Shown here in pieces: positions 1 to 64,000 of a stretch of 64,000 nucleotides of DNA. The position numbers were made by a program, and so were the translations under genes. Each line of letters opens with the position of its first letter. The first letter of the stretch is position 1. Source of the stretch: Candidatus Aenigmatarchaeota archaeon (GTDB lineage: Archaea; Aenigmatarchaeota; Aenigmatarchaeia; QMZP01; JAFGSV01). The stretch is taken from NCBI GenBank assembly GCA_016931255.1, contig JAFGFG010000003.1:1-64000 (forward strand), read 5' to 3'. The notes under the pieces were generated by a model. The model was not told the origin of the DNA, made no database searches, and saw nothing but the letters and a program-made list of their open reading frames with translations.

Positions 1-1
1 A

Positions 2-622
2 GTGTATGGGTACAGCCTGGACTACGTAGGCGTGGGTGGCAACAGCGGCTGGACTGGTGTTCAAGGCACCGGGACCACTTACGGCGTCTACGGCTACGGG
101 AACAATGGAGTGTATGGTGAAGGGACGGCCACAGGGGTCATTGCAAGGGGCGGAGCTTACGGGGTCGATGCAAGTGGTAGTGTCTACGACTTCATCGGCG
201 GTGGGACATCATCTTTCGGAAACCTCATTGTCACCGGGAGCGCAGACGTTGACGGGGATTTATCTTTCGGCACCCATAATGCAAAGCTGTACACTAGGGG
301 AGGCGGCACATGCCTGCCGGGCGACTACAAGCTAGTATCGCACGTTCCGGCAAAGACATGTTCCACAGACCAGCGGACGTGCATGTACTGGTACAGTACC
401 TGCGATGATAATGAAAACCGTGACTGTTCAAGCGGAAGTCCCAGCTCATGCACCGTGGCTGAAGGATGGACGACAGGGACATCTCTGTCCTGCAATTACA
501 TGAACGAGGTATGCAGCGACAACGGATGGAGCTGCTACGGGTTGCCAAGCTATTCATGCGGCCTGGAATCGACAGCATGCACGCAATCCGCCGACTACAC
601 CATATGCATAGACGACGCGTGA
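2..622 (+). CDS. Cys-rich surface/fibre-like protein, 3' part (5' end outside window)
   Basis: The reading frame is already open at the window edge, so the first GTG here is probably an internal valine and the N-terminus is missing. The first ~60 residues are Gly/Tyr-rich with a loose repeat of the type GVYGxGxxGV, like the beta-structured repeats of surface or fibre proteins. A short linker (GNLIVTGSADVDGDLSFG) resembles modules seen before terminal domains of such proteins. The C-terminal ~105 residues hold 12 cysteines, which suggests a disulfide-rich extracellular domain. No membrane segment is visible in this part. The exact family is not recognised. Extracellular location is inferred from composition only. 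Confidence 0.6.
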   Translation: MYGYSLDYVGVGGNSGWTGVQGTGTTYGVYGYGNNGVYGEGTATGVIARGGAYGVDASGSVYDFIGGGTSSFGNLIVTGSADVDGDLSFGTHNAKLYTRGGGTCLPGDYKLVSHVPAKTCSTDQRTCMYWYSTCDDNENRDCSSGSPSSCTVAEGWTTGTSLSCNYMNEVCSDNGWSCYGLPSYSCGLESTACTQSADYTICIDDA

Positions 623-627
623 AGGCG

Positions 628-2190
628 TCAGCAGAAGTCCTTCAGGCTGCCTTTGCTTTTCAGGACAGTATCAGGCTTCGCCTCGTCATCGCCTTTCATT
701 CCCTTCAGTATGCGCTTCATGCTCTTCTCCCTGTGATGGGATGTCCAGTAGTAGCCCTCGTCGCGGGTGTCCTCGGTTATGAGCATTATGACCTTTCCTA
801 TGTCCGCTCTTCCGACGCGGCCGCGGCGCTGTATCGACCTGAGCGGGCTTGGAACTGGCTCGTAGAATATGGCGAGGTTCGCGCTCGGTATGTCCAAGCC
901 TTCTTCGCCGACTGACGTGGCCACGAGTGTGTTGTAATCGCCGTCCCTGAATCTTCTGATGGTCTCAATCTGGTGCTTCTGCGTCACGCCTTCCTTCTGC
1001 CCCACGAAACGCACAGGTTTTGCGCCTTCAACATTCAGAAGGGACTCGACTATGTCATCAACGCTCTTCCTGTAGTTGGCGAATATGATTATCCTCGTGT
1101 CAGGCTTCTTCATCAACTCGCTTCCCACGATGGAGCAGAGCTTGCCTGCCTTCGGATGCCGCGAGCCGCGTTCGGCCATCGTGTAGGTCATGGTGACAGC
1201 AGCACTTATCTTGCTGTCGTTCATGAGTATCCTTGCGGCCTTGGAAGTGTCCTTCTTCATCTTCTCCCAGTAATCAATAAGAGGCCTTATTCCCTGCGTC
1301 TCCAGAAGTCCTATGGCATGCTCAAGCTTGATGCACTGCGTCACGACTGAAATAGCCGCGAATGACGACTTGGCGCCGTTACGCAGTTGAGACATGAACT
1401 CTCCCTGCATACCCAGCAAATCGCGCTTGTTCACAAGCTTCTCGGGCTTCCTGAGGCCGAACTTCTTCAGGGTTTTCAGCTTCTTCAGGTAGACATCATT
1501 TATCATCCCGCGTATGGCTATGAAGGACGGCGGCAGCCTGACGAATTCTATGACCATCTCCTTTTCCTGAGCATACTGCCTGACATCGGCATCCGCTTCT
1601 GTCCTTATGTCAACAGCCTTCACTCCAAGGTTCTCGCATATCTCGTCTATCTTCTCCTTCGTTGCGCCGGGTGAAGCGGAAAGAGCCAATATTCGCGGGT
1701 TCTTCGCTGTCTCTGCATAGTTACTGGCTATGTACGGATACGCATATCCCCCGACAGCATGGTGCGCCTCGTCCACAACAAGCAACGAGAAATCCTTCAT
1801 GTCTATGGTTTTATTCTCAAGGTCATTTTTTATGGTCTGGGGTGTGGCGAAAATCAGCTGCTTTTCTTCGTAAATCCCCATTCGCTCGGCAGGCTTCATC
1901 TCCCCTGTGACCACCTGGAACCTCTCTTCAGGAATGTCAATGAATTTCATGAAGCTCGTCCTGTGCTGATTGGTCAGCGGCTTCGTGGGAGCAAGTACGA
2001 GAATCTTTCCTTCCCTGTGCCGGTCGAGCCTCAGGACAGTGAGCATTATGGCTATCGGCGTCTTTCCGAGTCCCGTAGGCAGGACTACGAGCAGGTTCTC
2101 ATTGACTGCCCTGCCGAGTATCTCCTGCTGGTACAGCCTCGCCTGAAGCGTGTCGGACTTTATGAGGCGATGCTTCACGAATTCGTCCAT
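628..2190 (-). CDS. hef: Hef-like superfamily 2 helicase (helicase part only)
   Basis: SF2 helicase of the Hef/FANCM type, acting on forked and branched DNA. Visible motifs are Walker A LPTGLGKT (residues 37-44), DEAH (140-143), SAS motif ALSASPG (~170) and motif VI QRRGRVGR (~455), preceded by VATSVGEEGLD. Euryarchaeal Hef is normally ~750 aa with a C-terminal ERCC4 nuclease and HhH domains. This protein stops after the helicase at 520 aa, and a separate ERCC4-HhH gene lies at 13169-13828. The C-terminus GSLKDFC resembles a PCNA-interacting peptide. The ATG at 2188-2190 has a TATA-like box ~25 bp upstream, so the mRNA is probably leaderless. It is divergent from the RimB-like gene, 33 bp away. 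Confidence 0.9.
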   Translation of the reverse strand: MDEFVKHRLIKSDTLQARLYQQEILGRAVNENLLVVLPTGLGKTPIAIMLTVLRLDRHREGKILVLAPTKPLTNQHRTSFMKFIDIPEERFQVVTGEMKPAERMGIYEEKQLIFATPQTIKNDLENKTIDMKDFSLLVVDEAHHAVGGYAYPYIASNYAETAKNPRILALSASPGATKEKIDEICENLGVKAVDIRTEADADVRQYAQEKEMVIEFVRLPPSFIAIRGMINDVYLKKLKTLKKFGLRKPEKLVNKRDLLGMQGEFMSQLRNGAKSSFAAISVVTQCIKLEHAIGLLETQGIRPLIDYWEKMKKDTSKAARILMNDSKISAAVTMTYTMAERGSRHPKAGKLCSIVGSELMKKPDTRIIIFANYRKSVDDIVESLLNVEGAKPVRFVGQKEGVTQKHQIETIRRFRDGDYNTLVATSVGEEGLDIPSANLAIFYEPVPSPLRSIQRRGRVGRADIGKVIMLITEDTRDEGYYWTSHHREKSMKRILKGMKGDDEAKPDTVLKSKGSLKDFC

Positions 2191-2223
2191 AATCTTAAAA
2201 TAGAATAGAATTTAAAATAAAGC
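2191..2223. promoter_or_regulatory. Compact divergent promoter, hef helicase / rimB-like
   Basis: This 33-bp spacer separates two divergent ATGs. TTAAAATA at 2194-2201 is centred 26-27 bp before the plus-strand ATG (2224). TTTAAAATA at 2211-2219 is centred ~25 bp before the minus-strand ATG (2190). Both distances fit archaeal TATA boxes driving leaderless transcripts, so each box lies next to the other gene's start. Inferred from sequence and spacing only. Confidence 0.6.
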
Positions 2224-2619
2224 ATGAAGAAAACACTCGGAATCGTTGAAAAAGTTAAGATAATAGGACAGAACGGAGAGATTGAGGCACTTGCGCTCAT
2301 GGACACCGGCGCAAAGCTCAGCTCTGTTGACATAAGACTTGCAGCAGAGGCAGGCATAGGCCCTGTCATGAGGACCACAAAAATAAAGAGCGCGTCAAAG
2401 GACATAGGAACCCAAAGGCCTGTCCTTGAGGCAATTGTGAAGATTGCGGGCAAGAAATTCAAGACCGAAGTGAATATAGCCGACAGGACAAACATGGCAT
2501 TTCCTGTTCTCATAGGAAGGAATATAATGGCAGGTAATTTCCTAATAGACTCGGAGAAGAACGAGGATCTGTTCAGAAAGGTAGCGCGTGACAAGAAGAT
2601 GATGTCCGAGTTCATGTAG
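2224..2619 (+). CDS. RimB-like retropepsin-fold protease (PF05618 family)
   Basis: A 131-aa protein of the RimK-associated 'ATP-dependent Zn protease' family, which has a retropepsin-like fold. The active-site-like motif ALMDTGAKLSSVD is at residues ~24-36, and the typical C-terminal PVLIGRNIM is at ~98-106. Family members sit beside RimK-type ligases and, in Pseudomonas rimABK, modulate RimK action on ribosomal protein S6. Here two ATP-grasp proteins follow at once, supporting a shared pathway of adding and trimming amide-linked residues. The real target here is unknown. The leaderless ATG is supported by a TATA box 26 bp upstream. Length is normal for a single-domain member. Confidence 0.85.
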   Translation: MKKTLGIVEKVKIIGQNGEIEALALMDTGAKLSSVDIRLAAEAGIGPVMRTTKIKSASKDIGTQRPVLEAIVKIAGKKFKTEVNIADRTNMAFPVLIGRNIMAGNFLIDSEKNEDLFRKVARDKKMMSEFM

Positions 2620-2659
2620 CTTTTAAGTACTTTCATTAAATTAAATCAGAGCGGTTTTT

Positions 2660-3535
2660 ATGACATTGGCACTATTGGGACCGGCACCGGATTTTGTGGG
2701 CAATTCCACGAAAAGGCTTCTGGAAGAGGCCAAAAAGCAGATAAAGAAAGTCGAGTATGTGCCTGTAAAGGACGTTGTTCTTGAAGTAGGAAAGAAAGCG
2801 CAGGCGCGTTACGGGAAAAAGACTCTCGATTCATACGACTACATACTTCCGAGGATAGACTCGAAAAGGGCAGAGATTGGCTACCCGATAATGAGATTCC
2901 TTGACGAATGCAGCGTAAAGAAGCCGTATCCTGCATCAACCGTGCTTGTTGCACATAACAAGTTCCTCACGCTGATGGAGCTCACGAAAAGGGGTGTCAC
3001 TGTACCGGAGACATGGATAACAGGCTCCAAGGATGTTGCCAATGGTATAGTGGACAAGCAGAAGCTTCCGATAATAATGAAGCTGCTTTCTGGTTTCGGT
3101 GGTGAAGGCGTGATGATAATGGAGACAAGGGGCGCGGCAAAAGCCACTATACACACACTGAAAACACTGAGGCAGGAAGTGCTCATAGAGGAATACATAC
3201 CCAATCCTGGTGAGGACATAAGGGCAATCATCGCAGGGGATGAGGTCATAGCGTCATTCAAGAGAATTGCTGCATCAGGCAGCAAGAAGGCTAACATCCA
3301 TCTCGGCGGAAGGGGGGTTGACTTCAAGCTCCCTCCTGAAATGAAGGAGATTGTACTGGAATCAGCAAAGGCCATAAACAGCAAGATATGCGCAATAGAC
3401 ATGGTGGAAAGCAAGGAGAGGACATACGTCATAGAGGCTAACATAAACCCCGGGCTATCGGGCATAGAGAAGGCAACTGGCATAAACGTGGCCAAGCGCA
3501 TAATAGATTATGTGAAAAGCGAGATGAAGCGCTGA
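2660..3535 (+). CDS. RimK-type ATP-grasp ligase
   Basis: ATP-grasp amide ligase of the RimK/LysX/CofF/MptN group, 291 aa. The first ~90 residues form the pre-ATP-grasp domain. The glycine-rich ATP loop GFGGEGVMIMET is at ~154-165, EEYIP at ~187, EDIRAIIAGDEV at ~195-206, and the metal-binding EANINPGLSG at ~264-273. All key positions look intact, so it is probably active. The family joins amino acids, often glutamate, to a peptide, protein or cofactor carboxylate. Substrate cannot be told from sequence. It follows the RimB-like protease by 40 bp and precedes a divergent paralog, making a probable operon. Confidence 0.88.
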   Translation: MTLALLGPAPDFVGNSTKRLLEEAKKQIKKVEYVPVKDVVLEVGKKAQARYGKKTLDSYDYILPRIDSKRAEIGYPIMRFLDECSVKKPYPASTVLVAHNKFLTLMELTKRGVTVPETWITGSKDVANGIVDKQKLPIIMKLLSGFGGEGVMIMETRGAAKATIHTLKTLRQEVLIEEYIPNPGEDIRAIIAGDEVIASFKRIAASGSKKANIHLGGRGVDFKLPPEMKEIVLESAKAINSKICAIDMVESKERTYVIEANINPGLSGIEKATGINVAKRIIDYVKSEMKR

Positions 3536-3610
3536 ATATATGCGGATTCACGAAGGAATGAATTATCTTTTTAAATATCCGGTCAATATAGGCACATACG
3601 CGGTGATTTG

Positions 3611-4525
3611 ATGACATTATGCATACTCGGTCAGGAGAAGACCGAAAGCAACCTTAAGCTTCTTGAAGAGGCAAAAAAAAGGTTCTCATCTGTGTTCTTC
3701 GTTCCAATAAAAGGAATAGGTGTCGGGCTTAACGGAGATTTTGACATAACCTACAGGGCATCAGACCTTCTGAAATTCAATGCCATACTTCCGAGGGTGC
3801 CGAGAAGATACTATTCATATGCATACCAGCTGCTGTCGCTGTTCCCTTCAAAAACGTTCATGCCTGTCCCTCCGATAGCATTCCTTCTGTCATCAGAGAG
3901 GTTCTTCCTTCTTACAGTCCTCAGGAAAAGGGAAATAGATACGCTTAACCTGCATCTGGTGCGGTCTGTGATGGCCGCTGACAGGATACTTGACTCCGTT
4001 GATTTCCCTATAGTACTGAGGGTACCGACACAAAAGACAGGCGTATCCGTAAAGAGCCACGCAGAAGCAAAAAGCGTCATAGAAGCGCTCGGCTCGCTTG
4101 ACCATCCGGTTCTTCTCGAAGAGCCTGTAAAGGACATGGTTTCAGCGTATGTTGCAAAACCCGGGGTAATTGCCGCAGTGAAAAAAGTGACAAGGGACAG
4201 GGATATCATATTCGGAGAGGGAAAATACAAGGCATTTAAGCTCAGCGTGGAGGCAAAGCAGCTGGCTCTTGAGACAGCTGATGCCATAGACACGCACGTG
4301 ATAAGGGTTGATATGTCCCTAAGGGATGGTCCGAAGGTGGTCAACATAGAACTTAATCCCGACCTTATAGCCCCGAGCAGGATTACGAAGGTCAACATAC
4401 CGGCAAAGATAATAGAATCCGTTCACCAGAACTACAGGGAACACATGGAAAAGCCGTTCCTCATGAAGTTCTTCGAGGATGCGAAATCAGTTGTGAAGGA
4501 CGTCCTGAAGGAAAAATCGTCCTGA
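3611..4525 (+). CDS. Divergent RimK-like ATP-grasp protein, possibly catalytically altered
   Basis: Paralog of the preceding ligase. The N-terminus (LCILGQ, then LLEEAKKRF) and the end (IELNPDL, then VNIPAKIIESV) align with it, but the nucleotide-binding features are eroded. The Gly-rich loop GFGGEG is replaced by VPTQKTGVSV, and the arginine of EDIRAI is replaced by serine in KDMVSAYV. The ExN metal motif survives as ELN. It may be a pseudoenzyme partner or a ligase with changed chemistry. A ribosome site GGTGAT (3602-3607) lies 3 nt before the ATG at 3611, which is preferred over the TTG at 3608. A TATA-like TTTTAAATAT lies at ~3570-3580. It ends in a ~30-residue charged extension. Confidence 0.78.
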   Translation: MTLCILGQEKTESNLKLLEEAKKRFSSVFFVPIKGIGVGLNGDFDITYRASDLLKFNAILPRVPRRYYSYAYQLLSLFPSKTFMPVPPIAFLLSSERFFLLTVLRKREIDTLNLHLVRSVMAADRILDSVDFPIVLRVPTQKTGVSVKSHAEAKSVIEALGSLDHPVLLEEPVKDMVSAYVAKPGVIAAVKKVTRDRDIIFGEGKYKAFKLSVEAKQLALETADAIDTHVIRVDMSLRDGPKVVNIELNPDLIAPSRITKVNIPAKIIESVHQNYREHMEKPFLMKFFEDAKSVVKDVLKEKSS

Positions 4526-4556
4526 GGCATCCATTTTTATAAAATAAGGTCAAATT

Positions 4557-5399
4557 ATGACCATGGATTTCAATACATTCATCCAGCCTCTCGCAGTGTG
4601 GCTGGGAGATTTTTCAGCAAGACTGCTTCCTGATTACATAATACCTAATCTCAGGCTCATACTCCAGCTGGTGCTCATACTTGTGGCAGCATACATAGTC
4701 GGAAAGCTCAGTAAGTTCCTCACCAAGAGGCTGCTAAGCATTGTCGGGCTGAAGCGCCTGACTGATAAATCATGGGCTGAGGGTGTCCTGAGGATAACAG
4801 GATATAAGGGCAGCATTGTCGAGCTCATATCCGACCTAGTCAAATGGCTCATATACATAGTGTTCTTCACTTTCATACTGCAGGCAGTAGGCCTTTCGGA
4901 AGTGGCTGATATCTTCGGCCAGATAGCCATATTCGTCCCGAGGTTCATAGGAGCGATACTGCTCATAGTGGTGGGCTTCATAATAGCAGACTTCTTCGGG
5001 AAGGTATTCGGTGAAGCGGGTTCCAAATTACTCGGAGGCCATGACATAGGGCAATTCACAGGAGGGCTTGTAAGGTACACAATAGGCCTCGTCGTTCTGA
5101 TAATGGCACTCGCTCTCGTGGGAATAGACATAGCGGCGCTGGCTATACTTCTCGCAGCAGTACTCGTGATGGTGATAATCATAGCAGGATTCGGTCTTAA
5201 GGACATACTCCCTGAGATAACCGCAGGCATACAGGTGAAGGGTGCGTACAAGGTCGGCGACAGGGTGAATGTCAACGGATATTCAGGTGTCATAGACGAA
5301 ATAGCGCCGACTGTGACGAAGCTCAAGACCAAGGGCAATCCGGTAATCCTGCCAAACAGCGTTTTCGTGAAGAATCCTGTGGAAAGGATCAAGAAATAG
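4557..5399 (+). CDS. mscS: Small-conductance mechanosensitive channel, MscS family
   Basis: Membrane channel relieving turgor on osmotic downshift. The 280-aa protein has several hydrophobic segments, at about 30-55, 95-115, 130-155, 175-200 and 205-225. The last is the Gly/Ala-rich pore helix, leading into the hallmark FGLKDILPEITAG. A short beta domain follows (VKGAYKVGDRVNVNGYSG), then the PNSVFVKNP segment. The C-terminal cytoplasmic cage is short, as in minimal MscS proteins. A second ATG at 4563 is nearer the expected distance from the TATA-like TTTTATAAAA (4535-4544) and may be the true start. The stop overlaps the convergent gene by 11 nt. Confidence 0.9.
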   Translation: MTMDFNTFIQPLAVWLGDFSARLLPDYIIPNLRLILQLVLILVAAYIVGKLSKFLTKRLLSIVGLKRLTDKSWAEGVLRITGYKGSIVELISDLVKWLIYIVFFTFILQAVGLSEVADIFGQIAIFVPRFIGAILLIVVGFIIADFFGKVFGEAGSKLLGGHDIGQFTGGLVRYTIGLVVLIMALALVGIDIAALAILLAAVLVMVIIIAGFGLKDILPEITAGIQVKGAYKVGDRVNVNGYSGVIDEIAPTVTKLKTKGNPVILPNSVFVKNPVERIKK

Positions 5400-5706
5400 T
5401 TCTCAGCGCAGGAGGAATATAAGAAGCACTCTTCATTGAGCTGTTTCTGACAAGGGACTCTATCATGCCTATGTTCTCAAGAATATGACCAAAAGAAGAT
5501 TCTGATTCGAACTCTCCTTTAATTGACCCAAGATATCTCAGCATGTCAGTGGTTCCTTCATTTTTTCTGTATTTCAGCTGGGGATTCCCTTTCCTCTCAC
5601 AGCTCTCTATCGCAGCGTCAAGATGAATGAAAATATCGCCTATACTATCCTCTATACGACCTATTTCACTGTCATATTTTTTCAGATTTCCTAATTCATC
5701 TATCAT
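5389..5706 (-). CDS. Hypothetical small helical protein
   Basis: About 105 residues, mostly charged and predicted helical, with no membrane segment and no recognised motif. It reads convergently into mscS, overlapping its last 11 nt. Two starts are possible: GTG at 5713-5715, or ATG at 5704-5706. I use the ATG because GTGGTTAAT before it can serve as a weak ribosome site. TTTATAAAG at ~5741-5749 is a candidate TATA box. It interrupts the plus-strand run of RimK- and amidohydrolase-like genes. Function unknown. Confidence 0.55.
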   Translation of the reverse strand: MIDELGNLKKYDSEIGRIEDSIGDIFIHLDAAIESCERKGNPQLKYRKNEGTTDMLRYLGSIKGEFESESSFGHILENIGMIESLVRNSSMKSASYIPPALRTIS

Positions 5707-5802
5707 ATTAACCACTATATGGTAATAATTAATTTATGCTTTATAAAGCTTATTCCTCTTCGTATGATATCGATTTTTAACCGAAAATAACCAATTATCT
5801 TT

Positions 5803-6711
5803 ATGGAAGTCGAATTCAGGCCGGGATTCACAATTTACAGGAAGAAGGGCCGCGGCATTTCCTGGATAGCGCCGCATTCAGGCCATAGCTTCTGGATTCC
5901 GGATTCAAGGGATGAAGAGACAGATACAGTCGCGAGCCTGTGCTGGATGAAAGAAGGAGGAAACCTCCTCCTTGCGGATACGCCGCGGTCAAGGGATTTC
6001 GGTATAGATTTCAACAGAGCCGCACCCGGGAAAAAGGATGCGCTCAGTTACCACATGAAGTACGAAACCCGTGAAATGTCAAATGTTTTCTGGTCTAAAT
6101 ACATGGATAAATATGCCTGGACAGCATCGGATGAAAGGGACCACAACATGAGGCTTGGGATATACAGGGACTTCTGGAATTCAGCTGATGAGAAGGACAG
6201 TATCGTCATAATCCACAGGATGATGTCAAGGCTCAGCAACTCATACTCGGTAATGGATGTTACCGGTTTTGGTATAAGCGCTTCTGAAATGGAAAAGGCT
6301 GTAAAGTCTGTGAACAGAAAATTCAGGAAAGTGTTTGATAAAAGAAGGAATGACTTCATAGATTTCATACTGCTCCTTGCGCACGAGAGGTTCCACTACA
6401 TACACGACAAGCTTGACATCGAGCACGTGTTCAACGAGTTCTATGATCAGGACCTGAAATTCCTTGGTATAGACGAATGCACTGAAAACGGGTTTGTGGA
6501 AACTGCCAGGTTGAAGATGAAGAAGATGAAGCCTGAGGTGACATTCAGAAAGTTCTTCATAGGGAAATTATCCCATGGTATAAAAAACATCAGCAGGGGA
6601 AAGAAAGTGCTCCAGATTGAGGTTTCTTCTTTCCTGTGCAACTGGTATCCAGACATCGCAAGCATCATAATAACCAAGCTTTCTGAAGAACTTCTGGTAA
6701 AAAAGAAATAG
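5803..6711 (+). CDS. N-formylglutamate amidohydrolase-like protein, copy 1
   Basis: A 302-aa protein with the N-terminal pattern of the FGase family (PF05013, M14-like zinc amidohydrolases): PHSG at residues 24-27, SRD at 35-37, a TDTVASLCWMK segment at 40-50 and GIDFNR at 67-72, which resembles the family's ...IDLNR. IHRMMSRL at ~135 is a plausible third zinc-ligand region. The middle is rich in Lys/Arg helices, unlike classical members. The neighbour at 6733 is a paralog with all these motifs. Near RimK-type ligases a role in removing amide-linked groups is attractive but inferred. A TATA-like ATTTTTAACC centred ~26 bp before the ATG suggests a leaderless mRNA. Confidence 0.65.
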   Translation: MEVEFRPGFTIYRKKGRGISWIAPHSGHSFWIPDSRDEETDTVASLCWMKEGGNLLLADTPRSRDFGIDFNRAAPGKKDALSYHMKYETREMSNVFWSKYMDKYAWTASDERDHNMRLGIYRDFWNSADEKDSIVIIHRMMSRLSNSYSVMDVTGFGISASEMEKAVKSVNRKFRKVFDKRRNDFIDFILLLAHERFHYIHDKLDIEHVFNEFYDQDLKFLGIDECTENGFVETARLKMKKMKPEVTFRKFFIGKLSHGIKNISRGKKVLQIEVSSFLCNWYPDIASIIITKLSEELLVKKK

Positions 6712-6732
6712 CTGCTCGTTCAATAATATATC

Positions 6733-7752
6733 ATGAAAATAAAGCATGGCTTTCTCGTTTATGAAAACGGGAATGATGAGATAACATGGGTTGTGCCTCA
6801 TTCAGGCCCATCGCTTGAAACACCGACATCAAGGGATGACAACTCCGACACTGTGGCAAGCCTGTGCTGGATGAAGATAGGGGGAAAGCTTATTGTATCG
6901 ACAATGCCGCGAAAAAGAATGATGGGCATAGACTTCAACCGCGACGCTCCACCGATGAGGAAGTCCATAAAGTATTACGGGTGGTTCAGGGACAACAAGA
7001 ATCCGGAAGACCTTCAGGAATACAGGGAAAAATACGCATGGGTGTCAAAGAACAGGATAGACTATACAAGAAGGCTAAAGATATACAATGATTTCTGGAA
7101 TGAAGTGAAGGCATCAGGACGGACTGTTGTGTTCATACACAGAAAATTCACAAGGCTGAAAAACTTTCCCAGTGCTATGGACCTCGTTGCATACAGGGAT
7201 TACGGATTCAGCAGGCATCTGCTCAGAAAGACAGTTGAAAGGGTCAACAAGAAGCATGGTCAACTGCTACGGAAGATATCGAAAAACTACAAAAATGCTA
7301 TCATAATGGAAGAGCAGAGGGTTGTCGAGAGAGTATTGGAAGTCTTCGGGAACTTCGACATCAATAATATAGATTCTGAGTACAGGGGGCACATGATATC
7401 AGATATAGAAAAAATAAAGAAAATGGCAAACCCCAAAATCGTCAAAAAGCTGGAAAATAAACTCACTCCCGCAAATCTTATGATGGGTGTCAGGTCAGCC
7501 CTCCGGAATGGTGGTGACGTTGAGGTGACCCTTGAGTCCATATTCAAGGGAGAGAAAGCTATCGGAAAGATAAAGAGCATATCACGGTCCAAGAATGTAA
7601 TACAGATAGAATCCAACGCATTCATGAACTACTGGTATCCTAATGAAACATCAGACATCATACTGGACATAGTCAACGAGATAAAGCCCATGATGAAGAT
7701 AACCAACTACCTTAAAGAGAAGTCGTGGCCATTCAGTTTTCTGAAGAGTTGA
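6733..7752 (+). CDS. N-formylglutamate amidohydrolase-like protein, copy 2
   Basis: Tandem paralog of the preceding gene, 339 aa. Shared positions include VPHSG (residues ~22-26), TSRDD, DTVASLCWMK, MGIDFNRDAP, KIYNDFWN, the IHRKFTRL segment and a C-terminal LQ/IQIE..F..WYP motif (IQIESNAFMNYWYP). A longer middle region (~170-240) and a short C-terminal tail account for the extra length. Conservation of the putative metal ligands in both copies suggests both are active and perhaps differ in substrate. It follows copy 1 by 21 nt with no clear promoter, so they are probably co-transcribed. Family call rests on motif recognition alone. Confidence 0.63.
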   Translation: MKIKHGFLVYENGNDEITWVVPHSGPSLETPTSRDDNSDTVASLCWMKIGGKLIVSTMPRKRMMGIDFNRDAPPMRKSIKYYGWFRDNKNPEDLQEYREKYAWVSKNRIDYTRRLKIYNDFWNEVKASGRTVVFIHRKFTRLKNFPSAMDLVAYRDYGFSRHLLRKTVERVNKKHGQLLRKISKNYKNAIIMEEQRVVERVLEVFGNFDINNIDSEYRGHMISDIEKIKKMANPKIVKKLENKLTPANLMMGVRSALRNGGDVEVTLESIFKGEKAIGKIKSISRSKNVIQIESNAFMNYWYPNETSDIILDIVNEIKPMMKITNYLKEKSWPFSFLKS

Positions 7753-7789
7753 CTGAATATATTTAACATTACGCTGACAATAGAATTCT

Positions 7790-8227
7790 ATGATAACAAT
7801 CAGGAATTTCAGGCCGGATGACATCGAAAAAATATCGTTCTTCAAGTCCGAAAGTGTGAAGATGAATTTTCCCGGCTGTGAATTCAATCCAGTCCTCTAC
7901 AGGAAGCTGCTGCTGAAGTCCGTGTCGATGAGTCCTGATTATGTGAAAGTGGCTGAGGACAACGGCAATGTGGTCGGATATGTGTGGTTCAGGGTGATAG
8001 ACAGTTCAGTTGGAATGTTCGGAAGGTTTGAGCACCTCTTCGTAGACCAGTCCTGCAGGGGAAAAGGCGTGGGCAGGATGCTCATGGAATCAGCTGAAGA
8101 CTTCTTCAGAAAGAGCGGGATAAAAACCGTGAAGCTCACAGTCACGACAACCAATGAGGACGCCATGAAACTCTATGAGAAGCTCGGTTACAGGACGAAA
8201 AGATACAAGATGGAAAAGGATTTATAG
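7790..8227 (+). CDS. GNAT-family N-acetyltransferase (RimI-like)
   Basis: A 145-aa acetyl-CoA-dependent acetyltransferase. Motif A, the pyrophosphate-binding RGKGVGRMLM, is at residues ~87-96. The C-terminal motif NEDAMKLYEKLGYRTKRYKM at ~122-141 is typical of RimI-like enzymes that acetylate protein N-termini or lysines. The substrate cannot be assigned. TATTTAAC centred 27 bp before the ATG predicts a separate leaderless mRNA. It closes the group of RimK- and amidohydrolase-like genes, and acetyltransferases (RimI/RimJ/RimL) are also ribosome-modifying relatives. Confidence 0.85.
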   Translation: MITIRNFRPDDIEKISFFKSESVKMNFPGCEFNPVLYRKLLLKSVSMSPDYVKVAEDNGNVVGYVWFRVIDSSVGMFGRFEHLFVDQSCRGKGVGRMLMESAEDFFRKSGIKTVKLTVTTTNEDAMKLYEKLGYRTKRYKMEKDL

Positions 8228-8247
8228 CTTCGCCCCAAAAAGAAAGT

Positions 8248-9090
8248 ATGAGGCTCTTTTACTTCTTGGCAATTATCGGCGCTGCCCTTTTCCTTATAAC
8301 ACCATATGCATCTGCGATAAATGCCATGGACAGCCAGAAGGACATCACAATTGTGATAGAAAGGGGAAATTCATATGAATTCCCGCTTATACTGCAGAAT
8401 GTTGACGATGATTCAGGCATTGAGATACTCGGTGACAAGGACGGCTGGGTCGGATTCTGGAATCCTGATGCATATCAGTATACTGTAATCACAGGACAGT
8501 TCCTTGTCCTTATCAGCATAGAGGTTCCTGAGAATGCGAACCTCGGTGAGTATGATTTCGAGATAACTTCAGGCACAAACGTCATTTCAAAACTGAAGCT
8601 CAAGGTGACCATACAGCTTAGTGACGCAAAAGCGTACGAAAAGCTTGCGGATGTGGACAATGAAGTCGGGGACCTCAAGACCAAGGTTCTTGTGCTTAGC
8701 GATGACATAGGCGACCTAAGGTCGGATGTTGCCACACTTGAATACAGCCTCTCTGAAAAAGTCAGTGAAATCCAGGATTATCAGAAGGACCTAACAAAGC
8801 TTGAAACTGAGAATGAAAAGCTTTCAGATGACCTTGACGAAGTCAGTGAATTGTACCAGAATGCTTCTAAGAAGAACGAAGAGCTTACAACATTCACAGG
8901 AATGCTGGTAAACACTCAGATACCGGGAATGTTTACAATGGGTATAATACTGGGAATAACACTCGTCACTGTGATAGTGAAGAGGGAAATCGTAAAGAGA
9001 AAGGTCAAAAGCAAGATTAAATGTTCTGATTCCAGGCAGAAACCTCAGAAAGACAAAGACCTGTTCAGGTATTCCTATACAGGAAGATAA
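8248..9090 (+). CDS. Secreted/membrane coiled-coil protein
   Basis: 280 aa. An N-terminal signal peptide (~1-24, ending near ASAINA) is followed by a beta-rich extracellular domain (~25-125) like the NEW3-type Ig folds of archaeal surface proteins. A heptad-type coiled coil runs ~128-215 (DLKTKV, DIGDLRSDV, LETENEKL). A single membrane helix is at ~225-247 (MFTMGIILGITLVTVIV), then a basic cytoplasmic tail. ATTTATAGC centred ~25 bp before the ATG overlaps the stop of the GNAT gene and suggests its own leaderless transcript. Probably a cell-surface structural protein; partner unknown. Its stop abuts that of the convergent eL15 gene. Confidence 0.7.
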   Translation: MRLFYFLAIIGAALFLITPYASAINAMDSQKDITIVIERGNSYEFPLILQNVDDDSGIEILGDKDGWVGFWNPDAYQYTVITGQFLVLISIEVPENANLGEYDFEITSGTNVISKLKLKVTIQLSDAKAYEKLADVDNEVGDLKTKVLVLSDDIGDLRSDVATLEYSLSEKVSEIQDYQKDLTKLETENEKLSDDLDEVSELYQNASKKNEELTTFTGMLVNTQIPGMFTMGIILGITLVTVIVKREIVKRKVKSKIKCSDSRQKPQKDKDLFRYSYTGR

Positions 9091-9612
9091 TCAGGTTTTC
9101 TTGCCCTTGTGAAGAAGACCGCGTGATTTCTTGCCCGCTGATGTGAGGCCTCTTTTTGTGCGTCCTCTTGTTCCTGAAACCCATTTGAGTTCATTGTCAT
9201 TTTTGACCGAAGGATGATCACGGTCAGCAAGTATGACTTCGTACCATACGCTTTTCCCGTCTTCTCCTACCCAGTAAGAGTTGACGACTTCCATGTTGCT
9301 GAACCTTATTGAAGCCTTCTCCTCAGCAACCTGCTGCTTTGATTTGTTAAGAGAAAAGAATCTTCCTGACCTTTTCGGTCTTCGTCCTCCCGCAACCTTG
9401 GGTGTCTTCCTTCCGCCGCGGACGACCTTCACTCTTGCAACTATGATGCCCTGTTTTGCCTTGTATCCAAGGCTTCTTGCTCTGTCTAATCTTGTAGGAT
9501 TATCCAGCTTGGTGACAACAGGCTCATTCCTCCACTGGACAAGCTTGTCCTTGTAGATGCTGCCCATCTCTTTCTCAGGTTTTTTCCACAGAACTTTCAA
9601 ATAATTGTACAT
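9091..9612 (-). CDS. rpl15e: Ribosomal protein eL15
   Basis: Large-subunit ribosomal protein found in archaea and eukaryotes. The start MYNYLKVLWKKP matches the family's MYxYxxxxWxKP. Further on are TRLDRARSLGYKAKQG, the VRGGRKTPKVAGGRRPKR segment and a basic C-terminus. The ATG at 9610-9612 is chosen over one 21 nt upstream because TGTGATGTT, a GTGAT-type ribosome site, sits directly before it and family alignment starts there. The product is 173 aa, a normal length. It stands alone on this strand and meets the 8248 gene stop to stop with no spacer. Confidence 0.95.
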   Translation of the reverse strand: MYNYLKVLWKKPEKEMGSIYKDKLVQWRNEPVVTKLDNPTRLDRARSLGYKAKQGIIVARVKVVRGGRKTPKVAGGRRPKRSGRFFSLNKSKQQVAEEKASIRFSNMEVVNSYWVGEDGKSVWYEVILADRDHPSVKNDNELKWVSGTRGRTKRGLTSAGKKSRGLLHKGKKT

Positions 9613-9712
9613 AACATCACATTTTGCTTGCAAAGCTTATAAATGTTGATTATTAAATTATATTTATCTCTATTAGTAGCGATTATAAATTTAAATGTAT
9701 GAGGTGATTTGG

Positions 9713-10009
9713 ATGCACGCTGCTGTGAAAATAATTATCGGTCTTTTGATAATCGCAGTAGGTTTTGGTCTTTTCGTGGATTCCGTCTACGGAAACAGGT
9801 GGACAGGCGTAAGCGTCTCATGGTGGCACAACTTCGTTGTTGTTGTCACAGGCGTGATACCGGCTCTCCTTATCCTGGCAGGCCTTTTCGTAGTATGGCT
9901 TGAGGCAGATGAACTCAAGGCAGAAAAGGAAATGCATGAAGAAACCAAAACTGCTGAAGATGCAGTCAAGAAGGCTGTTACAGCAAAGAAAACCGTAAAG
10001 AAGAAGTAA
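9713..10009 (+). CDS. Small two-helix membrane protein with Lys-rich tail
   Basis: 98 aa. Two hydrophobic segments (~4-24 and ~45-66) flank a short Trp-rich loop containing VSWWHN. A charged tail of repeated Lys/Ala/Glu, ending KKTVKKK, is probably cytoplasmic. A strong ribosome site GAGGTGATT (9701-9709) lies just before the ATG at 9713 and decides against the in-frame ATG at 9695. A TATA-like GATTATAAATTT lies at 9681-9692. No family recognised; the basic tail could contact nucleic acid or acidic partners. Confidence 0.65.
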   Translation: MHAAVKIIIGLLIIAVGFGLFVDSVYGNRWTGVSVSWWHNFVVVVTGVIPALLILAGLFVVWLEADELKAEKEMHEETKTAEDAVKKAVTAKKTVKKK

Positions 10010-10030
10010 TGCCAGCTTTGTTTTTTGGCA
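10010..10030. terminator. Possible bidirectional terminator hairpin
   Basis: TGCCA (10010-10014) and TGGCA (10026-10030) can pair around an 11-nt loop with a run of six T, followed by further T-rich sequence. It lies in the 33-bp gap between two convergent stops. Archaeal termination mainly needs T-runs, so the stem may be incidental. Confidence 0.3.
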
Positions 10031-10042
10031 AACTTTATTTTA

Positions 10043-10693
10043 TTATGAGAAACGGAGCTTCAGGACACCGTTCCTAAATTCCTTTCCTTTCATTCTGAAG
10101 TTCTCAGGCTTGGTAAGTATCTTGAAGTATGCTTTGTCCCCTGCTATTGCCTTCACCTCAACGGAAGAGTTCAGCTCATTTATGTAAATATCCTCGACCC
10201 CCTTTACATCCGGGAGATTTATGTCAACAGCGACAGCGTCGCCAATTCTTTTAATCTCTGCTTTGGGCTCCTCGGTTTTCTTTGGAATCTTCCTGATTGC
10301 AGGTATTTTCAGTGTCCTTTTTTCAGGCCTTACGCCGAACCTGTCCTCAATCTGCCTCTCAACATTCTCCCTGCTGACGCCGCCGAAGGTCTTTATGTCC
10401 ACATCCGGCTTCTGTCCTGTTCCGCTTCTTATGCGGACTGTGAAACCCCTTCTTTTTGGCTGCTCTCCTGACTGCCTGCGGAACATTGGGGAAAGGTCTA
10501 TTGCTTCTATGTCCTTTTCCATTTCCCTCTCCATCCCGCTGAATCCGGGTAGTGTATTTTTCATCTTCCCGAAAACCTGGCTGAAAAGGTCCCTGCCCAT
10601 GTCATCAAACGGGTCTCCGCCTTTCTTTGAGCCGCATTTTGGACAGAAATTCCATGCGCTTTCAATTTCAGAACCGCATCTGTTGCATTTCAT
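10043..10693 (-). CDS. Zinc-ribbon protein with Hsp20/alpha-crystallin-like C-terminal domain
   Basis: About 216 aa. The N-terminal zinc ribbon has CNRCGS at residues ~3-8 and CPKCGS at ~17-22. The middle (~30-140) is basic and proline-containing. The last ~65 residues (from IGDAVAVDINLPDV to VLKLRFS) have the beta-strand pattern and ending of an alpha-crystallin/p23-like domain. I start at the ATG 10691-10693: TTTATAAG (10717-10724, minus strand) is ~27 bp from it but too close to the upstream ATG at 10711. Role unknown; a nucleic-acid- or protein-binding chaperone-like function is inference. Confidence 0.65.
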   Translation of the reverse strand: MKCNRCGSEIESAWNFCPKCGSKKGGDPFDDMGRDLFSQVFGKMKNTLPGFSGMEREMEKDIEAIDLSPMFRRQSGEQPKRRGFTVRIRSGTGQKPDVDIKTFGGVSRENVERQIEDRFGVRPEKRTLKIPAIRKIPKKTEEPKAEIKRIGDAVAVDINLPDVKGVEDIYINELNSSVEVKAIAGDKAYFKILTKPENFRMKGKEFRNGVLKLRFS

Positions 10694-10733
10694 AGTAGAT
10701 TTCTTCGTCATGAGGGCTTATAAATTTTGAGAA

Positions 10734-12728
10734 TCAGTAAAGCTCTTCATCATATGATTCCTCACCCTGTGGAGAATCCTCACTGCCGCCCTTGAGCTTT
10801 GAACCGTATTTACTATAGACAAAGAATCCGGCACCACCGAGAACAGCCAGTACGATGACTATAATAACGTATGTGACCCATGAGCTGTCACCTCCCGGGG
10901 AAGGACCTCCGAGTTCCATTGCGAGCGCAATCTCCTGAAATGCCTCATATCTCGCCTTGGCTGATGCGTAGCTTTCAGCGGCTGTTGCATATTCACCGGA
11001 ATCATATGAGCTCTGAGTATCAGAAACCTCGCTGTCAATAATATAAAACATGTCATCAACTGTGGCTGAGTCGAACCCCAGACCAGCGAATGTTTCCTTC
11101 AGGATGGCTATATCGGTGCTCAGCGTCTCTATGTCGTATGATATGTCCCCTGTGCACATCATCTTTATATATATATTGGAGCTGCCTCCGCTGCTTGTGA
11201 GGGTGACATATCCCTCATTGACTCTGCTGTCAGGAACCAGCACAAGCTTTAGCGTGCCTATCCCGCCTGCACTTATCGAGGAGGGAGCACTCGTGCCTTC
11301 GGAGAGCGAGATGCCGCTTGGATTGTAGCTGAATGCGTTCATGAGTGTGCTCCCCGTGTTCTTGACTGTGAATGACGCCTCGTATTCCTCATCCATCCTG
11401 CAGTCGTCAGTGAAAAGATATCCCGGGCTTATATCCATGGCAGTTCCCGCTCCGGTTGCCTGCCCCGGAAGGTCAAGGTTTATGCTGACATCTATCGGGA
11501 CCGCGACTATCCCGTTGCCTGTGACAATCACCTTCCCCTCAACATCATCAAAGACCGTTAACGGGTTTGTCTCAATTGTAAGCACAGTTGATGACGAGGC
11601 AGCGACCACGCTCTTATCTATCCTGGCTTCAGCGGCAGTGCCAAGTCCCTGCGTTGTCACGGAAAGCGTCAGTGTTTCAACGCCTGTGTTTTGGATTGTT
11701 ATGTTCTCTGATGACCTCACAGACCTGTTGGAAACAGTGAATGACGCCGCGGTCTTGCTGACTGAGAACAGTCTTTTTGCATTGAAAGTGACATCAGCAG
11801 TTGCATTGCCTGCCTCAGCCACAATTCTGTAATCGCCTTCAGCGTAGCCTATGGGCAGCACGTATTCAGCTGAATACCGTTCACTGACAGCTGTCACCTT
11901 GTCTATCTCCTCGAATGCCCCTGAAGGCTTCTGGAGCTTCAGCGTCACGGTGCTGTATTTGGTCTGGCCTGAAATCATGACTGATTCGCCAAGCCAGTAG
12001 GAACTCTTGTCAATCTTCGTGTTCAGCTCAACGCCCTCGGTTCCTATTGTGAACTTTGCAAGGTCGCCTCCCCTGTATTTGTCGGACGTCTTGAAACTGA
12101 ATGCGAGATAGTAGGTTCCGGGGTCTACTGACTCTATGCTCGTGAAGAACACGCCTGAAGAATTGCCCTTGGTAAGGTTCTTCTTTTCGACGTCGTCGAC
12201 TATCTTTCCTGTGTATGCATCATAAATTTTTATTGAGACATACTCCGTATCTATGGGAGCTTCCACGCTTATGTAGACATCATCATCCACTATGTTTATC
12301 GCGTGCTTCATGGTCTTGCTGTTCACAGGCACATCCCAGTCGAAGTACACGCTTTTGTCATAATTGAATGCATAACCATTGAAAAGATAGTTCCCGCTGT
12401 ACCTGAAAGGACTCGGACCGCAGTTTCCCTCGAAATTGCTGTACTTCCCGGAGAACTCGCACACCCAGCAGTCCCCGAACCTGTGCAAGAGACCCCTTGC
12501 GACAAGGTTGTGCTCTATAGGGTCCTGTATGTCCCACTCAATGCGCATGGCTCCTGTGAGGTTGCTCAGGTTTGATGCAACGAAGTATGTCGGCACAACG
12601 ACAATGACGCTGCCGTTGACAGAAGGATTAGCAGGTATGAGCTTGAAGTCGCATATCTCCTCTGCAAGTACGCTCCCCGAGAACATTGTAAAAGCAATCA
12701 TCGCAGCGAGAAATACTGATTTCTTCAT
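10734..12728 (-). CDS. Large secreted, membrane-anchored Ig-like surface protein
   Basis: 664 aa. A signal peptide occupies residues ~1-22 (ends GSVLAEE). A long beta-rich ectodomain with many N-x-S/T glycosylation sequons follows, containing NEW3/CARDB-like Ig repeats (for example FTVKNTGSTLMNAF). A helical stretch lies at ~555-610. One membrane helix (~625-645, SWVTYVIIVIVLAVLGGAGFF) precedes a short acidic cytoplasmic tail ending EELY. This is the layout of archaeal S-layer-associated proteins. Its leaderless start is supported by an AT box ~28 bp upstream, shared with the divergent gene at 12784. Confidence 0.75.
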   Translation of the reverse strand: MKKSVFLAAMIAFTMFSGSVLAEEICDFKLIPANPSVNGSVIVVVPTYFVASNLSNLTGAMRIEWDIQDPIEHNLVARGLLHRFGDCWVCEFSGKYSNFEGNCGPSPFRYSGNYLFNGYAFNYDKSVYFDWDVPVNSKTMKHAINIVDDDVYISVEAPIDTEYVSIKIYDAYTGKIVDDVEKKNLTKGNSSGVFFTSIESVDPGTYYLAFSFKTSDKYRGGDLAKFTIGTEGVELNTKIDKSSYWLGESVMISGQTKYSTVTLKLQKPSGAFEEIDKVTAVSERYSAEYVLPIGYAEGDYRIVAEAGNATADVTFNAKRLFSVSKTAASFTVSNRSVRSSENITIQNTGVETLTLSVTTQGLGTAAEARIDKSVVAASSSTVLTIETNPLTVFDDVEGKVIVTGNGIVAVPIDVSINLDLPGQATGAGTAMDISPGYLFTDDCRMDEEYEASFTVKNTGSTLMNAFSYNPSGISLSEGTSAPSSISAGGIGTLKLVLVPDSRVNEGYVTLTSSGGSSNIYIKMMCTGDISYDIETLSTDIAILKETFAGLGFDSATVDDMFYIIDSEVSDTQSSYDSGEYATAAESYASAKARYEAFQEIALAMELGGPSPGGDSSWVTYVIIVIVLAVLGGAGFFVYSKYGSKLKGGSEDSPQGEESYDEELY

Positions 12729-12783
12729 ACTATAAACTTTGCCATTGGGAATACTTAAATATTATTTATACAATACTGTTAGC
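12729..12783. promoter_or_regulatory. Divergent promoter with one central TATA box
   Basis: A 55-bp spacer between ATGs at 12728 (-) and 12784 (+). The only TATA-like element, ACTTAAATATT (about 12753-12763), is centred 26-28 bp from each ATG and reads as a TATA box on both strands. Both genes would then be leaderless from one shared element. Spacing-based inference. Confidence 0.5.
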
Positions 12784-13104
12784 ATGGTATCATTGGATAA
12801 GTTCAAGGATTTTGACCTGAGGGTCGGGGAAGTCATCTCAGCTGACCCGCTTGAGGGAAGCGACAAGCTTTTCGTGCTTCAGGTGGATGTCGGCGGAAGG
12901 CAGGTCCAACTCGTCGCGGGACTGCGCGGGCATTACTCAGAAGATGAGATAGTCGGAAAGAAGATTGTTGTCATAACAAATCTTGAGCCTGCGACCATAC
13001 GCGGGGTTGAATCCCAGGGAATGCTCCTCGCAGCCATCGACGGTTCAGACGCAAGCCTTCTGACAATAGACAGGGACGTCGCTGTCGGCTCCAAGGTCAT
13101 GTAA
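12784..13104 (+). CDS. tRNA-binding OB-fold protein (MetRS beta / Trbp111 type)
   Basis: 106 aa, a stand-alone OB-fold of the EMAPII/Trbp111/MetG C-terminal family that binds tRNA in a structure-specific way and can dimerise with methionyl-tRNA synthetase. It opens FKDFDLRVGEV. Typical landmarks are GSDKLFVLQVDVGG (~27-40), VAGLRGHYSEDEIVGK and NLEPATIRGVESQGMLLAA (~72-90). Archaea often encode it separately from MetRS, which is not in this window. I start at 12784, where an AT-rich TATA box lies 25 bp upstream. An in-frame ATG 45 nt earlier would overlap that promoter. Confidence 0.9.
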   Translation: MVSLDKFKDFDLRVGEVISADPLEGSDKLFVLQVDVGGRQVQLVAGLRGHYSEDEIVGKKIVVITNLEPATIRGVESQGMLLAAIDGSDASLLTIDRDVAVGSKVM

Positions 13105-13168
13105 AGTATTTTCCGCGAGCGCTTTTGAAAAAAGGGCTCTTTTTATTTTTCCTTTCACATTTCTCTTT

Positions 13169-13828
13169 ATGTCCGGGAAGAGGGTAGAACTCATAGTAGA
13201 CCACAGGGAGAAGAGGACCAGGACTTTCGAGTGGCTGAAGACTTTCGATGCGGATATAACAGAGAAGCAACTGGATGTGGCTGATTACATAGTATCTGAC
13301 AGGATAGGCATAGAGAGGAAGACTGTGGATGACTTCCTTAATTCAATCTTCAATAAGCGCCTTTTCGAGCAGCTTGAAAAGCTCACGGGAACATTTGAGA
13401 AGCCGCTGCTGATAATAGAAGGTGATCCGGGTCATCTCTTCGAACTGAGAAATGTCCATCCCAATGCGATACACGGTGCACTCTCTTCAATAACGATTGA
13501 TTACGGGGTACCAATAATATGGTCGCACTCGCCGAAAGTGACTGCATCACAGATATACTGGATAGCATACAGGGAGCAGGTAAAGAAAAGTAATGGTGTG
13601 CAGGCACGCGTCTGCAAGAAGGTGAAGAGTTCAGGCGAGCATCAGGAGTTCATAATCTCAGGACTTCCGAACATAAACAGCAAGATAAGCAAACGCCTGC
13701 TCGAGAAGTTCGGGACAGTGAAAAATGTCTTCAGCGCTAGGGAAGAAAGGCTCATGAAGGTTGAGGGCATAGGTAAAAAGAAGGCCCGCGACATATTCTG
13801 CCTTCTCAACGAGAAGTATGAGAAGTGA
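13169..13828 (+). CDS. xpf: XPF/ERCC4-family structure-specific endonuclease
   Basis: 219 aa with an ERCC4 nuclease domain (~1-135) and tandem helix-hairpin-helix (~150-215). The catalytic signature is GIERKTVDDF (residues ~49-58), with VDHREKR at ~10-16 and LIIEGD downstream. The HhH region contains GLPNINSKISKRLLEKFG and VEGIGKKKARDI. Such enzymes cut 3'-flap and fork structures. In euryarchaea this module is fused to the Hef helicase; here the helicase is separate at 628-2190. A TATA-like TTTTTATTT centred 26 bp upstream supports a leaderless ATG. Its stop abuts that of pyrG. Confidence 0.93.
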   Translation: MSGKRVELIVDHREKRTRTFEWLKTFDADITEKQLDVADYIVSDRIGIERKTVDDFLNSIFNKRLFEQLEKLTGTFEKPLLIIEGDPGHLFELRNVHPNAIHGALSSITIDYGVPIIWSHSPKVTASQIYWIAYREQVKKSNGVQARVCKKVKSSGEHQEFIISGLPNINSKISKRLLEKFGTVKNVFSAREERLMKVEGIGKKKARDIFCLLNEKYEK

Positions 13829-15448
13829 CTACTTTCCGAGCGCAGATTTTATGAAACCGTAGAAAAGCGGATTGGGCTTAAGCACTCTCGATGTAAACTC
13901 CGGATGGAACTGGCTTGCCATGAAGAACTTGTGCCCCGGAAGTTCCAGTATCTGCATTATCTCCCCTGTTGAGTCATGGCCTGAGAATACAAGCCCTTTA
14001 TTTTCAAGCCTTGTTATGTATTCAGGATTGAATTCGTACCTGTGGCGGAACCTCTCCCTGACTTTCCTGAAGCCGTAAAGCTTCTCAGCAGCGCTTCCCT
14101 TTTTTATCAGTACATCCTGACCGCCGAGCCTCATGGTGCCGCCCTTCTTGTAGACATTCTTCTGGCTTGGAAGGATGTCTATGACAGGATGAGGAGTGTT
14201 CTTGTCTATCTCCGTGCTGTTGGCCTTCGCAAGTCCGCAGACGTTCCTTGCGTACTCTATTGAGGCGAGCTGGAACCCGTAGCATAGTCCAAGGAAGGGA
14301 ATGTTGTTCTCCCTTGCGTACCTCACGCACTCGATTTTTCCCTCTGTGCCGCGGGAGCCGAATCCGCCGGGAACTATGACACCGTCGATGCCTTTAAGGG
14401 CCTCGCCTGCTTTCACTTTTCCTTTCTCTATGTCAGTGGTCTCCACCCATTTTATCTTGACAGTGCATCCCAGCATGCCTGCCGCATGCTTGAGGGACTG
14501 CTCTATGGAAACGTAGGAATCGTGAAGAGCCATGTACTTGCCTGTCATGGCGACATTTATCTCTTTCTTCGACTTCATCCTTGAAAGCATCTTCTTCCAT
14601 TCTTCAAGGCCGTTGGTCGACCTGTCATCGATGTCGAAAAGCTCCATGACCTTTTTGTGTACATTCTGCTCCTCAAGGAAAGCCGGGAGCTTGTATATGT
14701 TGTCAAGGTCCTGCCCGCGTATTATGTTGTCCTCGCATACGCCTGTAAACAGGGCTATCTTGCTTATTATCTTGTCCTGAATAGGTACCTGGCACCTGAG
14801 GAAGACAAAGTCAGGCTGGATGCCTATCTCCCTGAGTTTTTGTACGGACTGCTGCGTGGGCTTTGTCTTCTGCTCACCCACGACCTGAAGTATGGGTATG
14901 AGCGTGCAGTGAACGAATATGACATCAGCCTCCATTGACAGCTGCCTCAGCGCTTCAAGGAAAATCAGATTCTCAATGTCACCGACCGTCCCGCCGACCT
15001 CTATGAGCTCAATCTCCGCCTTGTTCCTCCTGGCAACATCCTTGAACCAGTCCTTGAGCTCATCGGTTATGTGCGGTATCAGCTGAACCGTCTTTCCCAG
15101 ATAAACTCCTTCCCTCTCCTTGTCTATAACCTTTTTGTATATTTTTCCTGTTGTTATATTGGAGCGGCTCGTGAGGTTGAGATTCATGAACCTCTCGTAA
15201 TTGCCGAGATCCATGTCCACTTCCCCGCCGTCATCAAGAACGAACACCTCACCGTGCTCAACAGGATTCATGGTGCCTGCGTCGGCATTGATATAGGGAT
15301 CTATCTTTATGGGAACAACTTTAAGTCCCTTGGCCTGAAGAAGCCGTCCGAGAGAAGCAGTGAAAATGCCTTTGCCCAGTCCTGAAATCACTCCTCCGGT
15401 GACAACTATGTACTTGGTCTTGTCCCTGACCAAACATTTCTTCTGCAT
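13829..15448 (-). CDS. pyrG: CTP synthase
   Basis: Makes CTP from UTP, ATP and glutamine. 539 aa, the standard length. The N-terminal synthetase domain has [19 protein letters not shown] (~17-35), [13 protein letters not shown] and GGTVGDIE. The C-terminal glutaminase domain has [13 protein letters not shown], the nucleophile in GLCYGFQLA, and QFHPEFTSR with the His/Glu pair. All catalytic parts are intact. GTATAAAAAATTTT at ~15468-15480, next to the TBP stop, is a TATA box 26 bp before the ATG. Probably monocistronic. Confidence 0.97.
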
Positions 15449-15482
15449 ACTATCTTATGCGAAAAAGAGTATAAAAAATTTT

Positions 15483-16058
15483 CTAATTGCTGGCAGGAAT
15501 TGGCTGTACAGGCACGCCAATGGCTTCAAGCTTCCCGCGGAAGCTTGTGAGTGCTGTATGTATGTCTTCCTGGTTCCTTGAGCCCGTGCATATCATCTTT
15601 CCGGTTCCGAAGAGCAGGAATGCCACCCTCGGCTCGGTAAGCCTGAAAACAAGTCCAGGGAATGATTCCGGCTCGTATTCGCTGTTCTCAAGATTGAAGG
15701 CAATCTGGTCCAGATCGAGCTTCTGGTCGACATGCATCTGCGTTGAAGCCACTATGTTCTCGACTTTCAGGGCATAATCCTTGGGAACGTTGACATCAAG
15801 TCCCCTGAGGTCGTTTATCACCTTCTCGACAGCAACCTTTGCGGATTCTATGCTTCTTGCGCCTGTGCATACGATTTTGCCTGAAGAGAATATGAGAGTT
15901 GCGACCCTCGGCTCCTTTATCCTGTATATCACACCAGGGAATGACTCCGGTGCGTATTCTGCTGCGTCCAGTTCCACTGATATCTTCTCAAGAGGAACAT
16001 CGACACCAAGTGTGGCGAAGACCACGACATTTTCAACCTTTACATCGAATCCCGACAT
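15483..16058 (-). CDS. tbp: TATA-box-binding protein
   Basis: Archaeal general transcription factor; binds the TATA boxes seen throughout the window and recruits TFB. 191 aa with two direct repeats of the saddle fold. Both carry the pattern ...YEPESFPG(L/V)xxRxxEPRxxxLxFxxGKxxCTG (first PRVATLIFSSG, second PRVAFLLFGTG). I use the ATG at 16056-16058 because AAAGGTG (16065-16071) is placed as its ribosome site; translation from a TTG 15 nt upstream is unlikely. TTTTTAAAG at ~16097-16105 predicts a short leader of ~15 nt, unlike most genes here. Confidence 0.96.
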   Translation of the reverse strand: MSGFDVKVENVVVFATLGVDVPLEKISVELDAAEYAPESFPGVIYRIKEPRVATLIFSSGKIVCTGARSIESAKVAVEKVINDLRGLDVNVPKDYALKVENIVASTQMHVDQKLDLDQIAFNLENSEYEPESFPGLVFRLTEPRVAFLLFGTGKMICTGSRNQEDIHTALTSFRGKLEAIGVPVQPIPASN

Positions 16059-16168
16059 ATTGACACCTTTCAAGTGCTATTATTCTAACCATAAGTTTTT
16101 TAAAGGGTAAACACAGGCTTTCCGTGTGATGGCGCAAGCGTTTTATATCTCTTTTGCATATCTTCTTC

Positions 16169-16669
16169 ATGGCAACAGCGCTTTTTGTAGGCAGGTTCCA
16201 GCCGTTCCACAACGGCCATATGGAAATACTGGAAAGCATTTCTAGGAGATATGATAAGATAATCATAATAATAGGCTCAGCCGACCAGAAGGGCACGAAA
16301 GAGAACCCATTCTCTGTGGAAGAGAGGATAGAGATGATAAGACTGCCGCTGGAGGCGCGTGGGATAAGGAACTTTGAGATAGACTCTGTTGAGGATTTTC
16401 ATGATGCCAATCTTTGGTCATCAGCCATAAAGAAAGCGCGCAAATTTGACATAGTTTACTCAAGGAATCCATGGACCCTGAAATGCTTCAGGGAAAATGG
16501 TGTGAAAGCAAGGAAGCACAAACTCCACCACGAAAGGAGATACAGCGGAAAGGAAATACGGAAACGGATACTGAAAGGCCGGATGTGGAACACGCTTGTT
16601 CCTGAGGAGACGTATGCTTTCATCAGGTCTGTTAAAGGAGAGGAGAGGCTCAGAAGGCTTTCAGAATGA
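16169..16669 (+). CDS. nadM: Nicotinamide-nucleotide adenylyltransferase, archaeal NadM
   Basis: Transfers AMP from ATP to NMN (or nicotinate mononucleotide) to form NAD. 166 aa. The nucleotidyltransferase signature GRFQPFHNGHME starts at residue ~8, and YSRNPWT (~110) and the YSGKEIR motif (equivalent to ISxTxxR) near 132 are family features. The ATG at 16169 fits a leaderless start: TTTTATAT (16141-16148) is ~25 bp upstream. Its stop overlaps the next start (ATGA at 16666), beginning an operon that runs through thyA to asnS. Confidence 0.95.
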   Translation: MATALFVGRFQPFHNGHMEILESISRRYDKIIIIIGSADQKGTKENPFSVEERIEMIRLPLEARGIRNFEIDSVEDFHDANLWSSAIKKARKFDIVYSRNPWTLKCFRENGVKARKHKLHHERRYSGKEIRKRILKGRMWNTLVPEETYAFIRSVKGEERLRRLSE

Positions 16670-17892
16670 AAAGGCTTTCCATAATCCTGATACTTCTGGC
16701 ATGCACAGGCAGCGCAGATGCCGAGACTGTGCAGACATTCGTCTCTCCTGATTCATCATTTGAAGCTGTTTCCGGCTTCATTGATGACGCTGAAAGCACG
16801 CTGTTGATATCTTCATACACGTTCAGTTCTCCGGAAATAGCCGGAATGCTCAGGGAAAAGTCCGATGACGGCGTTAGAATAACGCTGATGGTTGAAAAGA
16901 GTCCTGCAGGAGGCATGTCCTCGTATCAGGAATCATCGCTCTGCATCCTTGCTGAAAGCAACATAACAGTGATGCTCTATGACGGTTCCCTGAAATACAT
17001 GCACGCGAAATACATCGTGAAGGACAGTAACGAGTTCCTTATCACCAGCGAGAACTTTGGATACAGCGGTTTCTTTCCTGACGGGACATACGGCAACCGC
17101 GGCTGGGGAGCAATTTCCGACGGTCCTGTTGCGAGCGAGCTTGCTGCATTGTTCGCAGAGGATATCTCATTTTCAATCCCGTTCACATGCACTATGGATG
17201 CATATGAACCTGAGGAATGGAATACAAAAGGAGCTTACAGTCCATTATTTGGAACAGTTTCATTCAAAAACCAGAAAATCAGGCTCATATACTCGCCGGA
17301 CTCCCTTGATGAAATCGTCAGTCTCATAGAATCTGCGGAAGAGTATGTCATAGTGCAGGAGTTCTACATATACACCCACTGGGGCTCGCCCAGTAAGGAC
17401 ACCACTGAAAGCAGCCCAAGCCCTGTGATTGCAGCGCTTCTCGAAAAGGCCAGAAGCGGTGTACCTGTCAGAGTGATGCTCGATTCAAGTTACTACAACA
17501 TGGAGCCTGAGAAGAGCGTCAGTAATTACAATACAATCGGAAACCTGACGGAAGCAGCTGAATCCGAGGGCATCCCCATAAAGGCAGTGCCCATTGACCT
17601 CAGCGCTCTCGGGCTCGCTGTTCTCCACAACGAGGGTGTCATAATTGACGGAAAGAAGGTGCTGGTATCGAGCATAAACTGGAATGAAAATTCAATAATG
17701 AACAACAGGGAAACCGGGCTGATAATAGAGGGAGAAGCAGCAGGATACTACATGAATGTGTTCGGTTTCGATGAAACCGGGGCACCTCAGGAAAACGGAT
17801 TCGGGGCAGTGCCGGCACTGATGTCCCTTGCGGCTGTTTCTGTTATTGCTTTTTATTTTTCAAGGAGAAAACCTTCTAAGGTGTTTTTGTGA
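16666..17892 (+). CDS. Secreted phospholipase-D-superfamily protein with one altered HKD motif
   Basis: 408 aa. A signal peptide (~1-19, ends ADA) and a C-terminal membrane helix (~378-398, then RRKPSKVFL) bracket two PLD repeats outside the cell. The first HKD motif is intact (H113, K115, D120 in MHAKYIVKD). In the second, HNEGVIID (H321-D328), the lysine is replaced by glutamate at 323. Downstream residues typical of HKD (SSINWNENS) remain. Two HKD motifs normally form one active site, so activity may be altered. Overlaps nadM and thyA by 4 nt each, implying tight co-expression. Confidence 0.85.
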   Translation: MKRLSIILILLACTGSADAETVQTFVSPDSSFEAVSGFIDDAESTLLISSYTFSSPEIAGMLREKSDDGVRITLMVEKSPAGGMSSYQESSLCILAESNITVMLYDGSLKYMHAKYIVKDSNEFLITSENFGYSGFFPDGTYGNRGWGAISDGPVASELAALFAEDISFSIPFTCTMDAYEPEEWNTKGAYSPLFGTVSFKNQKIRLIYSPDSLDEIVSLIESAEEYVIVQEFYIYTHWGSPSKDTTESSPSPVIAALLEKARSGVPVRVMLDSSYYNMEPEKSVSNYNTIGNLTEAAESEGIPIKAVPIDLSALGLAVLHNEGVIIDGKKVLVSSINWNENSIMNNRETGLIIEGEAAGYYMNVFGFDETGAPQENGFGAVPALMSLAAVSVIAFYFSRRKPSKVFL

Positions 17893-19286
17893 AGACCGAA
17901 CTCAGCAATCCGGAAAGCAATGTGGCTGTATGCACACTATGGACGCAGCCGGGGCAGATAGAGCTGCCAAAGGAGAAATACGCCATAAAGGGCAATCTCT
18001 ATTCCGGAAACGGCATAAGGCATATGCTCAGGACCATCCTCGCCAATCCTGTCATAAGATATATTGTTGTCTGCGGAAATGACAGGACAGGAAGCGGGAA
18101 CGATCTGGTAAACCTCTTCAGCATGGGTATCAATGACGATAATTCAATAATAGGCTCCAATGCCGTGCTTGACAGTAAGCTGACGCACGGCATGGTGAAG
18201 GCTGTCCGAGACAGCGTGAAGCTCATAGACATGCGCGGAAAGGAAGGAGAAATTGAAAAGACGATAGATGCCTTCGAAAAGCTGCCGCCGTTCGGAGAGC
18301 CTGTGATTGTCGAAGAAGAAAAAGAGAAGGCATCATCATTTTCAGTAAAGGATGTTTCCGGTTTCAGGCTGGAGGGGGAAACAATATCCGATGCATGGCT
18401 GAAGGTCGTGGACACTGTCATGAAATTCGGGGAAGATAAGAAAAGCGAGCATGAGGTCCTCCAGAAAGAGGTGCTTAACATACTGGCAGTGATTAATGAC
18501 ACAGGTGACATAGAGGACTGGCTTCCATTTGACAAGCCTGATGTTGAGAAGTATTATGAGACTTTCTTTGGCACAGGAGCTGACAAGGGTCTGAGCTACA
18601 CTTACGGTAAGAGGCTATTCGAATACATAATGACAGGAAGCGAGGAGAAATGGAAGAAGGAGGCGCATGCCACATTCAACCAGATAGAGAATGCTGTGAA
18701 CCATCTCAGAAAGACACCTCACACGCGAAGGGCGGCAGCGTTCACATGGCATGTCAGGGAGGACAGCATGTCTGAAAACCCCCCATGCCTGACGCAGATA
18801 ACATGGAACATAAAATACGGGAAGCTGTTCCAGACAGCAGTTTTCCGTTCACATGACATGTTCAGCGGATGGCCAATGAACGCTTTCGCGCTCAGGGAGC
18901 TCCAGAATATAATGTCAAAGGACCTAGGAGTGGAAATGGGACACCTAACGATAATATCGAATTCTGCGCACATATACGAAAACAATTTCACTCAGGCATC
19001 AGAGATTATCAAGAAATACTTCACATGCAGAAGGGAGTCGTTCAGACAGGACAGTCTGGGATATTTCACCATACACATCGGGAACGGGGAAATACTCGTG
19101 AAACATCTTCTTCCTGACCATGTGAAAACACATTTCAGCTTCAGGGGAAAGAAGGCCGAGGAAATCTACAAGATGATACTGCACGAAGGACTTGTATCAA
19201 GGCCGGAGCATGCGGCATATCTCGGAAAGGAACTCGGAAGGGCGGAGGAAGCACTTAAATCAGGGAAGGAATACATACAAGAGTGA
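17889..19286 (+). CDS. thyA: Thymidylate synthase, two-domain archaeal form
   Basis: Makes dTMP from dUMP with a folate-type carbon donor. 465 aa. The N-terminal ~150 residues are a DUF4346-like domain with similarity to the MtrA corrinoid-protein region (for example RYIVVCGNDRTGSGNDLVNLF). The rest is ThyA, with the nucleophile Cys300 in PPCLTQ and a C-terminal region containing NSAHIYENNF. A GTG start overlaps the preceding TGA (GTGA at 17889). The domain fusion is known in archaea and may reflect use of tetrahydromethanopterin-like cofactor. Part of the nadM-asnS operon. Confidence 0.9.
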   Translation: MKTELSNPESNVAVCTLWTQPGQIELPKEKYAIKGNLYSGNGIRHMLRTILANPVIRYIVVCGNDRTGSGNDLVNLFSMGINDDNSIIGSNAVLDSKLTHGMVKAVRDSVKLIDMRGKEGEIEKTIDAFEKLPPFGEPVIVEEEKEKASSFSVKDVSGFRLEGETISDAWLKVVDTVMKFGEDKKSEHEVLQKEVLNILAVINDTGDIEDWLPFDKPDVEKYYETFFGTGADKGLSYTYGKRLFEYIMTGSEEKWKKEAHATFNQIENAVNHLRKTPHTRRAAAFTWHVREDSMSENPPCLTQITWNIKYGKLFQTAVFRSHDMFSGWPMNAFALRELQNIMSKDLGVEMGHLTIISNSAHIYENNFTQASEIIKKYFTCRRESFRQDSLGYFTIHIGNGEILVKHLLPDHVKTHFSFRGKKAEEIYKMILHEGLVSRPEHAAYLGKELGRAEEALKSGKEYIQE

Positions 19287-19290
19287 TGAT

Positions 19291-19851
19291 ATGACAGCCA
19301 AGGATGGACTGGAAATCGAGGTGAAGTTCCGCATAGGGGATACGAAGCCATATGAGGAAAAGCTGGAAAAGCTCGGAGCCAAGTTCATAGAATCAGGCCT
19401 TGAAAGGAACATCAAATACAAAGGCAACGGACTTGAGAAGACGAAGGACCTCCTCAGACTGAGAACTTATGGCGGGAAGATCGTACTGACACATAAACGA
19501 AAGCCGAAGAATCACAACCCTGATTTCAAGGTTCAGGAAGAAACAGATGTCATTGTTGACATCTCTGAAAATGCAAAAAAGATATTGGAGCGTCTCGGTT
19601 ATGAGAAATCATGGATTTACGAGAAGAGAAGGCAGATATGGATTCTTGATGGTGTTGAAGTGCTTATAGACGAACTTCCGCTGATTGGAAATTTCATTGA
19701 AATAGAAGGTAGTGAAGAAGAGATAAAGTCAACTGCCAAAAAACTCGGATTCTATATGAAGGATGCCAGTACAAAAAATTACGGCGAGGAATACAAAATC
19801 TGGAGAAAATCAATGGGACTGCCGAAGGAAGACTTGATTTTCAGGGAGTGA
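19291..19851 (+). CDS. CYTH-domain protein (class IV adenylate cyclase / ThTPase family)
   Basis: 186 aa. The hallmark IEVKFRI (the ExExK-like strand) is near residue 7, with LRLRTYGGKIVLTHKRKPK (~48-66), the EEIK/IEIEGSEEE acidic motif (~132-140) and a final basic strand. CYTH enzymes form a beta tunnel acting on triphosphates: cyclases, thiamine triphosphatases or polyphosphatases. The archaeal substrate is uncertain. The ATG at 19291 follows GAGTGATGAT, a GTGAT-type ribosome site, and starts 4 nt after thyA ends. Longer upstream starts would overlap thyA. Confidence 0.85.
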   Translation: MTAKDGLEIEVKFRIGDTKPYEEKLEKLGAKFIESGLERNIKYKGNGLEKTKDLLRLRTYGGKIVLTHKRKPKNHNPDFKVQEETDVIVDISENAKKILERLGYEKSWIYEKRRQIWILDGVEVLIDELPLIGNFIEIEGSEEEIKSTAKKLGFYMKDASTKNYGEEYKIWRKSMGLPKEDLIFRE

Positions 19852-19853
19852 AT

Positions 19854-20969
19854 ATGATAAAAGAAAAAAACCTTGTGAAGAACCTTCAGAGCCTTGTTAA
19901 GATACCCAGTTTCAGGGACTCGATTGAAGTTTCAAAATGGATAAAAAATGAATTGGAGGATTTCGGTTACGATGTATGGTCGGACGAAGACGGCAATCTC
20001 ATAACAGAGATTGGAGAAGGTCCAGGTTTCATTCTCAATGCGCACATGGACACAGTCGAGGCAGGAGACGGATGGAAGCACGGCCCGTTCAGAGGGAAAG
20101 TTGCTGACGGAAAAATATACGGCCGCGGCTCTTCTGACTGCAAGGCCGGGATTGCATCCATGATTGAAATAGCGCGAGTGCTTAGGAAAAATCCTCCGGA
20201 CAGGCGGATTGTTTTCACGTTCACTGCATACGAGGAAGGTCACCCGCCGGAGAAAAACGGCCTGAAGAGAGTGCTTCCTAGGCTCAAGAATATAGAAAAG
20301 GGACTCATACTGGAGCCGACTATCAGCGGCAAAAAGATAGGCATAGGAGTCGGATGCAGAGGAGGCATGGGCTATGTGATAGACATCATCGGTGAAATGG
20401 GTCACAGCGCATATTACCAGAACGACAAAAACCCGATATACAGGTTCCCGCATCTCCTGAGGAAAATAGAAAAGCTACCGCAGAGGAAGATGAATATCGA
20501 AATCATTGGAGAAGAAATCACGGACAAGAATTCGGTCACGGAGATAATGGCAAAGGAAGGCCCCAATGTAATCCCCTCAAGATGCACCATATCGCTCGAC
20601 AGGCGCGCGCTTCCGGACGAGAAGCCGGGTGACTTCAGGCCTGAGATTGAGAAAGTATGTAAAAATGTCCTCGGAAAGGACTACAGTATCCATGAAGTCA
20701 GGGGTCTTCAGGGATATCTCTTTGACGACGAAAAATTCCTTTCGGAATGCGAAAGGTCTGTCGAAAAGGCCGGGATGAAGCCAGACGCCCGCTTCGAGAA
20801 GGCGAGGATAGACGGATGCATACTATACAACTTCGCGGGAATCGGTACATTCATGATGGGACCGGGCTCAATAGAGCAGGCGCATCAGCTTGACGAGTAC
20901 TGCGAGATAGAAGGTCTTGTGAAAGCAACAGAAGCAGTACTGAACGTTATACTTTTTAATCACAAATGA
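19854..20969 (+). CDS. M20-family metallopeptidase/deacylase (ArgE/DapE-like)
   Basis: 371 aa zinc hydrolase. Metal-binding AHMDTVEAGDGW is near residue 63, the second ligand region is GRGSSDCKAGIA (~90), the catalytic Glu is in YEEG (~125), and the lid/dimer domain holds GEMGHSAYYQN. The end has GPGSIEQAHQLDEYCEI. Members remove acyl or aminoacyl groups (acetylornithine, succinyl-DAP, dipeptides), and the specific substrate is not deducible. Two starts are possible: a GTG overlapping the preceding stop, or the ATG at 19854. GGGAGTG placed just before the ATG favours the latter. Operon member. Confidence 0.88.
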   Translation: MIKEKNLVKNLQSLVKIPSFRDSIEVSKWIKNELEDFGYDVWSDEDGNLITEIGEGPGFILNAHMDTVEAGDGWKHGPFRGKVADGKIYGRGSSDCKAGIASMIEIARVLRKNPPDRRIVFTFTAYEEGHPPEKNGLKRVLPRLKNIEKGLILEPTISGKKIGIGVGCRGGMGYVIDIIGEMGHSAYYQNDKNPIYRFPHLLRKIEKLPQRKMNIEIIGEEITDKNSVTEIMAKEGPNVIPSRCTISLDRRALPDEKPGDFRPEIEKVCKNVLGKDYSIHEVRGLQGYLFDDEKFLSECERSVEKAGMKPDARFEKARIDGCILYNFAGIGTFMMGPGSIEQAHQLDEYCEIEGLVKATEAVLNVILFNHK

Positions 20970-20981
20970 GGAATTAGGTGT

Positions 20982-22265
20982 ATGGAAAGGACAGTAATCG
21001 CTGATATCGGGAAGATGTCCGGGAAGAATGTGCTTTTGAAAGGATGGATATACAGGACAAGGTCTGGAAAAAACATTTCATTCGTTGTTCTCAGGGACTA
21101 TTCAGGCACAGTTCAGTGTGTTGTCAAGGATGATGTAAAAGGATTCGGTGACGCACAGAAGGCATTGATTGAATCATCGGTCGAACTGAAGGGAAAGGTA
21201 AAGAAGGATGAAAGGGCGCCGACAGGTTACGAGGTTCAGGTTACTGATTTCAGGGTTGTGGGTTTTGCAGACGACTTCCCGATAAAGGAGCAGCAGAGTC
21301 CAGAACTGCTTCTGGACTGGAGGCACCTGTGGATAAGGAGTCAGAAGCTGAACAAGATATTCAGAATAAGGTCAACAATACTTGGCGCAATACACGAATA
21401 TTACAGGTCCAGTGGCTTTTTTGAGATACAGTCACCTTCGATAACGACAATGGCATGTGAGGGCGGCTCAACGCTCTTTGAAATGAAATACTTCGGCCAG
21501 AAGGCTTTTCTGACACAGTCATGGCAGCTCCACGCTGAAGCGCTTGCATCATCGCTTGAGAAGATATACTGCATAGCACCAAGTTTCAGGTCCGAGAGAA
21601 GCAGGACGAGGCATCATCTCGCAGAGTACTGGCATGCGGAGGCAGAAGTGGCATGGATAGATCACGAAGAATCGCTGAAGATTCAGGAAGGTCTCATCTC
21701 GCATATAGTCCAGACCTGCATCAAAAGGCACAGGAAGGACCTCGAAGAGCTCGGGGCTGACATCAAGATGCTTGAGAAAGTAAAGACGCCGTTCAGAAGG
21801 CTGCCTTACAGCGAAGTCATAGATATCATGAAGAAGAAGGGCGTGAAAATGAAATGGGGGGACGATGTCACAGACCTCCAGCTGAGGGCGCTCTCCGAAG
21901 ATTTTGACAAGCCTTATTTCATAGTGAACTGGCCAAAGGAATCAAAGCCTTTCTACATGCTTGAAAACCCCAAGGATCCGAAGACTGTCCTGAACGCGGA
22001 CTGCATAGCTCCAGGAGATTCAGGCGGTGAGATAATAGGCGGCTCAGCCAGGGAAACCGACCCGAAGAAGATACTTGCGAAGCTTAAGGCAGAAGGAACA
22101 GACCCAGCTAATTACGGATGGTATCTGGATGTCAGGAGATTCGGTTCTGTGCCTCATGCTGGTTATGGCATGGGTGTAGAGCGCCTGACGCAGTGGATAT
22201 GCAATGTCGACCACATAAGGGACTGCATAGCATTCCCGCGAACCATAAACAGGATTTATCCCTGA
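20982..22265 (+). CDS. asnS: Asparaginyl-tRNA synthetase
   Basis: Class IIb synthetase, 427 aa. The N-terminal OB-fold (~18-105, GWIYRTRSGKNISFVVLRD) binds the anticodon. Catalytic motifs are FLTQSWQLHAEAL (~173-185), FRSERSRTRHHLAEYWHAEAE (residues ~205-225, motif 2) and GYGMGVERLTQW (motif 3, ~395). ACEGGSTLF and HHLAEYWH distinguish AsnRS from the AspRS at 37665, where the motifs read AEGGATMF and TSRHVSEF. With both present, Asn-tRNA is probably charged directly. A GGTGT ribosome site precedes the ATG. Last protein gene before tRNA-Arg. Confidence 0.93.
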   Translation: MERTVIADIGKMSGKNVLLKGWIYRTRSGKNISFVVLRDYSGTVQCVVKDDVKGFGDAQKALIESSVELKGKVKKDERAPTGYEVQVTDFRVVGFADDFPIKEQQSPELLLDWRHLWIRSQKLNKIFRIRSTILGAIHEYYRSSGFFEIQSPSITTMACEGGSTLFEMKYFGQKAFLTQSWQLHAEALASSLEKIYCIAPSFRSERSRTRHHLAEYWHAEAEVAWIDHEESLKIQEGLISHIVQTCIKRHRKDLEELGADIKMLEKVKTPFRRLPYSEVIDIMKKKGVKMKWGDDVTDLQLRALSEDFDKPYFIVNWPKESKPFYMLENPKDPKTVLNADCIAPGDSGGEIIGGSARETDPKKILAKLKAEGTDPANYGWYLDVRRFGSVPHAGYGMGVERLTQWICNVDHIRDCIAFPRTINRIYP

Positions 22266-22271
22266 TTATGC

Positions 22272-22280
22272 TTTTTATAA
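22272..22280 (+). promoter_or_regulatory. TATA box of tRNA-Arg
   Basis: TTTTTATAA lies ~29 bp before the first base of the tRNA, the usual archaeal distance. The tRNA therefore probably has its own promoter despite following asnS by only 39 bp. Confidence 0.5.
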
Positions 22281-22304
22281 TATCCTGCCCATTTTTACAT
22301 AACA

Positions 22305-22411
22305 GGGCCCGTAGCTTAACTTGGATATAGCGGCCGGCTTCGGACGGACTTTTCCATAGAAAAGTTCTGGTGGAAACCGGCAGGTTAGGGGTTCGAATCC
22401 CTTCGGGCTCA
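22305..22411 (+). tRNA. tRNA-Arg (UCG) with an intron
   Basis: Hand-folded. The acceptor GGGCCCG pairs with CGGGCTC (one G-U), with discriminator A at 22411 and no encoded CCA. The D loop contains TTGG. The T arm is AGGGG-TTCGAAT-CCCTT. The anticodon stem GCCGG (22333-22337) pairs with CCGGC (22377-22381) only if 22344-22375 is removed. That leaves a 7-nt loop CTTCGGA with anticodon UCG. The 32-nt intron sits at the canonical 37/38 position and contains a 9-bp hairpin. The spliced length is 75 nt. Confidence 0.85.
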
Positions 22412-22434
22412 TCAAAGCTGGCTGAGATGTTATT

Positions 22435-23007
22435 ATGAAAGTTTTGGGTATTTGTGGTTCGCACAGAAAGGAAAGCACGACGCTATTCTTTTTGAAGAAG
22501 GCAATGGAAGCTATTGAAAAGGAAGGACTGGAAACGGAAATCATCACGCTCCATGACAAGAAGATAGGTCACTGCACAGTATGCAACCTTTGCGCCACAA
22601 AATTCGAATGCAGCCAGAAAGACGACATGACTGAAATTTATGAAAAAATGGCTGATGCGGATGCTATCATCATGGCAAGCCCCGCTTATTTCGCGATGGT
22701 GAGCGGGAAGTTGAAGAATTTCATGGACAGAACGCTTCCATTAAGAAGAAACGGCATGAAGCTCAGCGGCAAAGTGTGCGGCGCGATTTCAGTGGGTGCA
22801 TCGAGGAACGGCGGGCAGGAATTTGTCTGCCGTCAGATAACCACATGGGGCGGTGCACATGAAATGACTGCTGTGACTGACAAAAAGAATGCGCACTTCG
22901 GCGGTATTGCATGGGTACCAAGGGGCACGAAGCCGGAAGATGATAAAATAGGCATAGAGACATGCGAGAATCTTGGAAAAAGTATTGCTGAAGCTCTGAA
23001 AAGGTAA
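22435..23007 (+). CDS. NADPH-dependent FMN reductase-like (iron-sulfur) flavoprotein
   Basis: 190 aa flavodoxin-fold protein. The FMN phosphate loop GSHRKESTT is at residues ~8-16. A cysteine cluster CTVCNLCATKFEC (C-x2-C-x2-C-x5-C) at ~48-60 resembles that of archaeal iron-sulfur flavoproteins, which bind a 4Fe-4S cluster. SPAYFAMVSGKLKNFMDR (~82-99) is the family's second FMN contact. It probably transfers electrons between NAD(P)H or ferredoxin and unknown partners. It begins 23 nt after tRNA-Arg and ends exactly where the convergent methyltransferase ends. Confidence 0.85.
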   Translation: MKVLGICGSHRKESTTLFFLKKAMEAIEKEGLETEIITLHDKKIGHCTVCNLCATKFECSQKDDMTEIYEKMADADAIIMASPAYFAMVSGKLKNFMDRTLPLRRNGMKLSGKVCGAISVGASRNGGQEFVCRQITTWGGAHEMTAVTDKKNAHFGGIAWVPRGTKPEDDKIGIETCENLGKSIAEALKR

Positions 23008-24147
23008 TTACTTCTCCCAGACCAGAAGGCTCTCCCTCGTCTGGCCTACCTTTTCAACACGATTCTTCGTGCACCATCTTTTGCTGAGTACAACCACTTC
23101 CTTTGCATCGAAGCCAATGTGTTCCGCTATCTTGCTCAGAATCATATCAGAATCCACAACACCCTCCGGGAAGCATCCGTTTCCGACCACTATGCCAACC
23201 TTCGCGCCATCTCTTGAGACCCTGTACATCTCCTTTATGACCTCATACATGTCATTGAAGTAGGCAATCGATTGCGGATTGAAATTGCTTGCGTCTACCA
23301 CATCGTCGAGCTTGTTCCTCTCCCTGATTACATTTTCTGGGTTTATGCCTATATGAGACCTTAGTGAGGAAAGTCCCATTCCCCTGAAAAACAGCTCCTC
23401 TTCTATGGAGTATATCTTTGAGTACTCTATCTTGTTAAGGTAAGGCGGTGATGTTATTATTCCGTCGATGCAGTCACTCTCGACCTTCAGCTTCCTTGCG
23501 TCACCGAAACCCACTGAGCATGAGGCTTTTGTGGAATCCGGAGACCTTATGTCATTTATCATGAATCCTATCTGCCTCTTGAGAAGCTTTCTCAGTGGAG
23601 GCACGGGATGTTTTCTGATTTTGATTACCGCGCCGTCCTTCCATGCCCAGCTGCACTTCATCGTCACATTCATTAGCGCGAGCATGAAGAAATCCCTCAC
23701 GCTGCTGTCGCCAATGTCCATTATCATGTCCCTGAAAAAGATGACATCATCCAGTGTCTGCCTCTTGAACGCGCGCTTTACAAGGGGATTCGATGTACTG
23801 AAATCCTGCTGGACGAATCTCATGTTCATGATGGCATTTCCGGTATCCTCCAAAATATTTGCATCGTATTTGCGCGTCTTCACAAGTGAGGCAAAAACTG
23901 CAGGAGGCTGGACATCAAACCCAATGGAATTGACACCCTTCTGCATGCAGGCAAGCAGTGTCGTGCCGACACCAGCGAAAGGATCGAGGATTGTGTCGCC
24001 TCGTTCGATGCCGAATAATTCCAGAAGCCTGAAAACAAGGTCCCGGCTGTATCCCTCTTTGTAGTAGAACCAGTTGTATACAGGAAGTCTCTTGTTGGGA
24101 ACGAACGTCGCCAGTTCTCCCCACTCCGGTTTCTCTCTTATTATCAT
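23008..24147 (-). CDS. Orphan DNA/RNA amino-methyltransferase (SPPY type)
   Basis: 379 aa SAM-dependent methyltransferase. Motif I is DPFAGVGTTLLA (residues 55-66), and the catalytic motif IV is SPPY (233-236). An N-terminal KPEWGELATF...NWFYYKEGYS segment is common in archaeal DNA N4/N6-methyltransferase-like proteins. SPPY favours cytosine-N4 (or RNA guanine-N2) methylation. No restriction enzyme or specificity gene is nearby, so it is not an obvious restriction system. It starts 5 nt after rfcS ends, probably in one operon, hinting at a replication-linked or housekeeping role. Confidence 0.78.
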   Translation of the reverse strand: MIIREKPEWGELATFVPNKRLPVYNWFYYKEGYSRDLVFRLLELFGIERGDTILDPFAGVGTTLLACMQKGVNSIGFDVQPPAVFASLVKTRKYDANILEDTGNAIMNMRFVQQDFSTSNPLVKRAFKRQTLDDVIFFRDMIMDIGDSSVRDFFMLALMNVTMKCSWAWKDGAVIKIRKHPVPPLRKLLKRQIGFMINDIRSPDSTKASCSVGFGDARKLKVESDCIDGIITSPPYLNKIEYSKIYSIEEELFFRGMGLSSLRSHIGINPENVIRERNKLDDVVDASNFNPQSIAYFNDMYEVIKEMYRVSRDGAKVGIVVGNGCFPEGVVDSDMILSKIAEHIGFDAKEVVVLSKRWCTKNRVEKVGQTRESLLVWEK

Positions 24148-24152
24148 AAGGA

Positions 24153-25103
24153 TTATTCGCCGCTCACTTTCATAAACTGGGCAAGCATTGCCTCCAGCTG
24201 GATTTCCGGTGTGGAGCCCTGATTAAGCCTGAACTCGTACTCTCCGAGTATCTCTATAAGGGCAAGCTTCTTCTTCTCGTCGATGTCCATTCTGAATATG
24301 TGGGTGTGGATTGCCTTCAGTATGTCCTCGCCTGACAGCGACCTTGCCACTATCAGTTCGTAAAGCTTCTTTCTGGCACCACTGAAATTTCCTGAAAGTG
24401 ATAGTTCTATAAGCTCTTTCATCTCATCGGGATTCACCTGCGAAACCATGCTGTAAACACTTTCCTCTGTTATGCTTTCAAGCGTAGAGCATGCCTGCAG
24501 AACGTTGGTCGCCTTTCTCAGGTCGCCTTCGCTCACCTCGAAAACCGCATTATAAGCACCGTCATCCATTTTGAGTTTTTCATTCTTGGCTATCCTCTCA
24601 GCATATTTCCTGACATCGTCCTTTGCAAGCCTTCTGAACCTGAAGACAGAGCATCTGGACTGGATTGGTTCGATTATGCGGCTGGAATAATTGCAGCTGA
24701 GTATGAACCTGCATACATCGGAATACTTCTCCATCGTCCTTCTGAGAGCCTGCTGCGCTTCAGGTGTCAGGGAGTCCGATTCATCCAGGAATATTATCTT
24801 GAAGTCGCTTCCCAGTGGCTTTACCATAGCGAAGTTCTTTATCCTTCCCCTCACGACATCTATTCCCCTCTGGTCGGATGCATTGGTCTCCTGAAAATTA
24901 TCCTTCCAGTTTTCTCCGAAAAGCTCGTGAGCAAGGGCGAGGGCTGCTGTGGTCTTTCCTATTCCGGCCGGTCCTGCGAAGAGCATATTCGGTATGCTTC
25001 CTTCTTTCACCCACGCATTGAGCCTGTCAACGACATGAGCTTGGTTGACTATCTCGCTGAGCTTCTGCGGCCGGTATTTCTCGGTCCAAACCTGAAGAGA
25101 CAT
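24153..25103 (-). CDS. rfcS: Replication factor C small subunit (clamp loader)
   Basis: AAA+ ATPase that loads PCNA onto primed DNA together with RfcL. 316 aa. It has WTEKYRPQKLSEIV (~6-19), Walker A AGPAGIGKTT (~44-53), Walker B FLDESD (~106-111), the arginine-finger SRC motif (~157) and the C-terminal collar (~230-316). Walker B reads DESD rather than the usual DEAD, a mild and tolerated variation. ATTTAAAT (25124-25131) is 24-25 bp before the ATG, giving a leaderless start. RfcL is not in this window. Confidence 0.96.
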   Translation of the reverse strand: MSLQVWTEKYRPQKLSEIVNQAHVVDRLNAWVKEGSIPNMLFAGPAGIGKTTAALALAHELFGENWKDNFQETNASDQRGIDVVRGRIKNFAMVKPLGSDFKIIFLDESDSLTPEAQQALRRTMEKYSDVCRFILSCNYSSRIIEPIQSRCSVFRFRRLAKDDVRKYAERIAKNEKLKMDDGAYNAVFEVSEGDLRKATNVLQACSTLESITEESVYSMVSQVNPDEMKELIELSLSGNFSGARKKLYELIVARSLSGEDILKAIHTHIFRMDIDEKKKLALIEILGEYEFRLNQGSTPEIQLEAMLAQFMKVSGE

Positions 25104-25177
25104 AACAAAACATAAGAACCGGGATTTAAATGATTTGTTTCAGTTGTTAATTAAAACAAAAAGTGCCAAATAATCAT

Positions 25178-27055
25178 ATGAAACATCTGATAATTTCACT
25201 CCTGATGACATTGATTATCACTTCAGTCATGGTTTCAGCAGAGGCAATAAGCGACCCGGAAAGGATAAGCTACGCAGCGATAGAAGCAGTCCAGTCAGGG
25301 TACATAACACTGAACCCGAATTCAGGCTCTGCAACTGCAGAAGACCTGAAGCTGACTCTTTATATACCTCAGACAGATATGAGGCAGACATCGGAAATAA
25401 TCGATGTCATCGGCCCTGATGATTATTATATTAAAGAGGATGAATATGGAAATGATCAGATAGTCCTGACATGGGCAAGGCCTTCAATCGGAAGCAGACT
25501 GGAATACATAATCGAAAGCTCGACTGTAATCCGTTCCAAGTCCAGCAATGCAGTGAGAAACTTCGATGTCACGCCGTTGGTTGAACCGTCGCCCGGAATA
25601 ATAGAAACTTCATATGACATCAATTCCGGCAAGAACGATGTCATAAACATGCTCCGATTGGCAACATGGATAAACGAGAATGTAAAATACGACCTTTCAT
25701 GCGAAGATGAAGCATTTTCTGCGACATGGGTATTCGACGAGATGAGGGGCACGTGCGATGAATTCGCCAATCTCATGGTCTCCATGCTCAGCTCTATTGA
25801 CTACAACTCATGGTACGTGGCAGGGTACGCATTCCTCGGCGGCAGGCAGGAGGGAGGCGATGAATTCGGCTCGCATGCATGGACAGAAGTCCGCATAGAC
25901 GGCAAGACATACAGCGTCGACCCGACCTGGTCTGAATCACCTGTTGACGCCACACACATAACATTTGCAAGACTTCCTGATTCCAACTTCACTGAGCACA
26001 GCGAAGTGAAGAGCCGGGACATAAACATCGAGTGGAACAAACTCGAGACAAGGCTCAGCCTCGTGGATTACACTGAAGAGCCAAGGCTCGAATTAGATAT
26101 AGAAGCAGTGCCTTCAGAATCACTGGGTGGAGACTATGTGCTTCTGAAAGCCGATGTAACAGGCTCCGGATGCATGGCTACCAATATGAGAATAGCAAGC
26201 TGCATAGATGAAAAATCCAACGACCTCATAATTTTCAATAACACTGATATGGCTGTCTTTTTCTGCGACAGCGATGCATTCTACTGGATAGGCAAAACAG
26301 CTGAGATAAACAGAGGAATGAAATACATGTGTCCTGTAACAGTTGCAGGCGGCGGGGGGATTGCAAAAAACAGTGTGTCAATAGAATCAAAGACAACAGA
26401 CTTGTATGATATACTTGTTTCAACAGACAATGCGTTACTTCCAGGCGAGAACTTCGAGGTTGTGATAACCGCCCAGAACAGCGACTTCAGTGAAAGGCTG
26501 TTCAGCATAATCTCAATTATCGGGAATTCCGTTGAGGAGAGCAACATTCTTGTGGACGGAATGGAGAGCAGCGTTGTCAGGCACACTCACACAGCACCTG
26601 AAACGCCGGGGACATACGACATAATGATATTTTCAAGTACAGGCGACATGAGAAAAAAGGTGCTTGAGGTTTTGAACAGCCAGCAGTTCACAATAACAGG
26701 CATAGAATATCCGAAGAACCTTGAACTCACGAATGCAGGAAACTACACAATTGAAGTACTGAACGGGGGTGAAGCAGGTTCCGTGAATGTGAGCATAAAG
26801 GTAGGCGATAAAAATGATGAAGAGACACTTTTCATAGATGCGGGGGAAAGCGGCTCAGCTCATTTTGAAATGCAGTTCTCTTCCGAAGGCCGGAAAAACA
26901 TTATAGTGTCACTGATAAGCGATGACGGATATGAGGACGGGTGGACTGGCAACACTATTGCATACAGGAGCGTTACTCTCAAGGAAAGCGTATCATCTGA
27001 ACTGGAAAAATTCATACTCATGATTATCGATTTCTTCAGAAGCATCTTCTCTTAA
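25178..27055 (+). CDS. Secreted transglutaminase-like protein with Ig-like domains
   Basis: About 625 aa. After a signal peptide (to ~25, VSAEA) comes a beta domain. A transglutaminase-like cysteine-protease core (~155-265) has the nucleophile in GTCDEFANLM, His in GSHAWTEVRIDGK and Asp in SVDPTW. Several Ig-like beta domains follow, and a hydrophobic helix near the end (EKFILMIIDFFRSIFS) may tether it. Such archaeal proteins may cross-link or cleave surface peptides. The ATG at 25178 fits a TTAATTAA box (25147-25154) 27 bp upstream. No sortase or other partner is adjacent. Confidence 0.82.
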   Translation: MKHLIISLLMTLIITSVMVSAEAISDPERISYAAIEAVQSGYITLNPNSGSATAEDLKLTLYIPQTDMRQTSEIIDVIGPDDYYIKEDEYGNDQIVLTWARPSIGSRLEYIIESSTVIRSKSSNAVRNFDVTPLVEPSPGIIETSYDINSGKNDVINMLRLATWINENVKYDLSCEDEAFSATWVFDEMRGTCDEFANLMVSMLSSIDYNSWYVAGYAFLGGRQEGGDEFGSHAWTEVRIDGKTYSVDPTWSESPVDATHITFARLPDSNFTEHSEVKSRDINIEWNKLETRLSLVDYTEEPRLELDIEAVPSESLGGDYVLLKADVTGSGCMATNMRIASCIDEKSNDLIIFNNTDMAVFFCDSDAFYWIGKTAEINRGMKYMCPVTVAGGGGIAKNSVSIESKTTDLYDILVSTDNALLPGENFEVVITAQNSDFSERLFSIISIIGNSVEESNILVDGMESSVVRHTHTAPETPGTYDIMIFSSTGDMRKKVLEVLNSQQFTITGIEYPKNLELTNAGNYTIEVLNGGEAGSVNVSIKVGDKNDEETLFIDAGESGSAHFEMQFSSEGRKNIIVSLISDDGYEDGWTGNTIAYRSVTLKESVSSELEKFILMIIDFFRSIFS

Positions 27056-27079
27056 AAGTGCGACTGACATATTCTTAGC

Positions 27080-27850
27080 ATGAGTACTGTAAGTTTCGTG
27101 ACCGGCTGGCCTGCACTTATGGTGAACAGCAGCCTTGTGATTTCAGACATACACCTCGGACTTGAGTACGATTACAGGAAAGGAGGTATAAAGCTCCCTT
27201 CACAGACAGTGAAGCTGACGAAAATGGCACAGGAGCTTATCGACATAGCAAAGCCTGAAAGGCTTATCATCACAGGTGATTTAAAACACAAAGTCCCGGG
27301 AATATCGTTCCAGGAAACAAAAGAGGTTCCTGAATTCTTATCTGCTCTTCTGGATAAAGTTCCTGTGGAACTGGTCCCGGGAAATCATGACGCAGGGATA
27401 AAAAGTATGATTCCTTCAGGCATAAAGGTTCATAGGAGTGTGGGTTTCAGGATGGATGACGTGTACTTCGGTCACGGACATACGTGGCCTGAGAAAAAGG
27501 CTTTCGAATGCAGCCATATGATTATAGGCCACAGGCATCCCCTGGTTGAATTCAGGGACAGGCTGGGATACAGTTTCAGGGAGAGGGTATGGGTGAAAGG
27601 TAAGCTTGACCCGGTAATGCTCAAAAGGCGGTACACTGAAATACCTGAGAAACTTCCTGACGTCATAGTCGTGCCTGCATTCAATCCTTTCCTCGGCGGA
27701 GCATCGTACAACAGGAAAATCTCAGGCACTGTAAAAGAGCAAATAGGCCCGCTCCTCAATTCAATGGACGAAAGGAAGTCACTGTTCTTTATGTTAGACG
27801 GGACCATGCTCGGAACTCTCAGGGAAATCCACGGAGACAAGCTTAATTAA
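27080..27850 (+). CDS. Metallophosphoesterase (COG1407-type)
   Basis: 256 aa calcineurin-like phosphoesterase. Metal-binding motifs are in order: SDIHLG (~28-33), TGDLKH (~72-77), PGNHDAG (~110-116) and the distal HGHTWP and GHRHP motifs (~142-165). Archaeal COG1407 proteins are often found near DNA-repair helicases, but the substrate is unproven. The ATG lies 24 nt after the transglutaminase stop, with CTTAAAAG ~27 bp upstream as a possible TATA box overlapping that stop. Confidence 0.88.
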   Translation: MSTVSFVTGWPALMVNSSLVISDIHLGLEYDYRKGGIKLPSQTVKLTKMAQELIDIAKPERLIITGDLKHKVPGISFQETKEVPEFLSALLDKVPVELVPGNHDAGIKSMIPSGIKVHRSVGFRMDDVYFGHGHTWPEKKAFECSHMIIGHRHPLVEFRDRLGYSFRERVWVKGKLDPVMLKRRYTEIPEKLPDVIVVPAFNPFLGGASYNRKISGTVKEQIGPLLNSMDERKSLFFMLDGTMLGTLREIHGDKLN

Positions 27851-27873
27851 AGTCCGGAAAATAAATAATACTT

Positions 27874-29190
27874 ATGTATTCCAGGAAAGTCGCATTCCTG
27901 CTGAAGGAAAAGAAAATATCAGTCGGTGATACTGTGAAAGTGGAAAGTTCTGGTAATTTTTATGAAGGCGTACTCATGCCAAGAATAGAGACAGGAGACA
28001 CGAACTGCATTGTTCTTAAGCTCGAAAACGGGTACAATATCGGAGTGAAATGTACTAATGCCAAGATAACAAAAACCGATTCAGGAGGCAGCCAGAAGAA
28101 AGTTCCTGATTCCGGCGCACTCAAATTCAGGAGTAAAAAACCCAGTGTATCGCTGATAACAACCGGCGGCACGATAACAAGCAAAATCGATTACAAGACA
28201 GGTGGTGTTACAAGCCTGACGAGTCCTGAGGAACTGCTACAAAAGGTTCCGCAGCTGGCAGACTTCGTGAATATGAGAATCGAGTCGCCGTTCACTACAA
28301 TGAGTGAGAGCCTGACGCACGAACACTGGCAGGCGCTTGCAAAGGTTGTCGCAAAGGAACTAAAGCACAATGAAGGTGTTATAGTCACCCAGGGAACCGA
28401 TACCCTCCATTACACTGCAGCTGCGCTTTCATTCATGCTTAGAGGACTTGACAAGCCTGTAATTGTCACAGGAGCACAGAGGTCAACTGACCGTGGCTCG
28501 TCAGACGGTTTCATGAACCTTGTATGCAGTGCCAGGATTGCCATATCAGACATGGCAGGTGTCGGGGTGTGCATGCACGGGACTATGAATGACGATTATT
28601 GCATGTTCACAAGGGGTACGAAGGTGAGGAAAATGCATACATCAAGAAGGGACGCATTCAGGCCAATAAATGACATTCCGCTCGCAAAGATCTGGCCTGA
28701 CGGGAGGATAGAAAAGCTTCAGGAAGTCCCTAAGAGGGGAAAACTTGGTGCAAAGGCTGATACATTATTCGAAGAGAAGGTCGCTATAATAAAGTCATAT
28801 CCGGGATGCGCCCCGGGAATCATAGATTACTACGTAGGCAACGGATACAGGGGGCTCGTTCTGGGTGCCACGGGCATCGGCCAGCTTCCCACATATGGAA
28901 AGAATTCATGGCTGAAAAGCATAAAGAAAGCCACGGAAAAGGGTGTGCTTGTCTGCGGGGCTGCGGAAACACTGTACGGAAGAATGAATCCGAATGTATA
29001 CACCGAAGGCAGGCTTTGCAGGGAAGCTGGTGTCTTCTATCTTGAGGACATGCCAATTGAAACCGCATATGTGAAGCTTGGCTGGGTACTTGGCCACACG
29101 AAAAGTGTCGAAAAGGCGAAAAAGATGATGCTCACGAACTACGCAGGAGAAATAAGCAAAAGAACCCTTCAGGGCACGTTCCTTTACTGA
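27874..29190 (+). CDS. gatD: Glutamyl-tRNA(Gln) amidotransferase subunit D
   Basis: Archaeal GatD releases ammonia from asparagine or glutamine for GatE, which converts Glu-tRNA(Gln) to Gln-tRNA(Gln). 438 aa. The N-terminal ~85 residues are the small beta domain typical of GatD. The asparaginase core begins LITTGGTI (catalytic Thr in ~95-102), with the second motif TQGTDTLHYTAAAL near 175 and TGAQRSTDRGSSDG downstream. GatE is not in the window. TTAATTAA (27843-27850), overlapping the previous stop, is 27 bp before the ATG. The last 7 nt overlap the convergent coaD. Confidence 0.96.
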   Translation: MYSRKVAFLLKEKKISVGDTVKVESSGNFYEGVLMPRIETGDTNCIVLKLENGYNIGVKCTNAKITKTDSGGSQKKVPDSGALKFRSKKPSVSLITTGGTITSKIDYKTGGVTSLTSPEELLQKVPQLADFVNMRIESPFTTMSESLTHEHWQALAKVVAKELKHNEGVIVTQGTDTLHYTAAALSFMLRGLDKPVIVTGAQRSTDRGSSDGFMNLVCSARIAISDMAGVGVCMHGTMNDDYCMFTRGTKVRKMHTSRRDAFRPINDIPLAKIWPDGRIEKLQEVPKRGKLGAKADTLFEEKVAIIKSYPGCAPGIIDYYVGNGYRGLVLGATGIGQLPTYGKNSWLKSIKKATEKGVLVCGAAETLYGRMNPNVYTEGRLCREAGVFYLEDMPIETAYVKLGWVLGHTKSVEKAKKMMLTNYAGEISKRTLQGTFLY

Positions 29191-29645
29191 GAAGTTACAC
29201 AGCCTTCGCGGTCTATATCCCCTTTTCTTATCCTCATGTCAGAGACAGTCTTTCCGTCCTCTGCAAGCTCCCATTCTATCTCAATTATCTCCAGCGGCGC
29301 AAGGCGATTCTCTGAGCGCATCCGGTTTATTTTCTCTGCATTCCCTCTGGTCTCTTCTGAAATAACTATATGGGTGAGACCCGGCCTCAGGCCCTCGCTG
29401 AACGGGTTCTCTATTTTAACAATTTCCGCTTCTGAGAGCCACTTCTTAGACATGAGGAAATCCTTAAGCTTCGACTTCCTCTTTTCGTATGTATCTATAT
29501 GCCATGAAAGGTGCTTATCCTTCACCATCTCGTCCGAGGTAAGGCACACAAGGACCTTTCCTCCAAGGCTGAATGCTTTTTCAATCATCTTCCTGTGACC
29601 CTTATGGAGGCTGTCGAAAGTGCCGCCAACCAGAATATAGCTCAT
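29184..29645 (-). CDS. coaD: Phosphopantetheine adenylyltransferase, archaeal type
   Basis: Adds AMP to 4'-phosphopantetheine to give dephospho-CoA. 153 aa. The opening MSYILVGGTFDSLHKGHRK carries the nucleotidyltransferase T/HxGH motif at ~9-17, and SDMRIRKGDID near the end corresponds to the ISSTxIR motif. A frame extending 66 codons upstream is open, but it would cover the divergent prs gene and lacks family similarity. The ATG at 29643-29645 is therefore used. It shares a 30-bp promoter gap with prs. Confidence 0.93.
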   Translation of the reverse strand: MSYILVGGTFDSLHKGHRKMIEKAFSLGGKVLVCLTSDEMVKDKHLSWHIDTYEKRKSKLKDFLMSKKWLSEAEIVKIENPFSEGLRPGLTHIVISEETRGNAEKINRMRSENRLAPLEIIEIEWELAEDGKTVSDMRIRKGDIDREGCVTSQ

Positions 29646-29675
29646 AATTATATTTACGCTGGGTAAAAATAACTT
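29646..29675. promoter_or_regulatory. Compact divergent promoter, coaD / prs
   Basis: Only 30 bp separate the two ATGs. TTATATTTA (29648-29656) is ~24 bp before the prs ATG. TAAAAATAA (about 29663-29671) is ~22-24 bp before the coaD ATG on the other strand. Both transcripts would be leaderless, with each TATA box lying almost at the other gene's start. Confidence 0.55.
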
Positions 29676-30551
29676 ATGCCTAATATTTTGCCGTGCTCCG
29701 GCACAGCCAGACTGGCTGAAAGTATATCCAGAGTTTCCGGATTCGGGATTATCAAAAAGAATGTAAATAAATTTCCTGACGGAGAGATGCACATAAAGCT
29801 TGAGAATGTCGATTTTAAGGGGGATGTCGTTTACATACTGCAATCACTTTTTCCTGACCAGAACAATTCCATAGTTGAACTTCTTCTCACAATAAACGCA
29901 GTCAGTGAGTCAGGAGGGCGTCCGGTGGCAGTTGTCCCTTACATGCCATATTCGCGGCAGGACAAGTTATTTGAGAAAGGTGAGGCGTTTTCCCTGAAAG
30001 CCATTCTCATGTCCATGAAAGCGTGCGGTGCGGAACGCCTGATTACAGTTGACCCTCATTTCAGCCGCAGGGAAGGGAAATCAGTGATGTTTGGCCTGAC
30101 TGTAACATCACTCAGCGCGTCAAAGGCAGTTTATGATTATGCAAAATCTGTCAATGGCAGTATTGTCTTGGTTGGCCCTGATGAAGGCTCAATGGATTTC
30201 CTGAGCGATTTGAAATGCACTGTATTCATGAAGAAAAAGAAGAAATTCGAAGACCGGAAAGACGGAACACTTAATTATAAAATATCTTTGGATGTTCCCG
30301 ATTTCAACGGAAAGAACGTTCTCCTGATGGACGACATCATCAGCAGTGGTGAAACCATGGTGACTGCAGCTAAGCTGCTGAAGGGAAAAGGAAAGAACGT
30401 GAGCATAGCCTGTACACACGGACTGTTCATAGGTGACTCTGCAAAGAAACTAAAGAAATACTCAGATACAATCATAGCCACGGATACAGTGGAATCCGAA
30501 TTCTCAAAGGTCTCTGTGGCTGAAATCATAGCCAGGGAAATATCAGAATGA
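29676..30551 (+). CDS. prs: Ribose-phosphate pyrophosphokinase
   Basis: Makes PRPP from ribose 5-phosphate and ATP for nucleotide synthesis. 291 aa, the typical archaeal length. Visible features are KFPDGEMHIKL (~31-41), the catalytic VPYMPYSRQDK loop (~88-98), TVDPHFSRREGK (~125-136) and the PRPP-binding VLLMDDIISSGETM (~209-222). The leaderless ATG is supported by a TATA-like box 24 bp upstream. It converges on DUF192, overlapping it by 9 nt. Confidence 0.96.
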   Translation: MPNILPCSGTARLAESISRVSGFGIIKKNVNKFPDGEMHIKLENVDFKGDVVYILQSLFPDQNNSIVELLLTINAVSESGGRPVAVVPYMPYSRQDKLFEKGEAFSLKAILMSMKACGAERLITVDPHFSRREGKSVMFGLTVTSLSASKAVYDYAKSVNGSIVLVGPDEGSMDFLSDLKCTVFMKKKKKFEDRKDGTLNYKISLDVPDFNGKNVLLMDDIISSGETMVTAAKLLKGKGKNVSIACTHGLFIGDSAKKLKKYSDTIIATDTVESEFSKVSVAEIIAREISE

Positions 30552-30920
30552 GAGTTTGTCTCCAGAAACGGTCTTCGTTCTTCTACACCTTCCTGCCTTC
30601 AGTTCCAGTATCCATTTCACAGGCTTCGTTGGTTTGTAGACTTTCCATGTTTTCGGATTGAGAGAAACCGGATGAACACTCCCAAAGACATCCGTGACAA
30701 TTTTGTCAGAGTTTATGAAAACAACGTCTATGGGAAATCTCATGCCGAGCATCCATATAGAGTATAAGTCCCTGCTCTCTTTTGAGAACTCCATCAGAAG
30801 GCCGTGCTCTTCATCTATGCCTGACCTGAACATAAGGCCCAGACCCTTCTTCCATGGGCTTCTTGCGACCTCAAGTGTCGCTGTAACATCTCTTTTCCGC
30901 GTCTTATTCCTCACTTTCAT
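30543..30920 (-). CDS. DUF192-family small protein
   Basis: 125 aa. It matches the DUF192 pattern: VARSPWKKGLGLMFRSGIDEEHGLLMEF (~12-39) and MLGMRFPIDVVFINSDKIV (~50-68). DUF192 proteins are small beta-barrels of unknown function, widespread in archaea and bacteria. The ATG at 30918-30920 lies within the last codons of hel308 (17-nt overlap), so translation is probably coupled to it. Other starts upstream would overlap hel308 more without added similarity. Confidence 0.85.
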   Translation of the reverse strand: MKVRNKTRKRDVTATLEVARSPWKKGLGLMFRSGIDEEHGLLMEFSKESRDLYSIWMLGMRFPIDVVFINSDKIVTDVFGSVHPVSLNPKTWKVYKPTKPVKWILELKAGRCRRTKTVSGDKLSF

Positions 30921-33168
30921 AATCATCAAGACTTCCCTGATATTCTTTTGGGGTGTCATTTACAGGACCGCTCAGCTGGTCTCTTAACCCCTTGGCTATG
31001 TTTGGGCCGAGGATGTTCGTGAGTGACGTAAGCGGCGCCCCCCTGAGCTTTTCAACTGAGACATAACCATTTGTGAAAAGCTTCCTTGCCCTCACGCGTC
31101 CGATGCTTCTGAGCCTGACAAGAGGCAGCAGTTCTTCCTTTATCCCGTATTTCACGCGCAGCCTTGTCTTTCTGACAGTCTCAAGGACATCCCTCATGTT
31201 GAGAAGAAGCCCGAGCTCCTGCATTGAATAGAAAAGCCAGTCAGATATCTCAAGACGGCCCCTTAGGTCTCCTGGAGTGATTCCGAAGTCTTCCATGAGA
31301 TTGTCCTCGCTGCTCTCTTCAGTCCACTGGCTCATCATCCAGACAAGCTTCGTCTTTCTAAGGAAGTTGTCGTATTCTATTTCCCATTCATTCGGTATCT
31401 TTCCAACAAGATGCTGGTTGAACTGAGCTATGAAATCCAGAAGGCTGTCACCTTCCTCATTCACCATGTCCTTTTTTCGTATGTTCAGTCCCGGCATCTC
31501 TATGCACGAGGAAAGCACGTGCATTATTGACATTCCGCTCAGCTTTTTCTGGTTTTTGATGTCCTCAAGGCCGGTTATTATATTGTTGGCGGAGAGGGGG
31601 TCGATGTAGAGTTCTGCAACCCTCTTTCCTATTCTTGTCGGCCGTATATCATCCTCATCTTTGCTCAGAAGGGAGGACGCTGACATGAACTCCCCGAAGC
31701 TTTCGCTGCTTCCCGACTGGGACGGGCGCTCTATGAATCCGAACTGGACAAGCTTGTCAAGGACGCTGTCTATTTCCCTTTCAATGGCTGTCATGTCCTT
31801 GTACTGGTATGCATAGAATGTTCTGGAAAAGAATCCCATGATATTGCTTTTGGTGGTGCTTTCTGCTGCAGCTATAAGCGAGAGCACATGTGTCCTTAGT
31901 ACCGGTTCCACGCCGAGCTTTGAAACAATCTTCTCTGAGTCTCCTTTCACGTACTCGTTCCAGAATTTCTTGGCTTCGGACTCGTCCCTGGCTATGAGTA
32001 TCGCCTCCCCTTCCTTGTCGTACTGGGGCCGGCCGGCTCTTCCGCACATCTGCTGTATCTCCAGAACAGGGATGTAGTCCATACCTCCCCTGAAACCCGC
32101 AAACCTCTTGAAGTCCCTTATCACAACGCGATAGGCGGGAAGGTTGACGCCTGCAGCGAGCGTAGGCGTGGCGCTTATGACCTTTATGAGGCCTTTCCTG
32201 AATGCATCCTCTATGAGCTTCCTCTGCTTGGCTACAAGTCCTGCATGATGGAAGACAGCGCCTTTCTGGACGCAAAGACCGAGCCTCTCGCATTGTCTGG
32301 TGGGATGTTCCATGACATGTACTATATCATAGGAAAGCTTTGCCAGTTCAGACCGTTCTTCAGCATTAAGCGTCGGCTTTATGACATCCCCGAGCTTCTC
32401 AGAGAGCAATTCAGCATTCTTTCTTGTATAAACAAAAACAAGCGCCTGCTTTTCTTTTTTCATTGTATCCCTGATTATCTCGAAGACAGGAGGCAGGTCA
32501 GCGGGCAGGACCAGCTTCTTCTTTTCAGGATGCCAGCTGACTTCGTTTCCATGGAAAACCCCGCTGTAGAGCTTTACCGGCCTGTAATCGGATTTGACAG
32601 GAACCGCCTCGAGCCATTCCGCAATCTCATTGTGGTTGCTTATTGTGGCTGACAGAGCTAGTATCTGGGGATCTATGAGTTGACGGAGCCTTGTGAGTAT
32701 AACCTCAAGCGTCGGTCCCCTGTCCGGAGAGTCTATCAAATGCACTTCATCCGCTACCACAAGGCCGACAGCAGCAAGCCAGTCAGCGCCATGCCTTATT
32801 ATGGAATCGAGCTTTTCCGATGTGACTATGATTATGTCGAACCCAGCTACCCAGGACTCGGACGAATCCTTGTCGACTATGGACATTGCGACCTTTATGC
32901 CTTCAGATGAGTATTTCTCCCTGAACTCGGAGTACTTCTCGGATGCCAGCGCTTTCAGGGGAACTATGTAAAGAGCTTTCTTTCCCTTGCGCACTGAGTT
33001 CAGCATCGCCATCTCAGCCACGAGTGTCTTGCCGGAAGCAGTAGCTGCGGCCAGAACCATGTTCTTTCCTTCAAGAAGCCCTCCTTCAAGAGCGGCCTTC
33101 TGTACAGGATTAAGCTCAGAGAAGCCTGAAACCCTGAGAACATCCTTCACAACAGTACTTGAATTCAT
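30904..33168 (-). CDS. hel308: Hel308/Hjm DNA helicase
   Basis: Ski2-like 3'-5' helicase that unwinds lagging strands at stalled forks. 754 aa. It begins LRVSGFSELNPVQKAALEGG (Q-motif region), then has AAATASGKTLVAEM (Walker A, ~34-47), ADEVH (~136-140), ALSATISNHNE (~175), and QMCGRAGRPQYD (motif VI, ~380). A winged-helix and ratchet domain follow, and a C-terminal HhH region contains RSIGRVRARKLFTNG. The end YQGSLDDYE looks like a PCNA-interacting peptide. GTTTAATTAAAC centred 26 bp before the ATG predicts a leaderless mRNA. Confidence 0.96.
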   Translation of the reverse strand: MNSSTVVKDVLRVSGFSELNPVQKAALEGGLLEGKNMVLAAATASGKTLVAEMAMLNSVRKGKKALYIVPLKALASEKYSEFREKYSSEGIKVAMSIVDKDSSESWVAGFDIIIVTSEKLDSIIRHGADWLAAVGLVVADEVHLIDSPDRGPTLEVILTRLRQLIDPQILALSATISNHNEIAEWLEAVPVKSDYRPVKLYSGVFHGNEVSWHPEKKKLVLPADLPPVFEIIRDTMKKEKQALVFVYTRKNAELLSEKLGDVIKPTLNAEERSELAKLSYDIVHVMEHPTRQCERLGLCVQKGAVFHHAGLVAKQRKLIEDAFRKGLIKVISATPTLAAGVNLPAYRVVIRDFKRFAGFRGGMDYIPVLEIQQMCGRAGRPQYDKEGEAILIARDESEAKKFWNEYVKGDSEKIVSKLGVEPVLRTHVLSLIAAAESTTKSNIMGFFSRTFYAYQYKDMTAIEREIDSVLDKLVQFGFIERPSQSGSSESFGEFMSASSLLSKDEDDIRPTRIGKRVAELYIDPLSANNIITGLEDIKNQKKLSGMSIMHVLSSCIEMPGLNIRKKDMVNEEGDSLLDFIAQFNQHLVGKIPNEWEIEYDNFLRKTKLVWMMSQWTEESSEDNLMEDFGITPGDLRGRLEISDWLFYSMQELGLLLNMRDVLETVRKTRLRVKYGIKEELLPLVRLRSIGRVRARKLFTNGYVSVEKLRGAPLTSLTNILGPNIAKGLRDQLSGPVNDTPKEYQGSLDDYESEE

Positions 33169-33222
33169 AACAATTATCAGGCTGAAAGTTTAATTAAACT
33201 TCTCTGTAAGTCATACAGTTAC

Positions 33223-33277
33223 TTTTATATATCAACTAACCAAAGTGAAAATACAAATATACAACGGAGGTCTTACA
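33223..33277 (+). promoter_or_regulatory. Strong promoter and ribosome site before small gene
   Basis: TTTTATAT (33223-33230) is a near-consensus TATA box. Transcription would start near 33252, giving a ~26-nt leader with the strong ribosome site GGAGGTC (33266-33272) 5 nt before the ATG. This leadered pattern differs from the leaderless genes around it and suggests high expression. Confidence 0.6.
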
Positions 33278-33505
33278 ATGGTAGAATTTCAGACTGTGAA
33301 AGCTGAGGAAGTAAAGTTCGGTAAGAACAACTTCCTCGAGATTGCAAGGAAAAAGGCTGTGACTGAAGAAGGTGACAACGAGTTCATCTCCCTTTCAAGG
33401 GGTTTCTATCTTCCTGACGGAAGCAAGAGATTCAAGAGGAACATAGCTATTCCTGACGATCCTCAGATAAGAGAATTCGTTTCAAAGCATATCAAGGATA
33501 TGTGA
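33278..33505 (+). CDS. Small conserved-looking archaeal protein, function unknown
   Basis: 75 aa, starting MVEFQTVKAEEVKFG. It is predicted to be mainly beta-strand with a final helix, and has a conserved-looking centre (NEFISLSRGFY...DGSKRFKR). The basic strand pattern is loosely like PC4-type single-strand-binding proteins, but I cannot confirm this. The start is fixed by GGAGGTC 5 nt upstream, and an in-frame ATG 33 nt earlier would leave that site unused. It follows hel308 divergently. Confidence 0.7.
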   Translation: MVEFQTVKAEEVKFGKNNFLEIARKKAVTEEGDNEFISLSRGFYLPDGSKRFKRNIAIPDDPQIREFVSKHIKDM

Positions 33506-33560
33506 TTCTCTTAGCAACTAATTAAACTACTTCTTATTTTTCTTTACAGAGGCTGCGGCC

Positions 33561-34562
33561 TCAGTCCATTATTGTTGGATTCTTCTTCACTGTCCGCGTG
33601 AATATGAACGGAAATATCATTGTAGTGGCCATCGCCATTATTATCAGGCTTGAATAGACGCCGACATCCAGAAGCCCGGACCTCAGCGCTATGTAAGCGA
33701 GCGCAAGCTCTACTGCCCCGCGGCTGTTCATTCCCCAGCCAACCAGATATAACTGGATTGTCTTCAGCTTCGTGAACGGCTTCGTCAGGAGTGAGCCTGT
33801 CATCTTGCCTACGATGGCTACGGAGATTGTCATTATTATAAGGAAGGGATTTAGTATGAGGGATTCGAAACTGAACCGCATGCCCATCGATATGAAGAAG
33901 AAGGGAACAAAGATGTATGTTATTATCTTCTCAAACTCTGGTATCATGTTCTCATGTCTACCTATTTCCCTGTGTACAAAGACACCGAAGAAGAATGAAA
34001 GTATAACACCAGCCAGCAGCAAAACCTCTTTGGAGGGAAGTGACGTATGGAAGAAATATCCTATTATGAAGAACAGCGACATGCCTATTATATCGTCTAT
34101 TATGCCAGCTCCCATCATTAGCGAGCCTATCTTTGTCTTCAACTTCCTCATCTCCATAAGAACTCTGGCCTTCGTAGCCTCGGCCGTTATGCTCATGCAG
34201 ACACCGACGAAGAGGGAAGTCTCAATGGGGAATCCAGCGAAAAAGAAAACCACGAATCCAAGGAAGAAGGGAGTGAATGATGCGAGCACAGCAATTATCG
34301 CAGCATCCTTCTTCTCGCTGTAGAGCATACTCCACGAAACCTCAAGTCCTGCAATGAACATTATACCCAGAAGGCCAATGTCACCGAGAGTCTCTATTAC
34401 AGCATAATTGGGAATCAGATAGACGTCCCTGAAAGGAGCGGAGGCGATGATTAATCCTGAAATTATCATTCCTATTACAGTGGAAATCTTCATCTTCCTG
34501 AAGATATGGGTCATGAAGAAGAAAATGGACAACATGAAAACAATGGAAAATATCATGTACAT
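33561..34562 (-). CDS. Cation/proton antiporter, CPA2 (KefB/NapA-like) family
   Basis: 333 aa with about ten hydrophobic segments. Family features are GLLGIMFIAGLEVSW (~87-101), the helix-4-like SITAEATKARVL, GAGIIDDIIGMSLFF (the paired acidic DD residues at ~152-153 that bind the cation) and GWGMNSRGAVELALA near the end (~275). It lacks the C-terminal TrkA domain and is somewhat shorter than the usual ~380 aa, probably losing a terminal helix. It starts 22 nt after the site-2 protease, so they form an operon. Confidence 0.88.
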   Translation of the reverse strand: MYMIFSIVFMLSIFFFMTHIFRKMKISTVIGMIISGLIIASAPFRDVYLIPNYAVIETLGDIGLLGIMFIAGLEVSWSMLYSEKKDAAIIAVLASFTPFFLGFVVFFFAGFPIETSLFVGVCMSITAEATKARVLMEMRKLKTKIGSLMMGAGIIDDIIGMSLFFIIGYFFHTSLPSKEVLLLAGVILSFFFGVFVHREIGRHENMIPEFEKIITYIFVPFFFISMGMRFSFESLILNPFLIIMTISVAIVGKMTGSLLTKPFTKLKTIQLYLVGWGMNSRGAVELALAYIALRSGLLDVGVYSSLIIMAMATTMIFPFIFTRTVKKNPTIMD

Positions 34563-34584
34563 GAATAATTTTTGTGTTCAGCGC

Positions 34585-36174
34585 TTAAAGAAAGGCGCCG
34601 AACGGTATGAAGTTTGCAAGAAGCAGCGCCAGCACGACGTATCCCAGTATTCTCATTATCTGTTTTGAGTGCTTCGGGATGTATCTCGCCATCAGAATGT
34701 CCCACATCTTCCCCCCATCCAGCGGCTTGACCGGAAGGAGGTTCACTATTCCCACACCGATGTTTATTATGAAAAGGAACATCAGAAGGCCTTGTATGAA
34801 CCCGAAGACACCATCAAGCGGTTCCAGCCCGTCGTTCAGCTCATAGCTGGCTGCCACATTGAGTACTCCTATGAATCCCGGCTTGTTGTGCTTAGCGAGT
34901 TCAGCCTGCCACTGGGCTATGTTCGCATCAGCCCTGCCGGAAAGTGAAGGGTAGTTGTCAGCGACCCACTCCCACATGAGTATTCTCTGGTTGGCGTAAT
35001 TCCATGTGACTGCAACCTCCTGGCCTGTGATGGCTGCGACTGACTCGGATGTTGCTATGTAGAAATCTATGCTTCCCGGGAGAACCTGCTCCATTGAAGC
35101 AAAGAAACCTATGTATCCATCAGGTACGAAAGGTCCTGATTCAGGCATATCCGAAGTATGCATGAAAACAGTATCCTCTGTCCCATCTTCATTGAGAACA
35201 GTAACTTCTATGTCAGTGTTAACCCCTGCTTTCTCCAGTGCAAAAGAAAGGTCCGCAAGGTCCATTATTTCGTCATCGTTGACCTTCACTATGGTTCCCT
35301 CTATGCCTGCTCTTGCAGCAGGATAATCCTTGAACAGTATGATTTCTCCTTCACCGAGTTGCTCTTCCAGATATTTCTTCTTTATGAAATATGTGTCATT
35401 GCCGGCTGTCAACTGGAGAGTGTCATTCTCACCGTAATTTTCCAGTATGCTTATAATCCCGTCTTCTCCATAGACAGCATTGCCACCTATCGTTCCTATG
35501 TCAGACAGCTGTACCTTGGCGAATGGATATGTCTGGAAATTAACGCCACTGGCGCTGTATATGGATGTAATCATGCCCACGAAAATTATGACCGACACTA
35601 TCGCAAGAAGGAAATTCGCAAAAGACCCTGCTGAGAATACCCTCAGGGCAGGCCACATTCCCTTCTTTTCAAGAGCTTTCTCGTCAGGCTCCACGAAAGC
35701 CAGTGGTATAACAGCGAGTATGCCGAACCCCAGTGACTTTATCCTGACCTTCTCACGGGCTGTGAATATGCCGTGGAATCCCTCATGAACGAGAGCCAGC
35801 AGCGCGAGGCATATTATCCAGTACCAGAAAGGCACTGCAAGGTAGCCGTAGCCGAAAATGGGCTCAGCTGTAGGAGATGGAAGCAGGAGCGCGAGGCTTG
35901 GCGCGGATGCCCCTGCCTGTATGGCTGCGACAAGATTGTCAAAAAGCATTTTCAGGCCGAGCACGGAAACAATGAAACCTGTAATCACGGAAACGAAACC
36001 GACAACCTTCCATCCCCCGGGGCAGGTGGTTCCAATTTTCGTAAGAAACCCACGCCCTCTCTTGCTCCGCCTGAGAAGGAATATAGACTCCCTCTGGAAG
36101 CTCTTCCTGTCTTTGTAGACAAGAAGCGCCAGAAGAATTACGAATATGATGACAGATACCAGATACAAGTCCAT
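34585..36174 (-). CDS. Site-2 protease (M50 family) with PDZ domain
   Basis: Intramembrane zinc metalloprotease, 529 aa. The zinc motif is HEGFH at residues 130-134. The second ligand region NLLPVKPLDGGKMW lies near 487. Between them is an insert of ~280 residues with a PDZ-like domain (YPAARAGIEGTIVKVNDDEIMDL). Hydrophobic helices are at ~1-20, 55-80, 110-135, 185-205, 460-485 and 510-529. S2Ps cut membrane-bound regulators, but no substrate is evident. GTTAAATATATT centred 27 bp before the ATG gives a leaderless start for this and the antiporter. Confidence 0.92.
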   Translation of the reverse strand: MDLYLVSVIIFVILLALLVYKDRKSFQRESIFLLRRSKRGRGFLTKIGTTCPGGWKVVGFVSVITGFIVSVLGLKMLFDNLVAAIQAGASAPSLALLLPSPTAEPIFGYGYLAVPFWYWIICLALLALVHEGFHGIFTAREKVRIKSLGFGILAVIPLAFVEPDEKALEKKGMWPALRVFSAGSFANFLLAIVSVIIFVGMITSIYSASGVNFQTYPFAKVQLSDIGTIGGNAVYGEDGIISILENYGENDTLQLTAGNDTYFIKKKYLEEQLGEGEIILFKDYPAARAGIEGTIVKVNDDEIMDLADLSFALEKAGVNTDIEVTVLNEDGTEDTVFMHTSDMPESGPFVPDGYIGFFASMEQVLPGSIDFYIATSESVAAITGQEVAVTWNYANQRILMWEWVADNYPSLSGRADANIAQWQAELAKHNKPGFIGVLNVAASYELNDGLEPLDGVFGFIQGLLMFLFIINIGVGIVNLLPVKPLDGGKMWDILMARYIPKHSKQIMRILGYVVLALLLANFIPFGAFL

Positions 36175-36303
36175 AACTCTAATTAGGGGAGGTCTGTTAA
36201 ATATATTGGATAATTATTGAGGAAATTTCCGCTTTTCCATATTATCATTTATTCTTTTCATTTGACTATAAAATGATATAAGGCAACCTTCCAAGTTTCA
36301 ATT

Positions 36304-36760
36304 ATGAAATTAAAAATTCCTTCAAAATGTGATCAGAATTTGGCAGAATTCGTAGGAATCTCCTTGGTGATGGTTCAATTGGTATTTATAATTGCAAAAA
36401 GAGTGAAAGAAAAATTTCAGTACAACACAAAGATAACATGCAATGCCGTTGATGATAGTAAATATATCAAATATCTGGAAGGGTTATGAAGATTCTTAGA
36501 TGATATTTTGATACAGATGGAAGTGTCGTATTAGCTAACAATAACAAAACATTATATCCACGATTAGAAATGAAAGTTTGTCCATCACCAATGCAAAATC
36601 AATTTATTGACATTCTTAGAAGGAGAAGATTTAGATTCGGTGTATATAATATTGAAAAAGGAGAAGTAAGAATTCAAATGAACGGAAAAGAACAACTTTA
36701 TAAATGGTTTTCTGAAGTTGGTTTTAGTAATGATAAACACATATTAAAAATGAATAAAAT
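36304..36760 (+). pseudogene. Decayed LAGLIDADG homing endonuclease
   Basis: Three broken segments together recall a LAGLIDADG protein. Segment one gives LAEFVGI, and after a one-base shift near 36357-36366 the next frame reads LLGDGSIGIYNCKKSERK, completing the first motif. A second shift returns to a frame with NAVDDSKYIKYLEGL. After another break come KILR, an in-frame TGA at 36501-36503, then YFDTDGSVV, the second motif. The rest (KVCPSPMQNQFIDIL, YNIEKGEVRIQMNGK, YKWFSEVGFS) is open to the tRNA boundary. The stretch is AT-rich compared with its surroundings. With two frameshifts and a stop it cannot make the intact enzyme. 36175-36303 holds only the site-2 protease promoter and AT-rich sequence. 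Confidence 0.8.
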
Positions 36761-36884
36761 AGCGGGAAGTGGATTTGAACCACTGACCTTTGGGTCTCCC
36801 GATGGCCTGAAGCCAATATGAGCCTTTCGCAAGTTATTAAAGTTAATAACTTTCAACGAGCACTCCAGGCTGCTCTATCCCGCT
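36760..36884 (-). tRNA. Initiator tRNA-Met (CAU) with two introns
   Basis: Hand-folded on the minus strand. The acceptor AGCGGGA pairs fully with TCCCGCT, giving the A1-U72 pair usual for archaeal initiators, with discriminator A at 36760. D arm is GAGC/GCTC, T arm AGTGG-TTCAAAT-CCACT. The anticodon stem TTGGG/CCCAA, with the three G-C pairs of initiators, forms only if two inserts are removed. Intron 1 (36825-36853, 29 nt) lies between positions 29 and 30, inside the stem, with an 8-bp hairpin AAGTTATT/AATAACTT. Intron 2 (36796-36816, 21 nt) is at canonical 37/38. The spliced length is 75 nt, with loop CTCATAA. Confidence 0.88.
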
Positions 36885-36909
36885 TGGTGTCCTATAATTA
36901 GTCTAAGCG

Positions 36910-36917
36910 TTTTAAAA
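36910..36917. promoter_or_regulatory. Palindromic TATA box for initiator tRNA (and perhaps rnhB)
   Basis: TTTTAAAA is centred ~29 bp before the tRNA 5' end on the minus strand. On the plus strand it would place an rnhB transcript start near 36940, giving a short leader carrying GTGATT before the ATG at 36957. The motif reads the same on both strands, so one box could serve both genes. Confidence 0.45.
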
Positions 36918-36956
36918 GCTTATCAAAGCCAAGATATTATAATATTCGTGATTCTT

Positions 36957-37640
36957 ATGGGAGAGTTGATAGCAGGCTGTGATGAAGCTGGCAGAGGATG
37001 TATCATAGGACCGCTTGTTATAGCTGCGATTTCCATTGAAAAGAATAAAGAAAAAGAACTAAAGAAAATCGGAGTTAAAGACTCAAAAGAACTTTCCCAG
37101 AAAAAGCGCGTGGAACTTGCAGAGAAAATAGAGGAGATAGCAAAGGACATTGTCGTTTTCAAGGTCGGGCCTTGCAAGATAGACACATTCAGGAAGCAGG
37201 GTGTTGACCTCAACAGGCTGGAGTCAATGAAATTCGCGGACGGTCTCAGAATGCTCAAGCCCCAGACAGCTTTCATAGACGCTCCTGACACGAATCTGCC
37301 TAAATTCACCGCTTTCATGGAGAAACTCGTGGGCAGTGACATGAAGATAATTGCCAGGCACAAGGCTGACCGTGACTTCCCTGTCGTTTCCGCTGCGAGC
37401 ATAATAGCAAAGGTCGAAAGGGAAGCTGAAATCGGGAAGCTGAAGAATGAGCATGGAGATTTTGGAACAGGCTACACATCCGATGAGAAGACAATGGAAT
37501 GGCTCAGAAACTGGCTGAAGAGCAACAAGGACTTTCCGGAGGGGCTCGTGCGGAAGAGCTGGGTCACCCACAAGACACTGATAGGGGAGAAAGAGCAGAA
37601 GAGTCTCGGAAGCTGGATGAAAGGGAAGATAATCAAATAA
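36957..37640 (+). CDS. rnhB: Ribonuclease HII
   Basis: Removes ribonucleotides and RNA primers from RNA-DNA hybrids. 227 aa. The catalytic start is GCDEAGRGCIIGPLV (first Asp-Glu pair, residues ~7-21), then VKDSKELS (~41-48), FIDAPD (~103) and ARHKADRDFPVVSAASIIAKV with the last acidic ligand. The C-terminus EQKSLGSWM fits the PCNA-interacting consensus (Q-x-x-L-x-x-W-M). I start at the ATG 36957 rather than the GTG at 36948, because GTGATT is better read as its ribosome site. Co-directional with aspS, 24 nt away. Confidence 0.94.
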   Translation: MGELIAGCDEAGRGCIIGPLVIAAISIEKNKEKELKKIGVKDSKELSQKKRVELAEKIEEIAKDIVVFKVGPCKIDTFRKQGVDLNRLESMKFADGLRMLKPQTAFIDAPDTNLPKFTAFMEKLVGSDMKIIARHKADRDFPVVSAASIIAKVEREAEIGKLKNEHGDFGTGYTSDEKTMEWLRNWLKSNKDFPEGLVRKSWVTHKTLIGEKEQKSLGSWMKGKIIK

Positions 37641-37664
37641 AAAGCAGTAAGGCAATTTGTGTGT

Positions 37665-38957
37665 ATGGAAAGGAAATATTCAGGTTCTGTGAAGATTGGT
37701 GACAAGGTCGTCATGCAGGGCTGGGTAGCCAAGACAAGGGACCTTGGCGGACTAAAGTTCTTCATACTCAGGGACCGTGAAGGGACTGTTCAGGTCACCG
37801 GAAAGAAGGATACTGTGCCTGAGAGCGTCCTGAAGAAAATGTCGGAAATCATGAAGGAATACTGCATCAGGGTTGAGGGAAAGATTGAAAAATCAGCTCA
37901 CTGTCCTGCGGGTTTTGAGATGATACCGTCAAAGATTGAGATAGTTTCGGAGTCAGAACCGGAACTGCCGATAGATGTTTTCGGGAAGATTGAATCCGGC
38001 AAGGACAAGAGATTCGATTACAGGTTCCTTGATTTAAGGGAACCGAAGCTTCAGGCCATATTCAGGATAAAGGCAAGGGCTGTTCAGGCCATAAGGGAAT
38101 ATTTCATAAAGGAAGGATTCGTGGAGGCGTTCACCCCGGTGATACAGGCAGCAGGTGCTGAGGGAGGAGCCACGATGTTCCCTGTACAGTATTATGACAA
38201 AAAGGCGTTCCTTCGACAGAGCCCGCAGCTCTACAAGCAGATGATGATGGCATCCGGCATGGACCGTGTTTTCGAGATAGGCCAGGCATTCAGGGCTGAG
38301 AAATTCCATACGTCAAGGCATGTCTCGGAATTCCTTTCCGTTGATTTCGAACAGGGCTGGATAGATTCAGAGGAAGACATCATGAAAACGCTCGAGGGCA
38401 TGGTTCATTACACCATAAGCTCAATAGCAAAGGACTGCAGGCACGAGCTTAAGATGATTGAAAAGGTTGTGAAGATTCCGAAACTTCCCATGAAAAGGGT
38501 TACATACGACGAGATGGTGAACACATTGAAAAAGTCAGGCGTGAAAATAGAATGGGGAGATGACATCGAGGATGCGCAGGAGAAGAAGTTCGGGGAGATA
38601 ATGGCTAAGAAAGGTATTGAATGGTACTTCCTCACCAAGTTCCCTTCGGAGATAAAGCCGTTCTACATAATGCTTGAGGGAAAATATTCAAGGGGACTGG
38701 ACCTGGATTTCCGCGGGATGGAAATGGCGTCCGGCGGGCAGAGGGAACACAGGCACGATTTCCTGAAGAATGTAATGAAAGAGAAGGGCCTCAATCCGAA
38801 GAATTTCGAATTCTTCCTTGAGCCGTTCAGGTACGGAATACCGCCTCACGGAGGAATAGGATTTGGGGTTGAGAGAATGATTGAAAAGCTTCTGGACCTC
38901 CCGGACATAAAGGAAGCCATACTGTTCCCAAGGACTCCGGACAGGCTCGTGCCCTGA
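37665..38957 (+). CDS. aspS: Aspartyl-tRNA synthetase, archaeal type
   Basis: 430 aa class IIb synthetase. The N-terminal OB-fold (~10-95, MQGWVAKTRDLGGLKFFILRD) binds the anticodon. Catalytic parts are AAGAEGGATMFPV (~162-174), FLRQSPQLYKQMMM (~183-196), FRAEKFHTSRHVSEFLSVDFE (motif 2, ~210-230) and GGIGFGVERM (motif 3, ~400). The archaeal type lacks the bacterial GAD insert. Whether it also charges tRNA-Asn cannot be judged, but a separate AsnRS is present. The ATG at 37665 is chosen over a GTG 6 nt upstream. Confidence 0.95.
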   Translation: MERKYSGSVKIGDKVVMQGWVAKTRDLGGLKFFILRDREGTVQVTGKKDTVPESVLKKMSEIMKEYCIRVEGKIEKSAHCPAGFEMIPSKIEIVSESEPELPIDVFGKIESGKDKRFDYRFLDLREPKLQAIFRIKARAVQAIREYFIKEGFVEAFTPVIQAAGAEGGATMFPVQYYDKKAFLRQSPQLYKQMMMASGMDRVFEIGQAFRAEKFHTSRHVSEFLSVDFEQGWIDSEEDIMKTLEGMVHYTISSIAKDCRHELKMIEKVVKIPKLPMKRVTYDEMVNTLKKSGVKIEWGDDIEDAQEKKFGEIMAKKGIEWYFLTKFPSEIKPFYIMLEGKYSRGLDLDFRGMEMASGGQREHRHDFLKNVMKEKGLNPKNFEFFLEPFRYGIPPHGGIGFGVERMIEKLLDLPDIKEAILFPRTPDRLVP

Positions 38958-39818
38958 TTACTTCAGGAATTTTGAAGCGAATTTTATCACTGGCTCCGGG
39001 ATGCTGTCAAAGAACGGAATGCTGCTGAAGCTGGGATTCATCAGGCGCTTGTTAATATTAAGAGAATCGATAGCCTCCATTTCCTTTCGTTTCAGAGAGA
39101 AATCGAAGATGCTTATGTTTTCCTTGAGGTGTGAACCAGATGATCTGGGTATCACTGCGAGTCCGTGCTGGAGAAGCCACCTAAGACCGACCTGTGCGGA
39201 TGTTTTCCCGTATCTGGCGCCAATTTCAGTCATGGCTTCATCTTTTGATACTCTGCCCATTGCATTCGGCGAGTAAGCTGTCAGTATTATATTCTTTTTT
39301 GCCGAGTATTCAAGAAGCCCTTTCTGGAAAAGGTATGGATGAAACTCAACCTGATTGGTCACTATCGGTATGTCAGTATGGCTCATGGCTTCATCAGTCT
39401 CCTTCTCGTTGAAGTTGCTTATGCCTATGCTTCTCACCTTGTTTTCCCCGACGAGCCTGTTGAGGGCTCTCATACTTTCTTCCATCGGTATGCTGTCATT
39501 GGGCCAGTGGAGAAGATACAAATCAAGATAATCCGTGCATATTTCACTGAGTGCCCTGTCGCATGCCCTGAGGATGTTGTCGTAGTTCATATCAGACCTC
39601 CAGACCTTGGAAGTTATGAAAAGCTCTGAACGGTCATGTCCGGATATCGCTTTGCCTACTTCTTTGTGGTTTCCGTATATCTCAGCTGTATCTATGTGTT
39701 TATAACCCATTTCAAGTGCTGTTTTTACAGCTGAAAAGCATATATCCCCCGTGAGCTGCCATGTGCCAAGCCCGACAGCGGGCATCTTTTTTCCGTCAGC
39801 CATTTTCAGCATCTTCAT
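38958..39818 (-). CDS. Aldo/keto reductase
   Basis: 286 aa NADPH-dependent (beta/alpha)8 oxidoreductase. The catalytic tetrad is visible: D43 and Y48 in DTAEIYGNH, K71 in TSKVW and H104 in LLHWP. GISNFNEKE (~142) and VIPRSSGSHLKENI, which binds the cofactor phosphate (~222-235), are typical. Substrate range is broad and not predictable. Its stop abuts aspS on the other strand. It overlaps the upstream coiled-coil gene by 4 nt (ATGA), so they are co-translated. Confidence 0.92.
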   Translation of the reverse strand: MKMLKMADGKKMPAVGLGTWQLTGDICFSAVKTALEMGYKHIDTAEIYGNHKEVGKAISGHDRSELFITSKVWRSDMNYDNILRACDRALSEICTDYLDLYLLHWPNDSIPMEESMRALNRLVGENKVRSIGISNFNEKETDEAMSHTDIPIVTNQVEFHPYLFQKGLLEYSAKKNIILTAYSPNAMGRVSKDEAMTEIGARYGKTSAQVGLRWLLQHGLAVIPRSSGSHLKENISIFDFSLKRKEMEAIDSLNINKRLMNPSFSSIPFFDSIPEPVIKFASKFLK

Positions 39819-41122
39819 GCAAATATAATCTCCCTGTCCATTTCCATTCGTATGTAATCAGCAATTTCGCTTTTCTTGAGTGCTGACTCCTTTTCTTTCG
39901 CGCTAATCTTTGATTCCAAGGACAATACATCCTTCTGGAGATCATCTGATTCCTTCTTGGTTCTTTCTATTGTCCTCTCTGCATCCCTTTTGTCATCGTG
40001 AAGAGCTATTTCACCGAGCCTTTTCCTGCAGTCTGATATCATGTCATTTGCATTGTCGTACTCAGCGCACTTGACAGCAAGCCATTTTGAATCCACTATG
40101 CTTCTCAGTGTTTTCATCTTCGGCGAATCCTTTTCAGAGACGCTGAAATGACCACTTTTCTCTTTGAGAAGGATTTCCTTGAACATCGCCTGTATTTCTC
40201 CCGGGTCTCCGTTAAGGAATGTCTTCATGGGCGAATCAGAGAACTTCTCCGCGATTTTCCTGTCACTCTTTGCGACATTCTCACAGTCATGGGAGAATAT
40301 CTTCACAACCCTCTTGACATCACCGAGCTTTCCTATTATCTCATTCTCGGTCCGGCTTAGTGTATTCTTCCATTCTTCTTCTTCCTTTTCGATATCTTCC
40401 ATTTTCTTCCATTCCCCGCTCTTCGTTACTTCGTGGAGTTTCTTTATGGCGGTTTTCTCATCAGATTTGGTTTTTTCAAGGTCAGTTGCGATTGCATCCT
40501 TCCTGATGTTCAACTCTGCTATTTCATTTTCAATATCAGACACGCTTCTGAGCATACTCTCAACAGTGCTCAGGTTCCTGAGGGCGCTCTTCCCGTTTAT
40601 GATTTCCCTCATCTCGTCGAGTTTCGTTCCCATTGAATTAAGTATATCAGCAAGCCTTGAGCTCTCCTTCTTGAAGAACTTGCCCATTACAATTCTCTGC
40701 TTGGGTATCATTCCTGTTTCCTCCATGAGCTTCAGTGTCCTGTGAAGCTGGTTCCTGAATGATGCAAAATCGATATCATCCATTGACATGGACGATATAT
40801 CCCTTTCATAGCTGCTTATGCTTACAGAAGCCTTCTTGGCCCATGTGTCCTTTATCATGTTCACAGCTGCATAGGTCTTGTCATCACCCTCGAACTTCAC
40901 CTTCATCACATCACCGACAAGCTTCTTCAGCCTTGAGACACTTTCAGAAATATCAGAAGAAACATGGCTGAATTTTTTCTTTTCTTCCTCTATGTATTTT
41001 CCGTATTCGCTGCTTATCCAGCTGGCCGCATCAGAGGCATTCATCTCAACCTTGGCTGCAGGAGTCTGGACAATCGTATCGCTTTTCTTCTTTCCACCAA
41101 AAAAAGAGCCAAAGAGTCCCAT
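39815..41122 (-). CDS. Coiled-coil protein with Gly-rich N-terminus
   Basis: 435 aa with no membrane segment. The first ~12 residues (MGLFGSFFGGKKK) form a short hydrophobic-basic patch that could touch membranes. The remainder is helical and very charged, with long heptad regions at ~30-75, ~165-260 and ~360-430. It resembles in composition the large coiled-coil proteins at 47440-53981. TTTTAAAA ~25 bp before the ATG gives a leaderless start, and the box is shared with the sRNA on the other strand. Followed by an aldo/keto reductase with 4-nt overlap. Function unknown. Confidence 0.7.
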   Translation of the reverse strand: MGLFGSFFGGKKKSDTIVQTPAAKVEMNASDAASWISSEYGKYIEEEKKKFSHVSSDISESVSRLKKLVGDVMKVKFEGDDKTYAAVNMIKDTWAKKASVSISSYERDISSMSMDDIDFASFRNQLHRTLKLMEETGMIPKQRIVMGKFFKKESSRLADILNSMGTKLDEMREIINGKSALRNLSTVESMLRSVSDIENEIAELNIRKDAIATDLEKTKSDEKTAIKKLHEVTKSGEWKKMEDIEKEEEEWKNTLSRTENEIIGKLGDVKRVVKIFSHDCENVAKSDRKIAEKFSDSPMKTFLNGDPGEIQAMFKEILLKEKSGHFSVSEKDSPKMKTLRSIVDSKWLAVKCAEYDNANDMISDCRKRLGEIALHDDKRDAERTIERTKKESDDLQKDVLSLESKISAKEKESALKKSEIADYIRMEMDREIIFA

Positions 41123-41142
41123 AGTAAAAGTAATGACTCTCT

Positions 41143-41150
41143 TTTTAAAA
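41143..41150. promoter_or_regulatory. Shared palindromic TATA box
   Basis: TTTTAAAA lies exactly midway, 24.5 bp from the minus-strand ATG at 41122 and 24.5 bp from the predicted 5' end of the C/D sRNA at 41171. It can therefore serve as a TATA box for both. Confidence 0.5.
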
Positions 41151-41170
41151 CGTTTTACCTAAACAATAAC

Positions 41171-41234
41171 GGGCGATGAGGAAAACGCTCCAGAATGACC
41201 GGAAGGGATGATTTCCTAGGTAGCTTCTGAGCCC
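41171..41234 (+). ncRNA. Box C/D guide sRNA (predicted)
   Basis: A 64-nt element with every part of an archaeal C/D sRNA. The terminal stem GGGC (41171-41174) pairs with GCCC (41231-41234). Box C is GCGATGA (41173-41179), and box D is CTGA (41227-41230). Internally D' is ATGA (41195-41198, one change from CTGA), then a CC/GG stem closed by GGAA, and C' is GGGATGA (41205-41211). The two guide spacers (41180-41194, 41212-41226) are both 15 nt. The expected k-turn pairs are kept by compensating C-G pairs. It should guide 2'-O-methylation of rRNA or tRNA. Targets not assigned. Confidence 0.75.
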
Positions 41235-41241
41235 TTAATGA

Positions 41242-42528
41242 TTAACCCAGTATGCCCATGTCCTTTATTGCAATGGGCGATCCGCCGGCATGCCATGATT
41301 TCCTCGGACGGCACTGTATGGGATATATCCTCTCCGAATTGTCGTCCAGTATGATTGCAGTGCCTTTCTTCCTCGGAAGCGTGTTTATGTATTCCTGTAT
41401 GTCATCAAGCATGTATGTCTGCATTATTCCTCTCAGCGCGGTGAGGTCCGCTTCTGATGTGAGCCTGTGGGCAAGTATTATGTCAGACTGGGCAAGAGCA
41501 TCCTCATGAAGCTTGTTGGGCCTCTGGGTTATGAAAAGCAGCGATATGCCTGGTTCTCGTCCCTGCTTGACAAGTGTCAGCAGCGGCTCTGTTGCAGCAG
41601 TCTTTCCGTCAGTTGGAAGGAACTGATGAGCTTCGTCTATCATTATCCACACCATTGGCATTGTCTTTCTTGTCTCACCTGTCATGACCTCAAGCTCCTC
41701 GGCCTTCCTTGCAAGCGACCTTGCGTGGTATATCTTCCTGCTGAGAAGACCAACGAGCATTGAACGCACAGACCATGAGCTTGAAACCTGTATGTAGTGT
41801 GATATATCCAGTATCGAAACTGTCCCCGGCTTCACCAGGTCTTCGATTTTCGTGCCTTCCCTGTCGAATATGCCCCAGCTCTCAGCTGCGCTGAACCTGT
41901 TGACAAGGGAATCCCTGACACGTTTTTCTGTTTTTTCATCCCCTTCTATGGCAGCGATTATGTCCTGAAGCGAGTAGTTTCCCTTTTTCTTGAGCTTCTT
42001 CATCACACGCTCTATCGTGGTGCCATATTCATCGACAAAGGAGAATCCGAATGTCAGGACCCAGTCCTGTGCAGAGAGGTCTGAGCATACAAGATTGAAT
42101 GTGCTGTCATAAGCAATTCCAGCCTGTTCATATTCCTGAACATAACCCTTGGGAACGAAGAGCTTTGCATCGAGCGCACTTGGCTTGAGTCCCCACTCCT
42201 TCAGAATGTCCTTGTCCCTCTCATTTGGATGCTTCATTGACCAGTATATGCCCATTGTGTCAAACATTACAACAGCAATGTTCTCCCTTATCTCGGGCGG
42301 AAGAACCGCTATTTCCTCGGATATTATCCCTGCTGAATAGGACTTTCCCGTACCTCTCTTGCCGCATACCAGCATGACATGAGGCCTAGTCACATCCATG
42401 AGAACAGGATTGGTGAGATGAGCGTCTTCCCCCTTTCCGACTATGTGCTTTCCGAGGAAGGCTGTGCCAACCTCTCCGTATTTATCCATATCAGGCTTGT
42501 CCCGTCCAACCACTATATTTTCTACCAT
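41242..42528 (-). CDS. HerA-like FtsK/VirB4-superfamily ATPase
   Basis: 428 aa. N-terminal beta-barrel residues (~1-45) have the HAS-barrel look (VGTAFLGKHIVG). Walker A is GKRGTGKS (56-63), Walker B is MVWIMIDEAHQ (~300), and the arginine-rich C-terminal motif includes ITQRPNKLHEDALAQSD. HerA proteins pump or translocate DNA and usually pair with NurA nuclease in recombination. No NurA is in the window, so it may belong to the HerA-like branch with another job. A TATA-like ATTTATTAATT centred ~28 bp upstream suggests a leaderless start. Confidence 0.85.
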   Translation of the reverse strand: MVENIVVGRDKPDMDKYGEVGTAFLGKHIVGKGEDAHLTNPVLMDVTRPHVMLVCGKRGTGKSYSAGIISEEIAVLPPEIRENIAVVMFDTMGIYWSMKHPNERDKDILKEWGLKPSALDAKLFVPKGYVQEYEQAGIAYDSTFNLVCSDLSAQDWVLTFGFSFVDEYGTTIERVMKKLKKKGNYSLQDIIAAIEGDEKTEKRVRDSLVNRFSAAESWGIFDREGTKIEDLVKPGTVSILDISHYIQVSSSWSVRSMLVGLLSRKIYHARSLARKAEELEVMTGETRKTMPMVWIMIDEAHQFLPTDGKTAATEPLLTLVKQGREPGISLLFITQRPNKLHEDALAQSDIILAHRLTSEADLTALRGIMQTYMLDDIQEYINTLPRKKGTAIILDDNSERIYPIQCRPRKSWHAGGSPIAIKDMGILG

Positions 42529-42587
42529 AAAAAACAGTACCTCTTGGGTATCATTTATTAATTGCCTCGATTATATTTATTTAACTG

Positions 42588-42612
42588 CCGGGAAACCGGT
42601 AAATCGGAGGTG
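42588..42612 (+). promoter_or_regulatory. CCGG inverted repeat and GGAGGTG ribosome site
   Basis: CCGG-GAAA-CCGG (42588-42599) can form a four-pair hairpin with a GNRA loop. The strong ribosome site GGAGGTG (42606-42612) follows, 7 nt before the ATG at 42620. The hairpin lies between the TATA-like TTATATTTA (~42571-42579) and the start codon. It could be a leader stem or an operator, depending on where transcription begins. Confidence 0.4.
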
Positions 42613-42619
42613 TTAAACA

Positions 42620-42808
42620 ATGGGTTTCATTGAAGAGCTGCTAAAGAACAAGGAAGATCTTCTTGTCAAATTCCTTAGCATAATGGAAGGCAAGGAGACA
42701 TCAGCAAACGTCAGTCTTGATGGTATAAAGTTCGATGTCGGCGGCACAAAAGTAAAAGTCGAGGGAAACGTCCAGTTCACAGTTGTACCATACAAGAAAA
42801 AGAAATGA
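42620..42808 (+). CDS. Small hypothetical protein with strong ribosome site
   Basis: 62 aa. An N-terminal helix (GFIEELLKNKEDLLVKFLSIM) is followed by a beta-like half with a repeated pattern (VSLDGIKFDVGG, TKVKVEGNVQFTV) and a lysine tail (KKKK). GGAGGTG before the ATG suggests good translation. It looks like a real small protein rather than chance, given codon use like its neighbours. No family recognised. The gene downstream starts 28 nt later on the same strand. Confidence 0.6.
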   Translation: MGFIEELLKNKEDLLVKFLSIMEGKETSANVSLDGIKFDVGGTKVKVEGNVQFTVVPYKKKK

Positions 42809-42836
42809 TTTTTCTCATTTATGGAAGTGCAGAAAC

Positions 42837-43097
42837 ATGAGCATGATTACAGACATACTTGAAGTGTTCGATGGCAGGCTGCGCTTCCATCTCTTTCTCG
42901 ACGGCAAACCGGCAGTCGACATAGTCATCCACGCAGGAGAGGTGGTGGCTGAGATAAAGAGCCCGTTGCTTGCGCTGGAGATGGGCATCCAGCATATAGG
43001 AAAGGAAAGCAAAATCAACAGTTATGTTCTTGAGATGATAAAGAAGGCTGGCTGGAAGGTCAAGGTCAAGTACAAGATTTTCGAGCTTGAACTGTGA
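42837..43097 (+). CDS. Small hypothetical protein
   Basis: About 86 aa. Alternating strands (DGRLRFHLFLDGKPAVDIVIHAGEV runs ~10-34) and a helix with KINSYVLEMIKKAGWKVKVKY near the end suggest a compact alpha/beta fold. The ATG at 42837 or 42843 is likely, since a longer frame begins inside the preceding gene with no ribosome site. Probably in an operon with the 62-aa gene. Function unknown. It ends exactly where the convergent gene ends. Confidence 0.55.
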   Translation: MSMITDILEVFDGRLRFHLFLDGKPAVDIVIHAGEVVAEIKSPLLALEMGIQHIGKESKINSYVLEMIKKAGWKVKVKYKIFELEL

Positions 43098-43547
43098 CTA
43101 CTTATAGTGCCATATATCCTTGTCAATGCCTATTTCCTTTCCGAGACTGTTTATCCGGCCTCTCCATGCAGAGCCCTTTTCATTTATTGATGAAGCTATC
43201 TCCTGAATTGCATCTGCGCGGCTTCTGATGTCATCTCCCATGTCATCATTTCGATAGTTTTCGAGGAGATACTCGACATTTTCCTCAAGAAGCGCTATCA
43301 TTTCGCTCACACCGCGTATCTCGCTGAAATATTCCTTCCCGGCCATCTCAGGAGTGAATGCATCATAGACTTCCTTGACGTTCCTGAGGCTGTTCCTTAT
43401 GTATTCTTCAGTCTCTTCAACATCTGAAGGTTCTGCCATTCCGTTGGCAAGTATCTGACTTAAGCCTGATATGTGATTCAGGTACGCTCCGAAGTCTTTC
43501 TTGTAGAATGACTTCATTTTCCTGTAGATTTCACCTGCATTACTCAT
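43098..43547 (-). CDS. Hypothetical helical protein
   Basis: 149 aa, almost all helix and strongly acidic in places (EPSDVEETEEYI, NYRNDDMGDDI). No membrane segment and no recognised motif. A GGTGTC ribosome-like site directly precedes the ATG, and CATTTAATAAAG ~24 bp upstream is a possible TATA box. It lies between convergent small genes and the exonuclease gene. It could be a helical-bundle adaptor, but nothing in sequence proves this. Confidence 0.55.
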   Translation of the reverse strand: MSNAGEIYRKMKSFYKKDFGAYLNHISGLSQILANGMAEPSDVEETEEYIRNSLRNVKEVYDAFTPEMAGKEYFSEIRGVSEMIALLEENVEYLLENYRNDDMGDDIRSRADAIQEIASSINEKGSAWRGRINSLGKEIGIDKDIWHYK

Positions 43548-43590
43548 GACACCTTATACAGGGTTACATTTAATAAAGGAAGGCAGCTGC

Positions 43591-44577
43591 CTACTTCAGG
43601 TATATGTGGCCGACTTTCTTGTTCCATATCCACGCATCTTCTGTGTTCGCCTCGCGCTTCATGCGCAGGAAAAGGTCTATCTGGGCATCGCAGTCATCCG
43701 CATAGAAAATGGCAAGCGCCTCGGGAATCTGCGGCTCCTTGACAGCACCGTATTCCTTCTTGCCGTGATGGCTCAGCATTATGTGCAGAAGTTTGAGCTT
43801 TAGCTCCTCAGGCATGCCGGGAATGGTCTTGAGCTTTTCAGCAAGCATATCGTATCCTGATGTTATGTGGCCTATCATCATTCCCTCTTCTGTGACATCT
43901 ATCACGCCGCCTGACAACTCAAGCTCCCTTGTTTTTCCTGTGTCATGTATAAATGCGCCTGTTACAGCGAGGTCCCTGTCAAGTTCTGTATGTACATCGC
44001 ATATGGAAACAACAATCTTCATGCAGTTCAGCGTGTGCTCCATGAGACCGCCTATATAGTTCTGATGATATTCCATAGCTGCGGGAGTTTTTGTGAAAAG
44101 TGACATGAATTTTTCATCCTGAAGATACTTCTCAGCGACATTCTTCAGGTGCGGATTCTTCACACCGGAGAGCATGGACTTTATATCCGAAAGCATTGAC
44201 GAAGCGTCCTTTTGGCTGCTTGCGATGAAATCCTCAACATTGTACTCATCATTTTTACACTTCTCAATCAGTCCCTTTGACGGGTCAACAGAAACAGAGA
44301 ATTTTCCCGTGCCTTTGGGATATTCCTGAATGACACCCTTCACATGCACGATGTCCCCTTTTCCTATGCTGTCGTAGACCTTATCAGTCTCCTTGTCAAC
44401 TCTTCCCCAGAACTTGGCTGTTATCTCTCCTGTCCTGTCCGAAAGCCTGATTTCAAACCACGTCCCTGTCTTGTCAGCGCCCTTGTATGGCGTCGGAGGC
44501 TTCTTGTATTTTACAGCGAACTGGCTGTTGACCTCTTCCCCGTCTTTCGAGAACTTGCCTGCAAACTGGACTTTCAT
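43591..44577 (-). CDS. OB-fold plus HD-domain 3'-5' exoribonuclease (YhaM-like)
   Basis: 328 aa. The N-terminal OB-fold (~38-100) contains GTWFEIRLSDRTGEITAKFWG. The HD phosphohydrolase domain (~165-310) has GGLMEHTLN (H181), HDTGK (H211-D212), GHITSGYD and SHHGKKEYG, matching YhaM/Cbf1 exonucleases of Gram-positive bacteria. These degrade RNA or single-stranded DNA from the 3' end using Mn or Zn. GATTTAAATG ~25 bp before the ATG suggests a leaderless mRNA. The family is patchy in archaea, so past transfer is possible. Confidence 0.86.
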   Translation of the reverse strand: MKVQFAGKFSKDGEEVNSQFAVKYKKPPTPYKGADKTGTWFEIRLSDRTGEITAKFWGRVDKETDKVYDSIGKGDIVHVKGVIQEYPKGTGKFSVSVDPSKGLIEKCKNDEYNVEDFIASSQKDASSMLSDIKSMLSGVKNPHLKNVAEKYLQDEKFMSLFTKTPAAMEYHQNYIGGLMEHTLNCMKIVVSICDVHTELDRDLAVTGAFIHDTGKTRELELSGGVIDVTEEGMMIGHITSGYDMLAEKLKTIPGMPEELKLKLLHIMLSHHGKKEYGAVKEPQIPEALAIFYADDCDAQIDLFLRMKREANTEDAWIWNKKVGHIYLK

Positions 44578-44609
44578 GTGTTATGATTGTGGCTGTGATT
44601 TAAATGGGT

Positions 44610-45086
44610 TTATATCCACATGACAAAGGTGACCTTCACTATCCTGCCACCGAAGGAGGCATACCTTATGGCAGGTATTACAACCGAGGCGTCAGCGCCT
44701 ATAGGGTTGCTTGTATTTGTGTTTAATGTTCCGTTTATGTCCCTGACTTCAAAATAGAAGTGGTAGGGCATCACATCAAGGAGGGCTCTCGACCTTGAAT
44801 AGCTCATATTGACGAACTCCCCGACTTTCTGGGTGTCGAGTTCATTGTCATCATATGCAAGCCCTATGACACTTACTGTGTCATTGGTCCAGTCTTCCGG
44901 GACACCTGGAGTCCGGATAAGGGAATCGGATACTGTCATGGTCTTCAGCTGCATCTCTCTCATCTCCTGTCCCTCGAATATGTCAGCGCTTATGAAGTTC
45001 CATGCCATTATTATCGAAAGGAGAGCAGAGAAAAATATCATCAGGGAAAGCGCCATGTCAAGTGTCCATATCTGGCCTTTTCTCAT
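44610..45086 (-). CDS. Type IV pilin-like membrane protein
   Basis: 158 aa. It begins MRKGQIWTLDMALSL, with a class III (prepilin) pattern: basic residues, G|Q cleavage context, then a ~22-residue hydrophobic helix. The remaining ectodomain is beta-rich with sequons NDT, NMS, NGT. Archaeal pilin-like proteins with KGQ starts are common and assemble or anchor at the surface. No pilus assembly ATPase is in the window. It overlaps ribL by 4 nt, so the two are translated together, an odd pairing. Confidence 0.68.
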   Translation of the reverse strand: MRKGQIWTLDMALSLMIFFSALLSIIMAWNFISADIFEGQEMREMQLKTMTVSDSLIRTPGVPEDWTNDTVSVIGLAYDDNELDTQKVGEFVNMSYSRSRALLDVMPYHFYFEVRDINGTLNTNTSNPIGADASVVIPAIRYASFGGRIVKVTFVMWI

Positions 45087-45478
45087 TTTTTACCACCTGT
45101 TATCTTTTTGGTCGAGTATCCCTTTAATTTTTGAATTCGTACTATCCTGCAGAAAAGACCTTCACTGTAAAGTAGCTTTCTTATCTCCTCGGCATCCTGA
45201 TCGTATCCGAGTGCTATGACATCCGGCTTCTCTTCCCTGACGATTTTCATCATGTCGTCATCGTCACCTATGACCACCTTGTCCACGAAAGAGAGAACGC
45301 CTATCCTTTCTGCCCTGTATTCCGCGCTCTCAAGAAGATTCTTCCTGCTTCTGACCTTTTTGTCTGAGGCAACCACGACCACAAGCCTGTCGCCAAGCTT
45401 CTTTGCTTTCTCCAGGAAGAATATATGCCCGGGATGCAGGATGTTGAATGCCCCCCCGGCCAGCACCTTTTTTGGCAT
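45083..45478 (-). CDS. ribL: FAD synthase, archaeal RibL type
   Basis: Adenylates FMN to FAD. 131 aa with a single nucleotidyltransferase domain. GGAFNILHPGHIFFLEKAKKLG (HxGH at ~15-18) is the ATP site. VVVVASDKKV (~33-42), PDVIALGYDQ and the end KGYSTKKI (in place of ISSTxIR) match RibL-type cytidylyltransferase-like proteins. A glycerol-3-phosphate cytidylyltransferase is the alternative but less likely. The ATG lies 28 bp from a TATA-like box shared with the divergent MgtE-like gene. Confidence 0.88.
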   Translation of the reverse strand: MPKKVLAGGAFNILHPGHIFFLEKAKKLGDRLVVVVASDKKVRSRKNLLESAEYRAERIGVLSFVDKVVIGDDDDMMKIVREEKPDVIALGYDQDAEEIRKLLYSEGLFCRIVRIQKLKGYSTKKITGGKK

Positions 45479-45533
45479 ACTTTATCCTTGGTTCCTTTCT
45501 TATAATTTATATCATCTCAGGCAATTGTTTAAA
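45479..45533. promoter_or_regulatory. Divergent promoter with central TATA box, ribL / mgtE-like
   Basis: A 55-bp gap whose only AT box, CTTATAATTTATATC (45499-45513), is centred 28 bp from both the minus-strand ATG (45478) and the plus-strand ATG (45534). Gap length and box position match the divergent promoter at 12729-12783. Confidence 0.5.
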
Positions 45534-46103
45534 ATGGTAGTAGCAAACTCCATGCTTCGCATTATCGAAGAGACGCTACCAGTAATACTTCTGTTTGCAT
45601 TCGTCGGTCTTTTCACAGGCGGCTTCCTCAACACATTAATTGAGGATACATCGGTAGCCTCCGGCCTGCTGATAATAGTTCCGGGAATTCTCGGTCTCAG
45701 GGGAAACATATCATCCGCGCTCGGAGCGAGGCTGTCATCAGGGCTGCATCTCGGCTACATATCGACGAAGCATATATCCAATGGATTGAAGACGAACATA
45801 GAGATAAGCATATTCATGAGTGTTTTCGTTTCTTTTGTGCTCTCAATACTCGCATGGCAGGTATGCTCTTTTGTCAGCGGAGCATGCATGCCGATGATAA
45901 ACTTCATGCTGATATGCGTGATAACCGGATTAGTCTCGGGTGTGATACTGTCTTTCACAACATCAGGCATCGCGATAATAAGCTACAGGAAGGGACTGGA
46001 TCCGGATAACATAACCCTCCCGGCAGCAGCCAGCATAGGTGACGTGATAACAATTGTGTGTCTTCTGATTTCAGTTAAATTCGTTCTGGGACTTGGACTA
46101 TGA
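45534..46103 (+). CDS. MgtE-like divalent-cation transporter, first half
   Basis: 189 aa with five hydrophobic helices, equal to one MgtE/SLC41 transmembrane domain without the N-terminal CBS regulatory part. Landmarks are LLIIVPGILGLRGNISSALGARLSSGLHLG (~43-72, conserved P and GN) and DPDNITLPAAASIGDV (~159-174). It pairs with the next gene, which carries the same landmarks. This is the archaeal COG1824 arrangement. A TATA-like box 24-28 bp upstream sets the ATG. Overlaps the next start by 4 nt. Confidence 0.88.
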   Translation: MVVANSMLRIIEETLPVILLFAFVGLFTGGFLNTLIEDTSVASGLLIIVPGILGLRGNISSALGARLSSGLHLGYISTKHISNGLKTNIEISIFMSVFVSFVLSILAWQVCSFVSGACMPMINFMLICVITGLVSGVILSFTTSGIAIISYRKGLDPDNITLPAAASIGDVITIVCLLISVKFVLGLGL

Positions 46104-46651
46104 TAAACGCAAAAGAGGTTATAGAGGAGAGCCTTCCTGTTCTGACTGTATGCGCTGCAATAAGCATAATGTCGGGCATGTTCCTTGGCAACAATCAGGA
46201 ATTGCTGAAAGCGCTTCCCGGGCTACTTATAATAGTGCCGTCATTCAATGCAGTTAACGGGAACATCTCCAGTGTCATGGCAAGCAGGATATCCTCAGGA
46301 CTCCACATGGGCCTCATCAAACCGCGGTTTCATGAAAGCGGCGTACTCAGAACGAACATACTGGCGATGACATTCGTCGCCGCGATATCTTTCCTTCTGC
46401 TCGGAATGGTGGCTGCCGGGATAAACAGCTACGCCGGCATTGAGATGGCAAACTTCATCGTCTTTCCGTCCATAACTTTCACAGCCGGGATTCTGACAGT
46501 TGTCATGCTGATGACAGGCTCGATATTCACAAGCTACCTGATATACAGGCACGGAATTGACCCGGATAATGTTGTTGTTCCAATACTCACCACAATAGGT
46601 GATTTTGTTGGGATTTCGATGCTGCTCTTAATAGCTTCAGCAGCAATCTAG
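46100..46651 (+). CDS. MgtE-like divalent-cation transporter, second half
   Basis: 183 aa, paralog of the preceding gene. LLIIVPSFNAVNGNISSVMASRISSGLHMG (~45-74) and DPDNVVVPILTTIGDFVG (~155-172) repeat its motifs. Five hydrophobic helices. ATGA overlap with the first half implies 1:1 production and a heterodimeric pore in the membrane. Ion is probably Mg2+ or a similar divalent cation, by family only. The third gene supplies a likely cytoplasmic regulator. Confidence 0.88.
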   Translation: MINAKEVIEESLPVLTVCAAISIMSGMFLGNNQELLKALPGLLIIVPSFNAVNGNISSVMASRISSGLHMGLIKPRFHESGVLRTNILAMTFVAAISFLLLGMVAAGINSYAGIEMANFIVFPSITFTAGILTVVMLMTGSIFTSYLIYRHGIDPDNVVVPILTTIGDFVGISMLLLIASAAI

Positions 46652-46692
46652 TAAGTTATTTAAGACAGCATATTAAATGAAAATAAGGAGTC

Positions 46693-47298
46693 GTGGTAAA
46701 AATACCAAAATCCGAATACAAAAGCGAGAAAATTCTAGAGGATCTGCTCGGAAAAGAGAAGAATGTCGTTGACCTTATTGTCGAGATGAAGGACATGGTA
46801 AATCTCGCCATAGCACTCGGCTTCTCTGCGCTTCTCATGCAGGACCAGAAGCTTGTGGAGAAAATTCACGAGCTTGAAGAGGAGATAGACATCCGGCAGT
46901 ATGAGGTTGAGGCAGAATGCATGCTTGCGACCAAGACGCCAAAGGATGCGCTTGAACTTACATCCGTGCTGAGGCTTTCAAGCGCTATGGAAGACATATC
47001 CAATGCCATAAAAGAGCTTATAGATTCACTGTCAAGGGGGATACCGATACACCCCACGATTCTCAAGGGGCTTAAGGACTCGATAGAGGTTGCCGATTTC
47101 GTTGAAATAAAGAAACGCTCAAAGGTGATAGGCAAGACCATAGAAGAGCTCACAGAAGGCCACGTAAGTGTTATAGGCCTCAAGAGGGATGACAAGTGGA
47201 GATACCTTCCAAAGAAGGATGATGCGATATCAGCAGGCGATGTGCTGATCATATCCGGAAGGAAGAATGATGTAAGCAGTATAATCAAGAAGTCTTAG
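46693..47298 (+). CDS. PhoU plus TrkA-C domain regulator
   Basis: 201 aa. A PhoU-like helical bundle (~10-110, with AMEDISNAIKELIDSL) is followed by a TrkA-C/RCK-C ligand domain (~120-200: RSKVIGKTIEEL, GDVLIISGRKNDV). Archaeal COG3273 proteins of this build sit next to split MgtE transporters and probably gate them on ligand binding. A GTG start is used, with AAGGAG (46684-46689) as ribosome site. The 3' end overlaps the convergent 50-aa gene by 14 nt. Confidence 0.88.
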   Translation: MVKIPKSEYKSEKILEDLLGKEKNVVDLIVEMKDMVNLAIALGFSALLMQDQKLVEKIHELEEEIDIRQYEVEAECMLATKTPKDALELTSVLRLSSAMEDISNAIKELIDSLSRGIPIHPTILKGLKDSIEVADFVEIKKRSKVIGKTIEELTEGHVSVIGLKRDDKWRYLPKKDDAISAGDVLIISGRKNDVSSIIKKS

Positions 47299-47437
47299 GC
47301 TTCCTCTTTGTCTGTGGGTTAAGGAACGGCGCAGGAAAAACACTCTCAGAGCGCTTCCTCAGTTTATGAATATAAACAGCTGCTGCCAGAAATATGACTG
47401 AAGCGGATGCAGCCAGACAGATTGTTATGGTTTCCAT
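47285..47437 (-). CDS. 50-aa single-helix membrane protein, end of coiled-coil operon
   Basis: A short gene easily missed because of its size. METITICLAASASVIFLAA opens a single membrane helix (~4-23), followed by a basic tail (HKLRKRSES, then TKRKPKTS). Its ATG (47435-47437) is 2 nt beyond the stop of the 857-aa coiled-coil gene, and AAGGTGTGA over that stop is a good ribosome site, so translation is coupled. It would place a short positive segment inside the cell beside the coiled-coil proteins. Function unknown; an anchor role is inference. Confidence 0.65.
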   Translation of the reverse strand: METITICLAASASVIFLAAAVYIHKLRKRSESVFPAPFLNPQTKRKPKTS

Positions 47438-47439
47438 GG

Positions 47440-50013
47440 TCACACCTTGTCGATGTCATCCTTCGCCAGGTCCACGACCATCACACGCTCGTCAGCACCT
47501 CTTCTCTCGATGTTGTCGACCTGCCTTCTCATTTCAGCATCCTTCTCTGAAATCCTGTCAAGCTTCTTTTCCACAAGGTCCAGTCTCGTTACAATTCTTG
47601 AGAAATCCGTAAGCCTCTTCTCGTTCTCGTCAAGCTTGAGTTCAAGTATGCCCATCTTCTTGGAGAGGTCTGCTTTTGTGTTGAGGAATGCCTTGACAGC
47701 TGTGCTGAACTTGTTGCCTTCCTCATTCCTGCTCGTGTCGAACTTTCCGCGCATCTCTGTGAGTCCTGCTGCAATGTCTGTCCTCAGCTCGCCTATGTTC
47801 TTTTCGAAAATCTTTGACTTCTCTCCAATCTTCACAAGGTCTGTCCTGAGGTTCTGGAGTGACGAAAGGTTTCTGGTTATCGTGTCCTTGTCCTTTTCAG
47901 CTGTGCTGAGCCTCTGCTCTATCCTGACAACAGTGTCAATCTTCTGTTTAAGACTTTCTATGGACTTGTCTTTTGCTGCAAGTTCATTCTTTATCTGAGA
48001 TATATCACCGGAGAGCATGGACTCCGTAGCCTTTGAGCGCTCAGCAAGTGTAGCTTCCATATTGTCAGCCTTCTGGCGCAGGCTTGTCTCAATGAATTTT
48101 ATCCTGTCCTCAAGCTTCGCTTCCATTGCATCTGTAAGCGCCTGCTTCGTCTGCTCAACATCTCCAAGCCTTATCTGCAGCTTCTCAAGGTCAGCTGACT
48201 TATTCTGGAGTTTCTCAACTGCTGACTGAAGCTTTCTGCTTCCGGTGGTTTCAGAAGCCATGTCCTTTTTCAGTGAATTTATGGTAAGCGTGATTCCCTG
48301 AATATCCTGGTCAATCTTAGCGAGTGCAGCTGAATTGAATGCAGTGTCTTTTTTTATTGCACTCACATTGTATTTTATCTTATCGTCTATTGCAGAATTA
48401 GCACCATCCATTGCAATTTTCATGGTGCCAAGGTCTTTTGAGAGCGAAGCAATTTTCTTGTCAAGTAACTTTATCTCTTCTATTTTTGCTGCAATCCCGC
48501 TGACAGCTTTCTCTGATACGGATAGCCTTGCAGCAAGACTGTCAATTGACCGGACGCTTTTCTTGGTTGTGTCATGGTCAGCTTTTATGGAGCTTATCAT
48601 TTTTGTCGCACTTGCAAGGTCTTTTCTGAGTCCGGCGAGAACGAGATTCACACCGGTGACTCCTGAATCGGCCCTGGTAGCAACAGCTTTCAGGGATGCC
48701 ATGTCATCGCGGGACTTCGCTTCGAAAGCCTTTCTCTTCTCGCTGAACACTTTCATGTCCTCGGATAGCTTGTCTACCCTTCCCAGGCCGCTGACAATCG
48801 TATCCCTGACCTGTTCTATCTCAGCAACACGGCCTGCGATATCCCTGTATGAATTGACCTTTTCCCAGAGAAGCACAAGCTCGCTTTTGTTATCATCCGT
48901 TGCCTTCTTCAGGGCTGTTGTATTGCCCTTCAGGTCCTTAAGCCCTGAATCACTCTTTTCCATTTTGGTTTTCATTTTATTTATGTCAGCAAGCTCCCTG
49001 CTAAGGAGCTTGTTCATAGCAACAATATCCGCGGAAATTTTTGTCTCAAGCGTGCGTCCTTTTTCAGTGAGATTTTCCTCAAGGAATTTGAGCCTCTCCT
49101 GCATCTGGGTCTCCATTGAAGCAGTTTTCCCTGCCATCTGGTTGTCAAGAACCTTGGCCTTTTCAAGAAGCCTTGATTCAAGGAACTTGTCTGCATCACT
49201 GAGTCTTGTTTCGAGATCCTTGGTTTTCTGCTTGAGTGCTGACATGTCATTCTTTATGGATTTTATGGATTCCACTCCCTGCACAAGCCCGCTCTTCACA
49301 TCTTCTATGTGCTTTATCTTTGACTCGAGCACGCCAAGCAGTTCAAGCTTCTTGGCAGTTGCCGCAGCGGCTGTTTTTACATTGGTCATTCTTTCATTCT
49401 CAGCCATTATGTCCTTTTTCAGTGACTGAAGCGTAAGCATGGTCTTTTCAAGGGCGCTGTCATGTTCCTTTATCACAGCAGTCTGGGTATCTGAGAGTTT
49501 CTTCACCATCTCCATGCCTGAAGTGAACTTCTTATCGACAGCATCTATTGCATTTCTGGATGAAGAATCAACAGCTGAAATCTTCTCATTGGCAGATGTG
49601 ATTAATGTACTTATGTCCTGAAGGAATTTTGAAACACTGTTCTCGAATTTTCTTGTGTCGCTTATACCCCTCGCAGCTTCTGCAGCAGCATCAGTTGCCT
49701 TCTGTATCTTCTGGCTGACAATATCCAGTATCTTCTTCTGGTCTTCAAGCCTTTTCTGTATTCCGGTTATCTCAGAGCCGAGATTCGCACCGAGGTTACT
49801 GACGTTATCATCGTTTGTTTTCAGTTGCTCCTTCATTCCGGATATGTCTGCGGTGAACCCCTCACTTCTCCCTGCAAGGGCCCTTATCTGGGCGGTGTTG
49901 TCGTCAGTCATCCTGTGAAGTTCCTGTGTAAGAAAACCGTAGTTTTTTTCAAGATCTTCTTTCTGTTTTTTCAGGCCCGTTATCCCACTTCTGACCTTAC
50001 TGAAGCTGCTCAT
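47440..50013 (-). CDS. Very large coiled-coil protein (857 aa)
   Basis: Nearly the whole protein is heptad-repeat helix with no membrane segment or enzyme motif. Internal repetition is visible: MQERLKFLEENLTEKGRTLE and a later KLEDRIKFIETSLRQKAD align, as do many LxSLKxDM / IxSIKxD segments. The order suggests a rod built by duplication, like SMC-, tropomyosin- or crescentin-type scaffolds but without ATPase heads. It is the fourth gene of a tight operon (1-nt gap upstream, 2-nt downstream). Its partners are two other large coiled-coil proteins of similar type. Confidence 0.75.
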   Translation of the reverse strand: MSSFSKVRSGITGLKKQKEDLEKNYGFLTQELHRMTDDNTAQIRALAGRSEGFTADISGMKEQLKTNDDNVSNLGANLGSEITGIQKRLEDQKKILDIVSQKIQKATDAAAEAARGISDTRKFENSVSKFLQDISTLITSANEKISAVDSSSRNAIDAVDKKFTSGMEMVKKLSDTQTAVIKEHDSALEKTMLTLQSLKKDIMAENERMTNVKTAAAATAKKLELLGVLESKIKHIEDVKSGLVQGVESIKSIKNDMSALKQKTKDLETRLSDADKFLESRLLEKAKVLDNQMAGKTASMETQMQERLKFLEENLTEKGRTLETKISADIVAMNKLLSRELADINKMKTKMEKSDSGLKDLKGNTTALKKATDDNKSELVLLWEKVNSYRDIAGRVAEIEQVRDTIVSGLGRVDKLSEDMKVFSEKRKAFEAKSRDDMASLKAVATRADSGVTGVNLVLAGLRKDLASATKMISSIKADHDTTKKSVRSIDSLAARLSVSEKAVSGIAAKIEEIKLLDKKIASLSKDLGTMKIAMDGANSAIDDKIKYNVSAIKKDTAFNSAALAKIDQDIQGITLTINSLKKDMASETTGSRKLQSAVEKLQNKSADLEKLQIRLGDVEQTKQALTDAMEAKLEDRIKFIETSLRQKADNMEATLAERSKATESMLSGDISQIKNELAAKDKSIESLKQKIDTVVRIEQRLSTAEKDKDTITRNLSSLQNLRTDLVKIGEKSKIFEKNIGELRTDIAAGLTEMRGKFDTSRNEEGNKFSTAVKAFLNTKADLSKKMGILELKLDENEKRLTDFSRIVTRLDLVEKKLDRISEKDAEMRRQVDNIERRGADERVMVVDLAKDDIDKV

Positions 50014-50014
50014 A

Positions 50015-52078
50015 TCAGCCCTCCAGCTCTTTGATAAGTTTTCCCATTTCGAGCCTGTATTCCTTCTTCATGCCGACAACCTCTCCGAGAACCCTCTCGA
50101 TTTTTTTCTCAAGAAGTGCTATCTTCTTGGCGTTGGATGATGACGATTGTGCATTCGATGAAGAAATCCCTGAAAGTTCTCCTGTAACCTTGAGCAGCTC
50201 CTTCAGCCTTGTGTCCAGCTCAGCTGTCTGCGATGCAAATCTTTCCCGTTCCCTTGATATGACAGCATCAAGGTCAGCCTTCACTTTTGCTGACATTCCC
50301 TGAAAGTCCTTGCTTGCCTGAAGCGACTGCAACTCTATATCGGATTTCACAGAAGATGATACATGCTTCATTTCATTGATGGAATCAGTTATCCTCTTTT
50401 CCATTCCCATCACGCCCTGCTGAAGGTCATTGAGAACAACGCCCATTGACTTGAGGTTCTTCACATCAGCACGGAGCGTGGCGTTTTCCTCCCTGAGCGC
50501 ATGGACATCCTTCTTGAGCTCATGCCTTGCTGTGGAAAATGATGTTACGTTCTCCTTTGCTATCCTTGACTCGGCTGATTCCAGACGGTTCTCGATATCG
50601 TTCCTGATGAATTCTATCTGCTTCTTAAGCATCATGTCGTTCTTTTCGGATTTGTCCTTGCTGTCAGCTATAAGCGCATTCATCCTGGAACTCAGCGCTG
50701 TGATATCTTCCTTCCTTTTTCCGACCTCTCCTGCCAATGCAATCAGCTGCGCCTCGGCTTCCATGAGATGCTGGACATCCTTTGCCATGAGGCTTATCCT
50801 CTTGTCGATTGCAGTGGCTGAAGCCTTCAGGTTCGCTCCTATGACCTTGTTCATCTTCTGAAGTTCGTTCTTCATGTGTATTTCCTTTCTTGCAATGCCT
50901 TCCCTGATGATTCTCATATGCTCGAGTACATCCTCATTTATCCCATCAAGCCTCTCATCAACAACTGCTGCGTGCTGCATCATCTTGTCCATCCTCTGGC
51001 TGAATATCCTCTCGGCATCAGTCTGGCTTTTCTTGGCAGCACCCAGGTTGGTCTCAATGGAAAGCATACGCTTGTCAACACCGCTTCCGTAAAGCTTCAG
51101 GTCTTTGGTCAGTGCGGCCTGGCTCTTCCTCATGCTTGTGCTGACATCATTTTCGAATGACGCCATGTCCGCTTTGAGCGTTTCAACCATTGATGAGAGA
51201 GCCTGCTGAGTCCTTTCAGCCTCGAGCTTTATGTCACCTAGGTTCTTCTGGTCAGCCTGCCTCAGCTCTGCTGTGGCTGTCATGACGCTCTTTTCAACAT
51301 CCCCTCTGAGGGATGTCATGTCCTTCTCAATAAGTGTCTTCGTGGATTTCATCTCAGCCCTGAGCTTCTGGGACAGCTTTTCGGTGTCAAGCCTTGTCTG
51401 CGTCAGGTTGGCTATGGTTATCTGCAGCTTTCCGTCGAGCCCCTGAATGTCTCCCTCGAATTTTCTGAGAGCCTCTATGTCCTTTCCGATGAGAAGGCTT
51501 CTTTCATTAAGCATCTCAAGTTTCTTGTTTATCTTGCCTTCCGTTGAGAGGAGCTTGGCTGCCAGCCTCTTGTCAACACCGGACTTGAACACATTGAGTG
51601 CAGAATCAATATCAGCGACAGTGGCTCCAATCTTTTCTTCCAGTAGAATATCTCCCTTCTCAGCCCTCCTGACAGCGCTTTTCAGCGCGGCCTGAACCTT
51701 TTCCTGTGTGGTCCTTATCTCAAGGTCCAGTACAGCAAGCCTTTTGTCAAGCTTGGTGAAATCAGACTTCACCAGCTTCTCCATGGATATCATTGAATCG
51801 TTGAGTGCCTTGTCTTTGGCTGCAAGCTTCTTGTCATCAGCTTCAAGGTCTGAGAGCCTCTTGGTGACAGGATTGACCTGGTTGTTTATGAAATAAAGAA
51901 GCCTTTTTCCAGCCTCTCCGTAAACATATGACGCCTCCTTGAGCTTGTTGACAAGGTAGTCATTCTTGGATTCGAGTGTTTTCGTCTCCTTGTGTGCTGA
52001 CTCAGATTCCTTCTTGTATTTTGTCGCGTCCTCCCTCAGGCGCCTGAGTTCCATTTCCACTTCCCTTATTTCATCCAT
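50015..52078 (-). CDS. Very large coiled-coil protein (687 aa)
   Basis: Continuous coiled coil from MDEIREVEMELRRLRED to the end; no membrane helix. Repeated blocks include DLEADDKKLAAKDKAL, VDKRLAAKLLSTEGKIN and VDKRMLSIETNLGAAKK, indicating internal duplication. A Ser/Asn-rich break (SGISSSNAQSSSSNAKK) near 650 may be a hinge. It starts 4 nt after the 632-aa gene and ends 1 nt before the 857-aa gene, so equal expression is expected. Cytoplasmic filament or spacer function is inference. Confidence 0.75.
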   Translation of the reverse strand: MDEIREVEMELRRLREDATKYKKESESAHKETKTLESKNDYLVNKLKEASYVYGEAGKRLLYFINNQVNPVTKRLSDLEADDKKLAAKDKALNDSMISMEKLVKSDFTKLDKRLAVLDLEIRTTQEKVQAALKSAVRRAEKGDILLEEKIGATVADIDSALNVFKSGVDKRLAAKLLSTEGKINKKLEMLNERSLLIGKDIEALRKFEGDIQGLDGKLQITIANLTQTRLDTEKLSQKLRAEMKSTKTLIEKDMTSLRGDVEKSVMTATAELRQADQKNLGDIKLEAERTQQALSSMVETLKADMASFENDVSTSMRKSQAALTKDLKLYGSGVDKRMLSIETNLGAAKKSQTDAERIFSQRMDKMMQHAAVVDERLDGINEDVLEHMRIIREGIARKEIHMKNELQKMNKVIGANLKASATAIDKRISLMAKDVQHLMEAEAQLIALAGEVGKRKEDITALSSRMNALIADSKDKSEKNDMMLKKQIEFIRNDIENRLESAESRIAKENVTSFSTARHELKKDVHALREENATLRADVKNLKSMGVVLNDLQQGVMGMEKRITDSINEMKHVSSSVKSDIELQSLQASKDFQGMSAKVKADLDAVISRERERFASQTAELDTRLKELLKVTGELSGISSSNAQSSSSNAKKIALLEKKIERVLGEVVGMKKEYRLEMGKLIKELEG

Positions 52079-52082
52079 AAAA

Positions 52083-53981
52083 TCACTTGAACTCCTTCAG
52101 AAGTGTGCTGACTCTCATCTTCTGTTCCTTGAGCTTGTCTTCAAGCTTCTTCTTCTCTTCTGCATTCTGGAATATTATCTTCTGGAGTTCCTTCTTCTCT
52201 GCGTCGAACTTCTGCTCGAGTACCTTTTGATTCTCCCTGAGGTCAGCGAGATTCTTGAATATGTTGTCTACCTTGTCGTGCAGTTCCTTCGTGGGCGTTG
52301 CCCTTTCATCAAGCTGATTTATCCTTTCCTCAAGCCCGTCAGACCTCCTGACAAAGAATTCGCGTATCTCCAGTATGTCCTTGGTCTTGTTGTCAAGCTC
52401 CGTTATTATCTCTTTTGGTGTTTCGAGCTTCTCGACGTTCTCACGCAGCGCATCAATCTTGCCCTTCAGCGCGTCCATCCTTTCCACGAACTTCTCTGAT
52501 GATTCGTCAATCGTGTCCATCCTGTCATCGATGACACCGAATTCGCCCTTTAGAGCGGATAGTTCAGCGATATCATTCCTGTTCTCAGTGATCATGTTCT
52601 CAAGTGACTGGAGCTTGTCGTCAATGAAAGCGAACCGTCCTGAGAAGTCCTTCCTCAGATTATTGGATTCTGACTCAAGCATCTTCGGTATGACATCCTT
52701 CAGCCTGTCCGTGAGTTCGCTCTTTCTTTCCTTCTCCTTCTCTCCTGAGGATTCCCTGAAGTCTGCTATTGCCTTCTTCAGTTCAGTGTGATTGTCCTCA
52801 AGGCGCACAATCCTGTTATCCAGTTTGGAAAGCGATTTTATCTCAAGAAGAATCTCACCGAACTTGTCACTAATCCTGTCGTTCATTTCCTCTACTTTCT
52901 TCACCCTTTTTGAGAACGGGTCTATCTTCTCTTCGGTCTCTCTCTTCACGACAAGGGGAATGACCTCGTCCTTGAGGTCGTCTGCTGTGGAAATAAGCAT
53001 CCTGAGCTTGTCTACATTCTCCGGACCGAGCTTCTTCTCGAACATCTTCATTTTCTGCTCAAGTTCCGGAATGGTGTTTAGCACTTCCATCTCCCTGTCG
53101 ATGGACATGAACCTGTCTTCTGCCTCTTCCTTGAAAGCGTCAAGAAGCGTTGCTATATCCTTCAGGGATTTTTTGAAGCTGTCAACTTCCTTCTTGAAGT
53201 CAACGCCTCCGCCCATGGCCATGAGACCGCCTGAAGCGTCAGAACCCGGAGAGCCATCTCCTCCGAGTGCAGGCTTGACCTTTGCTTCCTCGAGCTTGTC
53301 GCTGAGATCCTTCAGCCGCTTGTCAAACATCTTCTTCATTGTGACAGCGACTTCCTCTTCGTCCTGCTTCTGTGTCTGCTTCTGCTCGGCAATCGCCTTT
53401 ATGGTTTCCTGAAGCGTCTGCATCTGGGCGGATGTCTTTTCCTCCAGCGCCTTGAGCTGGGGCGCCATGTCCGGCATCACCTGTGCAGAGGCAGGTGCTG
53501 ATTCCTGAGGGGGCTTCTTTTCAATGTCTCTCATCTCACCTGTCATGTCCTCTATAAGCTCAGCGAGCTCGTCTCCTTTATGTAAAGCATCATCTTTCTC
53601 CTTCTCAAGCTCTCTCATTGTCTGCTTCTGCGTCTCTATCTGCTTCTTCAGCTTCTCGGCCTCAGACTTGCTTGTCTTCTTTTTCTTCTTGGGAGTCTCT
53701 TCAGCAGGCTCTTCCTGAGGCTGGGGTTCCGGTTCGCTGACCGGTTCCGGTTTGGGTTCTTCAGCGGGAGCATCAACTAGGTTTTCTTCTGGCTTGGCTT
53801 CTTCAGCGGGCTTTTCTTCAGGATTTCCGTCAGTTGCAGAGCCTATATTCTTGAGTCCTTCAAGGCCGCTGTCATCTGCCTTAGAATCACCGCTGGCAGC
53901 CATCTCCTCAAGCTTCTTCTGCTCTTCATCTATGCTCTTTTCCCCTTCCTTCTTTTCGTCCTTCTTCTTTCCGAACATCAC
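52083..53981 (-). CDS. Large coiled-coil protein with acidic Pro/Glu-rich head (632 aa)
   Basis: The first ~20 residues are basic/charged (MMFGKKKDEKKEG). Residues ~25-105 are an acidic, proline-rich, probably disordered stretch (for example PEPVSEPEPQPQEEPAE) ending in a KKKKK block. From ~105 the chain is coiled coil, broken by a Gly-rich linker near 245-260 (GGDGSPGSDASGGLMAMGGG). Its N-terminus resembles in composition that of the coiled-coil gene running off the window at 64000. It overlaps the small membrane gene by 4 nt. No enzyme motif. Function unknown. Confidence 0.75.
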   Translation of the reverse strand: MMFGKKKDEKKEGEKSIDEEQKKLEEMAASGDSKADDSGLEGLKNIGSATDGNPEEKPAEEAKPEENLVDAPAEEPKPEPVSEPEPQPQEEPAEETPKKKKKTSKSEAEKLKKQIETQKQTMRELEKEKDDALHKGDELAELIEDMTGEMRDIEKKPPQESAPASAQVMPDMAPQLKALEEKTSAQMQTLQETIKAIAEQKQTQKQDEEEVAVTMKKMFDKRLKDLSDKLEEAKVKPALGGDGSPGSDASGGLMAMGGGVDFKKEVDSFKKSLKDIATLLDAFKEEAEDRFMSIDREMEVLNTIPELEQKMKMFEKKLGPENVDKLRMLISTADDLKDEVIPLVVKRETEEKIDPFSKRVKKVEEMNDRISDKFGEILLEIKSLSKLDNRIVRLEDNHTELKKAIADFRESSGEKEKERKSELTDRLKDVIPKMLESESNNLRKDFSGRFAFIDDKLQSLENMITENRNDIAELSALKGEFGVIDDRMDTIDESSEKFVERMDALKGKIDALRENVEKLETPKEIITELDNKTKDILEIREFFVRRSDGLEERINQLDERATPTKELHDKVDNIFKNLADLRENQKVLEQKFDAEKKELQKIIFQNAEEKKKLEDKLKEQKMRVSTLLKEFK

Positions 53982-54256
53982 TTACCAAGCTCCTCAATGA
54001 GTTTTTTGGTGAGTCTTTTCTGCTTGATGAAGTCCTCATGAAGACCGTCCATTTTGCCTTCAAGATGCTGGAACTTGGTCGTCAGGTCAGAGTCAGCCAT
54101 ATCCTCCGGCCTTATGCCGACGAACTTCTCCCATATCTTTTCTGTTGGAAGCTCGTACTTTTTGGAATGATACGTTTTGAACTTGCGGAGCTCATAAACC
54201 AGAAACCCTACAGATGCTACGAGCAGAACCGATACCGCTATGTCTAATTCATACAT
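53978..54256 (-). CDS. Small membrane-anchored coiled-coil protein (92 aa)
   Basis: An N-terminal membrane helix (~5-22, DIAVSVLLVASVGFLVYEL) is followed by a charged region and a C-terminal coiled coil (~60-92, HLEGKMDGLHEDFIKQKR). First gene of the coiled-coil operon. TATATA (54280-54285) is 26 bp before the ATG, giving a leaderless start. The 4-nt overlap with the 632-aa gene couples translation. A membrane anchor for the long coiled-coil proteins is the natural reading but remains inference. Confidence 0.7.
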   Translation of the reverse strand: MYELDIAVSVLLVASVGFLVYELRKFKTYHSKKYELPTEKIWEKFVGIRPEDMADSDLTTKFQHLEGKMDGLHEDFIKQKRLTKKLIEELGK

Positions 54257-54279
54257 AGTTAATCTATCTTATAATTGGT

Positions 54280-54285
54280 TATATA
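54280..54285 (-). promoter_or_regulatory. TATA box of the five-gene coiled-coil operon
   Basis: TATATA within AAGCTATATAACC (minus strand) is centred 26-27 bp before the ATG of the 92-aa membrane protein, in the 66-bp gap after minD. The operon can therefore be transcribed apart from minD, although readthrough is possible. Confidence 0.5.
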
Positions 54286-54322
54286 GCTTAAATAAAATTT
54301 GGAATCTTTTTTGCTATTCAGC

Positions 54323-55096
54323 TTACTTCCTGCCGAATCTGAACATTTTTGCTATCCTCGTAAGGAATGTTTCCGGGATGTACTTCTCGCCTATAAGCTT
54401 CCCGGCGAGTTCAAAGAATGCCCTGCTGGCGGGTGATGAGGGATTGTACGTGACCACCGGGGTCTTGAGCGCAAGGCTTCTCAGCACATTCTTGTCCATG
54501 GGAACTATGCTTATGACATCAAGCTCTGCAAGCTGCTTGACCTCGTCGGTGCTGAGCTCATACCTCTCCTTTCCCACCATGTTGAGCATTATACCAAGCG
54601 GCTTGGTTCCGAATTCAAGTGCAACCTGATGGCATTTTATTATGTCCATTGTGGATGGCACGAATGGTGTTGATACGAAAAGAACCTCATCACTCGCACG
54701 CATCGTGGACATTGCCTCCCTTCCCATTCCGGGAGCAGCGTCCAGAAGAACTATGTCCGCTTCGTCTGTAAGCTTCTTTATGACACTTGACAGTTTGCTG
54801 ACATCAACGCCTTTCAGGTCCTTCAGTGACAGAGAAGCTGGTATGACCTTAAGTCCGGGAACATGGTAATCGTAAATGGCATCCTTGATTTTAGCCTTCC
54901 CTGTGAGAACCTGATTGAGTGTCACAGGGGAATAATACATTCCGAGATAAAGGCTCAGGTGTGATGTGGTTATGTTGCAGTCTACTATGATGACACTCTT
55001 CTTATAATGGGAAGCAAGCGCTGTTCCGAGATTGGCTACAGTAGTTGTCTTTCCAACACCTCCCTTGCCGGAGAGTATGCCTATTATTCTCGCCAT
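54323..55096 (-). CDS. minD: MinD/ParA-family ATPase
   Basis: 257 aa. Deviant Walker A is SGKGGVGKTTT (residues ~9-19), with both the signature and the catalytic lysine. VIIVDCNITTSHLSLYLG is switch I, and VLLDAAPGMGREAM (~117-130) is Walker B/switch II, where the usual DxPPG is APG. The last ~15 residues, TFLTRIAKMFRFGRK, form a basic amphipathic helix like the MinD membrane-targeting sequence. MinD proteins position cell structures by ATP-dependent membrane binding. Here it is followed by the coiled-coil operon rather than cell-division genes, suggesting that cargo. A short leader carries AGGTCGAT. Confidence 0.93.
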   Translation of the reverse strand: MARIIGILSGKGGVGKTTTVANLGTALASHYKKSVIIVDCNITTSHLSLYLGMYYSPVTLNQVLTGKAKIKDAIYDYHVPGLKVIPASLSLKDLKGVDVSKLSSVIKKLTDEADIVLLDAAPGMGREAMSTMRASDEVLFVSTPFVPSTMDIIKCHQVALEFGTKPLGIMLNMVGKERYELSTDEVKQLAELDVISIVPMDKNVLRSLALKTPVVTYNPSSPASRAFFELAGKLIGEKYIPETFLTRIAKMFRFGRK

Positions 55097-55143
55097 TTAA
55101 TATCGACCTGTATTATTTTTTTCTTTTGATGGTTAATTAAACT

Positions 55144-55812
55144 TCACCATTTGAGTGCGCAAAGTATTTTTTCCAGTTCCTGCTCATTCTGTATCAGCAC
55201 CGGAAAATCTGATGACCCTCCTATGGTTGAATGAAGTTCATACATATAATTGAGTACGTCAGCCCCGCTCCCGAGGGATATGCACGTGGCCACCATCTTC
55301 GATACTATCGATGCATTGTACCTTTTGGCGAATGCTATTATATTGGAGAATATCACATAGAGAAATGCATGCTGGAATATGTACCGTCCGTATGTGCCGA
55401 CGACATCCCTGTTGCCCCTGTAGAGTGTCCTGAGATTAGACATCTCGAAGAAGTATTTCCTGTATTTCTTCACGAAAGGCTGGACGAACGGCCATTTCTC
55501 ATCAACCATTATCTCAGGAGACCAGTAGCCTCCAACAGTCTTTTCCTTTGAGAAGTTATCCAGCATGTACTGCGGTATCCATTCGAATCTCGCCTTTATC
55601 TTGTTGCCTGTGATGTCTATGTACCTCTCCTGTTCCATCAGCCTGAATAAAGGCTTTCCCAGCCCTGCCTCATTGTGGTAGAGGTAATTGGTCTTTATGT
55701 CCCAGAGGGACTGTATCTTGAAAAGGCTTACCCCGTTCTCCTGGCCGGCTGCGCTTATCCATATCAGCCAGAAATTCTTGTAATCCGTGAGCTTTTCTTT
55801 AATCTTTCCCAT
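55144..55812 (-). CDS. Hypothetical protein upstream of minD
   Basis: 222 aa. Aromatic-rich and helical; the N-terminal ~70 residues (FKIQSLWDIKTNYLYHNEAG ... LFRLMEQERYIDI) look like a winged-helix fold, but no clear motif is present. A moderately hydrophobic stretch lies at ~145-165 (FQHAFLYVIFSNIIAFAKRY). It ends 47 bp before minD on the same strand, so regulation of or cooperation with minD is possible. The 55813-55991 gap upstream is AT-rich, with TATA-like elements and a plus-strand GGAGGTG not followed by a credible gene. Confidence 0.6.
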   Translation of the reverse strand: MGKIKEKLTDYKNFWLIWISAAGQENGVSLFKIQSLWDIKTNYLYHNEAGLGKPLFRLMEQERYIDITGNKIKARFEWIPQYMLDNFSKEKTVGGYWSPEIMVDEKWPFVQPFVKKYRKYFFEMSNLRTLYRGNRDVVGTYGRYIFQHAFLYVIFSNIIAFAKRYNASIVSKMVATCISLGSGADVLNYMYELHSTIGGSSDFPVLIQNEQELEKILCALKW

Positions 55813-55991
55813 TTTCAGCGCCTATTTATTATATTGTATGAACATATAAATTTATTTCGGTTTCTTTGGCAGCATCAAACAGGCCACGCTCGTCAGAGGC
55901 TCGGAGGTGTTAATCTGGAGTATTTTTTCCTTTATGCAAAAAATAGTATAAACCTATTAATCAGCCATGACATTATGAATGTACAATATTC

Positions 55992-58900
55992 TTAACCGCC
56001 AAGATGCTTGAGCTTCTCAACATTCTTCTTCCTCAGTTCATTGTATGCGTTCTCGGATATTATACCCTCTTTGAACTCCTTTTCAAGCAGTCCCAGCACC
56101 TTTTCGACCTTCTCTTTCTCCCGCTGGCGCGCTTCGTATGCGGCAGTGTCATCCGCCATCCTTGAGGTTGACGGGCCTTCTCCTATCACGTCTTCCATTA
56201 TAGGTGCCTCAACTTTCCTCTTTCTGAACATGAACATTTTATCAAGCTTCTTCTTGTACCTATTGAGCACGAAGAACATTGCCATTGCCACTATCACCAG
56301 TATGAGTATCAGTGTCAGAAGCCAGTCCGGGATTACCAGTATCGTGGAGGGACTCAGTGGAGGGGCGTTCCTGAGAAGTTCCCTTCCCCTGTCAAGCAGC
56401 CTCCAGCCAGTGGTCACTGAATCAAGTGCCTCTTCAAACATCTTCGCATCAAGGTAACCATCAGTGAGATCTATCTGATGCTCAATCTCTCCTATTATAT
56501 CATAGACGCGCGTGAGGTCTCTCTCTTTGCGTTCTGCAGTAGCATTCACATCATCCTTGAAGTCATCGAATTCATCTTTCAGTTTCTTTAGCTGGTAGCG
56601 GACCAGTTCTTCCCTGGAGCCGAAGACAATGACCGACGTCAGCTTGGAGTCAGAAGCCTTGTCGGATGTGACATTAAACGAGCCGTAATACTGGCGGGCC
56701 TCAGTGCCGACAGGAACAAGTATGTTCACAACAAAAACATCGGAATCACCCGGACTTATTAATGGTATGAGGCTTGGAGTAACTGTATACCAGCTATCAG
56801 GTATGCCCTCGAGAGCGAGTTTTACATTACGGAGTATTGCAGTCCCTGTATTGTTTACAGTAACTGACGGATACTGTGTCCATCCGGTCTCAGTAGCTAT
56901 CTCATCAGGGTACTTGACTATTTCTATGCCCGGAACAGGTGTGGGGCCGACAGGAATCTCGCCTCCCGTGTCTCCGCCTCCTCCGCCAGGCGGTGGGGGT
57001 GGTGTTTCGCCTTCCTCAGCTGTTGTGAATTCTTCATAGGCGCCGGCCTTCTCTGTGCCGGAATATGTCACAATGAATGTTATTCTCACATCTCCTATGT
57101 AACTCAGGCCTGTCGGATTTATAGTGTGTGTCAGCTCGGAATTGCCTGGTATGAGAACAGTGTCAAGCCCTGCCTGAAGCGACTCGCCTGTGTCAACCCT
57201 TGTCAGGTTCCACTGTATGAAGGCATCCTGCGAAAGTCCTCCTGTGTTTTCTATGGTCACGTCTATTCCGAGAGTGGGTATCGTGTTGTCTGTCACTGTT
57301 ATATCCCTGACGTCGAACGGCCCTCCTATGAGTCTTGTGTAAACATCCTTGGTAACCACATTGCCGTCGCTGACCATGTAAACAGTCCATCTCCAGTTGC
57401 CCTGATTAGCTGATACGGATGTATTGTAAGTCATTCTGTATCTTCCTGTCGAGAGCCTCGTCATGCTCTGGTTTGTCATTATCTGATTGTTGAGGGAATC
57501 ATACAATGTGACCATTATGACATCTGCATCCACATTTGTCAGGCCGTCTGTGACAATTGCCATAACCTCAAGCCCGTCCGTGACACTGGTTTCAGCAGGG
57601 GCTTCAAGGTCAAGTATGAGCATCCCCGGCCTTGTCTCTATGACGCTGAATGAAGAAAGGGTACTGTCATTCAGAATCATGTTTATCTGGGTTTCGTTGA
57701 ACTGCGTCTGCGACGTGATGTTGTAAATGCCTGTCGCAGAGTCTGAGAAGAGCTGGAAATACGGATAGAGTCCGGATTCGCCAAGATAGTTTGTGGTGAA
57801 GTCGCTGTTCGTCAGGCCGACAGACCTGTTGGTCGGGTCTGTTATAGCAAGGGAGACAGATGCCCCCTGAAGAGGCGCACCTTCTATATCAGTGAGCTTG
57901 TATGCTATTGTTCCGCTCTCTCCCTGATAATATTCATGGCTGTCTCTTGACGCCGAGAGGTTCACAAAAAGAACAGCATAAACGAAGAAGCTTGAGTTGA
58001 CTGTATCATTCAGCCCGAAGTTGTCTTCAGCATACACAGAGACGCTGTAATTGCCCCTCTTGACTATGCTGCCCCATGTACCATTAGTCGGGTCAGTGGG
58101 AAAGAATTCCTGATAAAGGTATGGATTGGTTCCGCTTCCAAGTCTTCTCATCTGAATCTGATAGATAGTGCCATTGGGTGCTGTCACACTGACAATTGTC
58201 TTGTTTATTCCTCCCACTCCTCCCTGGTCTATGACAGATACCAGTATCTCGACGCTGCCGTCCTGAGGTGTCGTTCCGGGTGTCACTGTCACATCAGGAA
58301 TCGGTTTCACGAACGGTGTCAGAAGGATAGACAGCGTCCTGTTCGCCGGAGTGGAGCCAACACCTATGACAGTGTAGTTGGCCTCGTAGAAGAGGAATGC
58401 GTCTCCGGTGGTGTTGTACATTATGTTTATCACTGTTCCGCTCTGATTTTCAACTGTGAAGTTCAGTGTCTCAGGCCATGTGTTGTTGTACTCAGTTTCA
58501 GAAGTAGCGTAAGGCGATATGCTGAATGTGATGTTGACATTACCTGTGTTGTTTATGGTAACATTGCAGACGCTGCCTTCTTCAGGCGATTCGGGATGGT
58601 TGCAGTCTGTGGGTGTCATGGTCCACGTTCTTGTTTCAGGAACAGTTATATTGAAATCAAGTGTCTTGAAGCCTGAATTGTTCGTGGTGATGTTGACATA
58701 TCCGAGATATGTGCCGTTCGGATAACTAAGCGGTATGGTTCCTGTGATGTTCACCACAATCAGCTGGCCGGCATAGACTGTTCCACCCTGGGTTTGTGAA
58801 ATATTCGGAACCACATTCAGGCTGAAGTCCTGGAAGTTTCCAAACTCGTCCCCGACAACTGTTGCCACATTTATTACAGGATCATTCCCGGTCGAGTTCA

Positions 58901-61900
58901 GCGTGAAATTCGCTATCACTCCGGATGTCCCGTGCACAAGGCTTCCTGAAATGCTGTTCTCAGGCACTGTCAGGTTGACATTGGAGAGCACGGTTATATT
59001 CACTGTGCTTATGTTATACCAAATGCCTATCTCGGGGTTATACCATTCTGCTGAGACATTGACAGTGTAATTTCCGGATGGTGTTCCATTGCCCACGACT
59101 ACATCATATATTCCCGAACACCCGGAACCGATGGTCACATTTCCGCAGGGAAATATTGTCTGGTTTGTCGTGCTTATTCTGGAATCTGAGAAGTCAATGG
59201 TCACATTGGCACTGAATGCAGTGATGTTGCCTGTGTTGTTTGTGCTGAATGATATATTGAAAGGCTGGGATGCATAATAGGTGATGTTTTCAGCAGTGAT
59301 ACTTTGCGGGGTGACATTAATTGTCATATTGGTTCCTGACACAGTCACATTGACATCGACTGTCTCAAATCCGTCGTTGGCAGAGCTCACATTTATGACG
59401 CCGCTGTACATGCCTGTTGAGTAGCCTGATGGCATCACAAGAAACACTTCATTAGTCTCTGTTGTTCCCTGCGTCAGCGTGCTGTAGTTTGCAGGGGCAA
59501 AGCTGAAACTGAATGCTGAAGGAAATCCTGTCACATTGAACGTGACATTCTCAAGAGGTGCATTACCGTAAGAGCTTAATGTCACATTGGCTATGTTCTT
59601 CTGGACTCCTGAGCTGACGAATGATGAGAGGAATGACTCAGAGACATCCAGTATATATGTTGGCATCACAGTGACATTCATGTTGGTTTCATTATATCCC
59701 TGAGTGGTGTCGCTGTTGTTCCAGCTTATGCTGACATTGACAGTGAAGTTTGAGGGGACTGTTTCCCTCAGAACCGTTATATTGAAATCAATGACGCAGG
59801 ACTTGGATATGAGCACATCTTTGCCGCCTTCCTCATTTAAGCACATCGCGTTTGTGGCATTGGCTGTCATGTTCTGTGGTATCTGTATGTTGACTGTTGC
59901 ATTGAACGCCGTTCCGTTCTGGGTGTTTGTTGAGTTCACCCTCAGCATGAAGCTTTCGTTCCCAAGCCACGTGACATTGGTTACTGGATAGTATGAAGGG
60001 ATTGCAACTATGTCAAGAAGCGTGTTGACTTCCTCTGCTGTGAAGTCGTATGCGTCGTAGCCGTCATTGCCGTCTTTCTCAGCAGTGCAGTTGAGAGTGA
60101 AAAGCCCGAAATAAGCAGGAGCAGTGAAGTTGATGTCATAGCTGCCGTTGCCGTAGTCGAGTATGTTTGCCTGTGGCACTTCTGTCATCCAGGCCGCGCC
60201 GTCATAGACGGAGCAGTTGATGAATGCTTCCGGATGCCACACACCCTGCCTGAAGTTGGTCACATTGATGCTGGCATTTATGAGCCTGCTGACATCACCC
60301 TGCGGATTGTGTATGACAGTGCTGACATGCAATTCCTTGGTTACTGTGATATTTTTGGATGATGTATTGAGCAGGTATCCGTAAGAATCATATATGTAGG
60401 ATTTAACTTCCCATAATCCCGTATTGTCGTAAGTTGTTATGTTGTAGGAATTGGAATATACAAGGTCACCGGAAACTGAATCTGTATGGGTTCCGTCGTC
60501 ATACATTTCCAGGACTATGTCGTCGCCCGTCCCTCCTGTTCCGTTGTTGAGTGTGGCGTTGACCGTGCTGTGGAGTCCATATGGGTCATATGAAAGGTTA
60601 AGAGTAATATAAACTGTCTCATTCCGGTTGTATGTGTCAAAGTCCGTTTCTGTCGCAGACATCAATGTTCTGGATTCATACGTGTCATAACTGGTGACAC
60701 CCGGTGACCTGAGGTTGTTATTGATATTGACGAACTCTGTTGTGCCTCCCCGGCCGAAGTAAGCAGCGCTCTTCTGGACTATTGATTCACCGGGCGATAT
60801 GCTCAGGCTGCTGAGATGCACCCCGATGCGCCCGCCGTCAATGCTGCTGTTGGTCACGAAGTATTCCTGCGCGCTCTCTTCAAGATTGACAAGACCTACA
60901 ATCTCGGTTCCATCAGAGAACGCATAGGACCATGAATACGGGTCTGTTGCATTTCCGTCATATGGCGTTCCTGAGGGACCGGAACCTATGGCCTGCCATC
61001 CTCTTACGATATCAAAGGCAACTGCGCCTGCTTCTGTTGAGTTCCTGCTTATCTGATAAGCTGCAGTATTTGTGAAATTCTGCTCAATCTTTATCCAGCC
61101 ACCGAAGGATTCATCCCCTGCATGATTGTATATGTAGTATTTCTTGGTCATGCGGCCCTCGCCTGTCGGCTGTCCCGGATTCCCGAAAATTATCTCATCG
61201 CCTTCTTGGATTACAGTCAGCCTCACAGGGCCTTCGACCACAGTGAAGTTGCATGCCATATCAAAGCTGAAGTTGTATGTGCCATTGGAATACTCATTAT
61301 ATTCTATGGTCCTCGCATCCTCCCCGCTGCTCAGGAAGAATGGAACAGGCTCTGCTGTGGACTGGAACTTCACGAAGTATATACCCGACGTGTTCTCGCT
61401 CCTGTTGCTGTCTATCCGTATGTCTATGATACTGTTGTTGACGAAAAGCTCATCACCGTTAATCACGTATGAAAGGTTCGTTGCATAGCTTGGGGCGGCT
61501 TTCTGTCCGTTTTCAGTTGCATCGAAGTAAAGGAAGAATGTCCTGTTCGTGTTGCTCTGGGTAGTTCCGTTGAGTATGAAGACAAATGTGCCATCAGCGT
61601 TGCCGGATGCGTCATAGCTGTAGAAGTCCCTGTCAAACTGGCTTGGCAATTCATGCATCACATCGCCTGTTGAATTGTACTCATAGAGTCTTGTGGAATT
61701 TTCGTCAAATGTTTCAGGGAATCCAAGCTGTCTGAGGACATCAGTGAAGTTTATGTCCAGCTCAACAGGCTTGTTGATAGAGTCGTAATCGCCGTTCTCA
61801 ATCTCTATTTTTATTCTGTATTTCCATGTATTGTTCCACCATTCATAACGGTGAACGAAAACACTGTCGAGTATGCTGAGGCCTGCGTCGTATCCCTGGG

Positions 61901-62303
61901 AAGAGCCGTCGCATGTGACATTCCATGTGTAATTATCCTTCTCCGGGAATGCTCTTGCATACTCATATAGCTGTGTGACACCGCTGTAGCTCATTGATGC
62001 AGGGGCTGTCCATGAACCGCTTATGTTGAAGATTATGTCGCATGTGACGCCGACACCTGTTATCGGTGACCCGTCGGCGCTCGAAGTGAAGTTCGCATAG
62101 AAGTAGGTGTTCTCATTTATCGTTGCCGGAACCGAGCCTCCCTGAGCATCAGCGCTGCTCCACACTGAAAGGTCTGAATTCGCACCGCTCACTGATGAGA
62201 ACATTCCCGTATATGTTAAATTTGTATATGTGAAACCCAGCGACATGGCTGCAACTATCAGAAGCGCCAGTATTGCCCCGGTTATCACGTTTATGCCTTT
62301 CAT
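55992..62303 (-). CDS. Giant surface protein (2103 aa) with SHOCT-like cytoplasmic tail
   Basis: An N-terminal MKGINVITGAILALLIVAA is a prepilin-like or uncleaved signal helix. A DUF2341-like domain follows (~165-275, YRIKIEIENGDYDSINKPVE). After it come many Ig/CARDB/NEW3-type beta repeats with dozens of N-x-S/T sequons. A linker ETPPPPPGGGGGDTGG is near 1775. A helical region leads to a membrane helix (~2005-2025, WLLTLILILVIVAMAMFFVL). The cytoplasmic tail ends with a SHOCT-like motif, LLEKEFKEGIISENAYNEL. It is the largest surface protein in the window. It starts 7 nt after the coiled-coil gene at 62311, which bears the same tail motif. Confidence 0.82.
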   Translation of the reverse strand: MKGINVITGAILALLIVAAMSLGFTYTNLTYTGMFSSVSGANSDLSVWSSADAQGGSVPATINENTYFYANFTSSADGSPITGVGVTCDIIFNISGSWTAPASMSYSGVTQLYEYARAFPEKDNYTWNVTCDGSSQGYDAGLSILDSVFVHRYEWWNNTWKYRIKIEIENGDYDSINKPVELDINFTDVLRQLGFPETFDENSTRLYEYNSTGDVMHELPSQFDRDFYSYDASGNADGTFVFILNGTTQSNTNRTFFLYFDATENGQKAAPSYATNLSYVINGDELFVNNSIIDIRIDSNRSENTSGIYFVKFQSTAEPVPFFLSSGEDARTIEYNEYSNGTYNFSFDMACNFTVVEGPVRLTVIQEGDEIIFGNPGQPTGEGRMTKKYYIYNHAGDESFGGWIKIEQNFTNTAAYQISRNSTEAGAVAFDIVRGWQAIGSGPSGTPYDGNATDPYSWSYAFSDGTEIVGLVNLEESAQEYFVTNSSIDGGRIGVHLSSLSISPGESIVQKSAAYFGRGGTTEFVNINNNLRSPGVTSYDTYESRTLMSATETDFDTYNRNETVYITLNLSYDPYGLHSTVNATLNNGTGGTGDDIVLEMYDDGTHTDSVSGDLVYSNSYNITTYDNTGLWEVKSYIYDSYGYLLNTSSKNITVTKELHVSTVIHNPQGDVSRLINASINVTNFRQGVWHPEAFINCSVYDGAAWMTEVPQANILDYGNGSYDINFTAPAYFGLFTLNCTAEKDGNDGYDAYDFTAEEVNTLLDIVAIPSYYPVTNVTWLGNESFMLRVNSTNTQNGTAFNATVNIQIPQNMTANATNAMCLNEEGGKDVLISKSCVIDFNITVLRETVPSNFTVNVSISWNNSDTTQGYNETNMNVTVMPTYILDVSESFLSSFVSSGVQKNIANVTLSSYGNAPLENVTFNVTGFPSAFSFSFAPANYSTLTQGTTETNEVFLVMPSGYSTGMYSGVINVSSANDGFETVDVNVTVSGTNMTINVTPQSITAENITYYASQPFNISFSTNNTGNITAFSANVTIDFSDSRISTTNQTIFPCGNVTIGSGCSGIYDVVVGNGTPSGNYTVNVSAEWYNPEIGIWYNISTVNITVLSNVNLTVPENSISGSLVHGTSGVIANFTLNSTGNDPVINVATVVGDEFGNFQDFSLNVVPNISQTQGGTVYAGQLIVVNITGTIPLSYPNGTYLGYVNITTNNSGFKTLDFNITVPETRTWTMTPTDCNHPESPEEGSVCNVTINNTGNVNITFSISPYATSETEYNNTWPETLNFTVENQSGTVINIMYNTTGDAFLFYEANYTVIGVGSTPANRTLSILLTPFVKPIPDVTVTPGTTPQDGSVEILVSVIDQGGVGGINKTIVSVTAPNGTIYQIQMRRLGSGTNPYLYQEFFPTDPTNGTWGSIVKRGNYSVSVYAEDNFGLNDTVNSSFFVYAVLFVNLSASRDSHEYYQGESGTIAYKLTDIEGAPLQGASVSLAITDPTNRSVGLTNSDFTTNYLGESGLYPYFQLFSDSATGIYNITSQTQFNETQINMILNDSTLSSFSVIETRPGMLILDLEAPAETSVTDGLEVMAIVTDGLTNVDADVIMVTLYDSLNNQIMTNQSMTRLSTGRYRMTYNTSVSANQGNWRWTVYMVSDGNVVTKDVYTRLIGGPFDVRDITVTDNTIPTLGIDVTIENTGGLSQDAFIQWNLTRVDTGESLQAGLDTVLIPGNSELTHTINPTGLSYIGDVRITFIVTYSGTEKAGAYEEFTTAEEGETPPPPPGGGGGDTGGEIPVGPTPVPGIEIVKYPDEIATETGWTQYPSVTVNNTGTAILRNVKLALEGIPDSWYTVTPSLIPLISPGDSDVFVVNILVPVGTEARQYYGSFNVTSDKASDSKLTSVIVFGSREELVRYQLKKLKDEFDDFKDDVNATAERKERDLTRVYDIIGEIEHQIDLTDGYLDAKMFEEALDSVTTGWRLLDRGRELLRNAPPLSPSTILVIPDWLLTLILILVIVAMAMFFVLNRYKKKLDKMFMFRKRKVEAPIMEDVIGEGPSTSRMADDTAAYEARQREKEKVEKVLGLLEKEFKEGIISENAYNELRKKNVEKLKHLGG

Positions 62304-62310
62304 TTCAGAA

Positions 62311-64000
62311 TTACTTCCTTAGCAGCATCCTCCTTGATTCATCATAAGCCTTCTTGCTTATCTCGCCGTTCTCATAGGATTCCCTGAACTTCGCGAGGAG
62401 CATGACCTTGGTGTGCTTTCCGTCACCGGAATCTTCGGAAATCCGTGTACCTGAGATTTTCTGGGCTGCTGCTATCTTCTGGTCTATTGCCTTTATCTTC
62501 TGGATGTTCTTGTCCTTGGTGTTATTGTAATCAGCCTCGCTCATCGACTTTGAACGGTAGTTCTCCTCGATAGTGTCCATCAGCGCTGTTATCTCTTCCT
62601 TCTCCTCTGTGAGCCTCCTGACCTCAGGAGAAACAGCCGGCTGCGCAGGAGCTGCACTGGCTTTCTTTGCGAGTTCCCTTACTATACCTATCTGATCCTT
62701 CACTCCTGTTATGTCACTCTTGGTTGCGTAGTCAGCCAGTCTCCTCGTCATTTCACCGACATTCTTCATCAGGTCCTCTGTCATGCCTGTAAGCTTGTCC
62801 TGCTTGACTTTGTATTCATTGAACTCGTCTATCTTCTTCTTCATGTCAAGATAAACACTGTCGAGCCTAGAGGAATTGGCCTTGATTCTTTCCTCTATCT
62901 CCTGTATTTTCTCAAGCTTCTCGCCCACATGCTTGCTTGCCTTCACTATGTTCTCAAGGCTTCCTATGTCGGTCATTAGTCCCTTTATACGGTTCATGCT
63001 GTCGTTCATCATCTTTGTTGTCCTCTCAAGCCTCTCAACCCTTGTGTTGACATCCCTCATCTGCTGGTCCCTTGAAGTGAATTCCCTCAGGACCCTTGCT
63101 GTGTCTATCTGGGAGACGCTGTCCTTGAGCTTCGCGATTATGGTTTCCTGCTCCTTGGACCATGCTTCCATCTGGTATACAGCGGAACGAACCTCAGCGA
63201 ATGTCTCGGTTGTCCTCTGTATCTTCTCGTCAATCACATTCCTGGACTCCTTAACACCGTCAATAACAGCTTTGAGTTTCTCAACCTCAGTCTTCATCAT
63301 CGTGAACTGCTTGTCATAGCTTCCGACTGATGTGGTCACTGTCTGGGTATCATTCTCTATGTTCTTCATTGTCATTTCAATTGGGTCAAGCCTTCCCTCA
63401 AGTTTCTTGAGCCTCTTGTCAGTGACCTCAACGCTCGCTGCGGCTATGACATCCCTGAGCTTCTCCTCTATCTTTTCCTCAAGGAATTTTGCTGTTGCCT
63501 CACGCCTGCCCAGTGCTGCATCAGTTTCCTGAACAGCATTCTTTGGGGATGGACCGGCTTCCGGTGGTGTGGAAGGGCTTGTGACTTCAATGCTCTTCTC
63601 TTCCTTTTCCTCTTCCTGCTTTTTCATGGATTCCTCTATTTTCTTTTTTTGCTCAGGCGTGACTGTCTCCTCAAGCTTCGCTATTTTCTTGTTTATCTCC
63701 TCAAGCCTCTTCTCGTTCTTGTCCTTCACCTCATGATAAGTATTATCGGGGATGGTTGCGTCCCTGTAGGAATCCTCGACTGAGGAGAGAAGCGCCTCTA
63801 TCTCTTCCCTGTGGGCAATGAGCTCTTCAATATTCTCTTCAGGTGTATCTGCCTTCTTTTTGTCCTTCGGTTTTCCGACCGGCTTGGCGTTGTCTTCAGA
63901 AGATTTTTCAGTCTGCTTGCCCGCATCTGAGGGGGGACTCTCAGATGGAACTTCCTCTTTCTCTTCGCCAGAAGGAGCTTCATCTTCCTTTTCTTCCGTC
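62311..64000 (-). CDS. Coiled-coil protein with three SHOCT-like motifs (5' end outside window)
   Basis: The frame is open through the window edge, so the N-terminus is missing; the GTG at 63727-63729 is only an internal valine. The visible part begins with an acidic, Ser/Pro-rich region (SESPPSDAGKQTEKSSEDN). Motif 1, LLSSVEDSYRDATIPDNTYH, follows near 63750. A long coiled coil runs ~63650-62720. Motif 2 (LMDTIEENYRSKSMSEADYN, ~62560) and, at the C-terminus, motif 3 (LLAKFRESYENGEISKKAYD, ~62370) come next. No membrane helix in this part. Its 7-nt spacing to the giant surface protein gene shows co-transcription. Confidence 0.75.
   Translation of the reverse strand, partial: TEEKEDEAPSGEEKEEVPSESPPSDAGKQTEKSSEDNAKPVGKPKDKKKADTPEENIEELIAHREEIEALLSSVEDSYRDATIPDNTYHEVKDKNEKRLEEINKKIAKLEETVTPEQKKKIEESMKKQEEEKEEKSIEVTSPSTPPEAGPSPKNAVQETDAALGRREATAKFLEEKIEEKLRDVIAAASVEVTDKRLKKLEGRLDPIEMTMKNIENDTQTVTTSVGSYDKQFTMMKTEVEKLKAVIDGVKESRNVIDEKIQRTTETFAEVRSAVYQMEAWSKEQETIIAKLKDSVSQIDTARVLREFTSRDQQMRDVNTRVERLERTTKMMNDSMNRIKGLMTDIGSLENIVKASKHVGEKLEKIQEIEERIKANSSRLDSVYLDMKKKIDEFNEYKVKQDKLTGMTEDLMKNVGEMTRRLADYATKSDITGVKDQIGIVRELAKKASAAPAQPAVSPEVRRLTEEKEEITALMDTIEENYRSKSMSEADYNNTKDKNIQKIKAIDQKIAAAQKISGTRISEDSGDGKHTKVMLLAKFRESYENGEISKKAYDESRRMLLRK

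Follow-up and report, generated by a model that had tools for sequence, protein, structure and literature searches.

The locus lies in a 0.93-Mb metagenome-assembled genome (MAG) of nine contigs assigned to Candidatus Aenigmatarchaeota, a name also carried by the close relatives that possess U222; the archaeal origin suggested by the sequence-only reading of this DNA is supported. The stretch analysed (the window, 64,000 nucleotides) encodes on its minus strand minD and, downstream, a five-gene operon for two small membrane proteins (M92 and T50) and three large coiled-coil proteins (CC-A, CC-B and CC-C). All six open reading frames are present with the sizes, coordinates and spacings previously reported (-4, +4, +1 and +2 nt), except that the last spacing becomes -4 if T50 is started at an upstream GTG rather than at its ATG; the ATG is favoured by relatives whose proteins begin METYLM or METYAL. 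That reading covered half of the locus, having missed the upstream genes U222, S2103, C620 and giant HerA; the same-strand order is giant HerA protein - C620 - S2103 - U222 - minD - M92 - CC-A - CC-B - CC-C - T50 (Table 1). The end of the operon faces a convergent plus-strand group (45216-47298) made up of two MgtE-like membrane genes and a PhoU/TrkA-C gene, which keeps this position in G001, G002 and G004.

Table 1. Genes of the MinD/giant HerA locus (positions in the window unless stated otherwise)
Gene	Position	Strand	Features
T50	47285..47437	-	50 aa (52 aa from upstream GTG); single TM, basic cytoplasmic tail
CC-C	47440..50013	-	857 aa; coiled coil, conserved N-terminal cap; positional orthologues 270-1131 aa
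CC-B	50015..52078	-	687 aa; coiled coil, conserved N- and C-terminal caps; orthologues 687-1387 aa
CC-A	52083..53981	-	632 aa; disordered N-terminus, coiled coil, conserved C-terminal EKKxLExxxKxQKxRIxxLLKELK
M92	53978..54256	-	92 aa; N-terminal TM and short cytoplasmic coiled coil; conserved C-terminal ..KKLIEELGK
MinD	54323..55096	-	257 aa; MinD/ParA-type deviant-Walker ATPase (Pfam ParA/CbiA/AAA_31, alignment, tree, tail moment)
U222	55144..55812	-	222 aa; helix-turn-helix-like and C-terminal helical domain; paired with MinD; AF2 pLDDT 82
S2103	55992..62303	-	2103-aa surface protein; NEW3/MG2-like domains, TM 1995-2013, cytoplasmic tail motif in common with C620
C620	62311..64173 (contig; window ends at 64000)	-	620-aa coiled coil; S2103 tail motif present twice; between S2103 and giant HerA
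Giant HerA protein	64205-72391 (contig, beyond window)	-	>2728 aa, cut by contig end; ectodomain, one TM helix, cytoplasmic HerA-type ATPase

Relatives keep the gene order and the protein families at 25-85% identity, and the locus is therefore not a chance arrangement. The order giant HerA - C620 - S2103 - U222 - MinD - M92 - CC-A/B/C, with or without a terminal tiny membrane gene, was pieced together from overlapping segments in five genomes (G001, G002, G004, G012 and G016), in two of which (G002 and G016) one coiled-coil or M92 gene is not called or is cut. The stretch from giant HerA to CC-C was recovered in the genus, the family and f4, and is accompanied by the tiny TM gene in f1. Truncated or partial versions occur in G005, G014, G024 and the f5 genomes, where parts are rearranged with minD/U222 still beside CC-A (L048-L051), and parts of the locus lie on separate contigs in G013, G019 and G033. 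Families f16 and f30 (L145, L146) possess contiguous HerA, C620-like, S2103-like and MinD genes in which the S2103-like and MinD frames overlap by 4 nt, and in f6 (L130) MinD is found inside the HerA cluster. In f13 (L161, L162), CC-A, CC-B and CC-C lie downstream of MinD in that order, and one or more coiled coils precede a tiny TM protein and MinD in f27/f29 (L151, L152). The linkage of minD to the coiled-coil and tiny membrane genes, on which the earlier proposal depended, is thus maintained across f1, f4, f5, f13, f27 and f29. The U222-MinD pair at G003:C1:557721-559859 (L041, L124) is followed by unrelated genes and preceded only by a C-terminal fragment of S2103 (64% identity); we do not accept it as proof of unlinking, since this fragment just upstream points to a probable mis-join or deletion in the assembly. 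The genomes compared are MAGs.

MinD carries the deviant Walker A motif KGGVGKT, together with a MinD-type Pfam match, and has a conserved, amphipathic C-terminal tail. The helical moment of this tail (0.64-0.71 in seven members) equals or exceeds that of the MinD tails of E. coli and B. subtilis. Judged by its sequence, the tail is membrane-targeting-like, as had been suggested, and has the amphipathic helix of the membrane-binding branch. The locus genes include no MinC or MinE partner, which distinguishes them from the Min division system. In a tree of 64 MinD-like proteins, every MinD linked to coiled coils or HerA falls within a single clade that has 38 members (support 99/96). No such context was seen for the remaining 26, although several of their loci are short; contexts were read from the longer loci. 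Phylogenetically, MinD is hence a member of a locus-associated subfamily; a separate paralogue in the genome (C1) is 45% identical.

The large operon proteins display coiled-coil-like heptad periodicity, with peaks at 3.46-3.58 residues and power above every shuffle, according to a home-made composition/periodicity measure distinct from COILS and DeepCoil; Pro, Trp and Cys are almost absent from the CC-B and CC-C rods. Other than MinD, no product of the operon gave a Pfam match above the cut-offs. As these coiled coils show neither an SMC/Rad50 Pfam match nor a P-loop motif that would indicate an ABC ATPase head or hinge, we conclude, as the earlier proposal required, that CC-A, CC-B and CC-C are not SMC or Rad50 arms. 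When coiled-coil ends from other families were compared, 16 of 18 N-termini and 14 of 18 C-termini best fitted the expected family; the conserved end is the C-terminus in CC-A, both termini in CC-B and the N-terminus in CC-C. Rod lengths vary across families from 270 to 1387 aa while the ends and the gene order are kept, as would be expected if the proteins were structural rods that dock through their conserved ends. Tiny TM proteins resembling T50 are encoded in L048, L151 and L152. Near the locus, a 435-aa coiled-coil-rich protein is encoded on the minus strand (39815-41122 in the window), with a 37% identical counterpart in G001 (L120).

Upstream of minD, U222 has representatives in 24 of the 156 genomes. 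Foldseek returned only weak PadR/IclR-like matches (the best with E values from 0.29 upwards and none below 0.001), and a firm assignment to PadR was rejected because these matches are not significant. The last 68 residues of S2103, searched against the whole genome, gave just two matches besides S2103, both within C620 (E about 0.001 each). This common module is the best sequence hint that S2103 assembles with C620, and we propose that the cytoplasmic tail of S2103 either binds C620 or is built like it.

In its C-terminal part the giant protein has, by hydropathy, a single TM helix and, after it, a HerA-type ATPase, for which PF01935 (DUF87) and PF05872 score above cut-off and a sequence search of the PDB returns HerA chains. 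Walker A, Walker B and a REFRKWG motif are kept in all 25 aligned members. The AF2 model of the HerA core (mean pLDDT 85.6) finds as its best Foldseek match the hexameric DNA translocase HerA of Sulfolobus (E 4.8e-13), and also matches FtsK (2ius), the coupling protein TcpA and VirB4. Sequence and predicted fold thus place the ATPase in the HerA branch of the HerA/FtsK superfamily, with intact ATPase motifs. It shares the core fold and motifs of the HerA-NurA system, but no HAS-barrel was found, this side being replaced by the TM helix and giant ectodomain that precede the HerA core, and no NurA gene adjoins. Ectodomains of the NEW3/MG2 type are found in the giant surface proteins. In relatives the giant HerA protein is 4-11 thousand aa long, with homologues of about 4,750 aa and single open frames of 11,249-11,262 aa. 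For example, G064:C2 (about 31316-65080; L105, L125) and G067:C12 contain single frames of ~11,260 and 11,249 aa that end in the TM helix and HerA ATPase, and in L105 the giant frame is immediately preceded by a U222-like gene and a gene for an HTH-TM protein of 299 aa, with a similar arrangement in G067. Strong TM-HerA matches occur in 55 of the 156 genomes, 29 of which have class A. The genome also encodes a separate, shorter HerA-like protein (C5, 693-aa frame). Searches of IMG/VR and of plasmids gave only weak DUF87 matches, and TM-HerA was rejected as part of a known phage or plasmid. The giant TM-HerA proteins of L132, L134, L136, L137 and L141 form a second class, about 2,200-2,980 aa long and with an ATPase module that is 42-48% identical; a 400-520-aa coiled coil lies alongside, and no linked MinD was seen at these loci.

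Across the 156 genomes, the MinD subfamily and class-A HerA occur together in 22, one without the other in 7 and 13, and neither in 114; the odds ratio is 28, with a p-value that is inflated by the relatedness of the genomes and, as we set the class cut-offs ourselves from E-value lists, only indicative. Class-B HerA shows no such tie to the MinD subfamily in these genomes, and as its giants occur without this MinD, not every giant HerA needs MinD. The sequence-only reading had left MinD without a cargo. This was mistaken: besides the giant surface protein with its cytoplasmic HerA ATPase, the conserved locus encodes another giant surface protein and an adaptor coiled coil, and these genes are directly adjoined by MinD in several families. 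The likely cargo is the giant HerA/surface complex. The membrane-tethered scaffold envisaged in that reading fits the anatomy of the encoded proteins.

Starting from the established gene content, conserved linkage, HerA fold, ATPase motifs, hydropathy topology, MinD subfamily and shared tail motif, we propose, with about an even chance of being right, that the locus encodes a MinD-placed, coiled-coil-scaffolded, cross-envelope HerA machine of the Aenigmatarchaeota with DNA or protein as its substrate; complex formation, positioning, a hexameric state, transport and substrate are what we infer. In such a machine the two giant surface proteins would reach outside the cell, and one of them would carry at its inner end, beyond its single TM helix, an ATPase of the HerA family, probably assembled into a hexameric pump ring on the cytoplasmic side of the membrane. 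C620 would act as an adaptor coiled coil with the cytoplasmic tail of S2103. Through its amphipathic tail MinD may bind the membrane in an ATP-dependent manner and, with the M92 and T50 anchors and CC-A/B/C, would form a membrane-tethered scaffold that places the machine at a chosen site, for example a pole or a contact zone; U222 may be a regulator or adaptor. The ATPase would most likely move a polymer by way of the giant complex, either inside it or along it, during cell-cell contact; we rank DNA ahead of protein as this polymer because of the HerA fold. We suggest more tentatively, and consider it rather unlikely, that the machine serves contact-dependent DNA transfer (uptake or delivery) in archaea that are probably host-dependent: the ectodomains would reach a partner cell, the HerA ring would pump and a MinD-driven coiled-coil cap would place the machine, without pili or a VirB6 channel. 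The known Ced/Ted importers likewise use a membrane VirB4/HerA-type ATPase to import DNA, and MinD/ParA and HerA genes occur near Ted loci (PMC9905601). In contrast to Ced/Ted and T4SS, no VirB6/CedA channel or VirB2/CedA1 pilin was seen in our locus, its ATPase is fused to a giant ectodomain and the fold is nearer to HerA than to VirB4; no relaxase was found in the locus, and no polytopic protein is encoded among the locus genes in the window. Among the small multi-TM proteins that adjoin MinD in other families, none was matched convincingly to a channel or pilin in Pfam.

A device for protein secretion or effector delivery, EssC/VirD4-like and with the same scaffold, is rather unlikely: HerA/FtsK-type ATPases do drive T7SS and T4SS coupling, and TcpA and VirB4 are among the Foldseek matches, but no effector, WXG-type or channel gene was recognised in the locus and the nearest fold is that of the DNA translocase HerA. 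It is improbable that the locus specifies a division or segregation device, in which the membrane HerA would be an archaeal FtsK-like DNA pump, and MinD and the coiled coils a division-site scaffold like PomXYZ. HerA and FtsK belong to one superfamily, with FtsK 2ius matched in Foldseek, and in the published accounts of Myxococcus xanthus the ParA/MinD ATPase PomZ is activated by its large partners PomX and PomY, with which it forms a positioned scaffold (PMC7993993, PMC13170346). The locus resembles PomXYZ in having a MinD/ParA ATPase that would work with large scaffold partners, but PomXYZ has no giant surface proteins or HerA ATPase, and PomZ acts on the nucleoid, whereas the locus MinD has a membrane-targeting-like tail. 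Presence of the machine is moreover patchy (as seen in the counts of strong and class-A matches given above), its ectodomains are thousands of residues long and no FtsZ/CdvB gene was found in the locus. We consider similarly improbable a static envelope scaffold of adhesin- or S-layer-like giants resting on cytoplasmic coiled coils, for shape or adhesion and with HerA used only for assembly; the NEW3/MG2-type ectodomains, variable-length coiled coils and common tail motif would suit it, but the ATPase motifs are strictly kept over 25 sequences and a MinD ATPase is fixed in the locus. It is highly improbable that MinD is an ordinary FleN-type pilus or motility regulator beside unrelated coiled-coil genes, as although FleN/MinD ATPases are common archaeal T4P regulators (PMC4858521) and four T2SSE/PilB-type ATPase matches over cut-off elsewhere in the genome limit the earlier claim of pilus gene absence to the locus itself, which holds no archaellum, pilus or chemotaxis genes, the C1 paralogue is available and the linkage kept across many families already weakens this view.

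The components of the proposed MinD-placed HerA machine belong to known superfamilies, and their combination fits no system that we compared. Archaeal MinD4/MinD2 of Haloferax and FleN/MinD of T4P organise surface structures (PMC11588486, PMC4858521), but the locus MinD belongs to a separate clade associated with coiled coils and giant HerA. No published description of a HerA/MinD/coiled-coil locus was found in the open-access literature searched, and none is given in the 'dark matter' papers of Makarova (2014 and 2019). If correct, the proposal would define a new kind of envelope-spanning machine, combining a pump-type motor, giant surface proteins and a MinD-positioned coiled-coil scaffold, that is widespread in one DPANN phylum (55/156 genomes, with proteins of up to about 11,260 aa). 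It would offer a concrete means of testing how archaea of very small size make contact with partner cells and exchange material with them, and would bear on which structures, other than those of motility and cell shape, are positioned by archaeal MinD proteins. A different MinD is found in another recurring cluster (L129, L154, L158), where it accompanies a surface-like protein of ~780 aa with two TMs, a signal-TM protein of 440-610 aa and a two-TM protein of 195-200 aa; a further two-TM protein, of 410-440 aa, is often present.
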